This document shows positions 1 to 53,849 of a stretch of 53,849 nucleotides of DNA, in pieces. The translations under genes were made by a program, and so were the position numbers. Source of the stretch: Planctomycetota bacterium. GTDB lineage: Bacteria; Planctomycetota; JAMOSO01. The stretch lies in assembly GCA_027063065.1 (NCBI GenBank), contig JAMOSO010000023.1, forward strand, positions 1-53,849. Reading direction: 5' to 3'. How positions within the stretch are numbered: position 1 is the stretch's first letter; the number at the start of each line of letters is the position of its first letter. The notes below the pieces were generated by a model. That model saw nothing but the letters and a program-made list of their open reading frames with translations. It did no database searches and was not told the DNA's origin.

Positions 1-665
1 AGGCATTGTTAAAAATGTTAGAAGGCACAACAGCTAATGTTCCTCCTCAGGGGGGGCGTAAACACCCTGAACAACAATATATATCTATTAATACACGCAA
101 TATTTTGTTTATTTGCGGTGGTACTTTTCAAGGAATAGAAGAGTTAGTAGGTCAAAGAATAGGTAAAAATCAAATAGGTTTTTCAAAAAATGAAAATTCA
201 GATGAATTAACTGTTTTGGCTCAACAAGGTGATTATGATGCAATTATGAGTCATTTGCAAACAGAAGATTTAGTACATTACGGTATGATTCCAGAAATGA
301 TGGGGCGTTTACCTTTAGTTACTAAATTGCAATCATTGAAACATTCGGATTTAAAACGTATATTGCGTGAACCTAAAAACGCTTTATTACGCCAGTATGA
401 AAAATTGTTTGAAATGGATGATAAACAATTGGTTTTTACTGAAGACGCTGTCGATTTATTAGCTAAAAAAGCAGTAGAAGTAAAAACAGGTGCACGAGGA
501 TTACGTTCTTTAACAGAGTCTGTTATGTTAGATATAATGTATGAGGCACCATCGCGTAAAGATTTGAAAGAAGTTATTATTGATGAAGAAGTTATCAATA
601 ATGGCTATGATTTTAAGTCTTCTAAGAAGATCAAAAAAGCTAAAAAAGCTAAAAAAACTTCTTAA
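1..665 (+). CDS. clpX: ATP-dependent Clp protease ATP-binding subunit ClpX, 3' part
   Basis: This is the C-terminal half of ClpX, the AAA+ unfoldase that feeds substrates to ClpP in the cytoplasm. The frame is open to the left edge (reading from base 3), so the zinc-binding domain and Walker motifs lie outside the window. Visible family landmarks are the PPQGGRKHP stretch, the NILFICGG strand, the MIPEMMGRLP segment and the sensor-2 motif GARGLRSL, followed by the small C-terminal domain. The protein ends in a lysine-rich tail of about 15 residues (repeated KKAKKAKK), a lineage-specific extension. A G7 run at 50-56 encodes the GG of the conserved GGRKHP motif. A strong hairpin terminator follows immediately. 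Identification is secure; only the 5' end is missing. Confidence 0.96.
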   Translation, partial: ALLKMLEGTTANVPPQGGRKHPEQQYISINTRNILFICGGTFQGIEELVGQRIGKNQIGFSKNENSDELTVLAQQGDYDAIMSHLQTEDLVHYGMIPEMMGRLPLVTKLQSLKHSDLKRILREPKNALLRQYEKLFEMDDKQLVFTEDAVDLLAKKAVEVKTGARGLRSLTESVMLDIMYEAPSRKDLKEVIIDEEVINNGYDFKSSKKIKKAKKAKKTS

Positions 666-670
666 AATAT

Positions 671-706
671 AAAAGAGTCTCTTTAAACTTAAAGAGACTC
701 TTTTAT
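671..706. terminator. Bidirectional rho-independent terminator
   Basis: A 14-bp perfect stem (AAAAGAGTCTCTTT at 671-684 and AAAGAGACTCTTTT at 691-704) has a short loop and T-rich ends on both strands. It lies between the stop codons of clpX (plus) and the convergent MBL hydrolase gene (minus), so it can end both transcripts. Confidence 0.9.
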
Positions 707-1641
707 TATGCTTGTATGGTTAGTCCTTCTTGGGCAGTGCTAATTTCAAATGATGAATCTGGTGCTGTCAATGTTTGATAGCGTTTGGCTATTTCAAGCG
801 ACTTATTGATGGATTGAAAATTTGCCATTGGATCATGATGGTACATAATTAATTTTTTGACATTACTATTTTTTAATATATCAATAAAAGTAGTAATATT
901 TGAATGTCCCCAATGTTGTTTTTTAAAGTATTCGACAAAAGAATATTGACTATCTGCTATAACAATATCAGCATCTCCTACAAAATCGGCATAGTTTTTT
1001 ATGGTTGTGGAATTGGCGTTGGTGATTTCTGTGTCAGATAAGTAGCAAATACGTTTATTGTTGCTATTAATTTGGTATCCCCAACAGCCATCAGGATGAT
1101 GCATTTCTAGGGTGTTTACTGTAAAATTATTTATTTGAATTTCTTGTGCAGGTTTTATTTGGTGAAATATAAAATTGGCACCTAATAAAGAAAAATCAAC
1201 AGGAAAGGTTGGAGATGACATTTGTTTTTTAAAAACCTCTTCTGCATAAGGCTGTACACTATATACATGTATGGTGTTGCCCGGAATAAAAGCAGGTATA
1301 AAAAAAGGTAATCCTTGAATATGATCCCAGTGAAAATGCCCCATTAGGATATGGTATTCTTTGCGTTTTTCCTGCATAAAACCAGTGGCCATTTCACGTA
1401 AGCCTGAGCCTGCCTCTAAGATTAAAATATTATCATCATCTTGAATTAAATTTGCCGAAGTATTGCCACCAAAAAAATATGGGTTATTATTTTGTTGTTG
1501 ATCTAAAAAATCTGTTATATTTTTTGGGTCGATATTGTGTTTAATAGCTATTTCATAGAGATATTTAAATAAATCTTTTATTTGTGCAAAATTAAGCGGT
1601 GCAGGTATTGAACCTCTACAACCAAAAAATTTAATTTGCAT
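706..1641 (-). CDS. MBL-fold metallo-hydrolase
   Basis: A 311-residue cytoplasmic metallo-beta-lactamase-fold hydrolase. It begins with the strand and loop MQIKFFGCRGSIPAP, then GGNTSAN near residue 58, then the metal-binding HxHxDH motif (H102-x-H104-x-D106-H107, in GHFHWDHIQG). Later metal ligands are probably the histidine in MHHPDG and the aspartate in YLSDTE, with a downstream QHWGHSN segment. The GCRGS...GGNTS start resembles the PhnP/phosphodiesterase-like branch of the superfamily, but the substrate cannot be assigned. A GGAG ribosome binding site precedes the ATG. It is divergent from yggS, with about 85 bp between the two starts, and convergent with clpX. Confidence 0.85.
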   Translation of the reverse strand: MQIKFFGCRGSIPAPLNFAQIKDLFKYLYEIAIKHNIDPKNITDFLDQQQNNNPYFFGGNTSANLIQDDDNILILEAGSGLREMATGFMQEKRKEYHILMGHFHWDHIQGLPFFIPAFIPGNTIHVYSVQPYAEEVFKKQMSSPTFPVDFSLLGANFIFHQIKPAQEIQINNFTVNTLEMHHPDGCWGYQINSNNKRICYLSDTEITNANSTTIKNYADFVGDADIVIADSQYSFVEYFKKQHWGHSNITTFIDILKNSNVKKLIMYHHDPMANFQSINKSLEIAKRYQTLTAPDSSFEISTAQEGLTIQA

Positions 1642-1727
1642 TTAATCTCCGTGACAGTAACTGTATTTATTAGCACAATATGATGCCTGAAGTATATTAT
1701 TAACTATTTAACTATGCAAGGATATGT

Positions 1728-2402
1728 ATGAGCATTGCGGATAATTTGAAAATGGTGCAACATAAGATTATAAACGCAGCTAAGAGTGCTGCAAGAGCGC
1801 CAGAAAGTGTAAAGTTATTGCCAGTAACTAAATCGGTAGGTGTAGAGGCTGTACAGGCTTTATATAACGAAGGTTGTCGTTGTTTTGGTGAAAATCGTAT
1901 AGAGGTTTTAAATTCTAAAAAAGACGTTTTACCATCTGATATTCAATGGCATTTTATAGGTACATTACAACGTAAAAAAATTCGTAAGATATTAGCTTCA
2001 TCGCAGGTGTTACATTCTGTTGAGTCGTTAAAACTGGCAGAAAAAATTTCTCAAGTAGCTGTAGATATGCAAATAACAGTTGAAATATTTTTAGAAGTTA
2101 ATAATGGAGAAGAGCAAAAGGGTGGATTTTTGCCAGATGTTTTAAAAGAGTCGTTTGCTAGCATAATTGATTTACCAAATATTACAGTTGTTGGTTTGAT
2201 GAGTATGGCACCATATACAGATGATAAAACGATAGTTGCAAATGCGTTTAAAAAAACCAGTGACTTACAAGACGAATTAAATGCTTTGCAACTTTGCCAG
2301 CCATTGACACAATTATCGATGGGTATGAGTAATGATTATGAATTGGCAATTACTGAAGGATCTACTTTGGTTAGGGTTGGTTCGGCATTATATTATAATT
2401 GA
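1728..2402 (+). CDS. yggS: YggS/PLPBP family pyridoxal-phosphate-binding protein
   Basis: A 224-residue single-domain alanine-racemase-fold protein of the YggS/PROSC family, which binds PLP and takes part in vitamin B6 and amino/keto-acid homeostasis. The Schiff-base lysine is K35 in LLPVTKSV. Other family marks are GENRI, the WHFIGTLQRKK segment (usually WHFIGxLQxNK), HSVES, and the phosphate-binding C-terminal SMGMSNDYELAI followed by STLVRVGSALY. Length is normal for the family. AAGGA lies 5' of the ATG. Its last bases overlap the convergent HU gene by 10 nt, with no terminator hairpin between them. Confidence 0.95.
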   Translation: MSIADNLKMVQHKIINAAKSAARAPESVKLLPVTKSVGVEAVQALYNEGCRCFGENRIEVLNSKKDVLPSDIQWHFIGTLQRKKIRKILASSQVLHSVESLKLAEKISQVAVDMQITVEIFLEVNNGEEQKGGFLPDVLKESFASIIDLPNITVVGLMSMAPYTDDKTIVANAFKKTSDLQDELNALQLCQPLTQLSMGMSNDYELAITEGSTLVRVGSALYYN

Positions 2403-2674
2403 CGTTTAAGATCTTTTCCTGCTTTAAATTTTACAGTTACGCTAGGTGCAATAACAATAGTTTCACCAGTATTGGGGTTAACGCCTTTGCGCGCATTGCG
2501 TTTGACTACTCTAAAAGTGCCAAATCCAGTAATAACTATTTTTCTAGGTTTGCGACGTAATCCTTTGGTTATAGCATTAAGTACGCAATTTAAAGCATGT
2601 TCGGCTTCGGCACGATTGCTAAAATTACTCTGGCGGTTGCGTAATAAAGATTCGATAATGTCCTCACGTTTCAT
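2393..2674 (-). CDS. HU family DNA-binding protein
   Basis: A small nucleoid protein of about 93 residues starting MKREDIIESL. It shows the HU/IHF fold: two N-terminal helices, then the beta-arm region with ITGFGTFRVVKRNARKGVNPN and TGE. The arm is followed by the usual C-terminal strands (VTVKFKAGKDLK). I chose the ATG at 2674. An in-frame ATG 16 codons upstream would add a segment (CTCKIARVKL) unlike any HU N-terminus and would run toward the divergent dapA start. IHF-alpha/beta or HU cannot be separated with confidence, but the NPNTGE arm tip fits HU best. No clear Shine-Dalgarno is visible. Confidence 0.9.
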   Translation of the reverse strand: MKREDIIESLLRNRQSNFSNRAEAEHALNCVLNAITKGLRRKPRKIVITGFGTFRVVKRNARKGVNPNTGETIVIAPSVTVKFKAGKDLKRQL

Positions 2675-2748
2675 TGCTTGTATGATAAGCTTTACACGGG
2701 CAATCTTGCAAGTACAATACAAGCTATTATTTTGATATGAGGAAAGAT

Positions 2749-3615
2749 ATGTTTAAAGGCTCTATGACAGCCCTGATTACACCTTTTAAGGATGGTCAGG
2801 TTGATTTAGATACAATGGCGGCCTTAGTTGAGCGCCAAATAGAAGGTGGAACAGATGTTTTAGTGCCAACTGGAACAACTGGTGAGGCATCTACATTAAG
2901 TTATGAAGAACAACTTGCCGTAATAGAAATAACTGTTAAAACGGCTAAAGGTCGTGCTAAGGTAATGGCAGGCACTGGGGCAAATTGTACTCGCGAAGCT
3001 ATCTCTATGACTTCTGCCGCCGCTAAATTGGGTGTTGATGGTACTTTGCAAGTATCACCTTATTATGTTAAGCCATCTGACGAGGGTATATATCGCCATT
3101 TTGCAGCTATTGCTGATGCAGTTGACTTGCCTATGGTTTTATATTCTGTACCGGGTAGAACAGGTAAGGCTATTTCGGTTGCAACTGTTGCTAGGTTAAG
3201 CAAGTTATCGCAAGTGGTGGCTATTAAAGAGGCTGGAGGTTCAGTTGCCAGGGTAACAGATACGGCATTGGCTTCTGATATTGATATTATCAGTGGTGAT
3301 GATGGCTTGGCAATTCCTATGATTTCTGTTGGTGCTTGTGGTTTGATTTCAGTAGTTTCTAATCTTTTGCCAGCTGATGTAAAGTCAATGGTGGATTTGG
3401 CAATTTCTGGAGAATATCAAAAAGCTCTTGAGATGCATAATAAATTAGTACCATTGGTAAGTGAATTATTTAAAGAAAACAATCCAACCGGTATCAAAAC
3501 AGCCATGGCAATGGCGGGTTTGTGTCCTTTTGAAGTACGGTTGCCTTTGTGTGAATTGCAACATGATTCTGAAAACACATTGCGCACAGCTATGCAAACT
3601 TATGGAGTAATTTAA
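2749..3615 (+). CDS. dapA: 4-hydroxy-tetrahydrodipicolinate synthase
   Basis: DapA condenses pyruvate with aspartate semialdehyde in lysine and diaminopimelate synthesis. The 288-residue form starting at 2749 aligns with the family. It has the TGTTGE motif (residues 41-46), the catalytic tyrosine Y132 in LYSVPGRTG, R137, and the Schiff-base lysine K160 in VAIKEAGG. I prefer this ATG over the in-frame ATG at 2737 because AGGAAAG lies at ideal spacing before it and MFKGSMTALITPF is the normal family start. It is the first gene of an eight-gene run in which stops and starts overlap. Its stop overlaps the next ATG as TAATG. Confidence 0.96.
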   Translation: MFKGSMTALITPFKDGQVDLDTMAALVERQIEGGTDVLVPTGTTGEASTLSYEEQLAVIEITVKTAKGRAKVMAGTGANCTREAISMTSAAAKLGVDGTLQVSPYYVKPSDEGIYRHFAAIADAVDLPMVLYSVPGRTGKAISVATVARLSKLSQVVAIKEAGGSVARVTDTALASDIDIISGDDGLAIPMISVGACGLISVVSNLLPADVKSMVDLAISGEYQKALEMHNKLVPLVSELFKENNPTGIKTAMAMAGLCPFEVRLPLCELQHDSENTLRTAMQTYGVI

Positions 3616-4562
3616 TGGAGCGAGATAATATTTCACAGCAACCACAGCAACAGCCTATGCCACAGATTGTGTATCAACAACGACCATTCCCATGGTTAGG
3701 TTTATCCCAAGTGGTTATTTTGATTTTGATGGTAATTATTTTGCGTCAAGAGTTTACTGGTGGGGCATCTAATCCTCAATTAGCTTTGCAAGGACGTTTA
3801 CAAGCTCCGGATAATGTCTCTATTCAGATATTAGTTGATGAATTAAATAGATTAAATGCCGAGCTAAAACAATTGCAAATGCAATTTAAACAATCTCAGC
3901 GAGTGATAGATACTGAACGCAAAGCTCTGAATAATAAAATACAATCACAGATTAAAACTGTTTTGCAAGCACATAAGCAGGCTTTTGATTTACAAAATTG
4001 TGATAATAGTGAGAAAGATTTGTTGGTAAATCAAATTAAAAAATTGGAACAACAACAGGCTAACACCCATAAAATTTTAGAAAAATTGCGTATAAGAGTA
4101 TTAGCTAAAGATGGCATTTCTCCTAGAACGGTGGGTAAAAAAATAGGTCTTAAAAATCGTTTGGTAGGCTATAAACCAACGGTTAAACAACCAAAAACTA
4201 CAAAAAAAACCCCTACGATAGTGCGGTCGCAAAATTCTAATTTAGCGATTGGTTCAGTAGGTAAACCACCTATTGAAGATTTTGCTACAAAATGGTTAAA
4301 ACAATGGAATACTCAAATCTCAAACGATAAGGATAATTTAAAACGCCGTTCTTTTGTGTATAAAATGTTAAGTCATCCTCAAAGTAGGCAAGGTATTATG
4401 GTTTATTTAAAAGCCATGGATGACAAAGATCCTGTGGTTCGTAATTTTGCAGTAACAGCTTTGCGAGAGGCTACTGGTAAGGATTTTGGTTATTCTCCAA
4501 GCGCACCGCGTGAGCAACGCTTGCAAGGTATAAAGGCATGGAAGGCAGCAGTAGCTCAATAA
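3615..4562 (+). CDS. Membrane-anchored coiled-coil protein with C-terminal HEAT-like repeat, unknown function
   Basis: I do not recognise this 315-residue protein. It has a glutamine/proline-rich N-terminus (about residues 8-22), one transmembrane segment (about 27-44, WLGLSQVVILILMVIIL) and a long charged coiled coil (about 65-165). A basic, lysine/threonine-rich linker follows (about 175-205). The C-terminal region resembles one or two HEAT-type helices (RSFVYKMLSHPQ... then DKDPVVRNFAVTALREATG). The layout suggests an inner-membrane anchor with a scaffold or docking role. It overlaps dapA by one base and the GNAT gene by 25 bases, so expression is probably coupled to lysine and arginine biosynthesis genes. 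Function is unknown. Confidence 0.75.
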   Translation: MERDNISQQPQQQPMPQIVYQQRPFPWLGLSQVVILILMVIILRQEFTGGASNPQLALQGRLQAPDNVSIQILVDELNRLNAELKQLQMQFKQSQRVIDTERKALNNKIQSQIKTVLQAHKQAFDLQNCDNSEKDLLVNQIKKLEQQQANTHKILEKLRIRVLAKDGISPRTVGKKIGLKNRLVGYKPTVKQPKTTKKTPTIVRSQNSNLAIGSVGKPPIEDFATKWLKQWNTQISNDKDNLKRRSFVYKMLSHPQSRQGIMVYLKAMDDKDPVVRNFAVTALREATGKDFGYSPSAPREQRLQGIKAWKAAVAQ

Positions 4563-5026
4563 TTATTTTACCAGCTCACAGTCATCATATTCGTAGTATA
4601 AAAAGAATTATTTCGTATTATGCTAAACAGGAGATGATGTTGGAACGTAGTGTTGCTGAATTAGAGCATCATATTGACGAATATTTTGTTGCTTTGATCA
4701 ATAACAAGGTGGTTGGGTGTATGGGATTGTCCAAGCCGACAGCAGGTCTTAGTGAGATTAAATCTGTTGCGATTGACTCGGATTATCAAGGTTTGGGTAT
4801 AGGCGTTAAATTATTGCAGTATTGTGAAGCTCAAGCCATAGAACGCAATTATAAAACATTGTTTGCTTTAACATATATACCGACTTATTTTACACGGGTA
4901 GGTTGGCGGATAATAACTAAAGAGTTGTTACCACATAAAATATGGAATGATTGTATGCAATGTCCAAAATATTATAACTGCACCGAAATAGCGGTGTGTA
5001 AAGATTTGACAGAGGAAAAATTATGA
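4538..5026 (+). CDS. N-acetylglutamate-synthase-like GNAT acetyltransferase
   Basis: A stand-alone GNAT domain (162 residues). The acetyl-CoA-binding loop is QGLGIG (84-89), after the strand IKSVAIDSDY. The C-terminal LPHKIWNDCMQCPKYYNC segment, with cysteines 139, 142 and 148, is typical of the short NAGS-like GNATs that acetylate glutamate at the first step of arginine synthesis. The gene lies directly before argH and overlaps it as ATGA, and the same domain is fused to ArgH in some gammaproteobacteria (ArgH(A)). This supports an arginine role. The ATG used lies inside the preceding gene, and a start slightly downstream is possible. It lacks the amino-acid-kinase domain of classical ArgA. 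Confidence 0.8.
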   Translation: MEGSSSSIIILPAHSHHIRSIKRIISYYAKQEMMLERSVAELEHHIDEYFVALINNKVVGCMGLSKPTAGLSEIKSVAIDSDYQGLGIGVKLLQYCEAQAIERNYKTLFALTYIPTYFTRVGWRIITKELLPHKIWNDCMQCPKYYNCTEIAVCKDLTEEKL

Positions 5027-6393
5027 CAAAACCATGGGCAGGACGCTTTGCACAAGCCACAACAACATCTGTTGAGGCATTTACAGAATCTATTTCTTAT
5101 GATTCTAGGCTTTATGCTTATGATATTCAGGGTTCAATAGCACATGCAGGTATGTTGGGTGAGGTAGGTTTGATGACTAAGGCAGAAGTGCGTAAGGTGA
5201 TTTCTGGCTTAAAGTCTGTTAAAAAAGATTTTGAAAATGGCAAGATAGAACTAGATCAAAGTTTTGAAGATATTCATATGTTTGTCGAGCATCTTTTAAC
5301 TGAAAAAATTGGCTCTTTAGGTAAAAAATTACATACTGCTCGCAGTCGTAATGATCAAGTTGCTACCGATGTGCGTTTATGGATGAAAGATGTTGCCAGA
5401 GGTTTAGAAGATGATTTGTTGAAATTACAAAAATCTTTGTTGCAAAAGGCTAAAGAATATGAAACTTGGATTATGCCTTCTTTTACGCATTTGCAACATG
5501 CCCAGCCAACAGGAGTAGCTCATTATTTATTGGCATTTATAGAAAAATTTGCCCGTGATATTAGCCGGTTACAGGATTGTGTTAAGCGTATGGATGAAAT
5601 GCCATTGGGTTCTTGTGCTTTGACAGGTACTATTTTACCTATTGACCGCAGTATTACTTGTAAAGCATTGGGATTTAAACGTCCTACGCGCAATTCATTA
5701 GATACGGTTAGTGACAGGGATTTCTTAATTGAGTTTGCTGCGAGTTTATCTTTAATTGCAACTCATATTTCTAATTTTTGTGAAGATATGGTTATTTGGT
5801 GTTCCGCAGAATATAACTATATAAGCATCGATGATGGTTATTGTACAGGTTCGTCTATTATGCCACAAAAAAAGAACCCAGATGTCCATGAATTATTACG
5901 TGGCAAAACAGCAAGGGTTCACGGTGCATTATATAGCTTGTTAACTCTTATGAAAGGTTTACCACAAGCGTATAACAGAGATATGCAAGAGGATAAAGAG
6001 CGTATTTTTGATAGTTTTGATACAGTTTCTGCATCGGTGAATATTTTAACAGAGGTCGTTAAGCATACTCATTTTAATAAACAGCGTTTAGAGGATTCTT
6101 GCCGCAAAGGCTTTATGGAAGCCACTGCTTTGGCAGAGTATTTGGTATTAAATGGAGTGTATTTTCGTGATGCTCATCATATCGTTGGTACTATTGTGAA
6201 ATTGGCTGAAGATCAAAATTGTGCATTGGTTGATTTGGAATTATCTGCCATGCGAAATATCAGCGATGCCATCAAAGATGATGTATATAATGTGTTAACC
6301 TGTGAAAACATCTTAGGTATGATAAAAAGTTTTGGTGGTACAGGTAAGGCTTCTATAAAAAATAATTTAAAATATTGGTCAAGAAAGTTGTAA
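5023..6393 (+). CDS. argH: Argininosuccinate lyase
   Basis: ArgH splits argininosuccinate into arginine and fumarate, the last step of arginine biosynthesis. The 456-residue protein is full length. It starts MTKPWAGRF and contains TARSRNDQVATD (about 104-115), the HLQHAQPT segment with the catalytic histidine, and the fumarase/aspartase superfamily signature GSSIMPQKKNPD (about 280-291). Its ATG overlaps the GNAT stop by 4 nt, and its stop overlaps the next ATG as TAATG, so the three genes are probably translationally coupled. No unusual features in the active site. Confidence 0.97.
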   Translation: MTKPWAGRFAQATTTSVEAFTESISYDSRLYAYDIQGSIAHAGMLGEVGLMTKAEVRKVISGLKSVKKDFENGKIELDQSFEDIHMFVEHLLTEKIGSLGKKLHTARSRNDQVATDVRLWMKDVARGLEDDLLKLQKSLLQKAKEYETWIMPSFTHLQHAQPTGVAHYLLAFIEKFARDISRLQDCVKRMDEMPLGSCALTGTILPIDRSITCKALGFKRPTRNSLDTVSDRDFLIEFAASLSLIATHISNFCEDMVIWCSAEYNYISIDDGYCTGSSIMPQKKNPDVHELLRGKTARVHGALYSLLTLMKGLPQAYNRDMQEDKERIFDSFDTVSASVNILTEVVKHTHFNKQRLEDSCRKGFMEATALAEYLVLNGVYFRDAHHIVGTIVKLAEDQNCALVDLELSAMRNISDAIKDDVYNVLTCENILGMIKSFGGTGKASIKNNLKYWSRKL

Positions 6394-7940
6394 TGAAAAG
6401 AAAAAACAAAGGTATTATATTTAGTTTTTTATCTGGTATTTTGCCGTATGTAGTGCCTTTGTTATTATTTGCTTTTGGATTAATTTTATATTTATATAAA
6501 CATTTAACGATAGCTTATATTGTATTAACAATATCGCTAGGTTTTGTTATTCAAATTTTTTTAAGTGAGAGAACTTATAAAAAGCTATCAAAAAAATATA
6601 AATATTTATGTAAAGAATACAAGTTGTTGAAAAAAGATTTACTAACTCATAAAGAAATTTTACGCGATCAACAGTTTGTTGCCGATATACAATCGCCAAT
6701 TTTAGATGGTGATTTAGAAGATTTTTTGCAGGGTATTTTACCGGACATAAGCAAACATTTAGAAGCTTATCAATTAACTTTATTTTTATCAGATAATCAT
6801 GGTAAGTTATATCCTAAGGCTTTATACAAATGCTCGGATTTATCTGAGACCTCAGTTTTCTTTTTGGATTCTGTAGAAGTCGATTTACAAACTGGTACTA
6901 CACAAGTATTTAAATTTAATGAAGATGGCTTGTCTGCTACAGAAGGATTAAAGTCTTCGCGCCGGGTATTGATGCCTATGGAACTAGAGGATGAATCGAT
7001 TAAAACTATAGGTGAGCGTCCTTTATGTATGAAGGGGCGTTTAATTTTAAGTCATAGCAAAAAATTTGCAGCTCGTGCGCATATTACTATCTATTCATCG
7101 GTGGATAATACAAAGGCTGCGCAACATTTTCATCAGCAGACTGATAAATTAGATGTGGATTTTGCCAATGTTGATGAGGTTGTAGAAACAAAGCAACATG
7201 CTTGGGAGGGTATTACAGATGGTGATGGAAATAGGGATTTGATTTTTACTTATTCATTGCATGTGCCGTCAGAACGTAAAAGTGCGGACGATGAAAATAT
7301 TATAGGTGCTTTAAAAATTTGGAAACGCTTAGATTCTAACGATTCTCAAGAAGATGAAAAATCGCGTAAAGCATTAGAAAAATCAATGAGTGCTGCACAG
7401 CTTAGTATTGCACAGGCAATTCGTAAAGAGCAGGTATATCGCAAGTCAATTACTGATCAATTAACAAACTTGTATACTAAACGACATTTTATCACTATTT
7501 TAACTGAAGCATTAAATAATTTTAGACGTTATAAAACTATTGGAACTTTGGTTTTGTTAGATATAGATTTTTTTAAAAAGTTTAACGATACCTATGGTCA
7601 TTTAACAGGGGATTTAGTTTTGCGTGAAGTTGCAGCAATTATGGCTGATGCTTGCAGAGATACTGATATTCCTTTTAGATATGGCGGTGAAGAAATGGCG
7701 TTTTATTTGCCAAATACAACCGCTGAAGAGGGCTTTGTTTTTGCCGATAGAGTACGAAAATTAATCGAAGAGGCTAGTTTTACAGCCGTAGATGAGAAGC
7801 AATCTACAGTAAAAGTTACTGTATCGATGGGTGTTGCAAATTTTAGTGATGATATGCAAAAAATCGATGACATAATAGCGTTGGCAGATGAACGACTATA
7901 TGTATCAAAAGAAAATGGACGTAATCAAGTAACTTTATAA
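6393..7940 (+). CDS. Membrane-anchored GGDEF-domain protein (putative diguanylate cyclase)
   Basis: A 515-residue protein. Two hydrophobic segments at the N-terminus (about residues 7-34 and 40-58) are followed by a long sensory region (about 90-345) that may hold a GAF-like fold. The C-terminal GGDEF domain (about 350-515) has DQLTNLYTKRHF, LLDIDFFKKFND, an I-site RxxD (RDTD, about 422-425) and the active-site loop RYGGEEM (GGEEM at about 431-435). The last residue of the signature is M rather than F; the catalytic GGEE is intact, so c-di-GMP synthesis is plausible but not certain. I chose the ATG overlapping the argH stop rather than the upstream TTG. It shares an operon with amino-acid biosynthesis genes. 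Confidence 0.88.
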   Translation: MKRKNKGIIFSFLSGILPYVVPLLLFAFGLILYLYKHLTIAYIVLTISLGFVIQIFLSERTYKKLSKKYKYLCKEYKLLKKDLLTHKEILRDQQFVADIQSPILDGDLEDFLQGILPDISKHLEAYQLTLFLSDNHGKLYPKALYKCSDLSETSVFFLDSVEVDLQTGTTQVFKFNEDGLSATEGLKSSRRVLMPMELEDESIKTIGERPLCMKGRLILSHSKKFAARAHITIYSSVDNTKAAQHFHQQTDKLDVDFANVDEVVETKQHAWEGITDGDGNRDLIFTYSLHVPSERKSADDENIIGALKIWKRLDSNDSQEDEKSRKALEKSMSAAQLSIAQAIRKEQVYRKSITDQLTNLYTKRHFITILTEALNNFRRYKTIGTLVLLDIDFFKKFNDTYGHLTGDLVLREVAAIMADACRDTDIPFRYGGEEMAFYLPNTTAEEGFVFADRVRKLIEEASFTAVDEKQSTVKVTVSMGVANFSDDMQKIDDIIALADERLYVSKENGRNQVTL

Positions 7941-9034
7941 TGTTAGAATTAGCAGTTGCATTATTGATGGGTTTATTTTTTGGGTCTGTCTTAACTTTTT
8001 TGTTGATGCAAAAACTATCTAAACAAAATGAGGCATTATTAGATGATGAGCGTACTATGTTATTTGCGCAGGTTAAAGAATCATTTGATGCTCTTTCCCA
8101 TCAGGCTTTACATCAAAATTCTGATCAGTTTTTAAAGATAGCTAATCAAACATTACAGTATCAAAGTGAAAGTAGCATTAAATCATTGGATGCAAAAAAA
8201 GAGTTAATTGATCAAAGTTTAAAAGCTATGAATGCTGAATTATATAAAGTTGATAGTAAGTTAAATGCTTTGGGTAAAGGCACTGAAATTTTACAACAAA
8301 GCACTACCACTTTAAATGAACTTTTAGGTAATTCGCGAAGTCGTGGGCAGTGGGGAGAGCGGATGGCGGATGATGTCTTGCGTTTAGCAGGCTTTGAAGA
8401 AGGTATTAATTATTCACGGCAAAGTACAACCGCTAGTGGCAGTCGTCCTGATTTTAGTTTTTATTTGCCAAAAAATTTAACTGTTAATATGGATGTTAAA
8501 TTTCCATTTGATAATTATATGCGTTATCAAGAGTCGACAGGTGATGATGCTAAAATGTATTTAAAACAGTTTATTAGAGATGTAAAAGCTAGAATTAAAG
8601 AAGTTACTACGCGTGATTATATAAACCCAGCGGAAGGCACAGTTGATTACGCTTTGATATTTGTACCCAATGAATCTGTATTTACTTTTATGGTTAGCAA
8701 GGAACCGTCTTTGATTGATGATGCCTTGGCTCAGAAAATTATTTTGTGTTCACCTTTGAGTTTATATGCGATTTTGGCAATTATGCGCCAGGGCATTGAA
8801 AATTTTCATTTGCAAAAGACAGGCGCTCGTATTTTAGAATTATTTTCAGTTTTTGATAAACAATGGCAGGCTTTTAACGATAGCTTAGCAAAATTAGGCA
8901 GACGATTAGACGATGCCCAAAAGGAATTTAATAATATTAATAATACACGCAAAAATACTTTAGAGAAATCAATTAATGATATTACTAGCTTGAGAGAGTC
9001 AGGCGAAACAGGAGAAGTTCATGACGATTTTTAG
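7940..9034 (+). CDS. rmuC: DNA recombination protein RmuC
   Basis: RmuC-family protein of 364 residues, a putative nuclease-fold protein that limits recombination at inverted repeats. It has an N-terminal membrane anchor (residues 1-24), a coiled coil (about 25-125) and the conserved core. Core motifs are SRSRGQWGE, SRPDFSFYLP, the VNMDVKFPFDNY strand with the acidic/lysine nuclease-like signature, and DYALIFVPNE, followed by a further coiled coil. Its start overlaps the GGDEF gene stop as TAATG, and its 3' end overlaps hisA by 14 nt. Confidence 0.93.
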   Translation: MLELAVALLMGLFFGSVLTFLLMQKLSKQNEALLDDERTMLFAQVKESFDALSHQALHQNSDQFLKIANQTLQYQSESSIKSLDAKKELIDQSLKAMNAELYKVDSKLNALGKGTEILQQSTTTLNELLGNSRSRGQWGERMADDVLRLAGFEEGINYSRQSTTASGSRPDFSFYLPKNLTVNMDVKFPFDNYMRYQESTGDDAKMYLKQFIRDVKARIKEVTTRDYINPAEGTVDYALIFVPNESVFTFMVSKEPSLIDDALAQKIILCSPLSLYAILAIMRQGIENFHLQKTGARILELFSVFDKQWQAFNDSLAKLGRRLDDAQKEFNNINNTRKNTLEKSINDITSLRESGETGEVHDDF

Positions 9035-9788
9035 ACCTTGTATTGACTTGCATAACGGTAAGGTTAAGCAAATTGTAGGCGGTACTTTAGATAATAATGA
9101 ACAAAATTTATGTACAAATTTTGAAAGCGAATATCCAGCCAGTTATTACGCTTCTTTATATGCTAAAGATAAACTGCAGGGCGGGCATATTATTAAATTG
9201 GGAGATGGTAACGATGCCGCCGCTTTAACGGCATTGGATGCATATCCAAATGCTTTGCAGATAGGAGGCGGTATTAACGCCGATAATGCTTGTTATTGGT
9301 TAGACAAAGGGGCAAGTCATATAATTGTAACATCTTGGTTGTTTCCAGATGGTAAGTTTTCGGCTTCACGTTTAGAGAGTCTAGTCAAAAAAGTTGGCAA
9401 GGATAAAATAGTATTGGATTTGAGTTGTCGCAAATTAAATGATGGTTGGGTGATTGCTATGAATCGTTGGCAGAGTTTAACAGATATGTATATAAGTATA
9501 GAAGTGTTAAATAGTTTATCTGATTATTGTGCAGAGTTTTTAATACATGCTGCCGATGTTGAAGGCTTGTGTGGGGGTATTGATGAATCCTTAGTTAGCT
9601 TGCTTGGTGCTTGGGGGAAAATCCCCATTACTTATGCAGGTGGTGCCAAATCGATAGATGATTTGAGTTTAGTCAGTCAAATCAGTAATAATAATGTCGA
9701 TTTAACCATTGGGTCTGCCTTAGATATTTTTGGTGGCAACAAGATAACTTATGCACAATGTGTAAAATTTAATCGGTTAGGCAATTAA
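9021..9788 (+). CDS. hisA: HisA, eukaryotic (HIS6) type: ProFAR isomerase of histidine biosynthesis
   Basis: Phosphoribosylformimino-AICAR-P isomerase, fourth step of histidine biosynthesis, (beta/alpha)8 barrel, 255 residues. It is clearly the eukaryotic HIS6 type rather than ordinary bacterial HisA. The start is CIDLHNGKVKQIVGGTL, and further marks are SYYASLY, HIIKLG, LQIGGGIN, HIIVTSWLF, VLDLSCRK, FLIHAADVEGLCGGID, YAGGAKSIDDL and SALDIFGGN, all as I remember them in yeast HIS6. Catalytic aspartates correspond to D9 and D133. The start overlaps rmuC by 14 nt, with AGGAGA just upstream. A horizontal origin is likely. No other his gene is in the window. Confidence 0.93.
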   Translation: MTIFRPCIDLHNGKVKQIVGGTLDNNEQNLCTNFESEYPASYYASLYAKDKLQGGHIIKLGDGNDAAALTALDAYPNALQIGGGINADNACYWLDKGASHIIVTSWLFPDGKFSASRLESLVKKVGKDKIVLDLSCRKLNDGWVIAMNRWQSLTDMYISIEVLNSLSDYCAEFLIHAADVEGLCGGIDESLVSLLGAWGKIPITYAGGAKSIDDLSLVSQISNNNVDLTIGSALDIFGGNKITYAQCVKFNRLGN

Positions 9789-9789
9789 A

Positions 9790-10437
9790 ATGAAGCTATT
9801 AATAAAAATAGCATTGGCTTTAATGGTGTTGTTTTCTTTGTGCTTTGTATTGGCAGAGCATTTTGGTTTATTTAATGAAGTAGTTTTTCAAGATTATTTT
9901 AAGAATATTTATACAAATTATGGTTGTGTGTCTGTAGGAATTTGCATAGTAATTTTATTGGCGTTAGATTTAATCTTGCCATTGCCATCTAGCATTTTAA
10001 TGACTATTTCTGGTTATTATTGTGGTGTAATATTGGGGACTTTATTTTCTTTTATAGGTGCAATGTTATGTGCTATTTTAGGCTTTTGGTCTTGTCGTAA
10101 ATTTGGATCTAAAGCTTATGATAGGGCTATAGGCGAGAGTCAGGAAGATGTAAAAAAACTTTTTGAGAATCATGGGCCTTGGATGATTTTAATCAGCAGG
10201 GGATTTCCTATGTTGACTGAGATAATATCTTGCTTAGCAGGGTTGTCTAAAATGAGTTTTGGCAAATTTATATTTTATTCTATTATTGGCACTTTACCGA
10301 TATGTTTTGTTTATGCTTGGGCAGGTTCAGTAGGCAATAAGAATCCTAACGTAGCTGTTGCAGTTAGTTTAGGTTTGCCAGCATTTGTGTATTTTATATG
10401 GTTTTTTATTAAGAGATATCAATTATCCAAATCTTGA
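9790..10437 (+). CDS. VTT-domain (DedA/TVP38-like) integral membrane protein
   Basis: A 215-residue inner-membrane protein with about five hydrophobic segments. The VTT/SNARE-associated core includes LPLPSSILMTISGYYCG and, after a cytoplasmic SCRKFGSKAYDRAIG segment, the family motif ISRGFPMLTEIIS...AGLSKMSFGKF. DedA/VTT proteins act in membrane lipid homeostasis, some as undecaprenyl-phosphate or phospholipid scramblases or flippases. It is the last gene of the dapA operon, 1 nt after hisA. Its stop codon lies in the loop of the terminator hairpin. A specific substrate cannot be named. Confidence 0.85.
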   Translation: MKLLIKIALALMVLFSLCFVLAEHFGLFNEVVFQDYFKNIYTNYGCVSVGICIVILLALDLILPLPSSILMTISGYYCGVILGTLFSFIGAMLCAILGFWSCRKFGSKAYDRAIGESQEDVKKLFENHGPWMILISRGFPMLTEIISCLAGLSKMSFGKFIFYSIIGTLPICFVYAWAGSVGNKNPNVAVAVSLGLPAFVYFIWFFIKRYQLSKS

Positions 10438-10459
10438 TGTTTTAATTTGGATAATTGAT
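10418..10459. terminator. Hairpin terminator of the dapA operon
   Basis: A perfect 15-bp inverted repeat, ATCAATTATCCAAAT (10418-10432) and ATTTGGATAATTGAT (10445-10459), separated by 12 nt. The left arm is inside the end of the VTT gene. It is followed by an A5T4 stretch, and the convergent MORN gene ends only 8 bp away, so it may serve both strands. Confidence 0.8.
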
Positions 10460-10466
10460 AAAAATT

Positions 10467-11210
10467 TTAACGTCTATGTTTTGTTTCTTTAGGTGTTTTT
10501 TTGACGGCAGTAAAGTTTATTTTTGCTTGTGAAGGGCATACGTCTTTGCCGTTTAATTTAATCAATGTGTCTTGTTCCCAAAGTTCGTTTCTGATAACGG
10601 CTCCGTTTTCATTCCACTGAATAAAACTACCTTGTTTTTTGCCATCTTGATAGTTGTAAATATAAGATTTTTTACCGCTGGCATACCATCCTTGTTGAGC
10701 ACCGTTTAGCAAACCTTCGTTGTTGTAGCGTTTTTGTTCTTTAGGAATACCTGTTTGGTAATAAGTATTATTTTGCACTAATACACCATCTTGATAAATC
10801 CAATCACCACTTGGTTTGCCATTTAAATACCAGGTATGTGTGGTGGCGCGCCCAACTTCTTTATTTTTAGCATTAAGAGTTACGTTTGCTTCACGAGATT
10901 TTTGACCAGAACCATACCATTTATATGTTGTTTTTTTAGTTATAACCCCATCAGCATATATACCGCTCTCTTTGATAGAACCATTTAAATTGTATTTGCG
11001 GTATGCACCATGGCGAACTTCTTTGCCATTTTGGCTTGTATAGGCAGAGTAGCTTATTTTTGGATTTCCATTTGGATGCGATAAATTGTATTGATGCAAA
11101 TTTCTAACAGGTACGGGTTTATTTTTATTAAACCAGCCAGAAAGTGATACGGCTTGTACAGGCGTAGTCATTAATGCAGCAATTGCAAAAACAGTAATAA
11201 TTTTTTTCAT
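10467..11210 (-). CDS. Secreted MORN-repeat (YwqK-like) protein
   Basis: A 247-residue exported protein. It starts MKKIITVFAIAALMTTPVQA with probable signal peptidase I cleavage after A20. The mature part is a series of MORN-type beta-hairpin repeats of about 22-28 residues, for example NLSHPNGNPKISYS, HGAYRKYNLNGSIKESG, HTWYLNGKPSGDW, QGWYASGKKSY and GSFIQWNENGAV. Such repeats occur in YwqK-like proteins, often mislabelled antitoxins, and in surface or periplasmic proteins of unknown role. The start at 11210 has a strong AGGAG at good spacing and gives a clean signal peptide; the longer in-frame start at 11291 would overlap ychF. It is downstream of ychF on the same strand. Confidence 0.85.
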   Translation of the reverse strand: MKKIITVFAIAALMTTPVQAVSLSGWFNKNKPVPVRNLHQYNLSHPNGNPKISYSAYTSQNGKEVRHGAYRKYNLNGSIKESGIYADGVITKKTTYKWYGSGQKSREANVTLNAKNKEVGRATTHTWYLNGKPSGDWIYQDGVLVQNNTYYQTGIPKEQKRYNNEGLLNGAQQGWYASGKKSYIYNYQDGKKQGSFIQWNENGAVIRNELWEQDTLIKLNGKDVCPSQAKINFTAVKKTPKETKHRR

Positions 11211-11280
11211 ATTTTTCTCCTTTGAAAAGAAAAATCCTAACGTAAATGTAAAAAAAGGCAAGCTTAAGAGATAACTCAAC

Positions 11281-12384
11281 TTATGTTGCAAACCTAAAGT
11301 GCATTACATCGCCATCTGCTACAATATATTCTTTGCCTTCTAGGCGCATAACTCCAGCTGATTTTGCACCTGCTTCGCCTTGGTGTTTAATAAATTCTTC
11401 ATATGCAATAACTTCTGCACGGATAAAGCCTTTTTCAAAATCGGTATGTATTACGCCGGCGCATTTTGGAGCAGTCCAGCCTTTTTCAAAAGTCCAAGCT
11501 CTAACTTCTTTAACTCCAGCTGTGAAATAGCTAGCTAAATTGAGAGTGTCAAAAGATTTTTTTACTACTACATCTAAGCCAGAGCCGTCCGCACCAAAGT
11601 CTTTTAGAAATTCCAAGCGTTCATCATCGGGCATATTGACCATTTCTTCTTCTATTTTTGCAGATATTTTAACAACATCAAAACCTTTGTTGTTGGCATA
11701 TTCTCGTAATTCTTTAACTTGTTGGTTATCTTCTCCAAGCCCATCTTCATCAACGTTGGCACAATATATAAAGCGTTTATTTGTAATTAGGTGAAGTTCG
11801 TTAAAAAGTGTTTGCATACCATCACTGTCGTGTTCGTCTACACTAATGGCTGGTTTGCCTTCGTCTAAATGGGGTATTAAAATTTTGGCTGCTTCTAGGA
11901 TTGTTTTGGCTTGCCTGTCTCCACCTCTAGCTATTTTTTCATAGCGAGTAACAGCCTTTTCAACGCTTTGCATATCGGCTAAAACTAACTCAGTTTCAAT
12001 AACTTCTGCGTCTCTAGCGGGGTTGATGTTACCATCTACATGTATGACATCTTCGTCTTCAAAGCAACGTACAACATGTAAAATAGCGCTTGTCTCACGA
12101 ATATTACCTAAAAATTTATTGCCTAAGCCTTCGCCAGATGCGGCGCCTTTAACTAAACCTGCTATATCAACAAATTCTACTGTGGAATACATTACTCTTT
12201 CTGGGTTGACTATTTTTGATAAATCTTCAATGCGTTTATCAGGCACGGGTACAATAGCTTTATTTGGTTCTATTGTGCAAAATGGATAATTGGCAGATTC
12301 TGCATTTTGAGCACGTGTCAAAGCATTAAAAATAGTTGATTTGCCAACATTGGGCAATCCTACAATGCCGATACTAAGGGCCAT
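11281..12384 (-). CDS. ychF: Ribosome-associated P-loop NTPase YchF
   Basis: YchF (367 residues), a universally conserved Obg-family ATPase that binds ribosomes and is linked to stress responses. Visible are the P-loop GLPNVGKST (8-16), the switch-2 DIAGLVKGA and GEGLGNKF, and NVDE in the nucleotide-specificity position, where GTPases have NKxD; this change is the hallmark of ATP preference. The C-terminal TGS domain is also visible (VKEVRAWTFEKGWTAP, then VIHTDFEKGFIRAEV). GGAG precedes the start ATG. A small ORF lies 15 bp upstream on the same strand. Confidence 0.96.
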   Translation of the reverse strand: MALSIGIVGLPNVGKSTIFNALTRAQNAESANYPFCTIEPNKAIVPVPDKRIEDLSKIVNPERVMYSTVEFVDIAGLVKGAASGEGLGNKFLGNIRETSAILHVVRCFEDEDVIHVDGNINPARDAEVIETELVLADMQSVEKAVTRYEKIARGGDRQAKTILEAAKILIPHLDEGKPAISVDEHDSDGMQTLFNELHLITNKRFIYCANVDEDGLGEDNQQVKELREYANNKGFDVVKISAKIEEEMVNMPDDERLEFLKDFGADGSGLDVVVKKSFDTLNLASYFTAGVKEVRAWTFEKGWTAPKCAGVIHTDFEKGFIRAEVIAYEEFIKHQGEAGAKSAGVMRLEGKEYIVADGDVMHFRFAT

Positions 12385-12399
12385 GTGGTTCTCCGAGAA

Positions 12400-12609
12400 T
12401 TAATCGTTATATGAATCGAGGTTTTCCATTTCCTTGGCACTTTTAACTACTGCATTAGCAGCCATTTTTTCAGTATTAACCAAGGGGGAATGAAGTGTAG
12501 TAGGAGAGTCCTCGGCAAAAAAACGATCTAAAAATTCCTCCATAGAATGTTCTGCCAAAGGCTTCTCACTTGGACTTAAAACTGGGTAATAATTGTCTAA
12601 ATCACTCAT
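12400..12609 (-). CDS. Small acidic hypothetical protein upstream of ychF
   Basis: A 69-residue open frame starting MSDLDNYYPVLSPSEKPLAE, acidic and helical, with no membrane segment or recognised motif. It ends 15 bp before the ychF start and begins 53 bp after the PfkB-kinase stop, so it would be co-transcribed with both. It lacks a strong ribosome binding site. The tight fit between neighbours and the lack of any other content support a real gene; conservation would decide. Confidence 0.5.
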   Translation of the reverse strand: MSDLDNYYPVLSPSEKPLAEHSMEEFLDRFFAEDSPTTLHSPLVNTEKMAANAVVKSAKEMENLDSYND

Positions 12610-12662
12610 ACTTTTGAGTATATCATTTAGATTTGAAAATGTATACCCAGAACCTATTTATT

Positions 12663-13607
12663 TTAGTATCTGGCACCTAAGCGGGATACTACTTCGCTTG
12701 ATATTTGTGCGGCTTTTTTACCCATTTCATTGTAATCTTGTCCGTTGGCTATGCCGTATAAGATACCGGCAGCATAACTATCGCCAGCGCCTGTTGTATC
12801 TACAGGTTTACATGGTACTGCTTCTATGTTATAGCGTTGTTTATCAGCGACAATGACAGAGCCTTCTCCGCCATTAGTGATGGCTACACAAGGGCATTTT
12901 GAAGCCATATATGTGATGGCATTTTCAATATCTTCACATCCACTTATAGCTTTTGCTTCATCGGCATTGGCAAAATAAATATCGGCGAAATCAGTTAATA
13001 TTGTTATAAAGTCATCTCTATGACGACTTACACAGAAAGAATCGCTAGCCGAAAAAGCTACTTTGACTCCGTGGTCTTTTGCTAATTGCATAGCATTTTT
13101 AACTACTGCTATAGTTTCAGGGCTATCCCATAAGTAGCCTTCAATATATAATATTTTGCTGTTTGCAATGGCTTCACTGCTTACTTGAGATGCTTGGATA
13201 TGTGGAGCGCATCCCAAAGTAGTGTACATTGTACGCTGGGCATCTGGAGTGATAAGCACAACGCATGTTCCTGTGTCGCCATCACTGGCTTGGCTATCAA
13301 AAGTTACACCAGATGTTTCAATATCGTCTTTATATAGTTTGCCATACTTATCATTGCCAACACAACCTGCCATGGTTGCAGTCCCGCCTAAGCGAGTGAT
13401 GCCTACTAGAGTGTTAGCTACAGAGCCGCCGCTACTTATATTTTGTTTTACATTTTGCAGATTATCTAAAATATGATTGCGTGAGCTAACATCGACAAGC
13501 GCCATACCACCTTTGCTGTGTCCTGTTGTTTCAATAATTTCATCACTAACTTGGGCTTGAATATCTACCAAAGCTGAGCCAAGTCCAAAAACATCTATTT
13601 TAGCCAT
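12663..13607 (-). CDS. PfkB-family sugar/nucleoside kinase, adenosine-kinase-like
   Basis: A 314-residue ribokinase-fold kinase. It starts MAKIDVFGLGSALVD, carries the GGSVANTLVGITRLGG substrate-side motif, and ends with the PfkB signature DTTGAGDSYAAGI, whose D276 is the catalytic base. The branch resembles bacterial enzymes annotated as adenosine kinase, but the phosphate acceptor (adenosine, ribose or other sugar) cannot be fixed from sequence. I chose 13607 as the start because GGAG lies at the right distance; the open frame continues 68 codons further upstream but that part looks non-coding. It heads the minus-strand block PfkB - small ORF - ychF - MORN. Confidence 0.88.
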   Translation of the reverse strand: MAKIDVFGLGSALVDIQAQVSDEIIETTGHSKGGMALVDVSSRNHILDNLQNVKQNISSGGSVANTLVGITRLGGTATMAGCVGNDKYGKLYKDDIETSGVTFDSQASDGDTGTCVVLITPDAQRTMYTTLGCAPHIQASQVSSEAIANSKILYIEGYLWDSPETIAVVKNAMQLAKDHGVKVAFSASDSFCVSRHRDDFITILTDFADIYFANADEAKAISGCEDIENAITYMASKCPCVAITNGGEGSVIVADKQRYNIEAVPCKPVDTTGAGDSYAAGILYGIANGQDYNEMGKKAAQISSEVVSRLGARY

Positions 13608-13878
13608 TTTATCTCCAATATTATTAATAAAGTTGAGCAGAGAATAGAGTATTTGAATTAAAGAGGCAAGAGGTGTTGTAAGTATTAGAAGCATTTTGTC
13701 AAACTGGCCTGTCATAGCTTTGTCGTTATGACAAAAATAATAGCTTGTGTACTTAAAAAGTGCAAAAACATTAAGAAAATCAAATGTAGGGGTTTTTGTT
13801 TTAATTGGCATAGTATTAGCTTTATAGCAAATAAGCGCGCTTAAAATAATTTTAACTATTTATTTTAGGAGATTTAAA
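13608..13878. promoter_or_regulatory. Divergent intergenic region between the PfkB kinase and hsp20
   Basis: This 271-bp stretch holds no gene and must carry the promoters for the kinase (minus) and the hsp20-clpB pair (plus). A nested inverted repeat is visible: GTCATA (13711-13716) with TATGAC (13727-13732), flanked by TTTTGTC (13694-13700) and GACAAAA (13730-13736). It could be an operator. I see no CIRCE element and no convincing sigma-32 promoter. Confidence 0.5.
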
Positions 13879-14346
13879 ATGAGCATACAATTTTACAACC
13901 CAAATGCATCTTATCTTAACCGTTATAACAGAATGCCATTAGGCAGTATTGCTAGAGAAGTCAATCAAATTTTTAATGATTTGCTTTATTCTGATGAACA
14001 GCAAACAGCTTCTGTACGAACACCAAATTTTAAAGTGAAATATAACGAACAAGATGTAATAGTTATAGCAGAAGTGCCAGGTATTGATAAAGATGAATTG
14101 CAATTATCTTTAAAAGAAAATGTTTTAACTATTGCTACAGCTAAAAATGTTGATGAAAACTCAGAACAGAAAGACCAAAAAGAGCAAACTGATGAGTTTA
14201 ATTATGCATATAAAGTAGCTGTACAAATTGAGACAGAGGTTGATGAAAAAAAGTTATCGGCATCATTAAAAAATGGTATTTTAGTTGTAACTCTGCCCAA
14301 AAAGGAAGAAGAAAAAACCAAAGAAATTGCCATTCAGGTGCAATAA
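13879..14346 (+). CDS. Small heat-shock protein, Hsp20/alpha-crystallin family
   Basis: A 155-residue ATP-independent holdase chaperone. The N-terminal arm (1-48) is followed by the alpha-crystallin domain (about 48-145), with FKVKYNEQDVIVIAEVPGIDKDEL, LKENVLTIA and the family hallmark LKNGILVVTLPKK. The C-terminus EIAIQVQ ends with an I-x-I-type element (IAI) used for oligomer contacts. AGGAG precedes the ATG. It sits just upstream of clpB; holdase and disaggregase work together in refolding aggregates. A long hairpin separates the two. Confidence 0.95.
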   Translation: MSIQFYNPNASYLNRYNRMPLGSIAREVNQIFNDLLYSDEQQTASVRTPNFKVKYNEQDVIVIAEVPGIDKDELQLSLKENVLTIATAKNVDENSEQKDQKEQTDEFNYAYKVAVQIETEVDEKKLSASLKNGILVVTLPKKEEEKTKEIAIQVQ

Positions 14347-14353
14347 TCACTCT

Positions 14354-14390
14354 TTAATTGGGAGGATTTTAATGTAATCCTCCCAATTAA
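14354..14390 (+). terminator. Long hairpin between hsp20 and clpB
   Basis: A 15-bp perfect stem, TTAATTGGGAGGATT (14354-14368) and AATCCTCCCAATTAA (14376-14390), starts 8 nt after the hsp20 stop. There is no clear T tract after it (ATAATTAC), so it may be a partial terminator or an mRNA-stabilising 3' structure. Its GGGAGG arm also resembles a ribosome binding site. Confidence 0.65.
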
Positions 14391-14419
14391 ATAATTACAA
14401 ATTAGGATTGGAGGTAAGT

Positions 14420-16969
14420 ATGGGGGATAATTTTACAAATAAATCACAAGAAATTTTACTAAATGCAGAAGATGTATGTCGCGATAGAGGTCATTCTCAA
14501 GTTGAGCCAATACATTTATTAAAAGCGTTAGTAGATGATGAGAACGGTTTAGTTTTAACTATTTTAAAATCGTTAAATCAACCAATGCCATTTTTAAATG
14601 GTAGAATAGAAGAAGAATTAAATAAATTACCAAAGTCAGAACAAGAAAATGGCCCACAAAGTTCGCCAGCATTTATTAATGTGTTAAAAGAAGCCAGACG
14701 TTTTGCTAAAAAAAATGGTGATGATTATATATCAGTAGAGCATTTATTTTTGGGTTGTGTAAGCGGTTCATTAAAAACATTTTTGTCTGAATTTGGTTTG
14801 GATATAAAGACGATACAACAAGCAATTGTCGATGTTAGGGGTGATGAAAAAATAGATACAGCAAATCCAGAGGCTACTATGAATACTTTAGAAAAGTACG
14901 GTAGTTTATTGGTTGCAATGGCAAAAGAAGGCAAGTTAGACCCTGTTATTGGACGAGATGATGAAAGTCGCAGGGTAATTCAGGTGTTGAGTAGGCGTAC
15001 AAAAAATAATCCTGTTTTAATTGGTGAGCCAGGAGTTGGAAAAACAGCTGTTGTGGAAGGTATAGCGCATAGAATTGTTAGTAATGACGTGCCAGAAAGT
15101 TTAAAAGGTTGTGAAATATTTGCTTTAGATATGGGCGCATTAGTGGCTGGTGCCAAATATAGGGGAGAGTTTGAGGAGCGTTTAAAGGCAGTACTAAAAG
15201 AGGTAGAAAAAGCAGAAGGTAATATCATCTTATTTATAGATGAAATACATACAATAGTTGGTGCTGGCAAAACAGATGGTGCAATGGATGCAGGTAATTT
15301 GTTAAAACCAATGTTGGCTAGAGGCACATTGCGTTGTATAGGTGCAACAACTCTTGCCGAACATAGGCAATACATAGAAAAAGACAGAGCTCTAGAAAGA
15401 AGATTTCAGCCTGTGTTTTTAAAAGAACCTTCAATAGAAGATACTATTGCAATTTTGCGCGGTTTAAGAGAACGTTTTGAAGTGCATCATGGTATTACAA
15501 TTCAAGATAGAGCTTTAGTAGCAGCCGCAAAATTGTCAGAGCGCTATATTACAGATAGATTTTTGCCAGATAAGGCGATTGATTTAATTGATGAGGCTGG
15601 CGCTGTTTTAAGGACGGCTATAGATTCTGTACCTTTGGAATTAGATGAAATTCAAAGACGTATAACTAAATTAAAAATTGAAAGAGCATCTTTAGAGGGT
15701 GAAAAAGATAAAAGTTCTAAAGAAAGACTTAAAGATTTGGATAAAGAATTAGCCGATATTAGCGAAAAACAACAAGAGTTACACGCTAGATGGTTAAACG
15801 AAAAATCCGGTCGTGATAATTTAAAAAAATTGCGTGAAGACTTGGATAAGTCTAAACAACAAGCGCAGGAAGCAATTAGAGTAAATGATTATGCAAAAGC
15901 TGCGGAATTGCAACATGGCATTATACCAACTATTGAAAAGGATATAGAAAGGTTATCAAAACAAATAAATAATGAATCATCTGCAAATCAGTTAGTTAAT
16001 GAGATACTCGGAGAGCAACAAATAGCAGAGGTTATCCAGCATTGGACTTCAATACCTACTTCTAAATTATTAGAAGATGAGAAAGAAAAATACTTGCACC
16101 TTGATGAACATTTACATCAATGGGTAGTAGGTCAAGATAAAGCGGTGCAATCAATTAGCGATGCTATCTTAAGATCTAGAGCTGGCTTGCAAGATGCTAA
16201 TAAACCATTGGGTTCGTTTTTGTTTTTAGGTCCAACTGGCGTAGGTAAAACAGAATTAGCCAAGTCTTTGGCTAGATCTTTGTTTGATAGTGAAAAGAAA
16301 ATGATTCGCATAGATATGAGTGAATATATGGAAAAACATTCTGTTGCACGTTTAATAGGTGCGCCTCCAGGATATGTTGGCTACGATCAAGGCGGTCAAT
16401 TAACCGAAGCAATAAGGCGTAATCCATATTCTGTTTTATTGCTTGATGAAATTGAAAAAGCTCACCCAGAAGTTTTAAATGTGTTGTTGCAGGTTTTAGA
16501 TGATGGACGTTTAACTGATGGCCAAGGTCGAGAAGTTAATTTTTGTAATACTATTATTATAATGACTTCAAATATTGGTGCTCAGGCAATTTTGGAAGGT
16601 TGTGATGATTTAAAGGCTATAGATCCATTTTTAAAAAGCGCATTTAAACCAGAATTTTTAAATAGATTAGATGATATTATTTTCTTTAAATCTTTGGAAA
16701 AAAATCAGCTGGGTGAAATTGTACTATTGTGTATTAATGAATTAAATCAATGTTTAAAAGATAAGCATATTAAAATTGAAATAGACAATGAGGCTAAAGA
16801 ATTTTTTATTGAAAATGGATATAGTAAAGAATTTGGAGCTAGATCTTTGCGACGCTTCATTAAAAGCACTTTAAATAATTTGCTTGCTAAAGAGATTGTA
16901 AAAGGAACGATTAAAGACGGTGATAAAGTTAAGGTGTCTTTATTAAATAATCAATTAAAACTATCGTGA
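14420..16969 (+). CDS. clpB: ATP-dependent chaperone ClpB
   Basis: ClpB (849 residues) is the hexameric AAA+ disaggregase that pulls proteins out of aggregates with DnaK. In order: an N-terminal double-Clp domain (about 1-145), NBD1 with Walker A GEPGVGKT (202-209) and Walker [11 protein letters not shown], the coiled-coil M domain (about 405-520), NBD2 with GPTGVGKTE and [11 protein letters not shown], and the C-terminal domain with GARSLRR. The M domain makes it ClpB rather than ClpA/C. I chose the ATG with GGAGG five bases upstream rather than the TTG four codons earlier. It is downstream of hsp20. Confidence 0.97.
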
Positions 16970-16977
16970 TTGTAAAT

Positions 16978-16999
16978 CCCCCTGTTTTTAAACAGGGGG
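16978..16999 (+). terminator. Hairpin after clpB
   Basis: A GC-rich inverted repeat, CCCCCTGTTT (16978-16987) with AAACAGGGGG (16990-16999), lies 9 nt after the clpB stop. The stem is strong for this AT-rich sequence. It is not followed by a clean T tract, so termination is probable but not certain; murJ starts 18 nt later. Confidence 0.65.
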
Positions 17000-17017
17000 A
17001 AATGCTATTCTTATGAA

Positions 17018-18337
17018 ATGTTACAATCAAAAATATCTCAAGCTTTAGTGAGGGTTGTTAGCGGTACGGTTTTGTCGCGTATTTTAGGTTTTATTCGCGA
17101 TATTCTTTCGGCTATGGCCTTTGGTGCAGGCCCGTTATGGGACGCATTTTTAATTGCGTTTACTTTGCCAAATGTATTTAGACGTATTTTAGGCGAGGGA
17201 GCGTTTTCCTCGGCATTTATACCTATGTTTGCCAAACAGCGTCAACACGATGTGGATGGCGCGGTTAAATGGGCGTCTGTGGTATTGGGCAATGTAATAG
17301 CTTTTTTGCTTGTTTTAGGGTCTTTAGGCTCTGTTTTAATGTTTATGACAGCTTTTTTTTGTCATGACAAATGGGGGAATATTGCTAGTTTTAGCGGTGT
17401 ATTATTTCCGTTGGTTGTGCCAGTTTGTGCAGTAGCTGGCATGGGAGCATTATTAAATGCTTATAAAGTTTTTACATTGCCCGCTTTGGCATCATCTATA
17501 ATTAATTTATTTTGGATTGTGGCTACATTATTGGTGATATATTTTAAACCTGATTTGCAAACGGGTGTTATGTGGTTATGTTTTTCTCTGTTGTTGTCGG
17601 GTTTGGTACAGTTTGTATTGCACTTTTTATATTTGCGTAAATTTGGCTGTCAAATTGTGCCTAGATTTAAATTACATAAGCATACAAAAGATGTCTTAGC
17701 TAAAATGTTACCAGCCTTATTGGGTTTGGGTGCAGTACAAATTAATACGGTTTTAGATCGGATAATTGCAAGTGTATGGGCGCCAGATGGTGGGGTTTCG
17801 GTATTGTTTTATGCCAATCGTATTATGCAATTTCCATTGGCATTAATTGGCATTGCTGTGGCAACGGCATCGTTTCCTTATATGGCTGATGCCGCTAGCA
17901 AAAATAACAAAGCCGAATTGGCGCAATTTTTATCTAAAGCACAATTGTTGGTGCTTATTTTTGGTTTACCAGCTTTAATTATAGGCATTATTTTTGCCAA
18001 GGATATTGTAGATATAGCATTTGTGCATGGGGCATTTGGTCGTAGCGCAGGTAATCGCACAGCAACTGCATTAATAGCTTATTTGACAGGGTTGATTTTT
18101 TATTGTGGCTTACATCCATTGGTTAAGGCTTTTCATTCGTTAGGTGATATGCAAACACCAGCTAAAATAAGTGGGTTAATGGTGATATTGAATTTGATAT
18201 TAAATTTAATATTGGTGCAATCTTATGCGGAAGTAGGACTTGCAGTATCTACGGCAATTTGTGGGTGTATCAGCTTTTTATGGCATTTATGGTTATTGTA
18301 TACTCGCGAGGACGTCTTGGGCTTGCCCGGTTGGTAG
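17018..18337 (+). CDS. murJ: Lipid II flippase MurJ (MviN)
   Basis: A polytopic inner-membrane protein of the MOP/MATE superfamily that flips lipid II for peptidoglycan synthesis. The family N-terminus is evident: VSGTVLSRILGFIRDILSA, AFGAGPLWDAFLIAFTLPNVFRRILGEGAFSSAFIP. Later segments include NTVLDRIIAS, FYANRIMQFPLALIGIAVATASFPYMA and ALIAYLTGLIFYCGLHPLVKAFHSLGD. At 439 residues it is shorter than the usual 500-530, so the last one or two membrane helices seem to be absent; the ten to twelve helices of the core remain. No good ribosome binding site is visible before the ATG. Confidence 0.93.
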   Translation: MLQSKISQALVRVVSGTVLSRILGFIRDILSAMAFGAGPLWDAFLIAFTLPNVFRRILGEGAFSSAFIPMFAKQRQHDVDGAVKWASVVLGNVIAFLLVLGSLGSVLMFMTAFFCHDKWGNIASFSGVLFPLVVPVCAVAGMGALLNAYKVFTLPALASSIINLFWIVATLLVIYFKPDLQTGVMWLCFSLLLSGLVQFVLHFLYLRKFGCQIVPRFKLHKHTKDVLAKMLPALLGLGAVQINTVLDRIIASVWAPDGGVSVLFYANRIMQFPLALIGIAVATASFPYMADAASKNNKAELAQFLSKAQLLVLIFGLPALIIGIIFAKDIVDIAFVHGAFGRSAGNRTATALIAYLTGLIFYCGLHPLVKAFHSLGDMQTPAKISGLMVILNLILNLILVQSYAEVGLAVSTAICGCISFLWHLWLLYTREDVLGLPGW

Positions 18338-18379
18338 CTTTACTTTAAAATATTAGGCTACTGAATTAAAAAAGGAAAT

Positions 18380-18736
18380 ATGAATAAACGGATTTTGTTA
18401 ATAGAAGATGAGGGGGATATTCGTGATTTATATGCTACCTTATTACAAAATAAAGGATATATTGTCGATTGTGCTAACGATGGTCAGCAGGGGTTTCGTT
18501 TAGCGACTACAGGTGAATATTTTATTGTTATCAGTGATCTTAAAATGCCAAATTGGGATGGTATAGATAGTATTGATAGTATTTTATTGGTTAAGCCAGA
18601 TACTAAATTTATTGTGGTTACAGGTTATGCAGATTCTGATAAGGCTAATCAATTAAAAGATAATTATGCAATTTTAAGGATATTTTCAAAGCCTGTTGAT
18701 CTTAATGATTTAATAGATGCTGTTGAATCTATATAG
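18380..18736 (+). CDS. Single-domain response regulator (CheY/Spo0F-like receiver)
   Basis: A 118-residue stand-alone receiver domain. It shows the acidic pocket (IEDEGD, 9-14), the phospho-acceptor aspartate in VISDLKMP (about D54), the switch threonine in VVTGYA, and the lysine in FSKPVD. There is no output domain, so it must act through protein contacts or phosphorelay. No histidine kinase is in the window. AAGGA precedes the start; it begins 42 bp after murJ, and uvrD follows after only 6 bp. Confidence 0.9.
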   Translation: MNKRILLIEDEGDIRDLYATLLQNKGYIVDCANDGQQGFRLATTGEYFIVISDLKMPNWDGIDSIDSILLVKPDTKFIVVTGYADSDKANQLKDNYAILRIFSKPVDLNDLIDAVESI

Positions 18737-18742
18737 GAAGTT

Positions 18743-20917
18743 ATGTCGATTAATTTAGAAGATTTAAATAAACAGCAACAAGAGGCCGTAACGACTATCG
18801 AAGGGCCTTTAATGGTTTTAGCAGGTGCTGGCAGTGGTAAAACCCGTGTAATAACTAACCGTATTGGTTATATGATGAGTCGGGGTATATCAGGTAATAC
18901 TATTTTGGCAATTACTTTTACCAATAAGGCCGCCAATGAAATGCGTGAACGTACTCAAGAGCAATATCCAGGCTGTGGTGTAACTATTAAAACTTTTCAT
19001 AGTTTTTGTGCACTTATGTTGCGTCAATATATTAGTTATTTGGATGGGTATAGTAGCAATTTTGTAATTATAGATAGTGATGATGTCAAGGGTTTAATAA
19101 AGAATATTTTAAAAGAAATAGGTTACGATCCTACCGAGCATCAGCCCAAAGATATAGCAGGAGCAATCTCCGGTGCAAAAAACCGTGGTATTAGTGCCGA
19201 GCGGTTTAAAGATTCTGCTTATGAATATAAAAATCAAGTTCAAGCTGAAGTTTATCAAGAGTATGAAAAAATTAAACATCAACAAAATATGCTTGATTTT
19301 GACGATTTGCTTTTAATTACAAGAAATTTATTAATTAGCAAAAAAGAAGTTTTAGAAATTTTACAAAATAGATTTCAATACATTATGGTGGACGAATATC
19401 AGGATACTAATAAGGTGCAATATGATTTAGTCAATTTATTGGCTTCTAAACATAAAAATATATGTGTAACTGGCGATCCAGATCAGGCAATTTATTCTTG
19501 GCGTGGGGCTACTATTAGAAACATATTAGATTTTGAAAAAGATTATCCAAATGCCAAGACAGTAATTTTGGGTAAGAATTATCGCTCAACTAAAAATATT
19601 TTGGGTGCAGCAGATTCATTAATTAAACAAAATTCTAAACGCAAGGATAAAGAACTTTGGACTGATAATCCCGCAGGTGAAAAAATCCATATTATTGAAG
19701 CTCGTGATGGTTTAGATGAGGCACGTCAAATAGTTAAAGCCATTGATAAGCATCGGCAAGATGGCAAGTCATATAATGATATGGCTATTATTTATCGGCT
19801 TAATTCTTTGTCTAGGTCATTAGAGGATGCCTTAGTACGTTCTGGTATTCCATATCAAATGGTTGGCGGTTTACGTTTTTATGAGCGCAAAGAAATCAAG
19901 GATATCATTGCATACTTACGTTTGGCATCAAACGTGCGGGATGATTATTCTTTTTTGCGTATTATTAATGCACCTACGCGTGGGCTAGGTTCAAAATTTA
20001 TTGCTAGTTTAACTGATTTTGCAAAATCTAAAGATTTAGGTTTATTTGAGGCTCTACAAAATCAGCTTTTTTTGGACGGCTTAAGTAAACGCATTGCTTT
20101 AGTTGCCCAGCAGTTTATTGGCATATTATCTAATGTGGCTCAGCAAGATAATGTTGTCGAGGCGATTGAGACTGTATATTACGAAACAGGCTACATAGAA
20201 AAATTGCGCGCTAAAGGTCGAGAGGAGGATTTAACTAGGGTTGAAAACCTCAATGAGTTAATATCTTCTGCCGCGGAGTTTATGCGTGAAAATCAAGAAG
20301 CATCATTGCAATCTTTTTTAGAACAAATTGCCTTAGTTACCGATTTGGATAATATGCAAGATGATGCAGATGTTGTATCGTTAATGACAATGCATGCGGT
20401 TAAGGGATTGGAGTTTCCTATTGTGTTTATTGCCGCAGTTGAAAAAGATATTTTGCCCCATGCTATGGCTACTAAGGGAGGTCGTGATAGCGAAGAAGAA
20501 AGACGTTTATTTTATGTTGGTATCACTAGAGCAAAGCAACAATTATACCTATCTTACGCTTTACAGCGTATGATTTACGGTAGAACAGTTTATGCAGAAG
20601 AGTCGCCTTTTTTGGCAGAAATAGATGACGAGTTTTTAGAGAGAAGCAGTACTAATCCATTTATGTCGATACCATTTCCTGGGTTAAATACAGAAACTCA
20701 AGAAACTCCTTGGGCAGATATGGATGGTGTAGATGCGTATTCGTCTAAAGCTATGGGGGGGGATTTGGCGAAAGGCGATATGGTGTTTCATAATATTTTT
20801 GGGGTTGGTAGAATAATTAATGTGGAAGGTTCAGGCGAACGTGCTAAAGTTGAGGTTCAGTTTTCTTCTGCTGGGCGTAAAAAACTGGCAGCTCCATTTG
20901 TTAAAAGGATTACATAA
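18743..20917 (+). CDS. uvrD: ATP-dependent DNA helicase UvrD/PcrA
   Basis: A superfamily 1A 3'-5' helicase of 724 residues, for nucleotide-excision and mismatch repair. Motifs: Q-motif LNKQQQEAV, Walker A AGAGSGKTR, Ia ITFTNKAANEM, II VDEYQDTN, III GDPDQAIYSWRGA, IV KNYRS, V LMTMHAVKGLEF and VI RRLFYVGITRAK. The C-terminal Tudor-like domain (about 676-724: GDMVFHNIFGVGRIINVEG) is the RNA-polymerase-contacting part typical of UvrD/PcrA and absent from Rep. A run of eight G (20755-20762) lies just before it. AGGAAG precedes the start. The stop overlaps the next ATG (TAATG). Confidence 0.95.
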   Translation: MSINLEDLNKQQQEAVTTIEGPLMVLAGAGSGKTRVITNRIGYMMSRGISGNTILAITFTNKAANEMRERTQEQYPGCGVTIKTFHSFCALMLRQYISYLDGYSSNFVIIDSDDVKGLIKNILKEIGYDPTEHQPKDIAGAISGAKNRGISAERFKDSAYEYKNQVQAEVYQEYEKIKHQQNMLDFDDLLLITRNLLISKKEVLEILQNRFQYIMVDEYQDTNKVQYDLVNLLASKHKNICVTGDPDQAIYSWRGATIRNILDFEKDYPNAKTVILGKNYRSTKNILGAADSLIKQNSKRKDKELWTDNPAGEKIHIIEARDGLDEARQIVKAIDKHRQDGKSYNDMAIIYRLNSLSRSLEDALVRSGIPYQMVGGLRFYERKEIKDIIAYLRLASNVRDDYSFLRIINAPTRGLGSKFIASLTDFAKSKDLGLFEALQNQLFLDGLSKRIALVAQQFIGILSNVAQQDNVVEAIETVYYETGYIEKLRAKGREEDLTRVENLNELISSAAEFMRENQEASLQSFLEQIALVTDLDNMQDDADVVSLMTMHAVKGLEFPIVFIAAVEKDILPHAMATKGGRDSEEERRLFYVGITRAKQQLYLSYALQRMIYGRTVYAEESPFLAEIDDEFLERSSTNPFMSIPFPGLNTETQETPWADMDGVDAYSSKAMGGDLAKGDMVFHNIFGVGRIINVEGSGERAKVEVQFSSAGRKKLAAPFVKRIT

Positions 20918-21666
20918 TGAAAAAAATCTTAATTTTATTTTTTATAACCTGTTGCGTATCTAATGTATTTGCACAGATAACGCCTATGTTTAAAGATGAT
21001 ATAGATGCTAATTTAAAAACGGCATTAATTTTATTGGCAAAAAAAGCTGATGCTGGCGATGGTTTGAGCCAAATGAGATTGGCGTTACAATATTACTCTG
21101 GTGAAAATTTGATAAAAGATGATCAAAAAGCAGTAAAGTATTTAAAAGAAGCAATTAAAAATAAAACACCACAGGCAGAGGATGCTTTAAAAATTATCGA
21201 GTTTAATTTAGGCGTATTAGCACAAAAGGCAGGGCAAAATCTTGAGGCTACATCACATTTTAAAATAGCAGCAGATTTAGGTGATGTCCAGGCTAAAGAA
21301 CACTTAGAGGAAATTAAAAAGAATATTAAAGCAGAACTATCTACTGATAAAACAGTAAATATTAAACAAGAGACTGTATTTAATAATGATGTGCAACCAA
21401 ACTTTATATCCGCTTGTTACGAGTATGTCTTTACTTGTTTAGATGATATAATGGCGGTAGTTAGTATGGCTGATTTTTCTCGTCAAAAAATAGCTTTGGC
21501 ATACGGTGATATTACAGTTAGTAAAAGTAGCAATTTATTTACTATTCATGATTTAGACCCTGTAACAGCAGAGGCTGTCTATCGCGGTTTAGTACCAAAC
21601 CATAAATTGCGTGTTACTTTGCAAGAAGATGGAAAGTTGCAGTGTTTTATTTTTACTTTTAGGTAG
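20917..21666 (+). CDS. Exported Sel1/TPR-like repeat protein
   Basis: A 249-residue secreted or periplasmic protein. The signal peptide MKKILILFFITCCVSNVFA probably ends at residue 19. The middle part (about 30-135) consists of paired helices of the Sel1-like type (KADAGDGLSQMRLALQYYSGE, KAVKYLKEAIKNKTPQAED, KIAADLGDVQAKEHLEE). The C-terminal 100 residues carry two cysteines (ACYEYVFTCLDD) and have no recognised domain. Sel1 proteins generally act as adaptors in envelope processes. It is coupled to uvrD by a TAATG overlap and lies 5 bp before the DAHP synthase gene. Confidence 0.75.
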   Translation: MKKILILFFITCCVSNVFAQITPMFKDDIDANLKTALILLAKKADAGDGLSQMRLALQYYSGENLIKDDQKAVKYLKEAIKNKTPQAEDALKIIEFNLGVLAQKAGQNLEATSHFKIAADLGDVQAKEHLEEIKKNIKAELSTDKTVNIKQETVFNNDVQPNFISACYEYVFTCLDDIMAVVSMADFSRQKIALAYGDITVSKSSNLFTIHDLDPVTAEAVYRGLVPNHKLRVTLQEDGKLQCFIFTFR

Positions 21667-21671
21667 CATAT

Positions 21672-22712
21672 ATGATATTGCCAAATAAAAAACAATTAGC
21701 AGAATCAGAAATCGCAATTTTAAATTCTATAGCAAAAGAATTTAACGTATCTATACAGCCAATTTATGGTACTAATCGCACTATTTATGCTATTTTAGGT
21801 GATGAACGTTCGCCTTTAATGATTAAGCGTTTTGAAGGTTTGGATTTTGTTGAGCGTATTGATCAAATACAAGCCCCATTTAAGTTGATGTCCAAAGAAA
21901 ATAATTTGGCTCAGCATCATGTAATTATAGGTGAGAAGGTTTTAGGTCATGATTTAGTAGTTATAGCAGGGCCTTGTGCTATCGACCCTAATAATGCAAA
22001 TTTATTTGTAGAGTCTGCAATGGCTATTAAAGAGGCAGGAGCAGATATGTTACGCGGTGGTGTTTGGAAACCTCGCACTAGTCCACATGCCTTTAAAGGT
22101 GATGCAAAAAGTTTAGATATTTTATGTGAGGCAAGGGCAAAAACAGGCTTGCCAATTAATACAGAGGTGATGGATGTTCATCAGTTAGAAATGTGCATAG
22201 AAGCAGGTATTGATTGCATTCAAATAGGTGCGCGCAATGCTTTAAATTATCCATTACTTTCTGCTATAGGTCGTGCTACGCATGATACTGCCATAAAGGT
22301 TTTGCTTAAACGTGGCATGCATATGGGAGCTATTAATGAGTTTATTTTAGCGGCTGAGTATATAGTTGCAGGAGGAAACCCAAATATTATGCTATGCCCA
22401 CGCGGTACGCAACCAGCAATGGACGGCTATAGAAATACACCTGATGAGGCGATAACTTCATTGTTAAAAGAAAAAACTTGGGCGCCAGTTGTAGTTGATC
22501 CATCGCATAGTGTCGGTAAGGCTAAATATGTGCCAAAAGCGGCATTGGCAGCAATTAGTTATGGAGCAGATGGCGTTTTAATTGAGTGTCATAGCAAACC
22601 TAGTAAGGGCTTAGGTGATGATCCAAAACAAGCTATAACACCAGATGTTTTAAAAAAGTTGATTGTCGATATGCGACAAGTTAAAGCTATCACGGAAAAA
22701 TACAATGTCTAA
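21672..22712 (+). CDS. aroF: 3-deoxy-7-phosphoheptulonate (DAHP) synthase, class I-beta
   Basis: This enzyme condenses PEP with erythrose-4-phosphate, the first step of the shikimate/aromatic amino acid pathway. At 346 residues it has an N-terminal ferredoxin-like regulatory region (1-75) and the KDSA/DAHPS barrel with VIAGPCAID, LRGGVWKPRTSPHAFKG, TEVMD, IQIGARN, LLKRGM, LCPRGTQP and VVDPSHSVGK. This is the type found in Thermotoga and Bacillus, not the E. coli AroFGH type. Gene naming varies (aroF/aroG). It overlaps the next gene by 8 nt. Confidence 0.94.
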   Translation: MILPNKKQLAESEIAILNSIAKEFNVSIQPIYGTNRTIYAILGDERSPLMIKRFEGLDFVERIDQIQAPFKLMSKENNLAQHHVIIGEKVLGHDLVVIAGPCAIDPNNANLFVESAMAIKEAGADMLRGGVWKPRTSPHAFKGDAKSLDILCEARAKTGLPINTEVMDVHQLEMCIEAGIDCIQIGARNALNYPLLSAIGRATHDTAIKVLLKRGMHMGAINEFILAAEYIVAGGNPNIMLCPRGTQPAMDGYRNTPDEAITSLLKEKTWAPVVVDPSHSVGKAKYVPKAALAAISYGADGVLIECHSKPSKGLGDDPKQAITPDVLKKLIVDMRQVKAITEKYNV

Positions 22713-24117
22713 AAATTTACAAAATTTACCTGCTTTGGCAATCATTGTGCCAGATGGAGTGGGGGTAAAGGATTTTATTTATGGCAAGTTTTGCCATGAG
22801 CTTGTTAAAAATTATAAATTGCATATTTTTCATGCAGTTTCACCAGAACATTTAGATTTTTTACCTACGATAGAGGGGGTTCAGTATCATAAATTATTAA
22901 AACCAAGTAGAAATTTTTTAGAGTATTTTATTGGCCAAGTATTGTTTTTTATGCACATTCATGAAAATTATACTCCGGGCAGAAAATTTCAAAATACTTT
23001 TAAATTACAGGGTAGCAGACATAGTGTTATATTTAGAAGGTTTTGTGATTATGCAAGTAAGCTTTTTGCATCGCGTAATAATTTAAAACGATTGGATAAT
23101 TTATATTATAAGTGTGCTAAACAGTTGCCAGAGGTGAAACTGTATCAAAAATTATTTAAAGAATTAAAAATAGAAGCTTTATTTTCGACACATCAACGAC
23201 CAAGAATGGCATTGCCACCAACATTAGCAGCCAGAGAAAATAACATACCGGCAATTAGTTTTATTTCTAGTTGGGATAATGTATCTAGCAAGGGTAGGAT
23301 AATAATACCGTTTGATTATTTTTGTGTTTGGAATCATCATATGGCTACAGAGATGCAAAGATTTTATCCAGATATTCCTAGTTCAAAAGTATTTGTAACA
23401 GGCACAAATCATTTTGCTTCGCCAGATAAGCCGTTATCCAGAGAGGTGTTTTGCGATAAAATCGGATTAGATAAAAACAGGCCTTTTATTTATATTTCAA
23501 CAGGTCGTCCAAGTTTGTTGCCAAAAGAGCATATATATACAAAGATTGTTTTAGATGCTATTAGGCAAGGTTTAGTTGATAGTAAAGTTCAAGTTGTTGT
23601 ACGTCCATCGCCAGGTCATAGAGAAGAGCGTTTTGATAATTTGATGGCAGAGTATCCAGAACTAATAGTGGCAAGGCCCAAGTGGACACAGAATCAGGCA
23701 CCCCATTATGCCCCTGCTACACCGTATCCAGAAGATTTATTAATTTTAGACGCATTAAATAGGTATTGTAATTTAAATATTAATACATTATCAACAATGA
23801 CATTAGATGTAGCTATATTTGATAATCCAGTTATAAATTTCTTTTTTGATATAGTTAATGAAGATGAATCTAAATCAATTAGAATGTTGGGCTTTGCTAA
23901 TATGGATCACATACAATTGATTATTAATTCTAATGCTACCAAACTGGCAACAAGTCCTAAAAATTTAATAGAAGCTATCAATATATATTTAAAAGATAAA
24001 ACTTTGCATAGGCAAGAACGCAGGGAGATGGTTAGCTTTCATACAGAAGATATGGTTGATAGTGCCAATGCAAATATTGCAAATGTAATTACTAAGATTT
24101 TACAAAAGTCAAAGTAA
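22705..24117 (+). CDS. GT-B-fold surface-carbohydrate protein, probable glycosyl- or glycerophospho-transferase
   Basis: A 470-residue cytoplasmic protein at the left edge of the polysaccharide locus. The first half contains a Rossmann-like ALAIIVPDGVGVKDF start, and the middle has STHQRP, IPAISFISSWDNVSSKG and FDYFCVWNHHMATEM...VFVTGTNHF. The second half (YISTGRPSLLPKEH, VVVRPSPGHR, NTLSTMTLDVAIFDNPVI) fits the donor-binding half of GT-B enzymes such as CDP-glycerol glycerophosphotransferases or non-hydrolysing epimerase-like proteins. Donor and acceptor cannot be named. I start it at the ATG overlapping the DAHP-synthase stop by 8 nt, with GGA upstream. Its end overlaps the convergent GT gene by 9 nt. 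Confidence 0.7.
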   Translation: MSKNLQNLPALAIIVPDGVGVKDFIYGKFCHELVKNYKLHIFHAVSPEHLDFLPTIEGVQYHKLLKPSRNFLEYFIGQVLFFMHIHENYTPGRKFQNTFKLQGSRHSVIFRRFCDYASKLFASRNNLKRLDNLYYKCAKQLPEVKLYQKLFKELKIEALFSTHQRPRMALPPTLAARENNIPAISFISSWDNVSSKGRIIIPFDYFCVWNHHMATEMQRFYPDIPSSKVFVTGTNHFASPDKPLSREVFCDKIGLDKNRPFIYISTGRPSLLPKEHIYTKIVLDAIRQGLVDSKVQVVVRPSPGHREERFDNLMAEYPELIVARPKWTQNQAPHYAPATPYPEDLLILDALNRYCNLNINTLSTMTLDVAIFDNPVINFFFDIVNEDESKSIRMLGFANMDHIQLIINSNATKLATSPKNLIEAINIYLKDKTLHRQERREMVSFHTEDMVDSANANIANVITKILQKSK

Positions 24118-25245
24118 AGATTGGTAAAATTTTAGATTTTCTTTAACTGCTCTTGAACAGTTAAATTTTTTAATGGCAGATTGATAGGCTTTGTTTTTTA
24201 TGTCATTTATATGTGATTGATTGTTAAAAACCCATTCTATTTGTTTGGCTATATCACTTGGGTTATGAGGATTGCATAGTAGTCCATTTTTTTTATGTGT
24301 TATTGTTTCAGGGCCAGGGCCTGTATTGCTAAATATAACTAATTTTTTCATTGCCATGGCTTCAGGAGCCACTAAGCCTTGGGTTTCCATATGTGAAGGA
24401 AAAATACAGATTTGTGCCTTAGCATAAAAAGTTTTTAATTCGTGTTGGTTTATAGCACCAATAAATTGAATATTTTTATTTAGTTTTGGTAAAAAAGTAT
24501 TTTTTAAAAATTGCTGATAAGATAAATCATTGTGGTGTTTACTGTCTTTGCCTACTATCCAAAGTTTTAGATTGGGATATTTTTTATATAAAATCTCAAT
24601 GGCTTGGCATAATTCATATAATCCTTTTTTTTTGCAGTTTGTGCCAGCAAATGTCAGGCTGTATGGGATTTCTAAAATGTGCGGAATAGGTTTAAATAAA
24701 TCAGTATCAATAGGGTGTGTTATAATGGTTGTTTTTGCTTTACCAAAGTTCAATAGTTTGCCGGTTGTTTGTAAAACATAATTAGTAACACCAATAATTC
24801 CATCACATTTGTTAATTGATAATTGTTCGATGTATTTCTTACGCCAGTTAATTTTATCATTGGCACAAGATGTAAAAAAAGAATGTCCACCATGCAGGCG
24901 GATAACTTTTTTTATGTCTTTAAATTTTGGTAGAAAGGCAAAAGAACTTTCAGCGCCTTCTAAAATATCAATAGGTGTTTTAGTGTTTATTTTGTGAATA
25001 GTTTTTACTAAATTATTTTTATATTGCCACCATTTTAAAAATGGTATTTTTGGTTTTGGTATATCGTAAATATTTATTTTATCATCTTGATATTCTATCT
25101 GATTATTTGTTGTGTACGATCCTATAACAGACACGATGTGTCCGTTGGCAGTTAATGCTTTGCCCAGTGTTTGCACAAATACACCTATACCGCCTGTTTT
25201 ACGTCCTTTGCTAGGGTACTCATGGGTTATAAAGCATATATGCAT
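24109..25245 (-). CDS. Glycosyltransferase family 4 protein
   Basis: A retaining GT-B glycosyltransferase of 378 residues. The N-terminal glycine-rich start CFITHEYPSKGRKTGGIGVF is typical of GT4. The C-terminal donor site has LTFAGTNCKKKGLYEL, LWIVGKDS and the E-x7-E motif (ETQGLVAPE), followed by MKKLVIFSNTGPGPETI and GLLCNP. The sugar is unknown. It is the last gene of a minus-strand four-gene block inside a plus-strand locus. Its start is 2 bp after the previous stop, with no clear ribosome binding site. An A9 run (24625-24633 on the plus strand as T9) encodes a lysine triplet. Confidence 0.88.
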   Translation of the reverse strand: MHICFITHEYPSKGRKTGGIGVFVQTLGKALTANGHIVSVIGSYTTNNQIEYQDDKINIYDIPKPKIPFLKWWQYKNNLVKTIHKINTKTPIDILEGAESSFAFLPKFKDIKKVIRLHGGHSFFTSCANDKINWRKKYIEQLSINKCDGIIGVTNYVLQTTGKLLNFGKAKTTIITHPIDTDLFKPIPHILEIPYSLTFAGTNCKKKGLYELCQAIEILYKKYPNLKLWIVGKDSKHHNDLSYQQFLKNTFLPKLNKNIQFIGAINQHELKTFYAKAQICIFPSHMETQGLVAPEAMAMKKLVIFSNTGPGPETITHKKNGLLCNPHNPSDIAKQIEWVFNNQSHINDIKNKAYQSAIKKFNCSRAVKENLKFYQSLL

Positions 25246-25247
25246 AA

Positions 25248-25664
25248 TTAATGCTTAGTTTTTTTTAGATTTTTTATAAGTTGTATTAGCCATAGAAATG
25301 TTAAAGAAGTAATTACCCCGATTACAGTTGTGTAAAAAGGTAAACTGGTAGTTTCTTGTGAGCTTATATCCTGTATTTGTATCAGTTGACTAGAGGCTAA
25401 GGTTAAAACAAAAAGCGACAATATAAATGCCGTTAGTATGCTATGTGTTTTTGATATAAATATACTGCTTGAAATAAATATAAATGCGCCAAACAAACTA
25501 AAAATGCTGAGAAATATTTTGGTATGGTAATGTGCTATATTGTTTAAGTCGTCAGCGATAAATGGCTTAGAGAGATAAGTTAAAAATGAACTTATTAAAA
25601 TCGTAGCAATAAACGATGTGAATGATTTTAAAATTAAAATAGAAATTGGTTTATTTTTTTTCAT
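25248..25664 (-). CDS. Small four-helix membrane protein, unknown function
   Basis: A 138-residue hydrophobic protein with four predicted membrane helices (about residues 9-30, 48-70, 76-96 and 108-130) and a lysine-rich C-terminal tail. No recognised domain; the size and four-helix layout resemble GtrA-type or accessory envelope proteins but no GtrA motif is convincing. Its start overlaps the preceding zinc-ribbon gene by 14 nt and it ends 2 bp before the GT4 start, so it belongs to that minus-strand operon. Confidence 0.65.
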   Translation of the reverse strand: MKKNKPISILILKSFTSFIATILISSFLTYLSKPFIADDLNNIAHYHTKIFLSIFSLFGAFIFISSSIFISKTHSILTAFILSLFVLTLASSQLIQIQDISSQETTSLPFYTTVIGVITSLTFLWLIQLIKNLKKTKH

Positions 25665-26028
25665 TATGTGTATGGTAGTCTATGTTTCTTGTGTGTAGGT
25701 CTGCATAAATCCAACTCCAGTGTTGTTTGAGCTTATGTATGTGATTAGTCCCATATATAAATTGATAAACATTGATAATTTCACTTTTTGTAAAATCAAT
25801 AAAGTTTATTTTTTTTGGCGAAAATATAATAAAAAAACTTGTACTTAAGGTTAATATAAAAATTAAGCTAGTTTTAGGTGGGACTAACCAAGTACCGTGA
25901 TTTAAACATTTACAATTAGAGCATTTTAGTAAAGGTTTTTTGTTTATTAGATAACGCCATATAAGGTTTAAAAAACCTCCGCGTAATTTTAGGTTTGTTC
26001 GGCCGCATCTTTTACAATATGTTTTCAT
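25651..26028 (-). CDS. Zinc-ribbon membrane protein, unknown function
   Basis: A 125-residue protein beginning MKTYCKRCGR. Cysteines 5/8 and 36/39 (plus 41) form an apparent zinc ribbon. One hydrophobic segment follows (about 52-68, SLIFILTLSTSFFIIF), and the C-terminal 55 residues are rich in His, Trp and Tyr. I chose the ATG at 26028, 7 bp after the FkbM stop, because it begins at the zinc ribbon; a start at 26079 would place 17 extra residues within the upstream gene. Function unknown; operon context suggests a polysaccharide role. Confidence 0.6.
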   Translation of the reverse strand: MKTYCKRCGRTNLKLRGGFLNLIWRYLINKKPLLKCSNCKCLNHGTWLVPPKTSLIFILTLSTSFFIIFSPKKINFIDFTKSEIINVYQFIYGTNHIHKLKQHWSWIYADLHTRNIDYHTHNEKK

Positions 26029-26035
26029 AACTATG

Positions 26036-26833
26036 TTATTGATTATAGTACCAGTCTTTTGGCAAAACAAGACTTTCACTATTGGTTGTGTCGCTATCTA
26101 ACGGGTGAGGAAAAATATTTGCAAATTTAAAAGGTCCTGAAATGGCATCACGTCTTAAAAAGCTAATTTCTGTAATTGTTGGAATGGTGATGTTATTGTA
26201 AGTGGTAGGTCGTCTATAGTTATTTGGGTGATTATGAATGCATATATGAGTTTTTAAAATTTTTTGAAACGCAGCAGAAATGATTTCAAAATAAGGTCTG
26301 TTCCATAATTGATCTAAATTATGAAATTCACCTACTATTATTTTAAAGCGTTGTATCACACTTTCTGGACAAGCAATGATAGTTTCGTATTCGGCACCTT
26401 CTATATCTATTTGCAATAATAGGTCGTTTTCAGATTTATCCACAGAGTCATTTACCCAGCTTTCTAGTGTCATTGTATTTTTATTATTAATAGAGCCTAA
26501 ATTTTTAGCTATAAAATTAAACTGATTATGGTCTTTGGGCAACTTTTTTACTGTGCCATCAGCAAAAAATACTTTTATACCCCGATTGGCTATATCAAGT
26601 TCAAAATCACATACTTGCCCGACTCCGGGTGAAAAACAACTGGTAATATTTGTAATTTCATCAGTTAGTAAATAACCACCATTTGCTTGTGGGCCTATCC
26701 TTATTAGATTTGTTTTAATTGGATACAATTGTTTTAAAAGATTTTTTAAGGCTGTAGGGTTGGTTACTCTTCTGGTGAGGTATTCCTTATTGGGGCATAT
26801 TATGCTTTGTAATTTTCTTATGATTTTATTCAT
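26036..26833 (-). CDS. FkbM-family SAM-dependent methyltransferase
   Basis: A 265-residue class I methyltransferase of the FkbM type, which usually O-methylates sugar hydroxyls. Recognisable parts are the RIGPQANGGYLLTDE and SCFSPGVGQVCDFEL segments (SAM-binding half) and the signature LLLQIDIEGAEYETI, followed by IIVGEFHNLDQL. It is the first gene of the minus-strand block 26.8-24.1 kb and divergent from the GT4 at 26938. No clear ribosome binding site precedes the ATG. One of three FkbM proteins in the window. Confidence 0.82.
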   Translation of the reverse strand: MNKIIRKLQSIICPNKEYLTRRVTNPTALKNLLKQLYPIKTNLIRIGPQANGGYLLTDEITNITSCFSPGVGQVCDFELDIANRGIKVFFADGTVKKLPKDHNQFNFIAKNLGSINNKNTMTLESWVNDSVDKSENDLLLQIDIEGAEYETIIACPESVIQRFKIIVGEFHNLDQLWNRPYFEIISAAFQKILKTHICIHNHPNNYRRPTTYNNITIPTITEISFLRRDAISGPFKFANIFPHPLDSDTTNSESLVLPKDWYYNQ

Positions 26834-26937
26834 CGTAAGTTTATCGGCATTTTTAGATGGTATATAAAGTGTATATTTAAAATATTGTATTTATTTATTT
26901 GGTATACATTTTAAGAATGTTGTTTAAAATATTTTAA
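26834..26937. promoter_or_regulatory. Divergent promoter region between the FkbM block and the next GT4
   Basis: A 104-bp very AT-rich spacer between divergent starts. It must contain promoters for the minus-strand FkbM-GT4 block and for the long plus-strand polysaccharide operon. TATA-rich tracts occur at about 26860-26890, but no convincing -35/-10 pair can be fixed by eye. Confidence 0.45.
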
Positions 26938-28011
26938 ATGAATGTATTAGAAGTGATTGATTCTTTAAATATTGGCGGTGCTGAAAAGATGCTATTAAGT
27001 ATTGCTCAAGCATTGATTGATAATGGTGTTAATGTAGCAATAGCTCTTGGGCGTGAAAAAGGTAATGGTTTTGATTTGATACCTAAAGACGTGCCTGTTT
27101 TAGAATTAAATCGCAATAATGTTTCGCTAAGACAGGCTATATTAAAATTTAGAAATTTTATAAAAACCAGACAAATAGATGTTATTCATGTGCATGGTAG
27201 TTCTGTATTCTTTGTTATTTTAGCTACTGTAGGTATTAAAATACCAATATTTTGGCATATTCATCAAGGTAGACTTGTAGATTCTTCTTGGCTTAAACAG
27301 AAGTTGTATCTATTAGCGGCCTCACGTGTTACAGGTATAATTGCGGTCAGTAGTGCTTTATACAATTGGTTAGTGCAATCTGTATATATTAATCATGATA
27401 ATATTATTTATTTGCCAAATTTCCCACGCGATATTGTAAATTATGATAATAATACAACATTGCCTGGAATAAGCGGTAAAAGACTGGTATCAGTTGCCAA
27501 TTTACGTCCAGAAAAGGATCAGTTAAATTTGATTAATGCTTTTTATAAGGCTAAAAATTTAAATGAATGGCATTTATTATGTATTGGCAATAAACGTGAT
27601 ATTAAATATGTAAAAGCAATAGAAGATTTATTAGAAAAATTAGATTTAAAAGATAGAGTGCATTTAATGGGTTTACAAAAAGATGTTTTAAGTATGGTTA
27701 AGAAATGTAATATTGCAGTTATCTCTTCTTGTACAGAAGCTTTGCCAGTTGCACTTTTAGAATATGGTATGTTGGAAATCCCTGTTATTTCTACTGATGT
27801 AGGGGAATGTAGCTCTGTATTACATCGGGGTAAATTTGGAGTTATTGTCGATAAACAAAATGTTGACAAGCTCGCTCTTGCCTTGGATTGCTTGGTCAAC
27901 GATACAACGGCTAAAGAAAGAGCCAAGGCTTTTAAGCAAGAAATACTGCTTAATTATTCTCAGAATGCATTTATTAAAAAGTTATTGTTTTTTTTTGAGG
28001 CTTTGAAATAG
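26938..28011 (+). CDS. Glycosyltransferase family 4 protein
   Basis: A 357-residue GT-B enzyme. The start VLEVIDSLNIGGAEKMLLSI is a classic GT4 opening (GGAE loop). IDVIHVHGSSVF and the donor-site SVANLRPEKDQLNLINAF follow. The E-x7-E motif is EALPVALLE, followed by IPVISTDVGE. It resembles transferases of O-antigen and capsule loci; donor unknown. It starts the main plus-strand part of the locus. No ribosome binding site is obvious. Confidence 0.9.
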   Translation: MNVLEVIDSLNIGGAEKMLLSIAQALIDNGVNVAIALGREKGNGFDLIPKDVPVLELNRNNVSLRQAILKFRNFIKTRQIDVIHVHGSSVFFVILATVGIKIPIFWHIHQGRLVDSSWLKQKLYLLAASRVTGIIAVSSALYNWLVQSVYINHDNIIYLPNFPRDIVNYDNNTTLPGISGKRLVSVANLRPEKDQLNLINAFYKAKNLNEWHLLCIGNKRDIKYVKAIEDLLEKLDLKDRVHLMGLQKDVLSMVKKCNIAVISSCTEALPVALLEYGMLEIPVISTDVGECSSVLHRGKFGVIVDKQNVDKLALALDCLVNDTTAKERAKAFKQEILLNYSQNAFIKKLLFFFEALK

Positions 28012-28069
28012 GTTTAAAATAATAAAATCATTATCATTTTATCTAGTTGTTGAGAAGTTAGCGATTTTT

Positions 28070-28089
28070 TAGCCAAAATAGGCTATTTT
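28070..28089 (+). terminator. Weak hairpin after the GT4 gene
   Basis: TAGCC (28070-28074) and GGCTA (28081-28085) form a 5-bp stem with a 6-nt loop, followed by TTTT. It sits in a 140-bp gap, the largest on the plus strand in this part of the locus, and could be a weak or partial terminator. Confidence 0.35.
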
Positions 28090-28151
28090 CTAAAGGAAGA
28101 TACAAAAAAACACGATATTCAGGGTAACTTATAGTAAAAGAGAATACCCAA

Positions 28152-28883
28152 ATGACAACGTATGAAAAATTATATATTATTTTACAGCCTTTTTTAGCAC
28201 AACATTACAAATTGGTGCGCAAGGCATTAAAGCAAATTGTTCCAACTAATGTCCCTAAGTTAAAGTTGTTAGATATAGGCGGTCGTAAAAGTAATTATAC
28301 AGTAGGCATAAATGTTGATGTGGATATAATAGACTTGCCTCGTGAAAGTGAAGTTCAAATTGATACTAAGTTAGGTTTGTCTAGCGCGGTTATAGATGAG
28401 GTAAAACAAAGACGCAGTAATATATCAAATATATTTTTGGGTAATATTAAAGAGGTAGATTTACCATCTGCCCCCTATGATATTATAACTTCTGTAGAAG
28501 TTATAGAGCATGATCCAGAACCAGAAAGGCATTTAAAAAAATTAGCATCATTTTTGAAGAAAGATGGGTTTTTAGTGTTGACAACTCCCAATGGTACAGC
28601 TGTACAAAATGCACATCCAGATCATTTTAAAGAATATACTGCAGAAGAGTTATACGATTTGCTGATTCCTCATTTTGAAGATGTTAAAGTGTCACATCAA
28701 ATTAAAAGAAATTTCTTTTTCTTTCAAAGTTATACAAGTTGGTATCCCATAACTTTTAAAAGCTTTTATTTAATACCGTGGGTATTTTTTTGTACGGTTA
28801 TTGTTAATTTTATAAATTATTTTTCTAATATTGATGCAAAATCAGCACATACCCTTTTAGCTATAGCATCAAAGCCAAGGTAG
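28152..28883 (+). CDS. Class I SAM-dependent methyltransferase
   Basis: A 243-residue methyltransferase. Motif I is KLLDIGGRKSNYT (about 38-50), the acidic strand-2 end is VDIIDLPRES, and motif post-I/II is YDIITSVEVIEHDPEPE followed by FLVLTTPNG, the pattern of Methyltransf_11/23-type enzymes. The C-terminus (about 185-225) contains an aromatic, hydrophobic segment that could be membrane-associated. Target is probably a sugar or lipid-linked glycan. It is followed after 2 bp by the O-antigen ligase-like gene. Confidence 0.85.
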   Translation: MTTYEKLYIILQPFLAQHYKLVRKALKQIVPTNVPKLKLLDIGGRKSNYTVGINVDVDIIDLPRESEVQIDTKLGLSSAVIDEVKQRRSNISNIFLGNIKEVDLPSAPYDIITSVEVIEHDPEPERHLKKLASFLKKDGFLVLTTPNGTAVQNAHPDHFKEYTAEELYDLLIPHFEDVKVSHQIKRNFFFFQSYTSWYPITFKSFYLIPWVFFCTVIVNFINYFSNIDAKSAHTLLAIASKPR

Positions 28884-28885
28884 TA

Positions 28886-30235
28886 ATGGATTTAAGAAAC
28901 CTCTCTCAATTGCAAAAAATAAGTATTTTGATTTTTCATTTTTTGTTGGGGGCGTCGGCTTTTTATAATCCGGAATTGTTAAAATTAAATGTTTTTTCGG
29001 TATTTGTTGTATCGATAATATATTTATTTATGTACCGCAATAAAAGTGAACTGATCCCATTTTTTGTGATGTACTTAATTGGAATGGAAGTATTTAGTCG
29101 TATGGCTAAGGCAGTAATTTATTGGGAGTTTACTAAATACGCCGTTACTTTATTGTTGTTGTTAGCGTGGTTATTAGAGAAACGTCACAAAGTATTATAT
29201 AAACCTATTTTGGCATATTTTTTACTTTTGATTCCTGCAATTTTTGTGGGTGCACAACATTTAGATATGCCTGAATTAAGAAAACAGATTTCATTTAATT
29301 TATCAGGGCCATTATGTTTAACTGTTTCTAGTATTTATTTTTATAAGCGCAAAATAAATTTTAAAGATTTAAGTTATTATGTTTTTTATCTTATTAACCC
29401 AATTTTAAGCATGGGTGTATATATGGTTATATTTATGCCAGCTTTATCTGAGGCTAAATTTGGTACTTATTCTAATTTTACATTTAGCGGTGGATATGGT
29501 CCTAATCAAGTTGCAACAATTTTAGGGGCAGCAGTACTGATGTTATCATTAAGTTTTTTATTAAAAGAGCGTGCTGTTAATACTGTAATAGATTTAGTTT
29601 TAACGGTTTTCTTTTTAACGCTAGCGTATTTCACTTTTTCACGCGGTGGTGTTATCACCTCTATTTTAGCTTTATTTTGTGGAGTTGCTTCAATTCAGGT
29701 AAATACAAAATTAACAGTACGAAATATTCGCTGGTTTTTTGTTGGTATTATAATTTCATTGCTCTTAGTGCAGGTGTGGCTGAGTGTTAATTTTGCTTCA
29801 AATGGGGCGCTATCAGATAGATATGGAGAAATGGTAGATACTAAAGATAGTGATGTACCATCGTTTACAGGCAGAACTGAATTATTTTTAGCAGATATTG
29901 ATATCTTTTTTAGATATATTTGGACAGGTTGCGGGGTTGGATACAGTACCAAATTGCATGAAGAGTATATCTTGGGTTTATCAGCGCATACAGAATATTC
30001 TAGGTTACTTGCCGAGCATGGTTTATTAGGTTTTTTTAGTTTAATTATCTTTTTAACAGTGCCTATTTTTAGTTTTATGCAAGTACATACGCGTCAGGAA
30101 AGGCTATTTTTAACCAGTTTATCTATTTTCGTATTTTTAACTATGGCACATTCGGCAACTCGTTTAACTATCCCTGTAATTTTATATGGATTGAGTTTGG
30201 CAAAGTTACAGTATACATCACCTAATAGAATTTGA
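28886..30235 (+). CDS. O-antigen ligase/polymerase-like membrane protein (Wzy_C domain)
   Basis: A 449-residue protein with 10-12 membrane helices. The Wzy/WaaL signature is present: a conserved arginine in YFTFSRGGVITS, then a periplasmic loop with SFTGRTELF, WTGCGVGYS and the histidine motif AHTEYSRLLAEHGLLG. These features fit O-antigen ligases (WaaL) and related Wzy polymerases, which transfer lipid-linked glycan in the periplasm; sequence alone does not separate the two. AAGG precedes the ATG, and the next gene starts 7 bp downstream. Confidence 0.87.
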   Translation: MDLRNLSQLQKISILIFHFLLGASAFYNPELLKLNVFSVFVVSIIYLFMYRNKSELIPFFVMYLIGMEVFSRMAKAVIYWEFTKYAVTLLLLLAWLLEKRHKVLYKPILAYFLLLIPAIFVGAQHLDMPELRKQISFNLSGPLCLTVSSIYFYKRKINFKDLSYYVFYLINPILSMGVYMVIFMPALSEAKFGTYSNFTFSGGYGPNQVATILGAAVLMLSLSFLLKERAVNTVIDLVLTVFFLTLAYFTFSRGGVITSILALFCGVASIQVNTKLTVRNIRWFFVGIIISLLLVQVWLSVNFASNGALSDRYGEMVDTKDSDVPSFTGRTELFLADIDIFFRYIWTGCGVGYSTKLHEEYILGLSAHTEYSRLLAEHGLLGFFSLIIFLTVPIFSFMQVHTRQERLFLTSLSIFVFLTMAHSATRLTIPVILYGLSLAKLQYTSPNRI

Positions 30236-30242
30236 GGTTAAT

Positions 30243-32690
30243 GTGAGTAAAAGGATATTTGATATTTGTATTACATTAATAGCAGTTGTGATTTTATCGC
30301 TCCCGATGTTAATTATTGCTGTGCTAATTAAACTTAGCTCGGCAGGTAGTGTGATTTATCGCCAATCAAGAGTAGGCAAAGATGGTGTTTTGTTTACAAT
30401 TTATAAATTTAGAACAATGTATGATGGTGTCGAAGGGTATCCTTTGACTTTATTAAATGATGCACGCATTACATTTATAGGAGATTTTTTACGTAGACTA
30501 AATTTGGATAATTTACCGCAGTTATTTAATGTGTTGCAAGGCGATATGAGTTTAGTTGGACCAAGACCAATGATACCAGAGTTGGTAAAACATTATACAC
30601 AAGAGCAAAAACAATTATTATCTTTAAAGCCAGGCTTGGTTAGTTTGGGTAAATTATATTATCGTGATATTGAGATAGTGTCAGGTAGTTATGAAGATGT
30701 TTTAGCATTTCATATTAATATTTTGATTCCTAAAAGAAGTAGTTTTGATTTGGGTTATTTGCAAAAACAGTCTCTTTATTTTGACTTTAAGGTTTTGTTT
30801 TTAAGTTGTTTGACATCTGTTTTGTATCAGGGTGGCGGTAATGCACATTCATTGATTTTGCGAAATAGACGGTATTTTATTTTGGCTATTCAATTATTGA
30901 TAGCGGTATTTGTTTATTCAGTTGTGTATCATTTGCGTTACGACTGGGTCATGCCAAAGGAGAGATTATTTCGTTTATATCGAACCTTGCCCATTGCGGT
31001 TTTGCTACAGTTGATTTCGACAACTATTTATCGCCTAAATGAGGGGTATTGGCGCGAGACGGAGTTTTCGGATTTAATTAGATTATTAAAAGCTATGATA
31101 ACAACGGCATTGCTATTTGTTGGTGTTGAGTTTTTCTTTTTAGATAGAAGTTATCCAACTGGTGTCATTATTATTTATTCATTGTTTCTATTTGTTTTTT
31201 TGGCAGGCTTACGATATTCAGCGCGTATTATAAGGGAGGCTTTATATGATATATATCCCGAAGCTAAAAAGAAAATATTAATATACGGTGTCAATGAGGC
31301 CAGTTTGCAATTAATGAAATCAATTAAACGCAATCCAGATACGCCTTATCATGTGATTGCAATAATTTCATCTGGCAAAGATAAGCCAAAAGGTAATTGG
31401 CACGGTTGTCCAATTATTAGTTGTGGTGATAAATTAGATGAGTTTTTAGAAGAATACGAAGCTTCTTTTATCATTGATTGTTCTGAAGATAGAGGTGATT
31501 TAGGTGCTTTAATTAGGCAGGCTGCTGCGCATGGTTTAAAGGTAAAAACAATGCCATCATTAACAGAGGTTATCGAGGGTAAACAGCAACCTGGTTTTTT
31601 ACGTGATGTGCGTTGTGAAGATTTATTAATGCGTCGTGAAATAGAAGTGGATCAAGCTTTATTGTCAGATGTTTATAAAGATAAGGTGATTTTGATTACA
31701 GGTGGTGGAGGTTCTATTGGCTCAGAACTTGCACGTCAGATTAGCCGTTGGAAACCTAAGTGTCTTTATATTTTAGACAAGGATGAGACTTTACTTTATG
31801 AAGTAGAGATGGATTTTAGACATAAATATCATTTTTCAGATTTTGAGTTAATAATAGCTGATATTCAACAGCGTGAAAGATTATTTGATGTATTGCAAAG
31901 TGTCAGGCCAGATATTGTAATTCATGCTGCGGCATATAAACACGTGCCATTAATGGAAAAATTTCCACAACAAGCCTTTGCCAATAATGTGATTGGTTCG
32001 ACTAATTTATTAGATGCGTCACAAGCGGCTGGTGTGAAAAGATTTATTTTAATTTCTACTGATAAAGCGGTGGCTTCTACTAATGTAATGGGTGCTACAA
32101 AAGCTTTGACTGAACGGGTTTTATTTGAATGTTTTGCAACAAAGTATGATATGAAGTGTATGGCAGTGAGATTTGGCAATGTTTTGGGAAGTAGAGGATC
32201 GGTTATTCCGTTGTTTCAAAAGCAAATAGATTCTGGTGGTCCAATCACTGTTACTGATGAAAAAGTAGAGCGATATTTTATGTCTATTCCCGAGGCTGCA
32301 CAATTGGTTTTGCAAGCAGGAGCTATGGGCAAGGGTAGTGAATTATTTATTTTAAAAATGGGCGAGTCTGTAAAAATAGTTGAATTAGCCAAGCGTTTAA
32401 TTGAAATTAACGGATTGCGCCCCAATGTTGATATTCAAATAGAATATGCTGGTTTACGTCCCGGAGAAAAATTAATCGAAGAGCTGTTAACAGATGTAGA
32501 GGGTTCAAAAACAACATCTCACCATCAAATATTAGTGGTGGATAAATCTACTCCAATCATAAAAGAAGATTTAATTAGGATGATTGATTCTCGTCGTAAG
32601 GATATTTTAAATGCAAGTGCCAATGAAATAGTCAAAGAATTAAAGACATGGGTAAGTGATTATCGTCCTAATAGAGATGGGTATGTCTAG
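30243..32690 (+). CDS. Fusion of initiating sugar-phosphate transferase and CapD/FlaA1-like 4,6-dehydratase
   Basis: An 815-residue bifunctional-looking membrane protein. Residues 1-195 are a bacterial sugar transferase (WcaJ/PglC type): one re-entrant or membrane helix, YKFRTMYDG, and LPQLFNVLQGDMSLVGPRP. The usual catalytic dyad DE is D89-N90 here. Residues about 205-330 hold four membrane helices as in PglF/WbpM. Residues about 340-460 form a CoA-binding-like Rossmann domain. Residues about 478-790 are the NDP-sugar 4,6-dehydratase, with GGGGSIGSELA (487-497), HAAAYKHVPLME, STDKA (605-609) and NVMGATK (614-620). It starts with GTG, preceded by GAGG. Expected products are a UDP-4-keto-6-deoxy-HexNAc and an undecaprenyl-PP-linked first sugar. 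Confidence 0.9.
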   Translation: MSKRIFDICITLIAVVILSLPMLIIAVLIKLSSAGSVIYRQSRVGKDGVLFTIYKFRTMYDGVEGYPLTLLNDARITFIGDFLRRLNLDNLPQLFNVLQGDMSLVGPRPMIPELVKHYTQEQKQLLSLKPGLVSLGKLYYRDIEIVSGSYEDVLAFHINILIPKRSSFDLGYLQKQSLYFDFKVLFLSCLTSVLYQGGGNAHSLILRNRRYFILAIQLLIAVFVYSVVYHLRYDWVMPKERLFRLYRTLPIAVLLQLISTTIYRLNEGYWRETEFSDLIRLLKAMITTALLFVGVEFFFLDRSYPTGVIIIYSLFLFVFLAGLRYSARIIREALYDIYPEAKKKILIYGVNEASLQLMKSIKRNPDTPYHVIAIISSGKDKPKGNWHGCPIISCGDKLDEFLEEYEASFIIDCSEDRGDLGALIRQAAAHGLKVKTMPSLTEVIEGKQQPGFLRDVRCEDLLMRREIEVDQALLSDVYKDKVILITGGGGSIGSELARQISRWKPKCLYILDKDETLLYEVEMDFRHKYHFSDFELIIADIQQRERLFDVLQSVRPDIVIHAAAYKHVPLMEKFPQQAFANNVIGSTNLLDASQAAGVKRFILISTDKAVASTNVMGATKALTERVLFECFATKYDMKCMAVRFGNVLGSRGSVIPLFQKQIDSGGPITVTDEKVERYFMSIPEAAQLVLQAGAMGKGSELFILKMGESVKIVELAKRLIEINGLRPNVDIQIEYAGLRPGEKLIEELLTDVEGSKTTSHHQILVVDKSTPIIKEDLIRMIDSRRKDILNASANEIVKELKTWVSDYRPNRDGYV

Positions 32691-34014
32691 GCTTCGACTA
32701 CTTGTGATTAGTTATGAATTATATAATCATACATCAGTAGGAAATTGTGCGCGTAAAATTATTAATGCTTTATTGCATAATGATATTAATATTACTGTTT
32801 TGACAAGACCAGTAGATGAAAATAGCAGGGTTTTAGGCAATGGTTGTTTGGTTAATAATCAATGTCAGCATATATATTCTCCATTAAATACTAACGTATT
32901 ATTTAAACCTTATAGGTGGCTTAAATATTCGGCTCCAATGGTTATTAGAAAGTTTGTAAGCTATATTGATAATATATTTTTACGTAAATATTTATTTGAT
33001 TTTTGGAGTTATAAGTGGTGCCAAAATAGTGTTAAATTGGCAGAAAATTTAGAATATGACCTATTGTTGTCGATTTCTGTACCACAGCAAAGTCATGAAG
33101 TAGCATATCAATTAAAATGTAAAAACAAAAAACCTTGGGTTGCGTATTTTTCTGATCCATGGCCATCATTTTGTAATCTTCCTATACATAATTGGCAAAG
33201 TAAACCGCTAAATAAAAATTTTGCTAATATGTTAGAGCGTCATATTAATAAGGCAGATTTGTTGGCAATTACTAATCAAAGAATGTCTAAACAAATGGCT
33301 TTATATTTTAAAGATAGTTGGTTGCATTCTAAAGTGCATATATTGCCACATATTATTGATGGGTACAAAAGTGATGTGCAAACAGCAAATATGGTTTTGG
33401 AAAACTCGTATGCAGAAGGCGGATGCTTAAATATTGTTCATGCGGGGACTTTATCAAAAATGGCAAGAGGTGTTTACCCATTGATGTTTCGTGAGTTTTT
33501 AGAAGGCTTTTCAAAGGCTATAAAAAAACATAATCTTGATAGCAATAGAATTAAATTAAAATTTGTTGGAACTTTGGCAGAACCAGATTTAGATACATAT
33601 TTAAAAGAACTAGAATTGGAACAATATTTTGAATTAATTCCCAGGCAAAACTATAAGCAAACAGAGAATATATTAGCTAAGGCTGATATTTTGTTAGTAG
33701 TTGAAACTCAATCAGATAATGGTATTTATTTGTTATCTAAAATCACAGATTATTTATCTTATGAAAAACCAATTGCTTTTATTTCTCCGTTGAATGGTGC
33801 GACAAGAGATATATTGCCTATGTTAAAATTTGTAGCTGAGCCAGGTAATGTTAATGCTATATTTACAATGTGGGATAAATTATTAACCAAATGGTCACAA
33901 CAACAAATAGTTAGTGAAATTATATCTAGGCAAGATGTAGAGCATTTAAGTTCAGAATATATAGGCAAAAAATTATTTAACAAAATTAAGGGTTTAAAAA
34001 ATGTCAATATTTAA
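32683..34014 (+). CDS. Glycosyltransferase, GT4-like
   Basis: A 443-residue GT-B type protein. Supporting segments are LLVISYELYNHTSVGNCARKI (acceptor half), LLLSISVPQQSHEVA, WVAYFSDPWPS, ADLLAITNQRM, and the donor half LNIVHAGTLSKMARG and LKFVGTLAEPDLDTYLKEL, with DILLVVETQSDNGIYLLSKI. The standard E-x7-E is not clear, so it is a divergent member. I take the ATG at 32683, which has AGAG at usable distance and overlaps the stop of the fusion gene; 32677 is an alternative. Its end overlaps the ABC transporter start by 14 nt. Confidence 0.82.
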   Translation: MSRLRLLVISYELYNHTSVGNCARKIINALLHNDINITVLTRPVDENSRVLGNGCLVNNQCQHIYSPLNTNVLFKPYRWLKYSAPMVIRKFVSYIDNIFLRKYLFDFWSYKWCQNSVKLAENLEYDLLLSISVPQQSHEVAYQLKCKNKKPWVAYFSDPWPSFCNLPIHNWQSKPLNKNFANMLERHINKADLLAITNQRMSKQMALYFKDSWLHSKVHILPHIIDGYKSDVQTANMVLENSYAEGGCLNIVHAGTLSKMARGVYPLMFREFLEGFSKAIKKHNLDSNRIKLKFVGTLAEPDLDTYLKELELEQYFELIPRQNYKQTENILAKADILLVVETQSDNGIYLLSKITDYLSYEKPIAFISPLNGATRDILPMLKFVAEPGNVNAIFTMWDKLLTKWSQQQIVSEIISRQDVEHLSSEYIGKKLFNKIKGLKNVNI

Positions 34015-35827
34015 GCGTTTGTTAAAAATTTGTCGATTATTCCCAAAGGCACTACAATTTAGGGTTAAAATTTTAATGGTGGGTATGTTGTGTGTTGCTG
34101 CTGTAGAGTTAATAGGTGTTGGATCTATAGTACCTTTTATTATTTTAATTTCAAAACCAGAAAAAATGTTAAGCAATCAATGGTGCTTAGCTGTGTTTGA
34201 TTTTTTTAATATTACAACTACAGGTGAGGTGGTAGTATTTGCCAGTATTAGTTTTTTGGTGTTAATGTTTTTAGTAAATATTTTTAAAATGATTTTGCTG
34301 TATTTGGTGTCTTTGGTAGGCGGTGGCATAAGAGTGCATATATTTAATAGTCTGTTTAAATATTATATGTATCAAAATTATTTATATCATGCTCTGCATA
34401 ATAGCACGAATTTAAGAGAGAATATTTTAACTTTAGGTGCAAGGGTAACTATTTCTTTGCAATCTCAGTTTGATATTATTGTTAAGATATGTCTATCGAT
34501 GTTTATTGTCTTGGGTTTATTGGCAGTTAATCCAACTACTGTAATAGTGGCTAGTATTTTTTTTTGTACAGTTTATTATGTTGTGCAAATATATACCAAA
34601 AAACGTAGTCAAGAATATGGTGTTATTACGGCAAGAAGTTCATTAATTGTTAGTAAATCTATTCATGAAGGCTTAACTGGAATACAAGATATAAAACTAG
34701 CATCAAAAGAAGAGGTTTTTATTAATAAATTTAAAAATGCTTTGCAAGAATCATTATTGGCAAACATATTGGTTGTGTTATTTAAACAGATACCACGTTA
34801 TTTTGTTGAATGGATTATTTTATTGCTTTTTGTTTTATTTATTTTTGTTGAATATTCAAAGGGTTCTAATTTGCAAGAAATAATGCCTGTTTTGTCATTA
34901 TATGTATTGGCAGGTATGCGTATTTTGCCAAGTTTTCAAGATATATATGTTAAATTAACAACGATTAGAAATTTTGAAAGTGCTTTTTCAGATTTGGGTG
35001 AAGAGCTTTATGATGCGTTAAAGTTTAATCAAAATGATGATAATTTAGATAATATAATTCAGCAAAAAATAAAATTTAACTCTCAGATAAGCTTGCAAAA
35101 TATTGATTTTGCATACCCTGGTAATCAAGGTAAAAAAGTTTTAGATTCTATATCTATAACAATCCAAAAAAACACTTCAATTGGATTTGTTGGTCAAAGC
35201 GGATCGGGTAAGTCAACGGCTACATATTTATTGGCAGGTTTAATTGATTCCAATAATGGTTGTATTAAGATAGACGAAACAATACTGCGTAAGGATAATG
35301 TTAAGAATTGGCAAGCTCAGATAGGTTATGTGCCACAGATGATTTTTTTATCTGATTCATCAATACTAGAAAATATTGCCTTTGGAATTAGTCCAAATAA
35401 AATAAATTTACAAAAAGTGAAAGAGGCGGCAGAAAAAGCAGAGTTATTAGAGTTTGTAAATGAGTTGCCAGAAAAATTTGAAACTTTAGTTGGTGAAAGT
35501 GGGGTGCGTTTAAGCGGTGGTCAGCGTCAACGTATTGGTATTGCTAGGGCTTTATATCATAATCCAGAAGTTCTTGTTTTTGATGAGGCCACGTCTGCCT
35601 TAGATGGTGAAACGGAACAGGCAATTATGGATACAATGGAGCGTTTTAATAAAGAGAAAACTTTGATTTTGGTTGCACATAGATTTACTACAGTAAAAAG
35701 TTGTGATGTCATTTATTTCTTTGATAAGGGTAAGGTGGTTGATAGCGGAACGTATGAAGAAGTTTTAAGTAGAAATGCTAAATTACGCAGAATGGCTGGT
35801 CAAACTCAAGAGGACGAAAACAATTAA
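34001..35827 (+). CDS. ABC transporter, fused permease/ATPase (PglK/MsbA-like lipid-glycan flippase)
   Basis: A 608-residue half-transporter. The transmembrane domain (about 20-320) has six helices, and the ATPase domain (about 360-600) has Walker A GQSGSGKST (398-406), signature LSGGQRQR, Walker B VLVFDEATSALD and H-loop VAHRFTT. PglK-type proteins with this layout flip undecaprenyl-PP-linked oligosaccharides in protein-glycosylation and O-antigen loci. That fits the context, where no Wzx is seen. AAGG lies upstream of the ATG, which overlaps the GT gene. A T9 run occurs at 34557-34565 in a transmembrane segment. Confidence 0.92.
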   Translation: MSIFKRLLKICRLFPKALQFRVKILMVGMLCVAAVELIGVGSIVPFIILISKPEKMLSNQWCLAVFDFFNITTTGEVVVFASISFLVLMFLVNIFKMILLYLVSLVGGGIRVHIFNSLFKYYMYQNYLYHALHNSTNLRENILTLGARVTISLQSQFDIIVKICLSMFIVLGLLAVNPTTVIVASIFFCTVYYVVQIYTKKRSQEYGVITARSSLIVSKSIHEGLTGIQDIKLASKEEVFINKFKNALQESLLANILVVLFKQIPRYFVEWIILLLFVLFIFVEYSKGSNLQEIMPVLSLYVLAGMRILPSFQDIYVKLTTIRNFESAFSDLGEELYDALKFNQNDDNLDNIIQQKIKFNSQISLQNIDFAYPGNQGKKVLDSISITIQKNTSIGFVGQSGSGKSTATYLLAGLIDSNNGCIKIDETILRKDNVKNWQAQIGYVPQMIFLSDSSILENIAFGISPNKINLQKVKEAAEKAELLEFVNELPEKFETLVGESGVRLSGGQRQRIGIARALYHNPEVLVFDEATSALDGETEQAIMDTMERFNKEKTLILVAHRFTTVKSCDVIYFFDKGKVVDSGTYEEVLSRNAKLRRMAGQTQEDENN

Positions 35828-36820
35828 ATGGCTATTAAAGTTATGCTTATTGCCAATTATGATTTGTCTTTTTTAGCTAAGCAACTAAAGAGCAATCGAT
35901 GGCAGTGGGACGATATAAATTTTTCTATCGACTATGATAGTGATGTAAATGAAATCGCCGAATGCGATTTTTTGATAGTAATTAATTACCCTACCAAGCC
36001 AATTAAAATTAGGTGTCGTAAAGGAGGGGCATGGTTGTTTTCTCAAGAACCGCCTGATGTATCAAATAAATTTCATCAAAAGTCTTACCAGTATTTTGAT
36101 CGTGTTTACCAGTTTGATAAAGATTGTAAAATTAATTCTTATGGTTATCAAACAGCTTTGCCTTGGTTTGTTACTAAAAGTTATAATCAATTAATAAATT
36201 ATAATTTTGATGTGTCTATAAAAACAAAACGGTTAAGTTGGGTAACTTCTAATAAAAATAATTTTCAAGGTCATAGATTGCGTTTGGCATTTTTAGATAA
36301 ATTAAGAAAATCAGATGTTAATTTTGATTTGTTTGGTAGTGGTTTTGAATTGATTAGCAATAAAGAAGATGCTTTATTGCCATATAAATATTCAATTGCG
36401 GTTGAAAATGCATCAATTGATGATTATTGGACCGAAAAAATAGCCGATTGTTTTTTGTCTTATTGTATGCCTCTTTATTTTGGAGCTACAAATATTTGTA
36501 AATATTTTCCTGATGGTTCTTATGTTTGGATTGATATTACAAATCCTCAGCAAGCTATAAAAAAAATAAAACAAGTTATATACTCAGATTTATGGCTATC
36601 TAATTTAGAGGCTATAATTAAAGCTAGGGAGCTTGTTTTAAATAAATATCAAATGTTTCCACATATTGAATATTTAATTTCAAATAGTCAGGATATATGT
36701 AATAATAAAATAATCACTTATGATATTCCTAAGAATGTAAAGCCTGTAGGATTGGTAAAGACTTTAAAAAAAATAGGAGCTAAATTTAAATTATTTTTTA
36801 ATCGGGTTGTGCATGAGTAG
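35828..36820 (+). CDS. GT10-family (alpha-1,3/4-fucosyltransferase-like) glycosyltransferase
   Basis: A 330-residue protein with the GT10 donor-site block at residues 186-230: YKYSIAVENA, then DDYWTEKIADCF, then PLYFGATNICKYFPDGSYV. This is the alpha-1,3-fucosyltransferase pattern (F-x-FENS...DYVTEK...PVYYGA). The N-terminal half has an acceptor-type fold with WLFSQEPPD. The C-terminus ends in a basic amphipathic segment (VKTLKKIGAKFKLFFNRV), as in Helicobacter FucTs, for membrane attachment. GDP-fucose genes are not in the window, so the donor may be another GDP-sugar or come from elsewhere. Confidence 0.85.
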   Translation: MAIKVMLIANYDLSFLAKQLKSNRWQWDDINFSIDYDSDVNEIAECDFLIVINYPTKPIKIRCRKGGAWLFSQEPPDVSNKFHQKSYQYFDRVYQFDKDCKINSYGYQTALPWFVTKSYNQLINYNFDVSIKTKRLSWVTSNKNNFQGHRLRLAFLDKLRKSDVNFDLFGSGFELISNKEDALLPYKYSIAVENASIDDYWTEKIADCFLSYCMPLYFGATNICKYFPDGSYVWIDITNPQQAIKKIKQVIYSDLWLSNLEAIIKARELVLNKYQMFPHIEYLISNSQDICNNKIITYDIPKNVKPVGLVKTLKKIGAKFKLFFNRVVHE

Positions 36821-36998
36821 TAATAATTATTGTAAAATTGTAAAGCAACAACCATTTGTGAGTGATGGTATTTTAATAATAAATAGATTTAAAAATTGTC
36901 ATATAAGTCAAGAGTCTTTGTTGTTCTTGTTGGAAAGTTTACCATGGTATTCAATGCGTGGTATTTATAATCATAAAATAATAAAAAAATTAATATAG
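36813..36998 (+). CDS. Small ORF of unknown function or gene remnant
   Basis: A 61-residue frame starting MSSNNYCKIVKQQPF, overlapping the GT10 end by 8 nt. It has no recognised domain and no ribosome binding site beyond the coding sequence of GT10. It fills most of the 248-bp gap before neuB. It may be a real small gene, a remnant of a lost glycosylation gene, or chance; the ending in AT-rich lysine/isoleucine codons is not reassuring. The rest of the gap (36999-37068) holds nothing I can name apart from the neuB leader. Confidence 0.3.
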   Translation: MSSNNYCKIVKQQPFVSDGILIINRFKNCHISQESLLFLLESLPWYSMRGIYNHKIIKKLI

Positions 36999-37068
36999 TG
37001 CTTTGAAATGTATGTTAAAAAAATCGTAAATGATATTTTGTTTTTAAAAAATTTAAAAGAGTAGCAGT

Positions 37069-38073
37069 ATGAGCGTTGAAATTATCGCTGAAGTTGGACA
37101 AGCCCACGAAGGAAGCCTAGGTATTTTGCATTCTTATATTGATGCTTTGGCTCAAACTGGTGTTGATACTATTAAGTTTCAAACACATATAGCCGAGGCA
37201 GAAAGCAGTATTTACGAGCCTTTTAGAGTTAAGTTTTCTTATGTAGATAAGACTCGTTATGATTATTGGCAACGCATGGAGTTTAGTCTTACACAATGGC
37301 AAGGTATTAAACAGCATTGTCAAGATGTTGGATTAAAATTTTTAAGTTCACCATTTTCTAACAAGGCAGTAGATTTGTTGGAAAAACTAGATGTACAAAG
37401 ATATAAAATAGGCTCAGGTGAAACCAATAATCTTTTGATGTTAGATAAAATTGTAAAAACAGGTAAAGACATTATTGTCTCAACAGGTATGAGTAGTTTT
37501 TCTGAAATTGACAAAACATTGTCATATCTTAATGATTTTGGAAATCAAGTTAGTATTATGCAATGCACAACAAAATATCCAACTGAGCCAGAAGACATAG
37601 GTTTAAATGTGATAGGAGAATTGCAAAAAAGATATAATTTACCTGTTGGTTTTTCAGATCATTCTGGCAAAATTTTTGCTTCTTTAGCAGCAGTATCTTT
37701 AGGTGCCGATATTATAGAGGTACATAGTGTTTTTGATAAACAAATGTTTGGTCCCGATAGTAAATCATCGTTAACTATGTCTGATATTAAGCAATTAGTT
37801 GATGGGGTTAGATTTATAGAAGCGAGTTTATCATCTAAAGTTGATAAGGGTGATAATACTGGTTTTGCTGATTTAAAACACATTTTTGAAAAAACTTTGG
37901 CGATTAATAAAAACAAACAAATGGGGCAGTTGATAGAACTTGATGATTTAGAAGCTAAAAAACCAGCCAATAAGGGCATTAGCGCTAGTGATTATAAGAT
38001 GGTTGTAGGTAAAAAATTAAATTGTAATTTAAACCAATGGGATTTTATAACGGGGGATATGTTTGATGACTAA
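37069..38073 (+). CDS. neuB: N-acetylneuraminate (nonulosonate) synthase, NeuB family
   Basis: NeuB condenses PEP with an N-acetylmannosamine-type sugar to make a nine-carbon nonulosonic acid. The 334-residue protein has the barrel (IIAEVGQAHEGSLG, TIKFQTH, LSSPFSNKAVDLLE, YKIGSGETNN, STGMSS, QCTTKYPT, VGFSDHSG, IIEVHSVFDK) and a C-terminal SAF/antifreeze-like domain (about 275-330: ANKGISASDY). Neu5Ac, legionaminate and pseudaminate synthases share this fold. Pairing with a NeuC-type epimerase argues against pseudaminate. It is followed by neuC and neuA in overlapping order. Confidence 0.93.
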   Translation: MSVEIIAEVGQAHEGSLGILHSYIDALAQTGVDTIKFQTHIAEAESSIYEPFRVKFSYVDKTRYDYWQRMEFSLTQWQGIKQHCQDVGLKFLSSPFSNKAVDLLEKLDVQRYKIGSGETNNLLMLDKIVKTGKDIIVSTGMSSFSEIDKTLSYLNDFGNQVSIMQCTTKYPTEPEDIGLNVIGELQKRYNLPVGFSDHSGKIFASLAAVSLGADIIEVHSVFDKQMFGPDSKSSLTMSDIKQLVDGVRFIEASLSSKVDKGDNTGFADLKHIFEKTLAINKNKQMGQLIELDDLEAKKPANKGISASDYKMVVGKKLNCNLNQWDFITGDMFDD

Positions 38074-39223
38074 AAAGAAAGTTTGTGTTGTAGTAACAGC
38101 GCGACCTAGTTATTCGCGTATAAAAACGGCTCTTTTAGCCATAAAAAGCCACCCTAATTTAGAATTACAATTAGTTGTTGCAGGTTCGGCATTATTGGAT
38201 AGATATGGCGATGCAAGTAAGGTCATAGAGGCGGATGGATTTACGATTATCGAACGCGTTTATAATGTGTTGGAAGGTGAAAATCCTACAATAATGTCTA
38301 AGACTACGGGTATTGCTTTGATGGAATTATCAACGACATTTTATAATTTAAAACCAGATATGGTAGTTAGTATTGCCGATAGATTTGAAACTATAGCTAC
38401 TTCCATTGCTGCGGCATATCAGAATATCCCGCTTGTACATATTCAAGGCGGTGAAGTAACAGGAAATATAGATGAAAAAGTTCGCCATGCAAATACTAAA
38501 TTGGCAGATTTGCATTTGGTAGCTTCTGAAGATGCTTATAACAGGGTCTTAAAAATGGGTGAATATAAAAGTAGCATTATTAATACGGGTTGTCCATCTA
38601 TTGACTTAGCCAAAGATATTTTAAATGAGGATTCATCACAGTTTAACCCTTTTGATTGTTATCACGGTGTGGGTAAAATTAAAAATTGGCAGGATGGTTA
38701 TCTGGTTGGATTACAACATCCTGTTACAACGGAATTTGGTAAATCACGAGAACATATTGTGCATACATTGCAGGCGATAAAAGATTTGGATATACCAACT
38801 TTTTGGTTTTGGCCTAATGTAGATGCTGGTGCCGATGGTACATCAAAGGGGATTCGCGTGTTTAGAGAAGAAGAAAAACCAGATAATATTTATTTTTATA
38901 AAAATATGCAGCCGTTAGATTTTTTGCGTTTAATTAAAAATGCTAAATGTTTGGTTGGTAATTCTAGTGTAGGAATCAGAGAAAGTTCATTTTTGGGTGT
39001 ACCTGTTGTTAATATCGGCAGTAGGCAATCGGGCAGGTTGCGAGGTAAAAACGTTATGGATTGTGGGTATGATATTGCAGAGATTAAAAATAGTATTAAG
39101 CAACAGTTAAAGCATAAAAGTTATGAGTCTCAACATATATATGGCAATGGAATGGCTGGGCAAAAAATAGCTGAAGAATTAGCAAGATTTGAAGGACAAT
39201 CACATAAGGTTATAACTTATTAA
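38066..39223 (+). CDS. neuC: Hydrolysing UDP-HexNAc 2-epimerase, NeuC/LegG type
   Basis: A 385-residue GT-B-fold enzyme that turns UDP-GlcNAc (or a UDP-diacetamido-dideoxy relative) into free ManNAc (or its relative) for NeuB. Motifs: VCVVVTARPSYSRIKTAL at the start, VSIADRFETIATSIAA, VHIQGGEVTGNIDEKVRHA and CLVGNSSVGIRESSFLGVPVVNIG. GGGGGA lies upstream of the ATG at 38066, which overlaps neuB by 8 nt. Its stop overlaps the neuA start. The absence of an aminotransferase and acetyltransferase from the locus favours a Neu5Ac route over legionaminate, but those genes could be elsewhere. Confidence 0.92.
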   Translation: MTKKKVCVVVTARPSYSRIKTALLAIKSHPNLELQLVVAGSALLDRYGDASKVIEADGFTIIERVYNVLEGENPTIMSKTTGIALMELSTTFYNLKPDMVVSIADRFETIATSIAAAYQNIPLVHIQGGEVTGNIDEKVRHANTKLADLHLVASEDAYNRVLKMGEYKSSIINTGCPSIDLAKDILNEDSSQFNPFDCYHGVGKIKNWQDGYLVGLQHPVTTEFGKSREHIVHTLQAIKDLDIPTFWFWPNVDAGADGTSKGIRVFREEEKPDNIYFYKNMQPLDFLRLIKNAKCLVGNSSVGIRESSFLGVPVVNIGSRQSGRLRGKNVMDCGYDIAEIKNSIKQQLKHKSYESQHIYGNGMAGQKIAEELARFEGQSHKVITY

Positions 39224-39921
39224 TGAAAATTTTAACTATAATACCAGCACGAGGAGGTTCTCAGGGGGTTAAAGATAAAAACATTATTGATGTATGCGGT
39301 AAGCCATTGATTGCTTATTCTATTGAACAAGCCAATATGTTAAAAGAAGCTGGCTTAGTTGATACGGTAATTGTATCAACAGATTCTAAAAAAATAGCTA
39401 ATGTATCAAAGGATTACGGTGCAGAAGTACCTTTTTTACGTCCTGATGAATTGTCTTCTAATACTGCTAAATCAATCGATTTTTATTTGCACGCATTAGA
39501 TTTTTATGCCAGTCAAAATATATATTTTGATGCTGTGTTATTATTGCAACCAACATCGCCACAAAGAAATTTTAATATTTTAAAAGATAGCATTAATATT
39601 TTTACCAGTGGTAAAGCCGATAGTTTATTAAGCGTATATCGTGAAGAATATATTAACGATTTAGTAATGTATCGAGGGGATGAAAAGTCTAAATGTTTGA
39701 CCCCAGTAAATATTAATCATAATAAAGGGGTTCGTCGTCAAAATCATGGTTCTATTTTTGTTCGTAACGGTTCAATTTATTTAACTAACACAAGTTATAT
39801 TTTAGATAAAAAAATGATTATATGCGATAATCCTTTATTTGTAGAAATGAAAAAAAGTGATTCTATTAATATTGATACTTATGAGGATTTAACTTTGTTA
39901 AGGAAAGTATTATGCGTATAG
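39223..39921 (+). CDS. neuA: Acylneuraminate cytidylyltransferase (CMP-nonulosonate synthetase)
   Basis: NeuA activates the nonulosonic acid with CTP. The 232-residue protein shows the nucleotidyltransferase start LTIIPARGGSQGVKDKNI, GKPLIAYSI, VIVSTDSKKIA, AEVPFLRPDELS, LLLQPTSPQRN and the C-terminal SINIDTYEDL. Its start shares one base with the neuC stop, and its end overlaps the next gene by 10 nt, completing a neuB-neuC-neuA unit. Confidence 0.93.
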   Translation: MKILTIIPARGGSQGVKDKNIIDVCGKPLIAYSIEQANMLKEAGLVDTVIVSTDSKKIANVSKDYGAEVPFLRPDELSSNTAKSIDFYLHALDFYASQNIYFDAVLLLQPTSPQRNFNILKDSINIFTSGKADSLLSVYREEYINDLVMYRGDEKSKCLTPVNINHNKGVRRQNHGSIFVRNGSIYLTNTSYILDKKMIICDNPLFVEMKKSDSINIDTYEDLTLLRKVLCV

Positions 39922-40847
39922 GCGTATTGGAGTCTGAAGGTTATTCTTCAAAAGCTATAGATGTTTACTCTAAATTTGCAAAGATAGATTTTTTTAAAAA
40001 CGGTAATATTATTGATTTTATTGCCGACAAGGATGTCTTGGTCGTAAGACTAAAATATAAGTTAGATTCCAAAGTTTTGTTTTGTGCTAAAAATTTAAAA
40101 TTTATTTGTTCTCCAACGACAGGCCTAAATCATATTGATTTAGATTATACATCTGCCAATAAAATTGAGGTAATATCTTTAAAAAATGAAATAGCTTTTT
40201 TAAATACGATAAGAGCTACTCCAGAGCATAGTTTTGGTTTGTTGCTGTCATTGTTAAGAAATTATAAAAAAGCTTTTTTAAATACAGAAAACACTAATTG
40301 GGATAGAAATTTATATATAGGTACAGAATTGTATGCTAAAAAAGTTGCCATTGTAGGATTGGGTCGGGTCGGTAGTTTGTTGGCCAATTACTGTAGTGCT
40401 TTTGGGGCTAAGGTTAAATATTTTGATATTGATGCAAAAAAAACAAGTGCGGTTGCAACGCGTACTCCAAATTTGCAACAACTATTACATAACGCAGAAA
40501 TTGTATTTTTAACAGTTTCTTATAGCAGGAATAATCATCAATTTTTTAATGCAGAGATGATAGATTGTTTAGAAAATTGTTATTTTATCAATACTGCCAG
40601 GGCTGAATTGTTAGACGAAGAATATTTACTTGCAAAAGCTAAAAATAATTTTTTTGCGGGATTGGCTATTGATGTAATACAAGATGAAACTAATGAAAAT
40701 AACAGGTTAAAAGATTTTTTAGAATTAACTAAGAAAAATAATATTATAATTACTCCTCATATAGCAGGTGCAACATGGGAGTCAATGCGTAGAACAGAAG
40801 AATTTATAGCAGACAAATTAAATCAAAGGTTAAGGAGCTGTATATGA
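39912..40847 (+). CDS. NAD-dependent D-2-hydroxyacid dehydrogenase family protein
   Basis: A 311-residue dehydrogenase. The substrate domain (1-105 and 280-311) flanks the NAD domain, with VAIVGLGRVGS as GxGxxG and the acidic residue after strand 2 in KYFDID, which fits NAD use. The catalytic triad looks intact: R in NTARAELL, E in the IQDET segment, and H in TPHIAGAT. The closest well-known relatives are phosphoglycerate and glycerate dehydrogenases. Its place between neuA and a sulfotransferase suggests it makes or consumes a hydroxyacid used as a glycan substituent. AAGGAAAG precedes the ATG. Confidence 0.85.
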   Translation: MRIGVLESEGYSSKAIDVYSKFAKIDFFKNGNIIDFIADKDVLVVRLKYKLDSKVLFCAKNLKFICSPTTGLNHIDLDYTSANKIEVISLKNEIAFLNTIRATPEHSFGLLLSLLRNYKKAFLNTENTNWDRNLYIGTELYAKKVAIVGLGRVGSLLANYCSAFGAKVKYFDIDAKKTSAVATRTPNLQQLLHNAEIVFLTVSYSRNNHQFFNAEMIDCLENCYFINTARAELLDEEYLLAKAKNNFFAGLAIDVIQDETNENNRLKDFLELTKKNNIIITPHIAGATWESMRRTEEFIADKLNQRLRSCI

Positions 40848-41578
40848 TTGCTGTATATGGTAAGGTTAAAAGAAAAATACAAGAAAATTATTTTCCATTA
40901 GTTCAAGATGGTAATTCTTATCATGTGCGTTCTAAAAAGTTAATTAAGTCTTTTACATCGGACGATAATTTCCCATATTTGGTTAGTTTTCCAAGAACTG
41001 GCAGTCATTGGCTAAGGCAGTTAATGGAAATAGTGTTCGAAATCCCGTCATTAACCAGAATATTTTTTGAACCCAAAACGGATAAATTTACCTGTTATCA
41101 TGTACATGATGTTGGTTTAAACGAAAAAGCTAAAAGAGTGATTTATTTATACAGAAATCCAGTGGATACTATTTACTCGACCATGCAGTATCATAAAGAA
41201 GATATGAACGATAAAGTTAGGATTTCTTATTATACAGCATTATACGGTCAACATCTGGCAAAATGGTTAATCTTAGAGGACTTTTCAGAAGATAAATTAA
41301 TATTAACTTATGAGGGTTTAAAAGATGATATTTTTGGGCAATTCAAAAAGATAGCTAGTTTTTTAAATTTAAAAAGTGATGAAAGTAGGATAAAATTAGC
41401 ACAACAGAAGGTTTCAAAAAAATCACTTAGTGGGAAGGGTCTTTCTGATAAGCAAATTGTTAATATTTCTGAGGAGTACCAACAAATGAAAGAAGATTTT
41501 GTGGATAAATATTCCGATTTTATTTTGGAGCTTACTTTGGCTCAACATCCAGATATGATAAATATGGGGTTTAAATGA
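40844..41578 (+). CDS. PAPS-dependent sulfotransferase domain protein
   Basis: A 244-residue cytosolic-type sulfotransferase. The 5'-phosphosulfate loop is SFPRTGSHWL (48-57, equivalent to TYPKSGTTW), and the 3'-phosphate site is YRNPVDTIYS (103-112), with R104 and S112 as the expected contacts. VIYLYRNPVDT and the later LTYEGLKDD segment, followed by a helix with FLNLK, follow the Sulfotransfer_1 layout. It probably sulfates a sugar hydroxyl. AGGAG precedes the start; it overlaps the neighbours on both sides by 4 nt. No PAPS-synthesis genes are in the window. Confidence 0.87.
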   Translation: MIAVYGKVKRKIQENYFPLVQDGNSYHVRSKKLIKSFTSDDNFPYLVSFPRTGSHWLRQLMEIVFEIPSLTRIFFEPKTDKFTCYHVHDVGLNEKAKRVIYLYRNPVDTIYSTMQYHKEDMNDKVRISYYTALYGQHLAKWLILEDFSEDKLILTYEGLKDDIFGQFKKIASFLNLKSDESRIKLAQQKVSKKSLSGKGLSDKQIVNISEEYQQMKEDFVDKYSDFILELTLAQHPDMINMGFK

Positions 41579-42348
41579 AAGTTGTTATTTTAGCTGGTGG
41601 TTTTGGTACACGATTAAGCGAAGAAACTTCTACGGTACCAAAACCAATGGTTGAAATTGGTGGTAAGCCTATTATTTGGCATATTATGAAAAGTTATAGC
41701 ATATATGGCTTTAACGAGTTTATTATCTTGTTAGGTTATAAGGGCTATATGATTAAAGAATATTTTGCTAATTATTTTTTACATCAAAGCGATGTTACTA
41801 TAGATTTAGCTAATAATAATATGCAGGTGCATGACAATAGTAGTGAACCTTGGAAGGTTACTCTTTTAGAAACAGGTATCGATACTCAAACTGGTGGACG
41901 CATTTTAAAGGCAAAACCATATATAGGCGAAGAAAGTTTTATGCTTACTTATGGGGATGGTGTTTCAGATATTAATATTGTTGAGTTAATTAAATTTCAT
42001 AAAGCGCATGGAAAAATTGCTACGGTTAGTTCTATACAGCCAGATGGTAGATTTGGCACGATTTCTGCGAAAGACGGAGGTAGAATTGAATCTTTTAAAG
42101 AAAAACCAGTGGAAACTAATTTTTGGATCAATGCTGGTTTTTTTGTGTGCCATCCACAAATTTTTGATTATTTTGACAATTCTGATCAGCTTGTATTTGA
42201 AAAATCACCCATAGAAAATCTGGTTAAAGATGGTGAACTTTTTGCTTATAAACATACAGGTTTTTGGAAATGTATGGATACACTTAGAGATAAAACCAGT
42301 TTATGTGCTTTATGGGATTCAGGTAAAGCGCCGTGGAAAAAATGGTAA
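41575..42348 (+). CDS. rfbF: Glucose-1-phosphate cytidylyltransferase
   Basis: RfbF/DdhA makes CDP-glucose from glucose-1-phosphate and CTP, the entry to CDP-3,6-dideoxy and CDP-6-deoxy sugars. The 257-residue protein shows VILAGGFGTRLSEET, VPKPMVEIGGKPIIWHIM, the YGFNEFIILLGYKG segment, LTYGDGVSDI, GRFG, WINAGFFV and FWKCMDTLRDK, all characteristic of RfbF rather than the RmlA/UGPase branches. Its ATG overlaps the sulfotransferase stop as ATGA, and its end overlaps rfbG by 7 nt. Confidence 0.96.
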   Translation: MKVVILAGGFGTRLSEETSTVPKPMVEIGGKPIIWHIMKSYSIYGFNEFIILLGYKGYMIKEYFANYFLHQSDVTIDLANNNMQVHDNSSEPWKVTLLETGIDTQTGGRILKAKPYIGEESFMLTYGDGVSDINIVELIKFHKAHGKIATVSSIQPDGRFGTISAKDGGRIESFKEKPVETNFWINAGFFVCHPQIFDYFDNSDQLVFEKSPIENLVKDGELFAYKHTGFWKCMDTLRDKTSLCALWDSGKAPWKKW

Positions 42349-43442
42349 ATAATTTAGTAGATTTAAATCTGTTTGGTGGTGCCTATAAAAACACTCGTGT
42401 TTTAGTTACAGGAGATACAGGTTTTAAGGGCGCTTGGCTCGTTAAGTGGCTTGAAATGATGGGGGCAGATATATGTGGTTATGCACAAGACTATATATCT
42501 TTACCCAATCATCATAAATTGTTAAATCTAAAATATCATACTATTATAGCGGATGTTAATGATTTTGATTTTTTGTTAAAAACTATCGATGAATTTAAAC
42601 CACAAATTATTTTTCATTTAGCTGCACAAGCATTAGTAAGACAGTCTTATAAACAGCCTTTAACAACTTTTCAAACAAATATTATGGGTACAGCCAATAT
42701 TTTAGAGGCTTCTAGGCTTAGTAATTGTGTTAAGGCTGTCGTCAATATAACAAGTGATAAATGTTATCAAAACAATGAATGGGTTTGGGGTTATAAGGAA
42801 ACAGACGCTATGGGAGGCTTTGATCCTTATAGCGCTTCAAAGGGCTGTTCAGAATTAATAACATCATCTTATCGTAATGCTTTTGGTTCGGATGAATTTT
42901 TAATAGCTTCATGCAGGGCTGGAAATGTAATAGGTGGTGGGGACTGGGCAGAAGATAGATTGATTCCAGATATGATTAAAGCTTTGCAGTCTGGTAAAAC
43001 CACAATTATTAGAAGCCCACAATCTACTAGACCTTGGCAACATGTATTAGAACCATTAAGTGGTTATTTATTGGTTGGGCAAAAATTATTAGCAAGTCAA
43101 AAAAACTTTGCCGAAGGTTGGAATTTTGGACCATCTAGTTTGTCGCAAATTTCAGTGGCTAAGATTTCATCAATGCTTAAAGACTTATGGAATTTTAAAA
43201 TTGAATTTAAACCAGATTGCGATGCTCCACATGAGGCTTGCTTATTAAAATTGGATTGCGCCAAAGCCAATACTTTTTTGCATTGGTATCCTATTTGGGA
43301 TATTAACAAAACTTTGTCTGCTACGGTGCAATGGTATAAAACATATATGCAAGAAAATAAGATACTAACAGCTCAACAAATAGCTGATTATGTTGCAGAT
43401 GCTCGCAATTTAAAAATGACTTGGTGTTGCGATGAAGCTTAA
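42342..43442 (+). CDS. rfbG: CDP-glucose 4,6-dehydratase
   Basis: RfbG/DdhB converts CDP-glucose to CDP-4-keto-6-deoxyglucose. The 366-residue extended SDR has VLVTGDTGFKGAWL (Rossmann loop), FHLAAQALVRQSY, ITSDKCY, the YSASKGCSEL active-site motif, CRAGNVIGGGDWAEDR and QSTRPWQHVLEPLSGYL, which is the specific CDP-glucose dehydratase pattern. I chose the ATG at 42342, with GGA just upstream, over the GTG at 42333. It overlaps both neighbours by 7-11 nt. Confidence 0.96.
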   Translation: MVNNLVDLNLFGGAYKNTRVLVTGDTGFKGAWLVKWLEMMGADICGYAQDYISLPNHHKLLNLKYHTIIADVNDFDFLLKTIDEFKPQIIFHLAAQALVRQSYKQPLTTFQTNIMGTANILEASRLSNCVKAVVNITSDKCYQNNEWVWGYKETDAMGGFDPYSASKGCSELITSSYRNAFGSDEFLIASCRAGNVIGGGDWAEDRLIPDMIKALQSGKTTIIRSPQSTRPWQHVLEPLSGYLLVGQKLLASQKNFAEGWNFGPSSLSQISVAKISSMLKDLWNFKIEFKPDCDAPHEACLLKLDCAKANTFLHWYPIWDINKTLSATVQWYKTYMQENKILTAQQIADYVADARNLKMTWCCDEA

Positions 43443-43977
43443 TAAAACATTTTTGGAAGATGTTTTTATTTTAGAACCAGATTATTTTACAGATGAGCGA
43501 GGCGGATTTGCTAGATTGTATTGTCAACAAGAATTGTCTAAGTTTTATCCAGGACTAGAAATCAAGCAAATTAATCATTCTATTAATAGATTAGCGGGTA
43601 CAATTAGGGGGATGCATTTTCAATATCCACCCAACGATGAAATTAAATTTGTTAAATGTACCAAGGGCGCTGTATTAGATGTAGTAGTAGATATAAGAAA
43701 GGGTTCTAAAACATTTTTAAAATATTTGGCAGTAGAATTAACATCAAACAACAATAAAATGCTATGTATACCCAAGGGCGTGGCGCATGGGTTTCAAACG
43801 TTGCAAGACGATACTGAATTACTGTATTTACATTCGGCATTTTATACGCCAAATAATGAAGGTGGTTTAAACTTTGGTGATTCTAAATTAAATATTGATT
43901 GGGTTTTGCCTGTGCAAAATATTTCAGAACGTGATTTAAATTTTAAGATGTTAGAAGATTCTTTTAAGGGGATATAA
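43432..43977 (+). CDS. RmlC-like NDP-4-keto-6-deoxysugar 3,5-epimerase
   Basis: A 181-residue cupin of the dTDP-4-dehydrorhamnose 3,5-epimerase family. Marks are FTDERGGFARLY, NHSINRLAGTIRGMHFQYPP with the catalytic histidine, VLDVVVDIRKGS, IPKGVAHGFQTL and the late LNIDW segment. In this neighbourhood the substrate is most likely CDP-4-keto-6-deoxyglucose rather than dTDP sugar, and the epimerised 4-keto sugar would suit the C-methyltransferase downstream. It overlaps rfbG by 11 nt and the next ATG by one base (TAATG). Confidence 0.9.
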   Translation: MKLNKTFLEDVFILEPDYFTDERGGFARLYCQQELSKFYPGLEIKQINHSINRLAGTIRGMHFQYPPNDEIKFVKCTKGAVLDVVVDIRKGSKTFLKYLAVELTSNNNKMLCIPKGVAHGFQTLQDDTELLYLHSAFYTPNNEGGLNFGDSKLNIDWVLPVQNISERDLNFKMLEDSFKGI

Positions 43978-45194
43978 TGAGGTGTAGGTTTTGCAATAAT
44001 GACTTAAATTATGTTTTTGCAGATTTAAAAGAAGCACCTTTGTCTAATTCTTATTTAGATAAAGCAAGTTTATTGAAACAAGAAGAAAAGCTACCTTTAA
44101 AGATTTTTGTGTGTCAAAAATGTTGGTTGGTGCAAGTTGATGAAATGAAAAAGACTGAGGAAATTTTTGATAATTCTTATGCATATTTTAGTTCTATGTC
44201 ACAGTCGTGGTTGCAACATAGTCAAGAATATGTCTCGATGATAATAGATTATTTAAACCTAAATCAAGACTCGTTGGTTACAGAAATAGCCTCCAATGAC
44301 GGTTATTTATTACAATACATGCAACAAGCAGGTATACCGTGTTTTGGTATTGAGCCTACTTCAAGTACAGCCAATGTAGCTAAACAAAAAGGTATAAAAG
44401 TTGTTGAAGATTTTTTTGGTACACGTTTAGCTAATCAATTATTAGAGAGTGGCAAAGCAAGTGATTTGATTTTGGGAAATAATGTTTTAGCACACGTTCC
44501 TAATATTAAAGATTTTGTGCAAGGTTTAAAATTGTTATTAAAACCACAAGGCACTATAACTTTAGAGTTTCCTCATTTATTAAATTTAATCAAATATAAT
44601 CAATTTGATACTATATATCACGAGCATTTCTCTTATTTGTCTATATTAGCCGTTACACAAATATTTAATGCCTGTGGTTTGGATATATATAATGTCGAAA
44701 AATTGTCTACTCACGGTGGTTCTGTACGTATTTATGTATGTCATAAGAAAATCTTTGCACAAAATCCAAATGTTGCAGATATTATAGAAGAAGAAAAAAA
44801 CTTTGGTTTAAATACTTTGCAAACCTATTTAAAATTTCAAAATAAAATTGAAAAAGTAAAAAAGGATTTTTGCGATTTTTTAAATTTGCATAAAGATAAA
44901 AAAATAATTGCGTATGGAGCAGCAGCAAAGGGTAATACCTTGTTAAATTATTGTGAAGTTAAAGCAGATATCATTGATTTTGTTGTTGATAAAGCACCAT
45001 CTAAAATTAATAAATATTTGCCTGGTTCACATATCCCAATCGTAGAAGAAGAACAAATTTTAAAATTAAAACCAGATTATATTATTATTTTGCCATGGAA
45101 TATTTTTGACGAAATAACAGAACAATTAACTTATGCAAAACAATGGGGTGCTAAATTTGTATGTGCAATCCCCGAGATTAAAATTGAAGGATAA
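43977..45194 (+). CDS. NDP-4-ketosugar C-methyltransferase (NovU/TylC3/TcaB9 type)
   Basis: A 405-residue three-part SAM enzyme. An N-terminal zinc-binding domain has C3, C6, C46 and C49. The SAM-binding Rossmann core (about 85-250) has VTEIASNDGYLLQ, GNNVLAHVPN and TLEFPH, and the catalytic-type motif YHEHFSYLS (214-222) matches the Y-x-E-H motif of sugar C-3 methyltransferases. A second Rossmann-like C-terminal domain (about 308-400) has IIAYGAAAKGNTLLNY, FVVDKAP and YIIILPWN. Known relatives methylate C3 of NDP-4-keto-6-deoxyhexoses. With rfbF, rfbG and the epimerase it completes a likely CDP-3-C-methyl-6-deoxyhexose route. Note that the second domain reappears in four neighbours. Confidence 0.88.
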   Translation: MRCRFCNNDLNYVFADLKEAPLSNSYLDKASLLKQEEKLPLKIFVCQKCWLVQVDEMKKTEEIFDNSYAYFSSMSQSWLQHSQEYVSMIIDYLNLNQDSLVTEIASNDGYLLQYMQQAGIPCFGIEPTSSTANVAKQKGIKVVEDFFGTRLANQLLESGKASDLILGNNVLAHVPNIKDFVQGLKLLLKPQGTITLEFPHLLNLIKYNQFDTIYHEHFSYLSILAVTQIFNACGLDIYNVEKLSTHGGSVRIYVCHKKIFAQNPNVADIIEEEKNFGLNTLQTYLKFQNKIEKVKKDFCDFLNLHKDKKIIAYGAAAKGNTLLNYCEVKADIIDFVVDKAPSKINKYLPGSHIPIVEEEQILKLKPDYIIILPWNIFDEITEQLTYAKQWGAKFVCAIPEIKIEG

Positions 45195-45197
45195 ATT

Positions 45198-46235
45198 ATG
45201 ACAGCAAAGTATGAACCACGAATCACTTTAAAAGGTAGAACAAAGTTAGAGACGGTTATCCCTTTAGCAACCCCATTTATTATATTTGTAGACCCTTCTA
45301 GCAGTTGTAATTTTAAATGCACATTTTGCCCGACTGGCAATCCAGAAAGTTTAAAAAATACGGGCAGAGTTAATAAAATTTTAAATTTCGATTTATATAA
45401 AAAAATAGTGGATGATTTAGATCAATTTGCAGATCCTATTAAAGTTTTAAGATTGTACAAAGATGGTGAGCCGTTTTTAAACCCGCATTTAGCAGATATG
45501 GTTAAGTATGCAAAAAACTCTGGCAGAGTAGGCTTTATTGATACTACTACAAATGGTTCATTATTAACCCCAGAAAAAGTAATGCCTGTAATCGAGGCGG
45601 GTATCAATCAAATTAATATATCTTTAGACGGTATGAGTGATGAACAGTTTTTAGAATTTACACGTACTAAAGTAAATTTTAAGAAGTTTATTAAAAATAT
45701 AGAATATCTATATAAAAACAAGGGAGAGTGCAAAATATTAATTAAAACAGTCAATGAATTATTGAACGATAAAACACGTCAATTGTTTTTGGATACCTTT
45801 TCACCAATTGTCGATAAAATTTTTATCGAAAACATAGCTCCTTGTTGGCCTGATTTTGAATTAGAAAATTTAATGGATGTGGAAATTACAAAAGGCATTT
45901 ATGGGCAAGACATTAAAGAAATAGATGTATGCCCTTATGTTTTTTATCAGATTTCTATTAATGCAGACGGTAAAGCTAGTTTATGTTTTTTAGATTGGGG
46001 ACATAATTATATAGTTGGAGACACTAATACGCAAAGTTTAAAAGAAATTTGGCATTCAGATGAAATATATAATTATCAATATAAATTTCTTAAAGGTGAA
46101 CGTAAAAATGTGGAATTTTGTAAAGACTGTAGCCAATTATCACATTGTTTGCCCGATAATATAGATCCTTTTAAAGAAGACTTATTAAAAAAATTAATAG
46201 CTTCTAAACAAATGAGGCAAAACAATGAAAGCTAA
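45198..46235 (+). CDS. Radical SAM/SPASM protein, tandem paralog 1
   Basis: A 345-residue radical SAM enzyme with the [4Fe-4S] motif C37-x3-C41-x2-C44 (CNFKCTFC) and TTTNGSLL and NISLDG barrel strands. A C-terminal SPASM-type cysteine set follows: DVCPY, SLCFLDW, then FCKDCSQLSHC near residues 315-325, next to the GDTNTQSLKEIW element. SPASM proteins bind extra Fe-S clusters and modify peptides, sugars or cofactors. GAAGGA precedes the ATG. The downstream gene is a clear paralog and overlaps it by 11 nt. No RiPP precursor peptide is seen nearby, so a sugar or nucleotide-sugar substrate is more likely here. Confidence 0.88.
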   Translation: MTAKYEPRITLKGRTKLETVIPLATPFIIFVDPSSSCNFKCTFCPTGNPESLKNTGRVNKILNFDLYKKIVDDLDQFADPIKVLRLYKDGEPFLNPHLADMVKYAKNSGRVGFIDTTTNGSLLTPEKVMPVIEAGINQINISLDGMSDEQFLEFTRTKVNFKKFIKNIEYLYKNKGECKILIKTVNELLNDKTRQLFLDTFSPIVDKIFIENIAPCWPDFELENLMDVEITKGIYGQDIKEIDVCPYVFYQISINADGKASLCFLDWGHNYIVGDTNTQSLKEIWHSDEIYNYQYKFLKGERKNVEFCKDCSQLSHCLPDNIDPFKEDLLKKLIASKQMRQNNES

Positions 46236-47247
46236 AAAAGAATCTAAATTAAATTTAAAAGACAGGGTAGCATTGCAAGATGTTATCCCCATATCTACAC
46301 CATATTTGCTTTATTTAGATCCGTCTAGTGCATGTAATTTTCAATGTAAATTTTGTCCATCAGGACATAGCAATCTAGTTAAAGGTGCCAATTATAAGCG
46401 TTCTATTTTAGATTTTAATTTATTTAAAAAGATTATTGATTCTTTGGCAGAGTTTGATGAACCGATAAAAGTGATGCGGATGAATAAGATTGGTGAGCCA
46501 CTTTTAAATAAAGATATTGTCAAAATGATAAAGTACGCTAAAGATAGTGGTTATGTAAAGTATATTGATTTTGCTACTAACGGTTCTTTATTTGAGCAAT
46601 CGCTTATGGCTGATTTGGTTTCCGTTGGTTTAGATAGGTTAAATATATCTATAGAGGGCGTAGATAGTGCTCAATATAAAAACACTTGCAATGTGCAAAT
46701 AGACTTTGATGATTTAGTCGATAAAATTAAGTGGCTTTATGCGCATCGTCAAAACTGTGAAATTACAATTAAAATACCAAAAAATTATTTATCTAACCAT
46801 GATGAAGAAAAATTTTACAAATTATTTGGTGATTGTTGTGATAAAATTTTTGTAGAAAATTTATCGGCAATTTGGCCAGAATTTGATATGCAAGAATATG
46901 CAGGCATTCAAACCGCCGAAGAAAGTCAATATGGTCAAGAGTTAAAAGCCAAGGATGTGTGTACTTTTATATTTTATTCAATGGCTATAAATGCTGATGG
47001 TACTGTGAGTGCCTGCTGTCCAGATTGGGCGCAAAAATTAAAAGTAGGCGACACTAAAACTCAAAGCTTAAAAGAAATTTGGAACTCAACAGAGTTTAAT
47101 AACTTGCGGTTACAACACTTAAAATCACAACGTACTTTAAATACTGTGTGTAATGCCTGTGGACATATAAAATATTGTCAGGTAGATGATATCGATTTAT
47201 ATAAAGATAAATTATTAAATAAATTGGAACAACACATCAATGGATAA
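46225..47247 (+). CDS. Radical SAM/SPASM protein, tandem paralog 2
   Basis: A 340-residue paralog of the preceding protein, with co-linear sequence and the Fe-S cysteines at the same positions C37, C41 and C44 (CNFQCKFC). The shared start is LKDRVALQDVIPISTPYLL, and the shared end has GDTKTQSLKEIW. Its SPASM region keeps a double cysteine, ACCPDW, where paralog 1 has LCFLDW, then VCNACGHIKYC. The pair probably arose by tandem duplication and then specialised. GAGG precedes the start; its 3' end overlaps the methyltransferase gene by 8 nt. Confidence 0.88.
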   Translation: MKAKKESKLNLKDRVALQDVIPISTPYLLYLDPSSACNFQCKFCPSGHSNLVKGANYKRSILDFNLFKKIIDSLAEFDEPIKVMRMNKIGEPLLNKDIVKMIKYAKDSGYVKYIDFATNGSLFEQSLMADLVSVGLDRLNISIEGVDSAQYKNTCNVQIDFDDLVDKIKWLYAHRQNCEITIKIPKNYLSNHDEEKFYKLFGDCCDKIFVENLSAIWPEFDMQEYAGIQTAEESQYGQELKAKDVCTFIFYSMAINADGTVSACCPDWAQKLKVGDTKTQSLKEIWNSTEFNNLRLQHLKSQRTLNTVCNACGHIKYCQVDDIDLYKDKLLNKLEQHING

Positions 47248-48403
47248 TCAAAATAATAATTGTCATGCGTGTGGAATGCCTAAAACTCATTTATTTAATT
47301 GGTCATATTCTGGATTTGGAGATTCAATTTTTAATTATAAGGCCGAGTTTTATGACTGCAAACATTGTGGTTTAATATGTATTAATAATATTGATGATAT
47401 GATTTTGTCAAAATTTTATGCGGAAGAATGTAATTATTTTGCCAATGCACATTTTGATATTAATGCGAAAAAGAATATAGAAAAGTTTCAATATTATAAA
47501 AATTTATTGGTTGAAGTAGGTGTCAATAATTTACCAATTACAGATATAGGTTGTGGTCGAGGTGGCTTTATTACTTGGTTGATGCAAAACAATTGGCAGT
47601 CAAAGTGTTGTGGTGTAGATGTTGATGTAAAAAGTTTACCAGACAATACTAAAAACAGTCCAAAATTTATTAATGGTTTTGCTAAGGATTTACCTTTTGA
47701 GAATAACTCTCAAAAAGTTTTGACATACTTTCACGTCTTTGAACATATTGTAGATACAGATGCAATTTTACAAGAGGCATATAGGGTTCTTGACGAAGAT
47801 GGTATTATTGTTATCGAAGTGCCAGATGCACAAAATTATAGTAAAGAAAGTATTAATGGTGGTTTTTGGGTTAGCATTAGAGAGCATATATATCATTTTA
47901 CATTTAAATCTTTGGTTGAGTTGTTAAATAAAAATGGGTTTTCAATTTTAACAATTAAACAAGATAGATTGCCAACTCCAGAATTTGATTATCAATCTTT
48001 AATTGTTGTAGCATCAAAGCAAAAACAACAAAAGTATATTTTTAAAAATATTAAAATTGATAATTCTGGTTTTTTTATATCATCCCAAGAGGATATAAAA
48101 AATAGTGCCAATAAAATTGTTGATAGGTCTAAACAGTATGATTCGGTTGTCTTTTGGGGTGTTTCTAATCAATTATTAAGTATTTTGCCTATTTTAGAAC
48201 ATAAAATAAACTTTACACTTTGCGATGCCAGTGAGCAAAAACAAGCATTAAAATATAAAAACAAGTTAATTTTATCACCTAATGATATTGATTACTCTAA
48301 TTCTTTGCTTGTGGTATCTTCTTATTTGCATCGTCAGGCAATTAAATCTGCAGCAATTAAAATGGGTTGGGATGCTGGTTCTATAATAAACTTAGTGGAG
48401 TAA
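47240..48403 (+). CDS. Zinc-ribbon class I methyltransferase with C-terminal Rossmann-like domain
   Basis: A 387-residue protein. An N-terminal zinc ribbon has C8, C11, C40 and C43. The SAM core has ITDIGCGRGGFITWL (about 94-110), VFEHIVDTDAILQEAYRVL and IVIEVPDAQNY, typical Methyltransf_23/11. The C-terminal domain (about 295-385) starts VVFWGVSNQLLSILPIL and has a Rossmann-like rhythm. The three-part plan parallels the C-methyltransferase at 43977, but the core and the active-site region (IREHIYHFTF) are more distant, so the reaction may be O- or C-methylation. It is embedded between the radical SAM pair and the FkbM gene. Confidence 0.83.
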   Translation: MDNQNNNCHACGMPKTHLFNWSYSGFGDSIFNYKAEFYDCKHCGLICINNIDDMILSKFYAEECNYFANAHFDINAKKNIEKFQYYKNLLVEVGVNNLPITDIGCGRGGFITWLMQNNWQSKCCGVDVDVKSLPDNTKNSPKFINGFAKDLPFENNSQKVLTYFHVFEHIVDTDAILQEAYRVLDEDGIIVIEVPDAQNYSKESINGGFWVSIREHIYHFTFKSLVELLNKNGFSILTIKQDRLPTPEFDYQSLIVVASKQKQQKYIFKNIKIDNSGFFISSQEDIKNSANKIVDRSKQYDSVVFWGVSNQLLSILPILEHKINFTLCDASEQKQALKYKNKLILSPNDIDYSNSLLVVSSYLHRQAIKSAAIKMGWDAGSIINLVE

Positions 48404-48408
48404 ATAAA

Positions 48409-49518
48409 ATGGGCAATATAGATTATACATCGGTAAAAATAGACGAAATAGTAAAATCATTAGCTCCAAAAGCTAAATCTTTAGAAGATGATTTTGCCAA
48501 TGGGGTTGGCATATACGGTGCAGGTTTTTTGGGTACTTGGGCAGTAGATTATTTGCGTTCAATAGATGCAAAAATTAATTGCTTTATTGATAGAGATATC
48601 AATAAAAGTGACACATTTATTAAAAATATTAAAGTTATCACTCCAGATAAATTAAAGGAAAGTAGTGTTAAATCCATTTTTATTGCATCTCGTCATGTTG
48701 TCAAAGATGTAATAGATGATTTGGGTCAAGATAATTACAATATGATTTCCTTTGATGGTTATTTTATAGTAAAAAATTATCAACGTCTTTGTAAAATTAG
48801 AGATGGTCTATTGGAAGATGTAAAGTCTGTTGAGACATTTAATGCTATTTTATATTCAATGTTAACTAGTTCTTTGCAGAGTTGTTATGAAGTAATGGAA
48901 AAAGATATGTATTTTTCATTGCCTGAATTTAGTGGTACATTTGAAGAAACTTTTGTAGATGTGGGAGCTTTTGTTGGCGATTCGGTAGAAAGATTTATAT
49001 GGGAAAACTTAGGTACTTTTAGACATATACATGCTTTTGAACCAGGTAAACGACAATTCTTTGCTATGCAAAAAAGAGTAGAACGTCTTTCGTTAGAGTG
49101 GGCGTTTGATATGGATAAAGTCTCTTTAAATAATATTGGTTTATCTTCGCAAGAATCACAAATGAATTGTACTTTTGAGGATGACTTTCCTATACGCCAT
49201 GGATTAGTAGCTAGTGATGTTCAAGATGCAAATAAAAGTCAAAGCCTTGCTACTGTTTTAAGTTTAGATTCTTATTTAGGTGATAAAAAGGCAACATTTT
49301 TAAAAATAGATATTGAAGGTATGGAGATGGATTTTTTACGAGGAGCAGTAAAAACCATTACTGTCAATAAACCTAAGATAGCTATTTGCGTATATCATTA
49401 TCCAAGCGATTTATATGAAATTGCTGAATTTATTAAAGATTTAGTACCAGAATATAAATTTAAAATTCGTCAACATGCACCTATTTTTGGTGATTTTGTA
49501 TTATATTGTTATATATAG
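48409..49518 (+). CDS. FkbM methyltransferase with N-terminal Rossmann-like domain
   Basis: A 369-residue protein. The N-terminal part (about 24-110) is Rossmann-like: VGIYGAGFLGTWAVDYL, NCFIDRDINKSDTF, KVITPDKLKES, SIFIASRHVVKDVID. The C-terminal FkbM core has EETFVDVGAFVGDSVERF, HIHAFEPGKRQF, NNIGLSSQES and FLKIDIEGMEMDFLRGA. The N-terminal domain is equivalent in character to the C-terminal domains of the neighbouring methyltransferases, here placed in front. GGAG precedes the ATG at 48409, 5 bp after the previous stop; I rejected the longer start inside the previous gene. Confidence 0.86.
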   Translation: MGNIDYTSVKIDEIVKSLAPKAKSLEDDFANGVGIYGAGFLGTWAVDYLRSIDAKINCFIDRDINKSDTFIKNIKVITPDKLKESSVKSIFIASRHVVKDVIDDLGQDNYNMISFDGYFIVKNYQRLCKIRDGLLEDVKSVETFNAILYSMLTSSLQSCYEVMEKDMYFSLPEFSGTFEETFVDVGAFVGDSVERFIWENLGTFRHIHAFEPGKRQFFAMQKRVERLSLEWAFDMDKVSLNNIGLSSQESQMNCTFEDDFPIRHGLVASDVQDANKSQSLATVLSLDSYLGDKKATFLKIDIEGMEMDFLRGAVKTITVNKPKIAICVYHYPSDLYEIAEFIKDLVPEYKFKIRQHAPIFGDFVLYCYI

Positions 49519-49526
49519 GTATAGTT

Positions 49527-50684
49527 TTGTTTGATTATTGCCCTGTTTGTAAATCTAAAAGCTTTAAAGCGTTAGGCAAGTTAAATTTTGCTTTACCTGA
49601 CACTTATCCAATTGCTTCAAAACTTACTGTGTTACAATGTAATAAATGCGGTTTTGTAGGCAGTGATAGCTTAGCTAATAAAGATGATTATAATAATTAT
49701 TATAGACAGATAACTTATAGCTCTAACTATACAGCTTTTGATTTAGATGATGATGAGATACAATATTTGGATGAAACAATAGCAATAATACAAAAGCATA
49801 TTAATACTGATGATAAAATATTAGATATAGGTTGTGGTCTCTCGCATATTTTATCTGGTCTCAAAAATAATAAATATAAAAATTTATACGCATTAGATAT
49901 GTCAAAAGAGTGTGTTAATTACTTTAAAGACACCTATCAGATTGATGCCATAGTTGGGGCAGTAGATAATATCCCATGTAATATAAAGCCTGATTTTATT
50001 ATATTATCACATATTGTAGAGCATTTATTTGAGCTAGATAAACAATTACAATATTTGAAAGAACAATTATTAGAAGGTAAAAAAATATTTGTTGAAGTGC
50101 CAGACACGTCCAGATTTGAGGAGTTTGCTACTAACTTAGGTGAGCTTAGTTTTTTTTATTATACTCATTTATTGCATTTTGATGAGTTTCATTTGCAAAA
50201 TGTTTTTGAAGCGAATGGTTTTACCATGTTAGAAAGTGGCAAGCGAGTAAGGGTAGAAAAGTGTGTAAAAATCCCATCTATTTGGGCTGTTTTTAGCAAT
50301 GTTGATAAATATGTATTTAAGTGTAATTTTAATTTGGCAAATAAAATAGGCGTATGGTTTGATGATTTTGACTCTTATATATTTGATGATTTAGATAATT
50401 TGGTAAAAACTCAAAAACCTGTATATGTTTGGGGTATGGGTATGCATGCCCATTTTTTATTGGGTATGACTAAATTAAAAGATTGCAATATTGTGGCACT
50501 TTTAGATAAAAACCCAGATTTTAAAGGTACACATATTTGTGGTATGGAAATATTATCCAGCGATTTATTATATAATGCAACTGTAGATGATTGTGTTTTT
50601 ATTTGTGCGCAAGTTAACCAGTCTAGTATGCGATTTTATTTAACAGAAACAGTGGGTTTTAAGGGTGAAATTATAACCATATAA
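49527..50684 (+). CDS. Zinc-ribbon class I methyltransferase with C-terminal Rossmann-like domain
   Basis: About 385 residues. The N-terminal CPVC and CNKCG pairs form a zinc ribbon, then comes the SAM core KILDIGCGLSHILSGL, YALDMSKE, FIILSHIVEHLFELDKQ and IFVEVPDTS. The C-terminal domain begins VYVWGMGMHAHFLLGM and continues VALLDKNPDFKG, CGMEILSSDLL, VFICAQVN. I propose the TTG at 49527 as start: AGG sits 7 nt upstream, and no ATG occurs near the N-terminal cysteines. A further TTG at 49506 would overlap the FkbM gene by 13 nt. The plan is the same as the 47240 protein, so they are likely distant paralogs. Confidence 0.82.
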   Translation: MFDYCPVCKSKSFKALGKLNFALPDTYPIASKLTVLQCNKCGFVGSDSLANKDDYNNYYRQITYSSNYTAFDLDDDEIQYLDETIAIIQKHINTDDKILDIGCGLSHILSGLKNNKYKNLYALDMSKECVNYFKDTYQIDAIVGAVDNIPCNIKPDFIILSHIVEHLFELDKQLQYLKEQLLEGKKIFVEVPDTSRFEEFATNLGELSFFYYTHLLHFDEFHLQNVFEANGFTMLESGKRVRVEKCVKIPSIWAVFSNVDKYVFKCNFNLANKIGVWFDDFDSYIFDDLDNLVKTQKPVYVWGMGMHAHFLLGMTKLKDCNIVALLDKNPDFKGTHICGMEILSSDLLYNATVDDCVFICAQVNQSSMRFYLTETVGFKGEIITI

Positions 50685-50700
50685 TTATAAGAGGATTATT

Positions 50701-51432
50701 ATGAATGAAATACAACAGTTTAAACAAGAAGTAGCTCAAAATATTGAGTCTTTAGGTAAGGATAAAAAAAACAAAGAAAAGAGTATCGAATGGCTATGTC
50801 AAGTTAGTCAATATAATTACGCCTATAATTTTACATGGATGGGACGGCCAATTATTCAGGCTCCACAAGATTTGGTTGCCTTACAAGAAATAATTTATGA
50901 AGTTCAACCAGATTTAATTATTGAAACAGGGATTGCTCATGGTGGTTCACTCATATTTTATGCGTCTATGTTAGAGCTTATTGGCAAGGGAGAAGTTTTA
51001 GGTTTGGATATTGATATACGTAATCATAATTATGAAGAAATTATTAATCATCCGATGTACAAGCGAATAACCATGATAGAAGGTTCTAGCATAGATGAAA
51101 AAATAGCCGAAAAAGTTAAAACTTTTGCCAAGGGTAAAAAGAAAATATTAGTTAGTCTTGATTCTAATCATACCCATTCACATGTTTTAAAAGAATTACA
51201 GCTATATGCAGATTTGGTGTCTGTTGGTAGCTATTGTGTAGTGTTTGATACTTTGATTGAAGATATTCCAAAAGAGTTTTATGATGATAGAGAATGGGAG
51301 CCTAACAATAACCCAAAAACTGCTGTATGGGAGTTTTTAAAAGGGAATAAAAATTTTAAAATAGACAAGTCCATTGATTATAAAATTCAAATATCTGCTG
51401 CGCCAGATGGTTATTTAAAAAGGATACACTAG
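50701..51432 (+). CDS. CmcI-type (cephalosporin-hydroxylase family) SAM methyltransferase
   Basis: A 243-residue Rossmann-fold protein of the CmcI family, whose members in polysaccharide loci are thought to be sugar O-methyltransferases. Evidence: GRPIIQAPQDLVALQEIIYE, LIIETGIAHGGSLIFYASML (SAM loop), EVLGLDIDIR, and DSNHTHSHVLKELQLYADLVSVG with metal-binding-type D/H residues, then VVFDT. A good GAGG precedes the ATG. It is the last plus-strand gene before the convergent radical SAM gene, whose stop is 25 bp away. The antibiotic name of the family should not be read as function here. Confidence 0.85.
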   Translation: MNEIQQFKQEVAQNIESLGKDKKNKEKSIEWLCQVSQYNYAYNFTWMGRPIIQAPQDLVALQEIIYEVQPDLIIETGIAHGGSLIFYASMLELIGKGEVLGLDIDIRNHNYEEIINHPMYKRITMIEGSSIDEKIAEKVKTFAKGKKKILVSLDSNHTHSHVLKELQLYADLVSVGSYCVVFDTLIEDIPKEFYDDREWEPNNNPKTAVWEFLKGNKNFKIDKSIDYKIQISAAPDGYLKRIH

Positions 51433-51457
51433 CAATACTTTATCTGTAATAGGCTTA

Positions 51458-53260
51458 TTAATTAAATAGGTCTATTATAGATATAATTTTAATATTTGGA
51501 TAACTACTTTCTATATTAGATTTGATAGTAGAATAAAAAACTGGCACTAGGACTATAATAGTATCGATATTCTTTTGATTAATAACTGATGGCGCATAAA
51601 CTTTTTTGTTATTAATATGCATTAATTGTTTGTCAGTAGAAAGATCAATTAAATAAATATCTTCGTTATTTTTAACACTATTAGATGTGGTTAAAAATTC
51701 CATTGAATAATCAGCCATTCCCCAAAGGGCAATTTTATTGCCATTTGCAATTAATTTATCTAAATGCGTATCAATTGAGTTTATAATCGATTTTGGAACT
51801 GTCGTTGCCAGCTTTTCTTTACAGTTATGACATGTTACATAATTTAAAGAAAATAGGCTTACTGATTGCCATGTGTTTTTTTGATTGCAGTATTGACAAT
51901 TTCCTTGTAAATCGCATTTGCCATTATTAATGGAAAGCAAAGTTGCATTATGTATTTTGGCATTTTCTTGTAATGGTAGCAAAGTTATTTTAGTTACTAA
52001 CTCGCCCATTTCTTTGTTGGACATTTTTGAAACATTTATTGGTGGGCAACCTTCTTTTAAAAATGTAACAGGATTTTTTATAATATTATTTTTAAGCGCA
52101 TATTTATATAAGCCAGTACCAGGATAAACTTTTATCATTTTCATAAATAGCCCATATCTTTGATTTTTTTTCCACCATTCAATGGTGTTATTTGCAGTTT
52201 GCGACGTTTCTGCAATATCACCAAATATAAAATTGCCTACTACGGGTATTTGTGCAGAATGTATTTTTTCTAGGGCGTTTTCAATTTGTTCGATAGTAAC
52301 GCGTTTGTTCATACTTTTAAGAACTGATGGATCAGCACTTTCAACACCTATGCCAATTGAAGCACAATTAGCATTTTTTAAAAGTTGTAATACCTGATCG
52401 TTAATTCCATCTACTCTAAATGATGCGTTCCATGGAATATTGTACGCTTTTATTCTACGGCAAAATTCATCTACTCTGTCAATGGATTGTGAAAACAGCT
52501 CATCAGATATATACAAAAAGCCAACATTATATTTTGATGTTAATAAATCAATTTCTTTAAAAACTTCATCCATAGAGCGTTGGCGGTATGTTCTGCCAGA
52601 AGTGTGAAAACAGAAAGTGCAGGCAAAAGGGCAAGAGCGACTAGTGATAATCATTCCAGCACGATTGCAATTTAAGCCGTTAGTGCCTATGTTAGATACC
52701 TCTAAAAATTCTTTAAAATTAAAACCATCATAATCTGGCCATGGAATTTCATCTATTTTTTTTATGGCACGTCGGCTTTTGGTTATTTCAAAATCATTTT
52801 TATTTTTAAATATTATTCCATTGACCTCAGTAAAATTTTTGGCTGCATTTATATACTGACATAATTCAACGGTGGTTTCTTCGCCTTCTCCAATAACGCC
52901 ATAATCCACTTCTAGAGCTAGCATAGCTGGTATTGGATCACCAGCAATTATGCCACCGCCACAAATAGAAATAATCTTGTTATTTGTTTTTTTGGCTATA
53001 TTAAAAATTTGTTTTATTTCGCTATATTGTGGGGACATTCCACCAGATAAAACCACGTCTATTTTTTTTTTAATAATAGTTTTTTGAAGAGTTGCCATAG
53101 GATTTGTATGATGATTTAAATTTAAAGTTTCAACATTTAATCCAGCCTTTTTCATCGCAGAAGATATATATAATATTCCTAGCGGAAGAATATAGCTTTC
53201 GTTGGCATTGCTTCTCATAAGAGGCATTACAATAAGGTGATTGTTAGTTTCTTTGGGCAT
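51458..53260 (-). CDS. Radical SAM protein with B12-binding-like N-terminus, zinc ribbon and C-terminal Rossmann-like domain
   Basis: A 600-residue multidomain enzyme. Residues about 8-165 form a B12-binding-like Rossmann domain (PLGILYISSAMKKAG, VVLSGGMSPQYSEIK, ICGGG, DYGVIGEGEETTVEL), without the DxHxxG motif that binds cobalamin in base-off form. Residues about 195-400 form the radical SAM barrel, with C210-x3-C214-x2-C217 (CPFACTFC). Residues about 449-480 carry cysteines C449, C455, C458, C477 and C480, a zinc-ribbon-like insert. Residues about 507-595 form a Rossmann-like domain starting IALWGMADYSMEFL. That tail resembles those of the neighbouring methyltransferases. AAGGA precedes the ATG. 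A C10/T10-type A run (53062-53071 on the plus strand as T10) encodes a lysine triplet. Confidence 0.85.
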   Translation of the reverse strand: MPKETNNHLIVMPLMRSNANESYILPLGILYISSAMKKAGLNVETLNLNHHTNPMATLQKTIIKKKIDVVLSGGMSPQYSEIKQIFNIAKKTNNKIISICGGGIIAGDPIPAMLALEVDYGVIGEGEETTVELCQYINAAKNFTEVNGIIFKNKNDFEITKSRRAIKKIDEIPWPDYDGFNFKEFLEVSNIGTNGLNCNRAGMIITSRSCPFACTFCFHTSGRTYRQRSMDEVFKEIDLLTSKYNVGFLYISDELFSQSIDRVDEFCRRIKAYNIPWNASFRVDGINDQVLQLLKNANCASIGIGVESADPSVLKSMNKRVTIEQIENALEKIHSAQIPVVGNFIFGDIAETSQTANNTIEWWKKNQRYGLFMKMIKVYPGTGLYKYALKNNIIKNPVTFLKEGCPPINVSKMSNKEMGELVTKITLLPLQENAKIHNATLLSINNGKCDLQGNCQYCNQKNTWQSVSLFSLNYVTCHNCKEKLATTVPKSIINSIDTHLDKLIANGNKIALWGMADYSMEFLTTSNSVKNNEDIYLIDLSTDKQLMHINNKKVYAPSVINQKNIDTIIVLVPVFYSTIKSNIESSYPNIKIISIIDLFN

Positions 53261-53300
53261 TATATTCCTTAATTAGATGTATTCTTTATCGGTTTAGCAT

Positions 53301-53341
53301 ATATTTTGCTTAACAATTATTTATATAGTTAAGCAAAATAT
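53301..53341. promoter_or_regulatory. Perfect 14-bp inverted repeat in a divergent promoter region
   Basis: ATATTTTGCTTAAC (53301-53314) and GTTAAGCAAAATAT (53328-53341) are exact reverse complements separated by 13 nt, in the 129-bp gap between the divergent starts of the radical SAM gene (minus) and the FkbM gene (plus). No transcript ends here, so an operator or an RNA leader structure is more likely than a terminator. Confidence 0.6.
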
Positions 53342-53389
53342 TTAATTGTCGATATATATGCGACGGTATTAATAATCTAAAGGATTGAT

Positions 53390-53849
53390 ATGAGAATAAT
53401 TAATAAAATAAAACGATTTTTGCGATTGTATTTGTTATTAGATAAACAACAGCGGGCAGTTAGCCGTTGGTTTGCCCATAAGGGCGATACAACATTGCGC
53501 TTAAATTATCAACTAGATAAAAATAGTGTGGTTTTTGATTTAGGTGGATATAAAGGTGATTTTGCTTATAAAATATACAATAGATATCATTGTATGATTT
53601 ATGTTTTTGAACCAGTAAAAAAGTTTTATGAAGAGATTAAAATAAGATTTGCAAATAATGAAAAAGTAAAAGTTTTTAATTTCGGTTTATCTAATACAAA
53701 TCAAATGATGCCAATAAATTTAGATGATGATGCTACATCTGTATATGCTGGCGATACAAAAAATAAAGAAGAAATAGAATTGCGCGATATAGATGCGTTT
53801 TTAAATGCAGAGAAAATAAGTCATATAGATTTGTTAAAAATCAATATAG
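53390..53849 (+). CDS. FkbM-family methyltransferase, 5' part
   Basis: An open frame from the ATG at 53390 (AGGA nine bases upstream) runs through the right edge with no stop, giving about 153 residues. It begins MRIINKIKRFLRLYLLLDKQ and contains the FkbM SAM core: SVVFDLGGYKGDFAYKI (about 47-63), MIYVFEPVKKFYEEI, VFNFGLSNTNQ, then DIDAFLNAEKISHIDLLKINI, where family members continue with EG. It is therefore a true gene cut by the window edge, the third FkbM in the window, and shows that the polysaccharide locus continues to the right. Confidence 0.88.
   Translation, partial: MRIINKIKRFLRLYLLLDKQQRAVSRWFAHKGDTTLRLNYQLDKNSVVFDLGGYKGDFAYKIYNRYHCMIYVFEPVKKFYEEIKIRFANNEKVKVFNFGLSNTNQMMPINLDDDATSVYAGDTKNKEEIELRDIDAFLNAEKISHIDLLKINI

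Follow-up and report, generated by a model that had tools for sequence, protein, structure and literature searches.

The closest described counterparts of the domain studied here are the C-terminal domains of sugar C-3'-methyltransferases (PF08484), for which structures such as TcaB9 (3ndi), KijD1 (5t67) and MtmC (4rv9) are available. In TcaB9, this C-terminal domain reportedly holds the dTDP-sugar, and SAM is said to bind in the middle domain. PDB entries 5t67 and 4e33 are, by their titles, complexes with dTDP-sugars. A second case is an FkbM methyltransferase with an N-terminal Rossmann domain (PDB 2py6); we know of no reported function for this N-terminal domain. Third, the N-terminal domain of PglD, NeuD and VioB (PF17836) and the UDP-sugar dehydrogenase fragment 3nkl are combined with acetyltransferase or dehydratase-type cores. 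The Rossmann domain of Rex is also related in fold, but it is combined with a DNA-binding partner and serves NAD sensing. As for gene clusters, flagellin glycosylation islands contain FkbM and other methyltransferases, and radical SAM enzymes are not mentioned there (PMC4875605). Thus, the domain itself and its fusion to FkbM, as structures, are already known, and the proposal of a wholly undescribed system in the first-pass annotation is not supported. What we did not find described in the literature searched is the fusion to a B12-radical SAM enzyme with a zinc ribbon of its own, and the sharing of one domain over many cores within single clusters. This search covered the domain with radical SAM or FkbM proteins and TcaB9, KijD1 and MtmC, and, being limited largely to papers available without subscription, is weak evidence of novelty.

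The window, that is, the whole stretch of 53,849 nucleotides analyzed here, comes from a Planctomycetota bacterium (contig JAMOSO010000023.1). Eight genes lie between 43977 and 53260: A, two SPASM-type radical SAM genes, B, C, D, a CmcI-like gene and E (Table 1). On the 5' side of 43977, there are genes of the NeuB, UDP-GlcNAc 2-epimerase and cytidylyltransferase families, a 2-hydroxyacid dehydrogenase, a sulfotransferase, and a trio of NTP transferase, 4,6-dehydratase and 3,5-epimerase. Farther upstream, a GT10 glycosyltransferase, an ABC transporter, an initiating sugar transferase and an O-antigen ligase family protein are encoded. The locus is of the surface polysaccharide type. Gene C more likely starts at the ATG at 48409 than at the start of its ORF. 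Because gene E is on the opposite strand and convergent with its neighbor, it is not in one operon with A-D.

Table 1. Genes and domain segments of the locus (positions in the window).
Feature	Position	Strand	Evidence
Nucleotide-sugar genes: NTP transferase (RfbF-like), 4,6-dehydratase (RfbG-like), dTDP-4-dehydrorhamnose 3,5-epimerase family	41575-43977	+	PF00483, PF16363, PF00908
A: sugar C-methyltransferase (Zn ribbon, SAM core, C-terminal domain)	43977-45194	+	PF08484, PF08421, PF13489
A, shared domain	44871-45173	+	Iterated profile and profile free of window sequences
Two SPASM-type radical SAM genes, without shared domain	45198-47247	+	PF04055, PF13186
B: zinc-ribbon SAM methyltransferase, shared domain C-terminal	47240-48403	+	PF13489
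B, shared domain	48107-48397	+	42 bits (iterated profile); 7.5e-9 (profile free of window sequences)
C: FkbM methyltransferase, shared domain N-terminal	48409-49518 (ORF 48367-49518)	+	PF05050, 46.2 bits (gathering score 22.7)
C, shared domain	48481-48768	+	60.6 bits (iterated profile)
D: zinc-ribbon SAM methyltransferase, shared domain C-terminal	49506-50684	+	PF13489
D, shared domain	50385-50681	+	75 bits (iterated profile; top match of the window); 7e-19 (profile free of window sequences)
CmcI / rhamnosyl O-methyltransferase family gene, without shared domain	50701-51432	+	PF04989, 304 bits
E: B12-binding radical SAM enzyme, C-terminal zinc ribbon and shared domain	51458-53260	-	PF02310, 54.8 bits; PF04055, 77.7 bits
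E, shared domain	51476-51769	-	57 bits (iterated profile); predicted fold
E, zinc ribbon CxxC...CxxC (residues 455-480)	51821-51898	-	Four Cys invariant in 12 family members

The first-pass annotation claimed, from five quoted motifs, that five proteins of this region share a similar domain. The motifs are present as stated in the ORFs of A-E. In pairwise comparison of the five segments, E-D (z 9.6) and E-B (z 6.3) are the sole pairs clear of shuffles, and the segments of A and C score against the Rossmann domain of a 2-hydroxyacid dehydrogenase as well as against the other segments. An iterated profile, seeded with the five segments and run for three rounds over 1133 ORFs, matched 64 of them, including 5 of the 49 ORFs in the window, which are precisely A-E. 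No ordinary SDR epimerase/dehydratase is among these 64 matches, and the domain profile matched neither the two SPASM genes, the CmcI-like gene nor another FkbM gene at 53390. When the profile was made free of window sequences, A-E still ranked on top with E-values from 7e-19 to 7.5e-9, and the next window ORF had 0.007. Elsewhere in the 2.13-Mb genome, there are only two further matches, both weak: Rex (5e-6) and an oxidoreductase of the Gfo/Idh type (4e-4).

Class profiles were also built from FkbM N-termini, radical SAM C-termini and methyltransferase C-termini, all from other genomes, and these detect one another. The methyltransferase profile recovers all five copies of the window (E-value at most 5.2e-5), and the FkbM and radical SAM profiles recover B, C and D but give weak or no matches to A or E. 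In hhalign, the probabilities between classes are 99% (radical SAM-methyltransferase), 98% (FkbM-methyltransferase) and 95% (FkbM-radical SAM), against 3.5% (radical SAM), 1.1% (methyltransferase) and 50% (FkbM) for an SDR Rossmann control, and below 1% for SAM cores and B12 domains. With single sequences, A-FkbM reaches 14% and E-FkbM 0.6%, and these two links are transitive via the methyltransferase profile. Searched against PDB, the domain profile finds mostly nucleotide-sugar enzymes: 3nkl (4e-9), residues 315-394 of MtmC (1e-8) and VioB (0.001), besides Rex (3e-7). All five segments are homologous copies of a single Rossmann-like domain, which is also the C-terminal domain of sugar C-3'-methyltransferases, and the profile-profile check proposed in the first-pass annotation came out in favor of its claim.

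Protein A is a full member of the known family, with 194.8 bits to PF08484 (gathering score, 23.5) and 231 bits to MtmC 4rv9 over 3-397, so that its copy is the known C-terminal half of the family, as had been recognized. B and D score below the gathering score of PF08484 (B, no match; D, 11.6 bits) and are not counted as members, but they are related to the C-methyltransferases and have the same three-part architecture of zinc ribbon, SAM core and shared domain. Since A, B and D share this architecture, their common domain is partly a matter of paralogy. The view that the catalytic partners all differ is thus right in that the cores are chemically distinct, and has to be corrected in that A, B and D are one architecture and that the zinc ribbon of E was overlooked. 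Matches to the N-terminal domain of PglD, NeuD and VioB are weak but repeated; C and D score 19.2 and 19.7 bits to the NeuD/PglD/VioB family (TIGR03570), below its cut-off of 160.8. The shared domain is also related to the domains that PglD/NeuD and UDP-sugar 4,6-dehydratases have at their N-termini.

Predicted structures lead in the same direction. The C-terminus of E (residues 421-600, modeled by AlphaFold2 with 11 relatives) has a pLDDT of 90.4, and its top matches in Foldseek are 3nkl and MtmC. In VIA-align, 13 sugar C-3'-methyltransferase entries (KijD1, MtmC, TcaB9) lead with Z 11.7-13.1, mostly over 112-116 residues at an rmsd of 2.4-2.8, followed by 2g6t (Z 8.9) and Rex (Z 8.1). The model of C (pLDDT 79) aligns with 2py6 over the full length at Z 23.8; its N-terminal domain resembles 3nkl most closely (Z 11.7) and also Rex (Z 10.6). 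In predicted fold, the domain of E is a C-methyltransferase C-terminal domain, and that of C, as modeled, is a sister inside the same superfamily. The domain was once described as permuted on FkbM. The strand order in C is unchanged, and the position is N-terminal as in 2py6; permutation is ruled out, and C represents an N-terminal fusion with a structural precedent. C differs from 2py6 in that its gene cluster encodes further proteins carrying the domain.

Protein E has the C-terminal fold of the C-methyltransferases but on a B12-radical SAM core. Both the B12-binding and the radical SAM domains score above cut-off, and the CxxxCxxC motif is present (SRSCPFACTFC). Among NCBIfam equivalogs (HpnJ, BchE, AprD4 and others), E misses all cut-offs, the best being HpnJ with 134.9 against 577.6. 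The zinc ribbon directly N-terminal to the shared domain is conserved in the E family. Relatives of E in its own phylum align mainly in the B12/radical SAM core. Among 294 sampled genomes of the phylum, no other one has the ribbon-plus-domain form; the remaining matches cover the domain alone and are mostly ORFs of about 400 aa. This limitation to one genome among those sampled suggests horizontal acquisition.

Outside the phylum, B12-radical SAM proteins with both zinc ribbon and shared domain occur in beta-proteobacteria, desulfobacteria and Synergistales. In a genome scan, relatives of the C-terminus of E were found in a beta-proteobacterium (43%), Accumulibacter, Desulfobacteraceae, Desulfarculales, Desulfuromonadales and Synergistales. 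In Deltaproteobacteria, a plasmid codes for a protein related to E along its length (32%, residues 4-594), for a relative of D and for several radical SAM proteins that bear the domain N-terminally, and the Synergistales locus has a relative of E and an FkbM protein 32% identical to C. In the Azospirillum version, TPR repeats separate the zinc ribbon from the shared domain. At seven loci of ribbon-plus-domain relatives of E, the domain is found on 29 of the 89 other ORFs, a count in which some loci are mutually related and some carriers are paralogues of E; at 67 loci of B12-radical SAM relatives without the domain, only 2 of 818 ORFs carry it. Owing to these relationships, the p-value of the contrast is optimistic. 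The cores joined to the domain in the seven loci are FkbM, SGNH/GDSL, SDR, radical SAM, GT2 plus radical SAM, methyltransferase and, by a weak match, HAD-like. The expectation that fusions to radical SAM and methyltransferase cores would be co-localized in other genomes was borne out, as carriers with radical SAM and FkbM cores are strongly co-localized in other phyla. In the phylum of the window, the domain occurs in 118 of 294 genomes (E-value at most 1e-6; the count includes some Rex-like and other relatives), frequently on proteins about 400 aa long. Of 30 genomes with several copies, 25 have at least two inside 25 kb. Viral contigs scanned with B, C and D gave no matches.

Neighbors of E relatives include nucleotide-sugar genes, which fits an anchoring role: genes for an NTP transferase, NeuB and an epimerase at one locus (L037) and a DegT aminotransferase at two others (L036 and L041). 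At these latter two, GT2 glycosyltransferase, radical SAM and shared domain are joined in one protein each of about 820-840 aa (L036, 4327-6783; L041, 13027-15534). Some other arrangements were also seen. A Desulfuromonadales contig (L040, 469-17652) has the domain on 10 of 12 ORFs, with B12-radical SAM, other radical SAM, FkbM and SGNH cores. On a cockroach-gut deltaproteobacterial plasmid (L033, 16134-21258 and 32126-33364), radical SAM proteins, mostly in tandem, carry the domain at the N-terminus. In a Brachyspira hyodysenteriae plasmid (L035, 2848-4026), a relative of D adjoins a radical SAM/SPASM gene, and dTDP-rhamnose genes are in the cluster.

What does the domain do on such different cores? 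Among 46 copies, only the terminal Asp of strand 2 is invariant; the loop Gly is conserved in at least 90% of them, and both suggest that a nucleotide pocket has been preserved. The third Gly of GxGxxG is missing in the E family, B, D and most methyltransferase copies and is present in nearly all FkbM copies, so that the classes may bind different ligands. Homology with the C-methyltransferases makes substrate recognition the most likely role of the domain. From the TcaB9-type role, the PglD/VioB and UDP-sugar dehydrogenase relatives and the conserved Asp and Gly, we infer that the putative substrates of B, C, D and E are nucleotide-activated sugars. The best overall explanation, to which we give a probability of roughly 0.6, is that tailoring enzymes of different chemistry have reused one domain that anchors nucleotide sugars. 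The shared domain would hold the nucleotide part of the activated sugar, and the attached core (SAM methyltransferase, FkbM methyltransferase or B12-radical SAM) would act on the sugar ring. The cluster would make CDP- or similarly linked sugars through the RfbF/RfbG/epimerase-like and NeuB/NeuC/NeuA-like genes, and these would undergo C- and O-methylation as well as a radical step ahead of transfer to the surface glycan; one carrier or nucleotide sugar may serve all five enzymes. The substrate of A is likely the product of the upstream RfbF/RfbG/epimerase-like genes, in what is presumably a CDP-glucose pathway. Points against anchoring are that Rex, a sensor of NAD(H), is also a relative, that the third Gly depends on the class, that A and E are linked to FkbM only transitively, and that E is not in the same operon.

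The domain could instead mediate protein-protein contacts, by which the tailoring enzymes would form assemblies or pass a common intermediate along. Copies are indeed clustered, with five within 7 kb here besides L040 and the multi-copy genomes above, and they are found on differing cores at either protein end. However, glycan enzymes cluster anyway, several enzymes of this cluster are without the domain, and its most conserved positions, the Gly loop and the strand-2 Asp, are typical of a nucleotide pocket, so that we consider docking unlikely. It is quite unlikely that the domain binds NAD(P) for a redox step or redox sensing, like Rex and the dehydrogenase Rossmann domains: Rex is among the nearest folds of both models and the FkbM copies keep GxGxxG, but E, B and D have lost the third Gly, the copy of E fits C-methyltransferase C-terminal domains clearly better than Rex, and no second redox catalytic motif was seen. 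That the likeness is generic Rossmann character without specific relationship is very improbable, because the pairwise scores of A and C, no higher than to an unrelated dehydrogenase, are contradicted by class profiles that detect each other and pass over SDR enzymes of the same loci, by hhalign, and by a fold match specific to the C-methyltransferases.

Beyond nucleotide-sugar anchoring in this cluster, the mobile domain may tentatively be seen as part of a modular toolkit for methyltransferase, FkbM, B12- and SPASM-type radical SAM, SDR, SGNH, HAD-like and GT2 cores. If so, radical and methyl chemistry would be done on nucleotide-activated sugars, and members of the E family would carry out cobalamin-dependent radical SAM reactions directly on NDP- or CMP-sugars. 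This would give a candidate substrate class to an unassigned B12-radical SAM family and to many "hypothetical" or FkbM proteins of surface-glycan loci, account for otherwise unannotated terminal domains of the carriers, and make the domain a sequence handle for finding more tailoring enzymes.

Two further genes of the window can be mentioned. The 2-hydroxyacid dehydrogenase family gene (39912-40847, plus strand) is located between the cytidylyltransferase and sulfotransferase genes in the nonulosonate part. At 30243-32687 (plus strand), an 815-aa protein combines an initiating bacterial sugar transferase (PF02397) with a CoA_binding_3 / Polysacc_synt_2 4,6-dehydratase, functions that are normally on two proteins.

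Follow-up and report, generated by a model that had tools for sequence, protein, structure and literature searches.

Paired radical SAM/SPASM proteins in a planctomycete surface-polysaccharide operon: a candidate cysteine switch between sugar epimerisation and oxidation

Keto-based epimerases and reductases account for much of the known diversity of nucleotide sugars, and to our knowledge the editing of sugars by radical C-H chemistry has been demonstrated mainly in antibiotic pathways. BtrN, the 2-deoxy-scyllo-inosamine dehydrogenase of butirosin biosynthesis (PDB 4M7S/4M7T), consists of a radical SAM barrel and one auxiliary cluster. DesII, a dTDP-4-amino-4,6-dideoxyglucose ammonia-lyase, likewise combines a radical SAM cluster with an auxiliary cluster and acts on a nucleotide deoxysugar. 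HygY and NeoN are radical SAM epimerases of aminoglycosides. In one account (PMC10991966), HygY is presented as a twitch epimerase in which mutation of one cysteine reportedly exposes dehydrogenase activity, and NeoN as an enzyme in which Cys249 passes hydrogen to the substrate radical. In the pig spirochaete Brachyspira hyodysenteriae, strains of reduced pathogenic potential are missing a plasmid block encoding a radical SAM protein, a glycosyltransferase, an NAD-epimerase and RfbC, for which a role in lipooligosaccharide synthesis or glycosylation, with an effect on colonisation, has been proposed in a paper that assigns the block no chemistry (PMC4267127). A literature search on radical SAM/SPASM proteins, nucleotide sugars and polysaccharides together yielded no paper matching four or more of the terms.

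The window analysed here is a stretch of 53,849 nucleotides from a Planctomycetota bacterium, which carries two radical SAM genes, rSAM_A and rSAM_B (A and B below), within a polysaccharide operon (Table 1). An earlier note on this DNA had described the genes as overlapping and co-linear, and this holds: the open reading frames, read directly from the window, share 11 bases, the proteins align co-linearly at 40-41% identity, and both score far over the Pfam cut-offs for PF04055 (Radical_SAM) and PF13186 (SPASM). The Fe-S cysteines at positions 37, 41 and 44 also stand as noted, as a CxxxCxxC motif in both proteins, and are invariant across all 133 aligned relatives. The view that the surroundings make nucleotide sugars was confirmed by Pfam and NCBIfam, which identify both polysaccharide and nucleotide-sugar genes. 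From 37069 to 51432 successive genes overlap or sit at most 16 bases apart, and farther upstream lie genes for glycosyltransferases, a Wzy-type ligase/polymerase, a polysaccharide-initiation protein and an ABC transporter. The nonulosonate set adjoins the CDP-glucose genes, and the same neighbours are found at locus L098. At its other end the operon is terminated by the B12-binding radical SAM gene on the opposite strand, relatives of which occur in 17 fetched loci (cluster c10). An FkbM methyltransferase gene (53390-53848) is cut off by the end of the contig, so the polysaccharide locus may extend past the window.

Table 1. Positions of the radical SAM pair, its key residues and the neighbouring operon genes in the window.
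Feature	Position	Strand	Basis
NeuB, NeuC and PseF/NeuA-like cytidylyltransferase in a row; sialic/legionaminic-type nonulosonate set	37069-39921		
Sulfotransferase-domain protein	40844-41578		PF00685
RfbF, glucose-1-phosphate cytidylyltransferase	41575-42348	+	TIGR02623, 391.8 bits (cut-off 300.25)
RfbG, CDP-glucose 4,6-dehydratase	42333-43442	+	TIGR02622, 466 bits (cut-off 278.45)
RfbC-like sugar 3,5-epimerase	43432-43977	+	TIGR01221, 149.7 bits (slightly below cut-off 155.75)
Sugar 3-C-methyltransferase, TylCIII/TcaB9 type	43977-45194	+	PF08421, PF13489 and PF08484; D-mycarose 3-C-methyltransferase, E 2e-67
rSAM_A, radical SAM/twitch-type SPASM protein, 345 aa; proposed sugar epimerase	45198-46235	+	Pfam; A group; BtrN-fold model
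Codons C37, C41 and C44 of A (CxxxCxxC), radical SAM cluster	45306-45329	+	Direct reading
Cys216 of A, non-cluster cysteine; proposed hydrogen-atom donor	45843-45845	+	Family-wide Cys pattern; loop after strand 207-211 of model
Twitch/SPASM region of A; auxiliary [4Fe-4S] ligands C245, C263, C308 and C311	45930-46130	+	Aligned with BtrN
rSAM_B, Cys-less paralog, 340 aa; proposed dehydrogenase-type radical SAM enzyme	46225-47247	+	Pfam; B clade; BtrN match
Ile216 of B, same position as Cys216 of A	46870-46872	+	Alignment
MT23a, class I methyltransferase, distant C-methyltransferase-like protein, directly 3' of B	47240-48403	+	Profile-profile match
FkbM-type methyltransferase, conserved with B and MT23a	48400-49518	+	PF05050
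MT23b, class I SAM methyltransferase	49506-50684	+	PF13489
CmcI/rhamnosyl O-methyltransferase-like protein	50701-51432	+	PF04989, 304 bits
B12-binding radical SAM protein	51458-53260	-	PF02310 and PF04055

AlphaFold models of A and B, built on alignments from which rows from plasmid records were left out, reached pLDDT values of 92.8 and 94.8, respectively. The best solved structural match of both was BtrN (Z 23.4 for A and 24.1 for B, with an rmsd of 2.6 Å over 239-240 of 246 residues). Among solved structures DesII ranked second for A (Z 21.1) and scored about 21 across both models; the RiPP enzymes SuiB, SkfB and EpeE, the last of which has a donor cysteine, were also among the matches. In the family profile the auxiliary ligands of A align with C169, C187, C232 and C235 of BtrN, the same four ligands in the same spacing (C-x17-C...CxxC), at an identity of about 17-20% and with roughly the first 20 residues of A and B, as well as their C-terminal helix, left unaligned. 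These four cysteines are invariant in both A and B among the 133 relatives and are the only invariant auxiliary cysteines, C317 being variable; the ligand set of the second auxiliary cluster of canonical seven-cysteine SPASM domains is absent from the aligned family. Since all seven cluster cysteines are invariant in the family, A and B should, judging from sequence, each carry a radical SAM cluster together with a single auxiliary cluster that has all its ligands.

The earlier note had set the auxiliary cysteines of the two proteins apart by the motifs LCFLDW in A and ACCPDW in B. The letters do differ, but the ligand sets do not, because the ligand cysteines are invariant in A and B alike. 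The motif contrast was therefore rejected as a ligand difference; it reflects a variable extra cysteine in B beside an invariant ligand. Position 264 (A numbering) is F in 73 of 74 A-type proteins, and among five B-type proteins it is C in four and A in one.

The most useful new fact is a cysteine outside the clusters that is invariant in A only. Cys216 is present in all 75 A-type proteins of the alignment of 133 relatives, and the residue is I or V in all five B-type proteins. Other paralogs have A, N, P, S, I, V or W, with one Cys-bearing exception (L098_11005), and second close paralogs beside A are without Cys216 at every locus except L098. The surrounding motif, E-N-x3-C/I-W-P-x-F, is otherwise largely conserved. 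In the model Cys216 lies in the loop immediately past the sixth barrel strand, and it is at that end of the strands that radical SAM barrels hold SAM and substrate. A conserved cysteine may serve other roles, but a non-cluster cysteine of this kind is also the feature that, by description, likens A to HygY and NeoN, together with the proposed sugar-type substrate. A has this feature and B lacks it; the extra invariant Cys216 also sets A apart from BtrN. The antibiotic setting of BtrN, HygY and NeoN differs from the surface-glycan loci of A. The dehydrogenase activity reportedly exposed by cysteine loss in HygY is the pattern suggested for A versus B. By analogy, we propose that Cys216 is a hydrogen donor and A a radical SAM sugar epimerase, and that B is a Cys-less, dehydrogenase-type paralog. 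Because invariant Cys216 is confined to A, epimerisation by A and oxidation by B are now favoured, which turns the pair into a sharp epimerase/dehydrogenase hypothesis. Among the reactions listed in the earlier note (epimerisation, dehydration, C-C bond formation), the first is thus kept for A, while the oxidation favoured for B was absent from that list.

The two proteins share a common predicted scaffold, a radical SAM barrel with one BtrN-like auxiliary [4Fe-4S] cluster, and diverged at a residue that would govern the fate of the substrate radical. In A, the 5'-deoxyadenosyl radical would abstract a hydrogen from one carbon of the sugar, and Cys216 would return one from the opposite face, resulting in a redox-neutral, effectively one-way epimerisation. 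In B, with Ile at 216, the substrate radical could not be quenched by a cysteine; the auxiliary cluster would instead accept the second electron and leave a ketone in place of the hydroxyl, the outcome known from BtrN. MT23a, encoded next to B, could then methylate this keto sugar at carbon. The fold, the ligand sets, the cysteine pattern across the family and the conserved gene context are observed; we infer both reactions, the role of Cys216 and the order of the steps, as well as the substrate, which would be a CDP-6-deoxyhexose or a glycosylated residue made from it. That A is a Cys216-donor sugar epimerase and B a Cys-less oxidising paralog, both acting on a sugar of the surface polysaccharide, is our best explanation, and we place it just short of an even chance.

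Regarding the methylation step, a profile-profile comparison matched MT23a, through most of its length, to a sugar 3-C-methyltransferase over 342 columns (probability 95.5), with PDB sugar 3-C-methyltransferases among its matches, and the B-MT23a-FkbM module recurs in two Nitrospira-family genomes (L064 and L141). Activation of the neighbouring carbon by a ketone from B, for an MT23a-like C-methyltransferase, is suggestive only, and the link to C-methylation is tentative, as only five sequences make up the B clade and no MT23a lies near the B genes of Brachyspira.

A-type genes recur in CDP-sugar and glycan loci across phyla. Over the 59 full-length A loci whose flanks are long, a GT4 glycosyltransferase is the most frequent kind of neighbour (43 loci), followed by RfbC (39), CmcI (37), RfbG (35), RfbF (34), NDP-sugar epimerase/reductase (31) and 3-C-methyltransferase (22). 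In one Rhizobiaceae-type family, RfbG is found in 7 of the 11 A-bearing genomes versus 50 of 247 genomes overall (hypergeometric p 0.0016). The remaining 4 of these 11, and 6 of 17 A-bearing genomes searched individually, gave no RfbG match, so the CDP-6-deoxyhexose route often accompanies A but is not obligatory, nor is a CDP-6-deoxyhexose an obligatory substrate. At four loci (L079, L086, L087 and L107) an A-type gene stands with CmcI, in some cases also with FkbM, in genomes that gave no RfbG match anywhere; all four A genes are flanked by one conserved gene set (c43-c51).

The order of genes in the window is nearly matched by that of two Nitrospira-family genomes, RfbF-RfbG-RfbC-CMT-epimerase-A-FkbM-B-MT23a-FkbM-CmcI-GT4. 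In two other Nitrospira-family genomes, which carry A alone, the stretch read shows neither B nor MT23a nor that FkbM gene. The window itself is without an NDP-sugar epimerase and GT4, which are adjacent on another contig of the same genome; this epimerase shares 42% identity with its L054 counterpart across 280 residues (E 2e-80). There, on contig C18 (L140:3480-6919), a GT2-epimerase-GT4 triple sits between unrelated genes, unlinked to the window. Its gene types are those usual beside A in other genomes.

These neighbours bear on the stage at which the sugar would be modified. A and B may act after transfer, on a lipid-linked or polymer-bound glycan, with the same chemistry, an alternative that is compatible with our best explanation and that we regard as possible, if rather doubtful. 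It would suit the predominance of GT4 beside A and the A-bearing genomes with no RfbG match, and NeoN is described as acting late, on neomycin C itself (PMC10991966). The frequency of RfbF, RfbG, RfbC and epimerase genes around A and the enrichment of RfbG in A genomes argue against it.

It is unlikely that A instead deoxygenates its substrate or eliminates a group from it, in the manner of DesII or AprD4, with Cys216 being structural or tuning the stability of the radical. DesII is indeed the solved structure that follows BtrN among the matches of A, and a radical enzyme could make deoxy sugars at loci that have no RfbH-type gene. However, genes of the DegT family, to which RfbH belongs, co-occur with A at some loci, BtrN fits the ligand spacing and the coverage better, and a strictly invariant extra cysteine restricted to one subfamily would be left without a reason. 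DesII is also longer than A and B, at about 460-480 residues, and the NCBIfam DesII equivalog (TIGR04426) gave B 34.5 bits against a cut-off of 450.

Scanning one genome per species gave 80 loci, most with A-type proteins at 50-59% identity. The hosts are Alpha-, Beta- and Gammaproteobacteria, Desulfobacterota-type bacteria, Nitrospira, a Prochlorococcus single-cell genome, Lachnospiraceae, a planctomycete, a Fibrobacteres MAG and a Methanoperedenaceae archaeal MAG; phage records yielded only short or weak matches. In the tree, B of the window groups, with starred support, with three genes of the Brachyspira plasmid pBHWA1 and a Nitrospira protein to which it is 61% identical. This B clade is small (five sequences), and the Nitrospira-family loci L064 and L141 are represented in it. 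Several tandem pairs elsewhere have second genes that fall into a separate clade, C. The A group is not strictly a clade in the reduced tree, where its monophyly is not rejected (p-AU 0.44). Some of the long branches in the full tree may be wrongly joined; groups B and C persist when the longest branches are removed.

Tandem or near pairs of this radical SAM family occur in several phyla and involve at least three different partner lineages, and further family members accompany A in 14 of the 75 A-containing loci. In the other 61, A has no second family member. This argues that pairs arose with different partners and that A needs no partner gene. Because the loci were sampled with A/B patterns, a rule that B always accompanies A would rest on few, biased cases. 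The pair had been suggested earlier to be a two-step or heteromeric enzyme; two steps are plausible, and the heteromer is unsupported. The gene overlap, the co-linearity and the recurrence of pairs in several phyla would fit one obligatory heteromeric enzyme, but this is very unlikely given the many loci with A alone, the varied partners, the gene that stands between A and B in the Nitrospira-family loci and the full set of cluster ligands in each protein.

That A and B are RiPP maturases with a precursor peptide encoded elsewhere is most improbable, since their SPASM domain and the RiPP enzymes among the structural matches are outweighed by maturase models that all stay under cut-off, an operon with no intergenic space, the lack of a convincing small-ORF family by A and the sugar genes all around. 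Neither A nor B exceeds the cut-off of any NCBIfam model: the best score of any listed model is 93 bits (B, TIGR04317, cut-off 380), and the sub-threshold matches are headed by a tungsten-cofactor maturase. The earlier note had seen no precursor peptide near the pair, and a search inside the window likewise found no small intergenic ORF within 2.5 kb. In relatives, small ORFs that recur near A are mostly antisense ORFs limited to few loci, or fragments of genes. Membership in a peptide-maturase family, named earlier as a finding that would speak against radical chemistry on a sugar, was thus not observed, and the sugar proposal is supported by the BtrN/DesII fold, the CDP-sugar and glycan loci and the lack of a maturase match. 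Action of A and B on a sugar of the surface polysaccharide, rather than on a peptide, is well supported.

Plasmid pBHWA1 of B. hyodysenteriae carries four relatives, one of the A type and three of the B type, that share 45-52% identity with A or B; they adjoin GT4, NAD-epimerase, rfbC and rfbF genes and have no C-methyltransferase relatives alongside. By position and similarity (52% identity to A, with Cys216 present), the radical SAM gene of the block missing from strains of reduced pathogenic potential is an A-type gene, and the other genes of the block are the usual partners of A. We tentatively suggest, with somewhat more doubt than assurance, that a widespread and previously uncharacterised radical SAM family uses radical chemistry directly on C-H bonds to make unusual sugars of bacterial surfaces, in modular sets of paralogs that combine a Cys-bearing epimerase with Cys-less oxidising proteins and that include the colonisation-linked genes of B. 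hyodysenteriae. If this is true across many phyla, lipopolysaccharide and capsule sugars of unassigned origin may be radical-made, and Cys216 offers a concrete single-residue hypothesis for a gene block tied to colonisation in swine dysentery. On the same plasmid, another SPASM radical SAM gene (L036:12078-13181) lies between rfbF and rfbC, the place that RfbG holds elsewhere.
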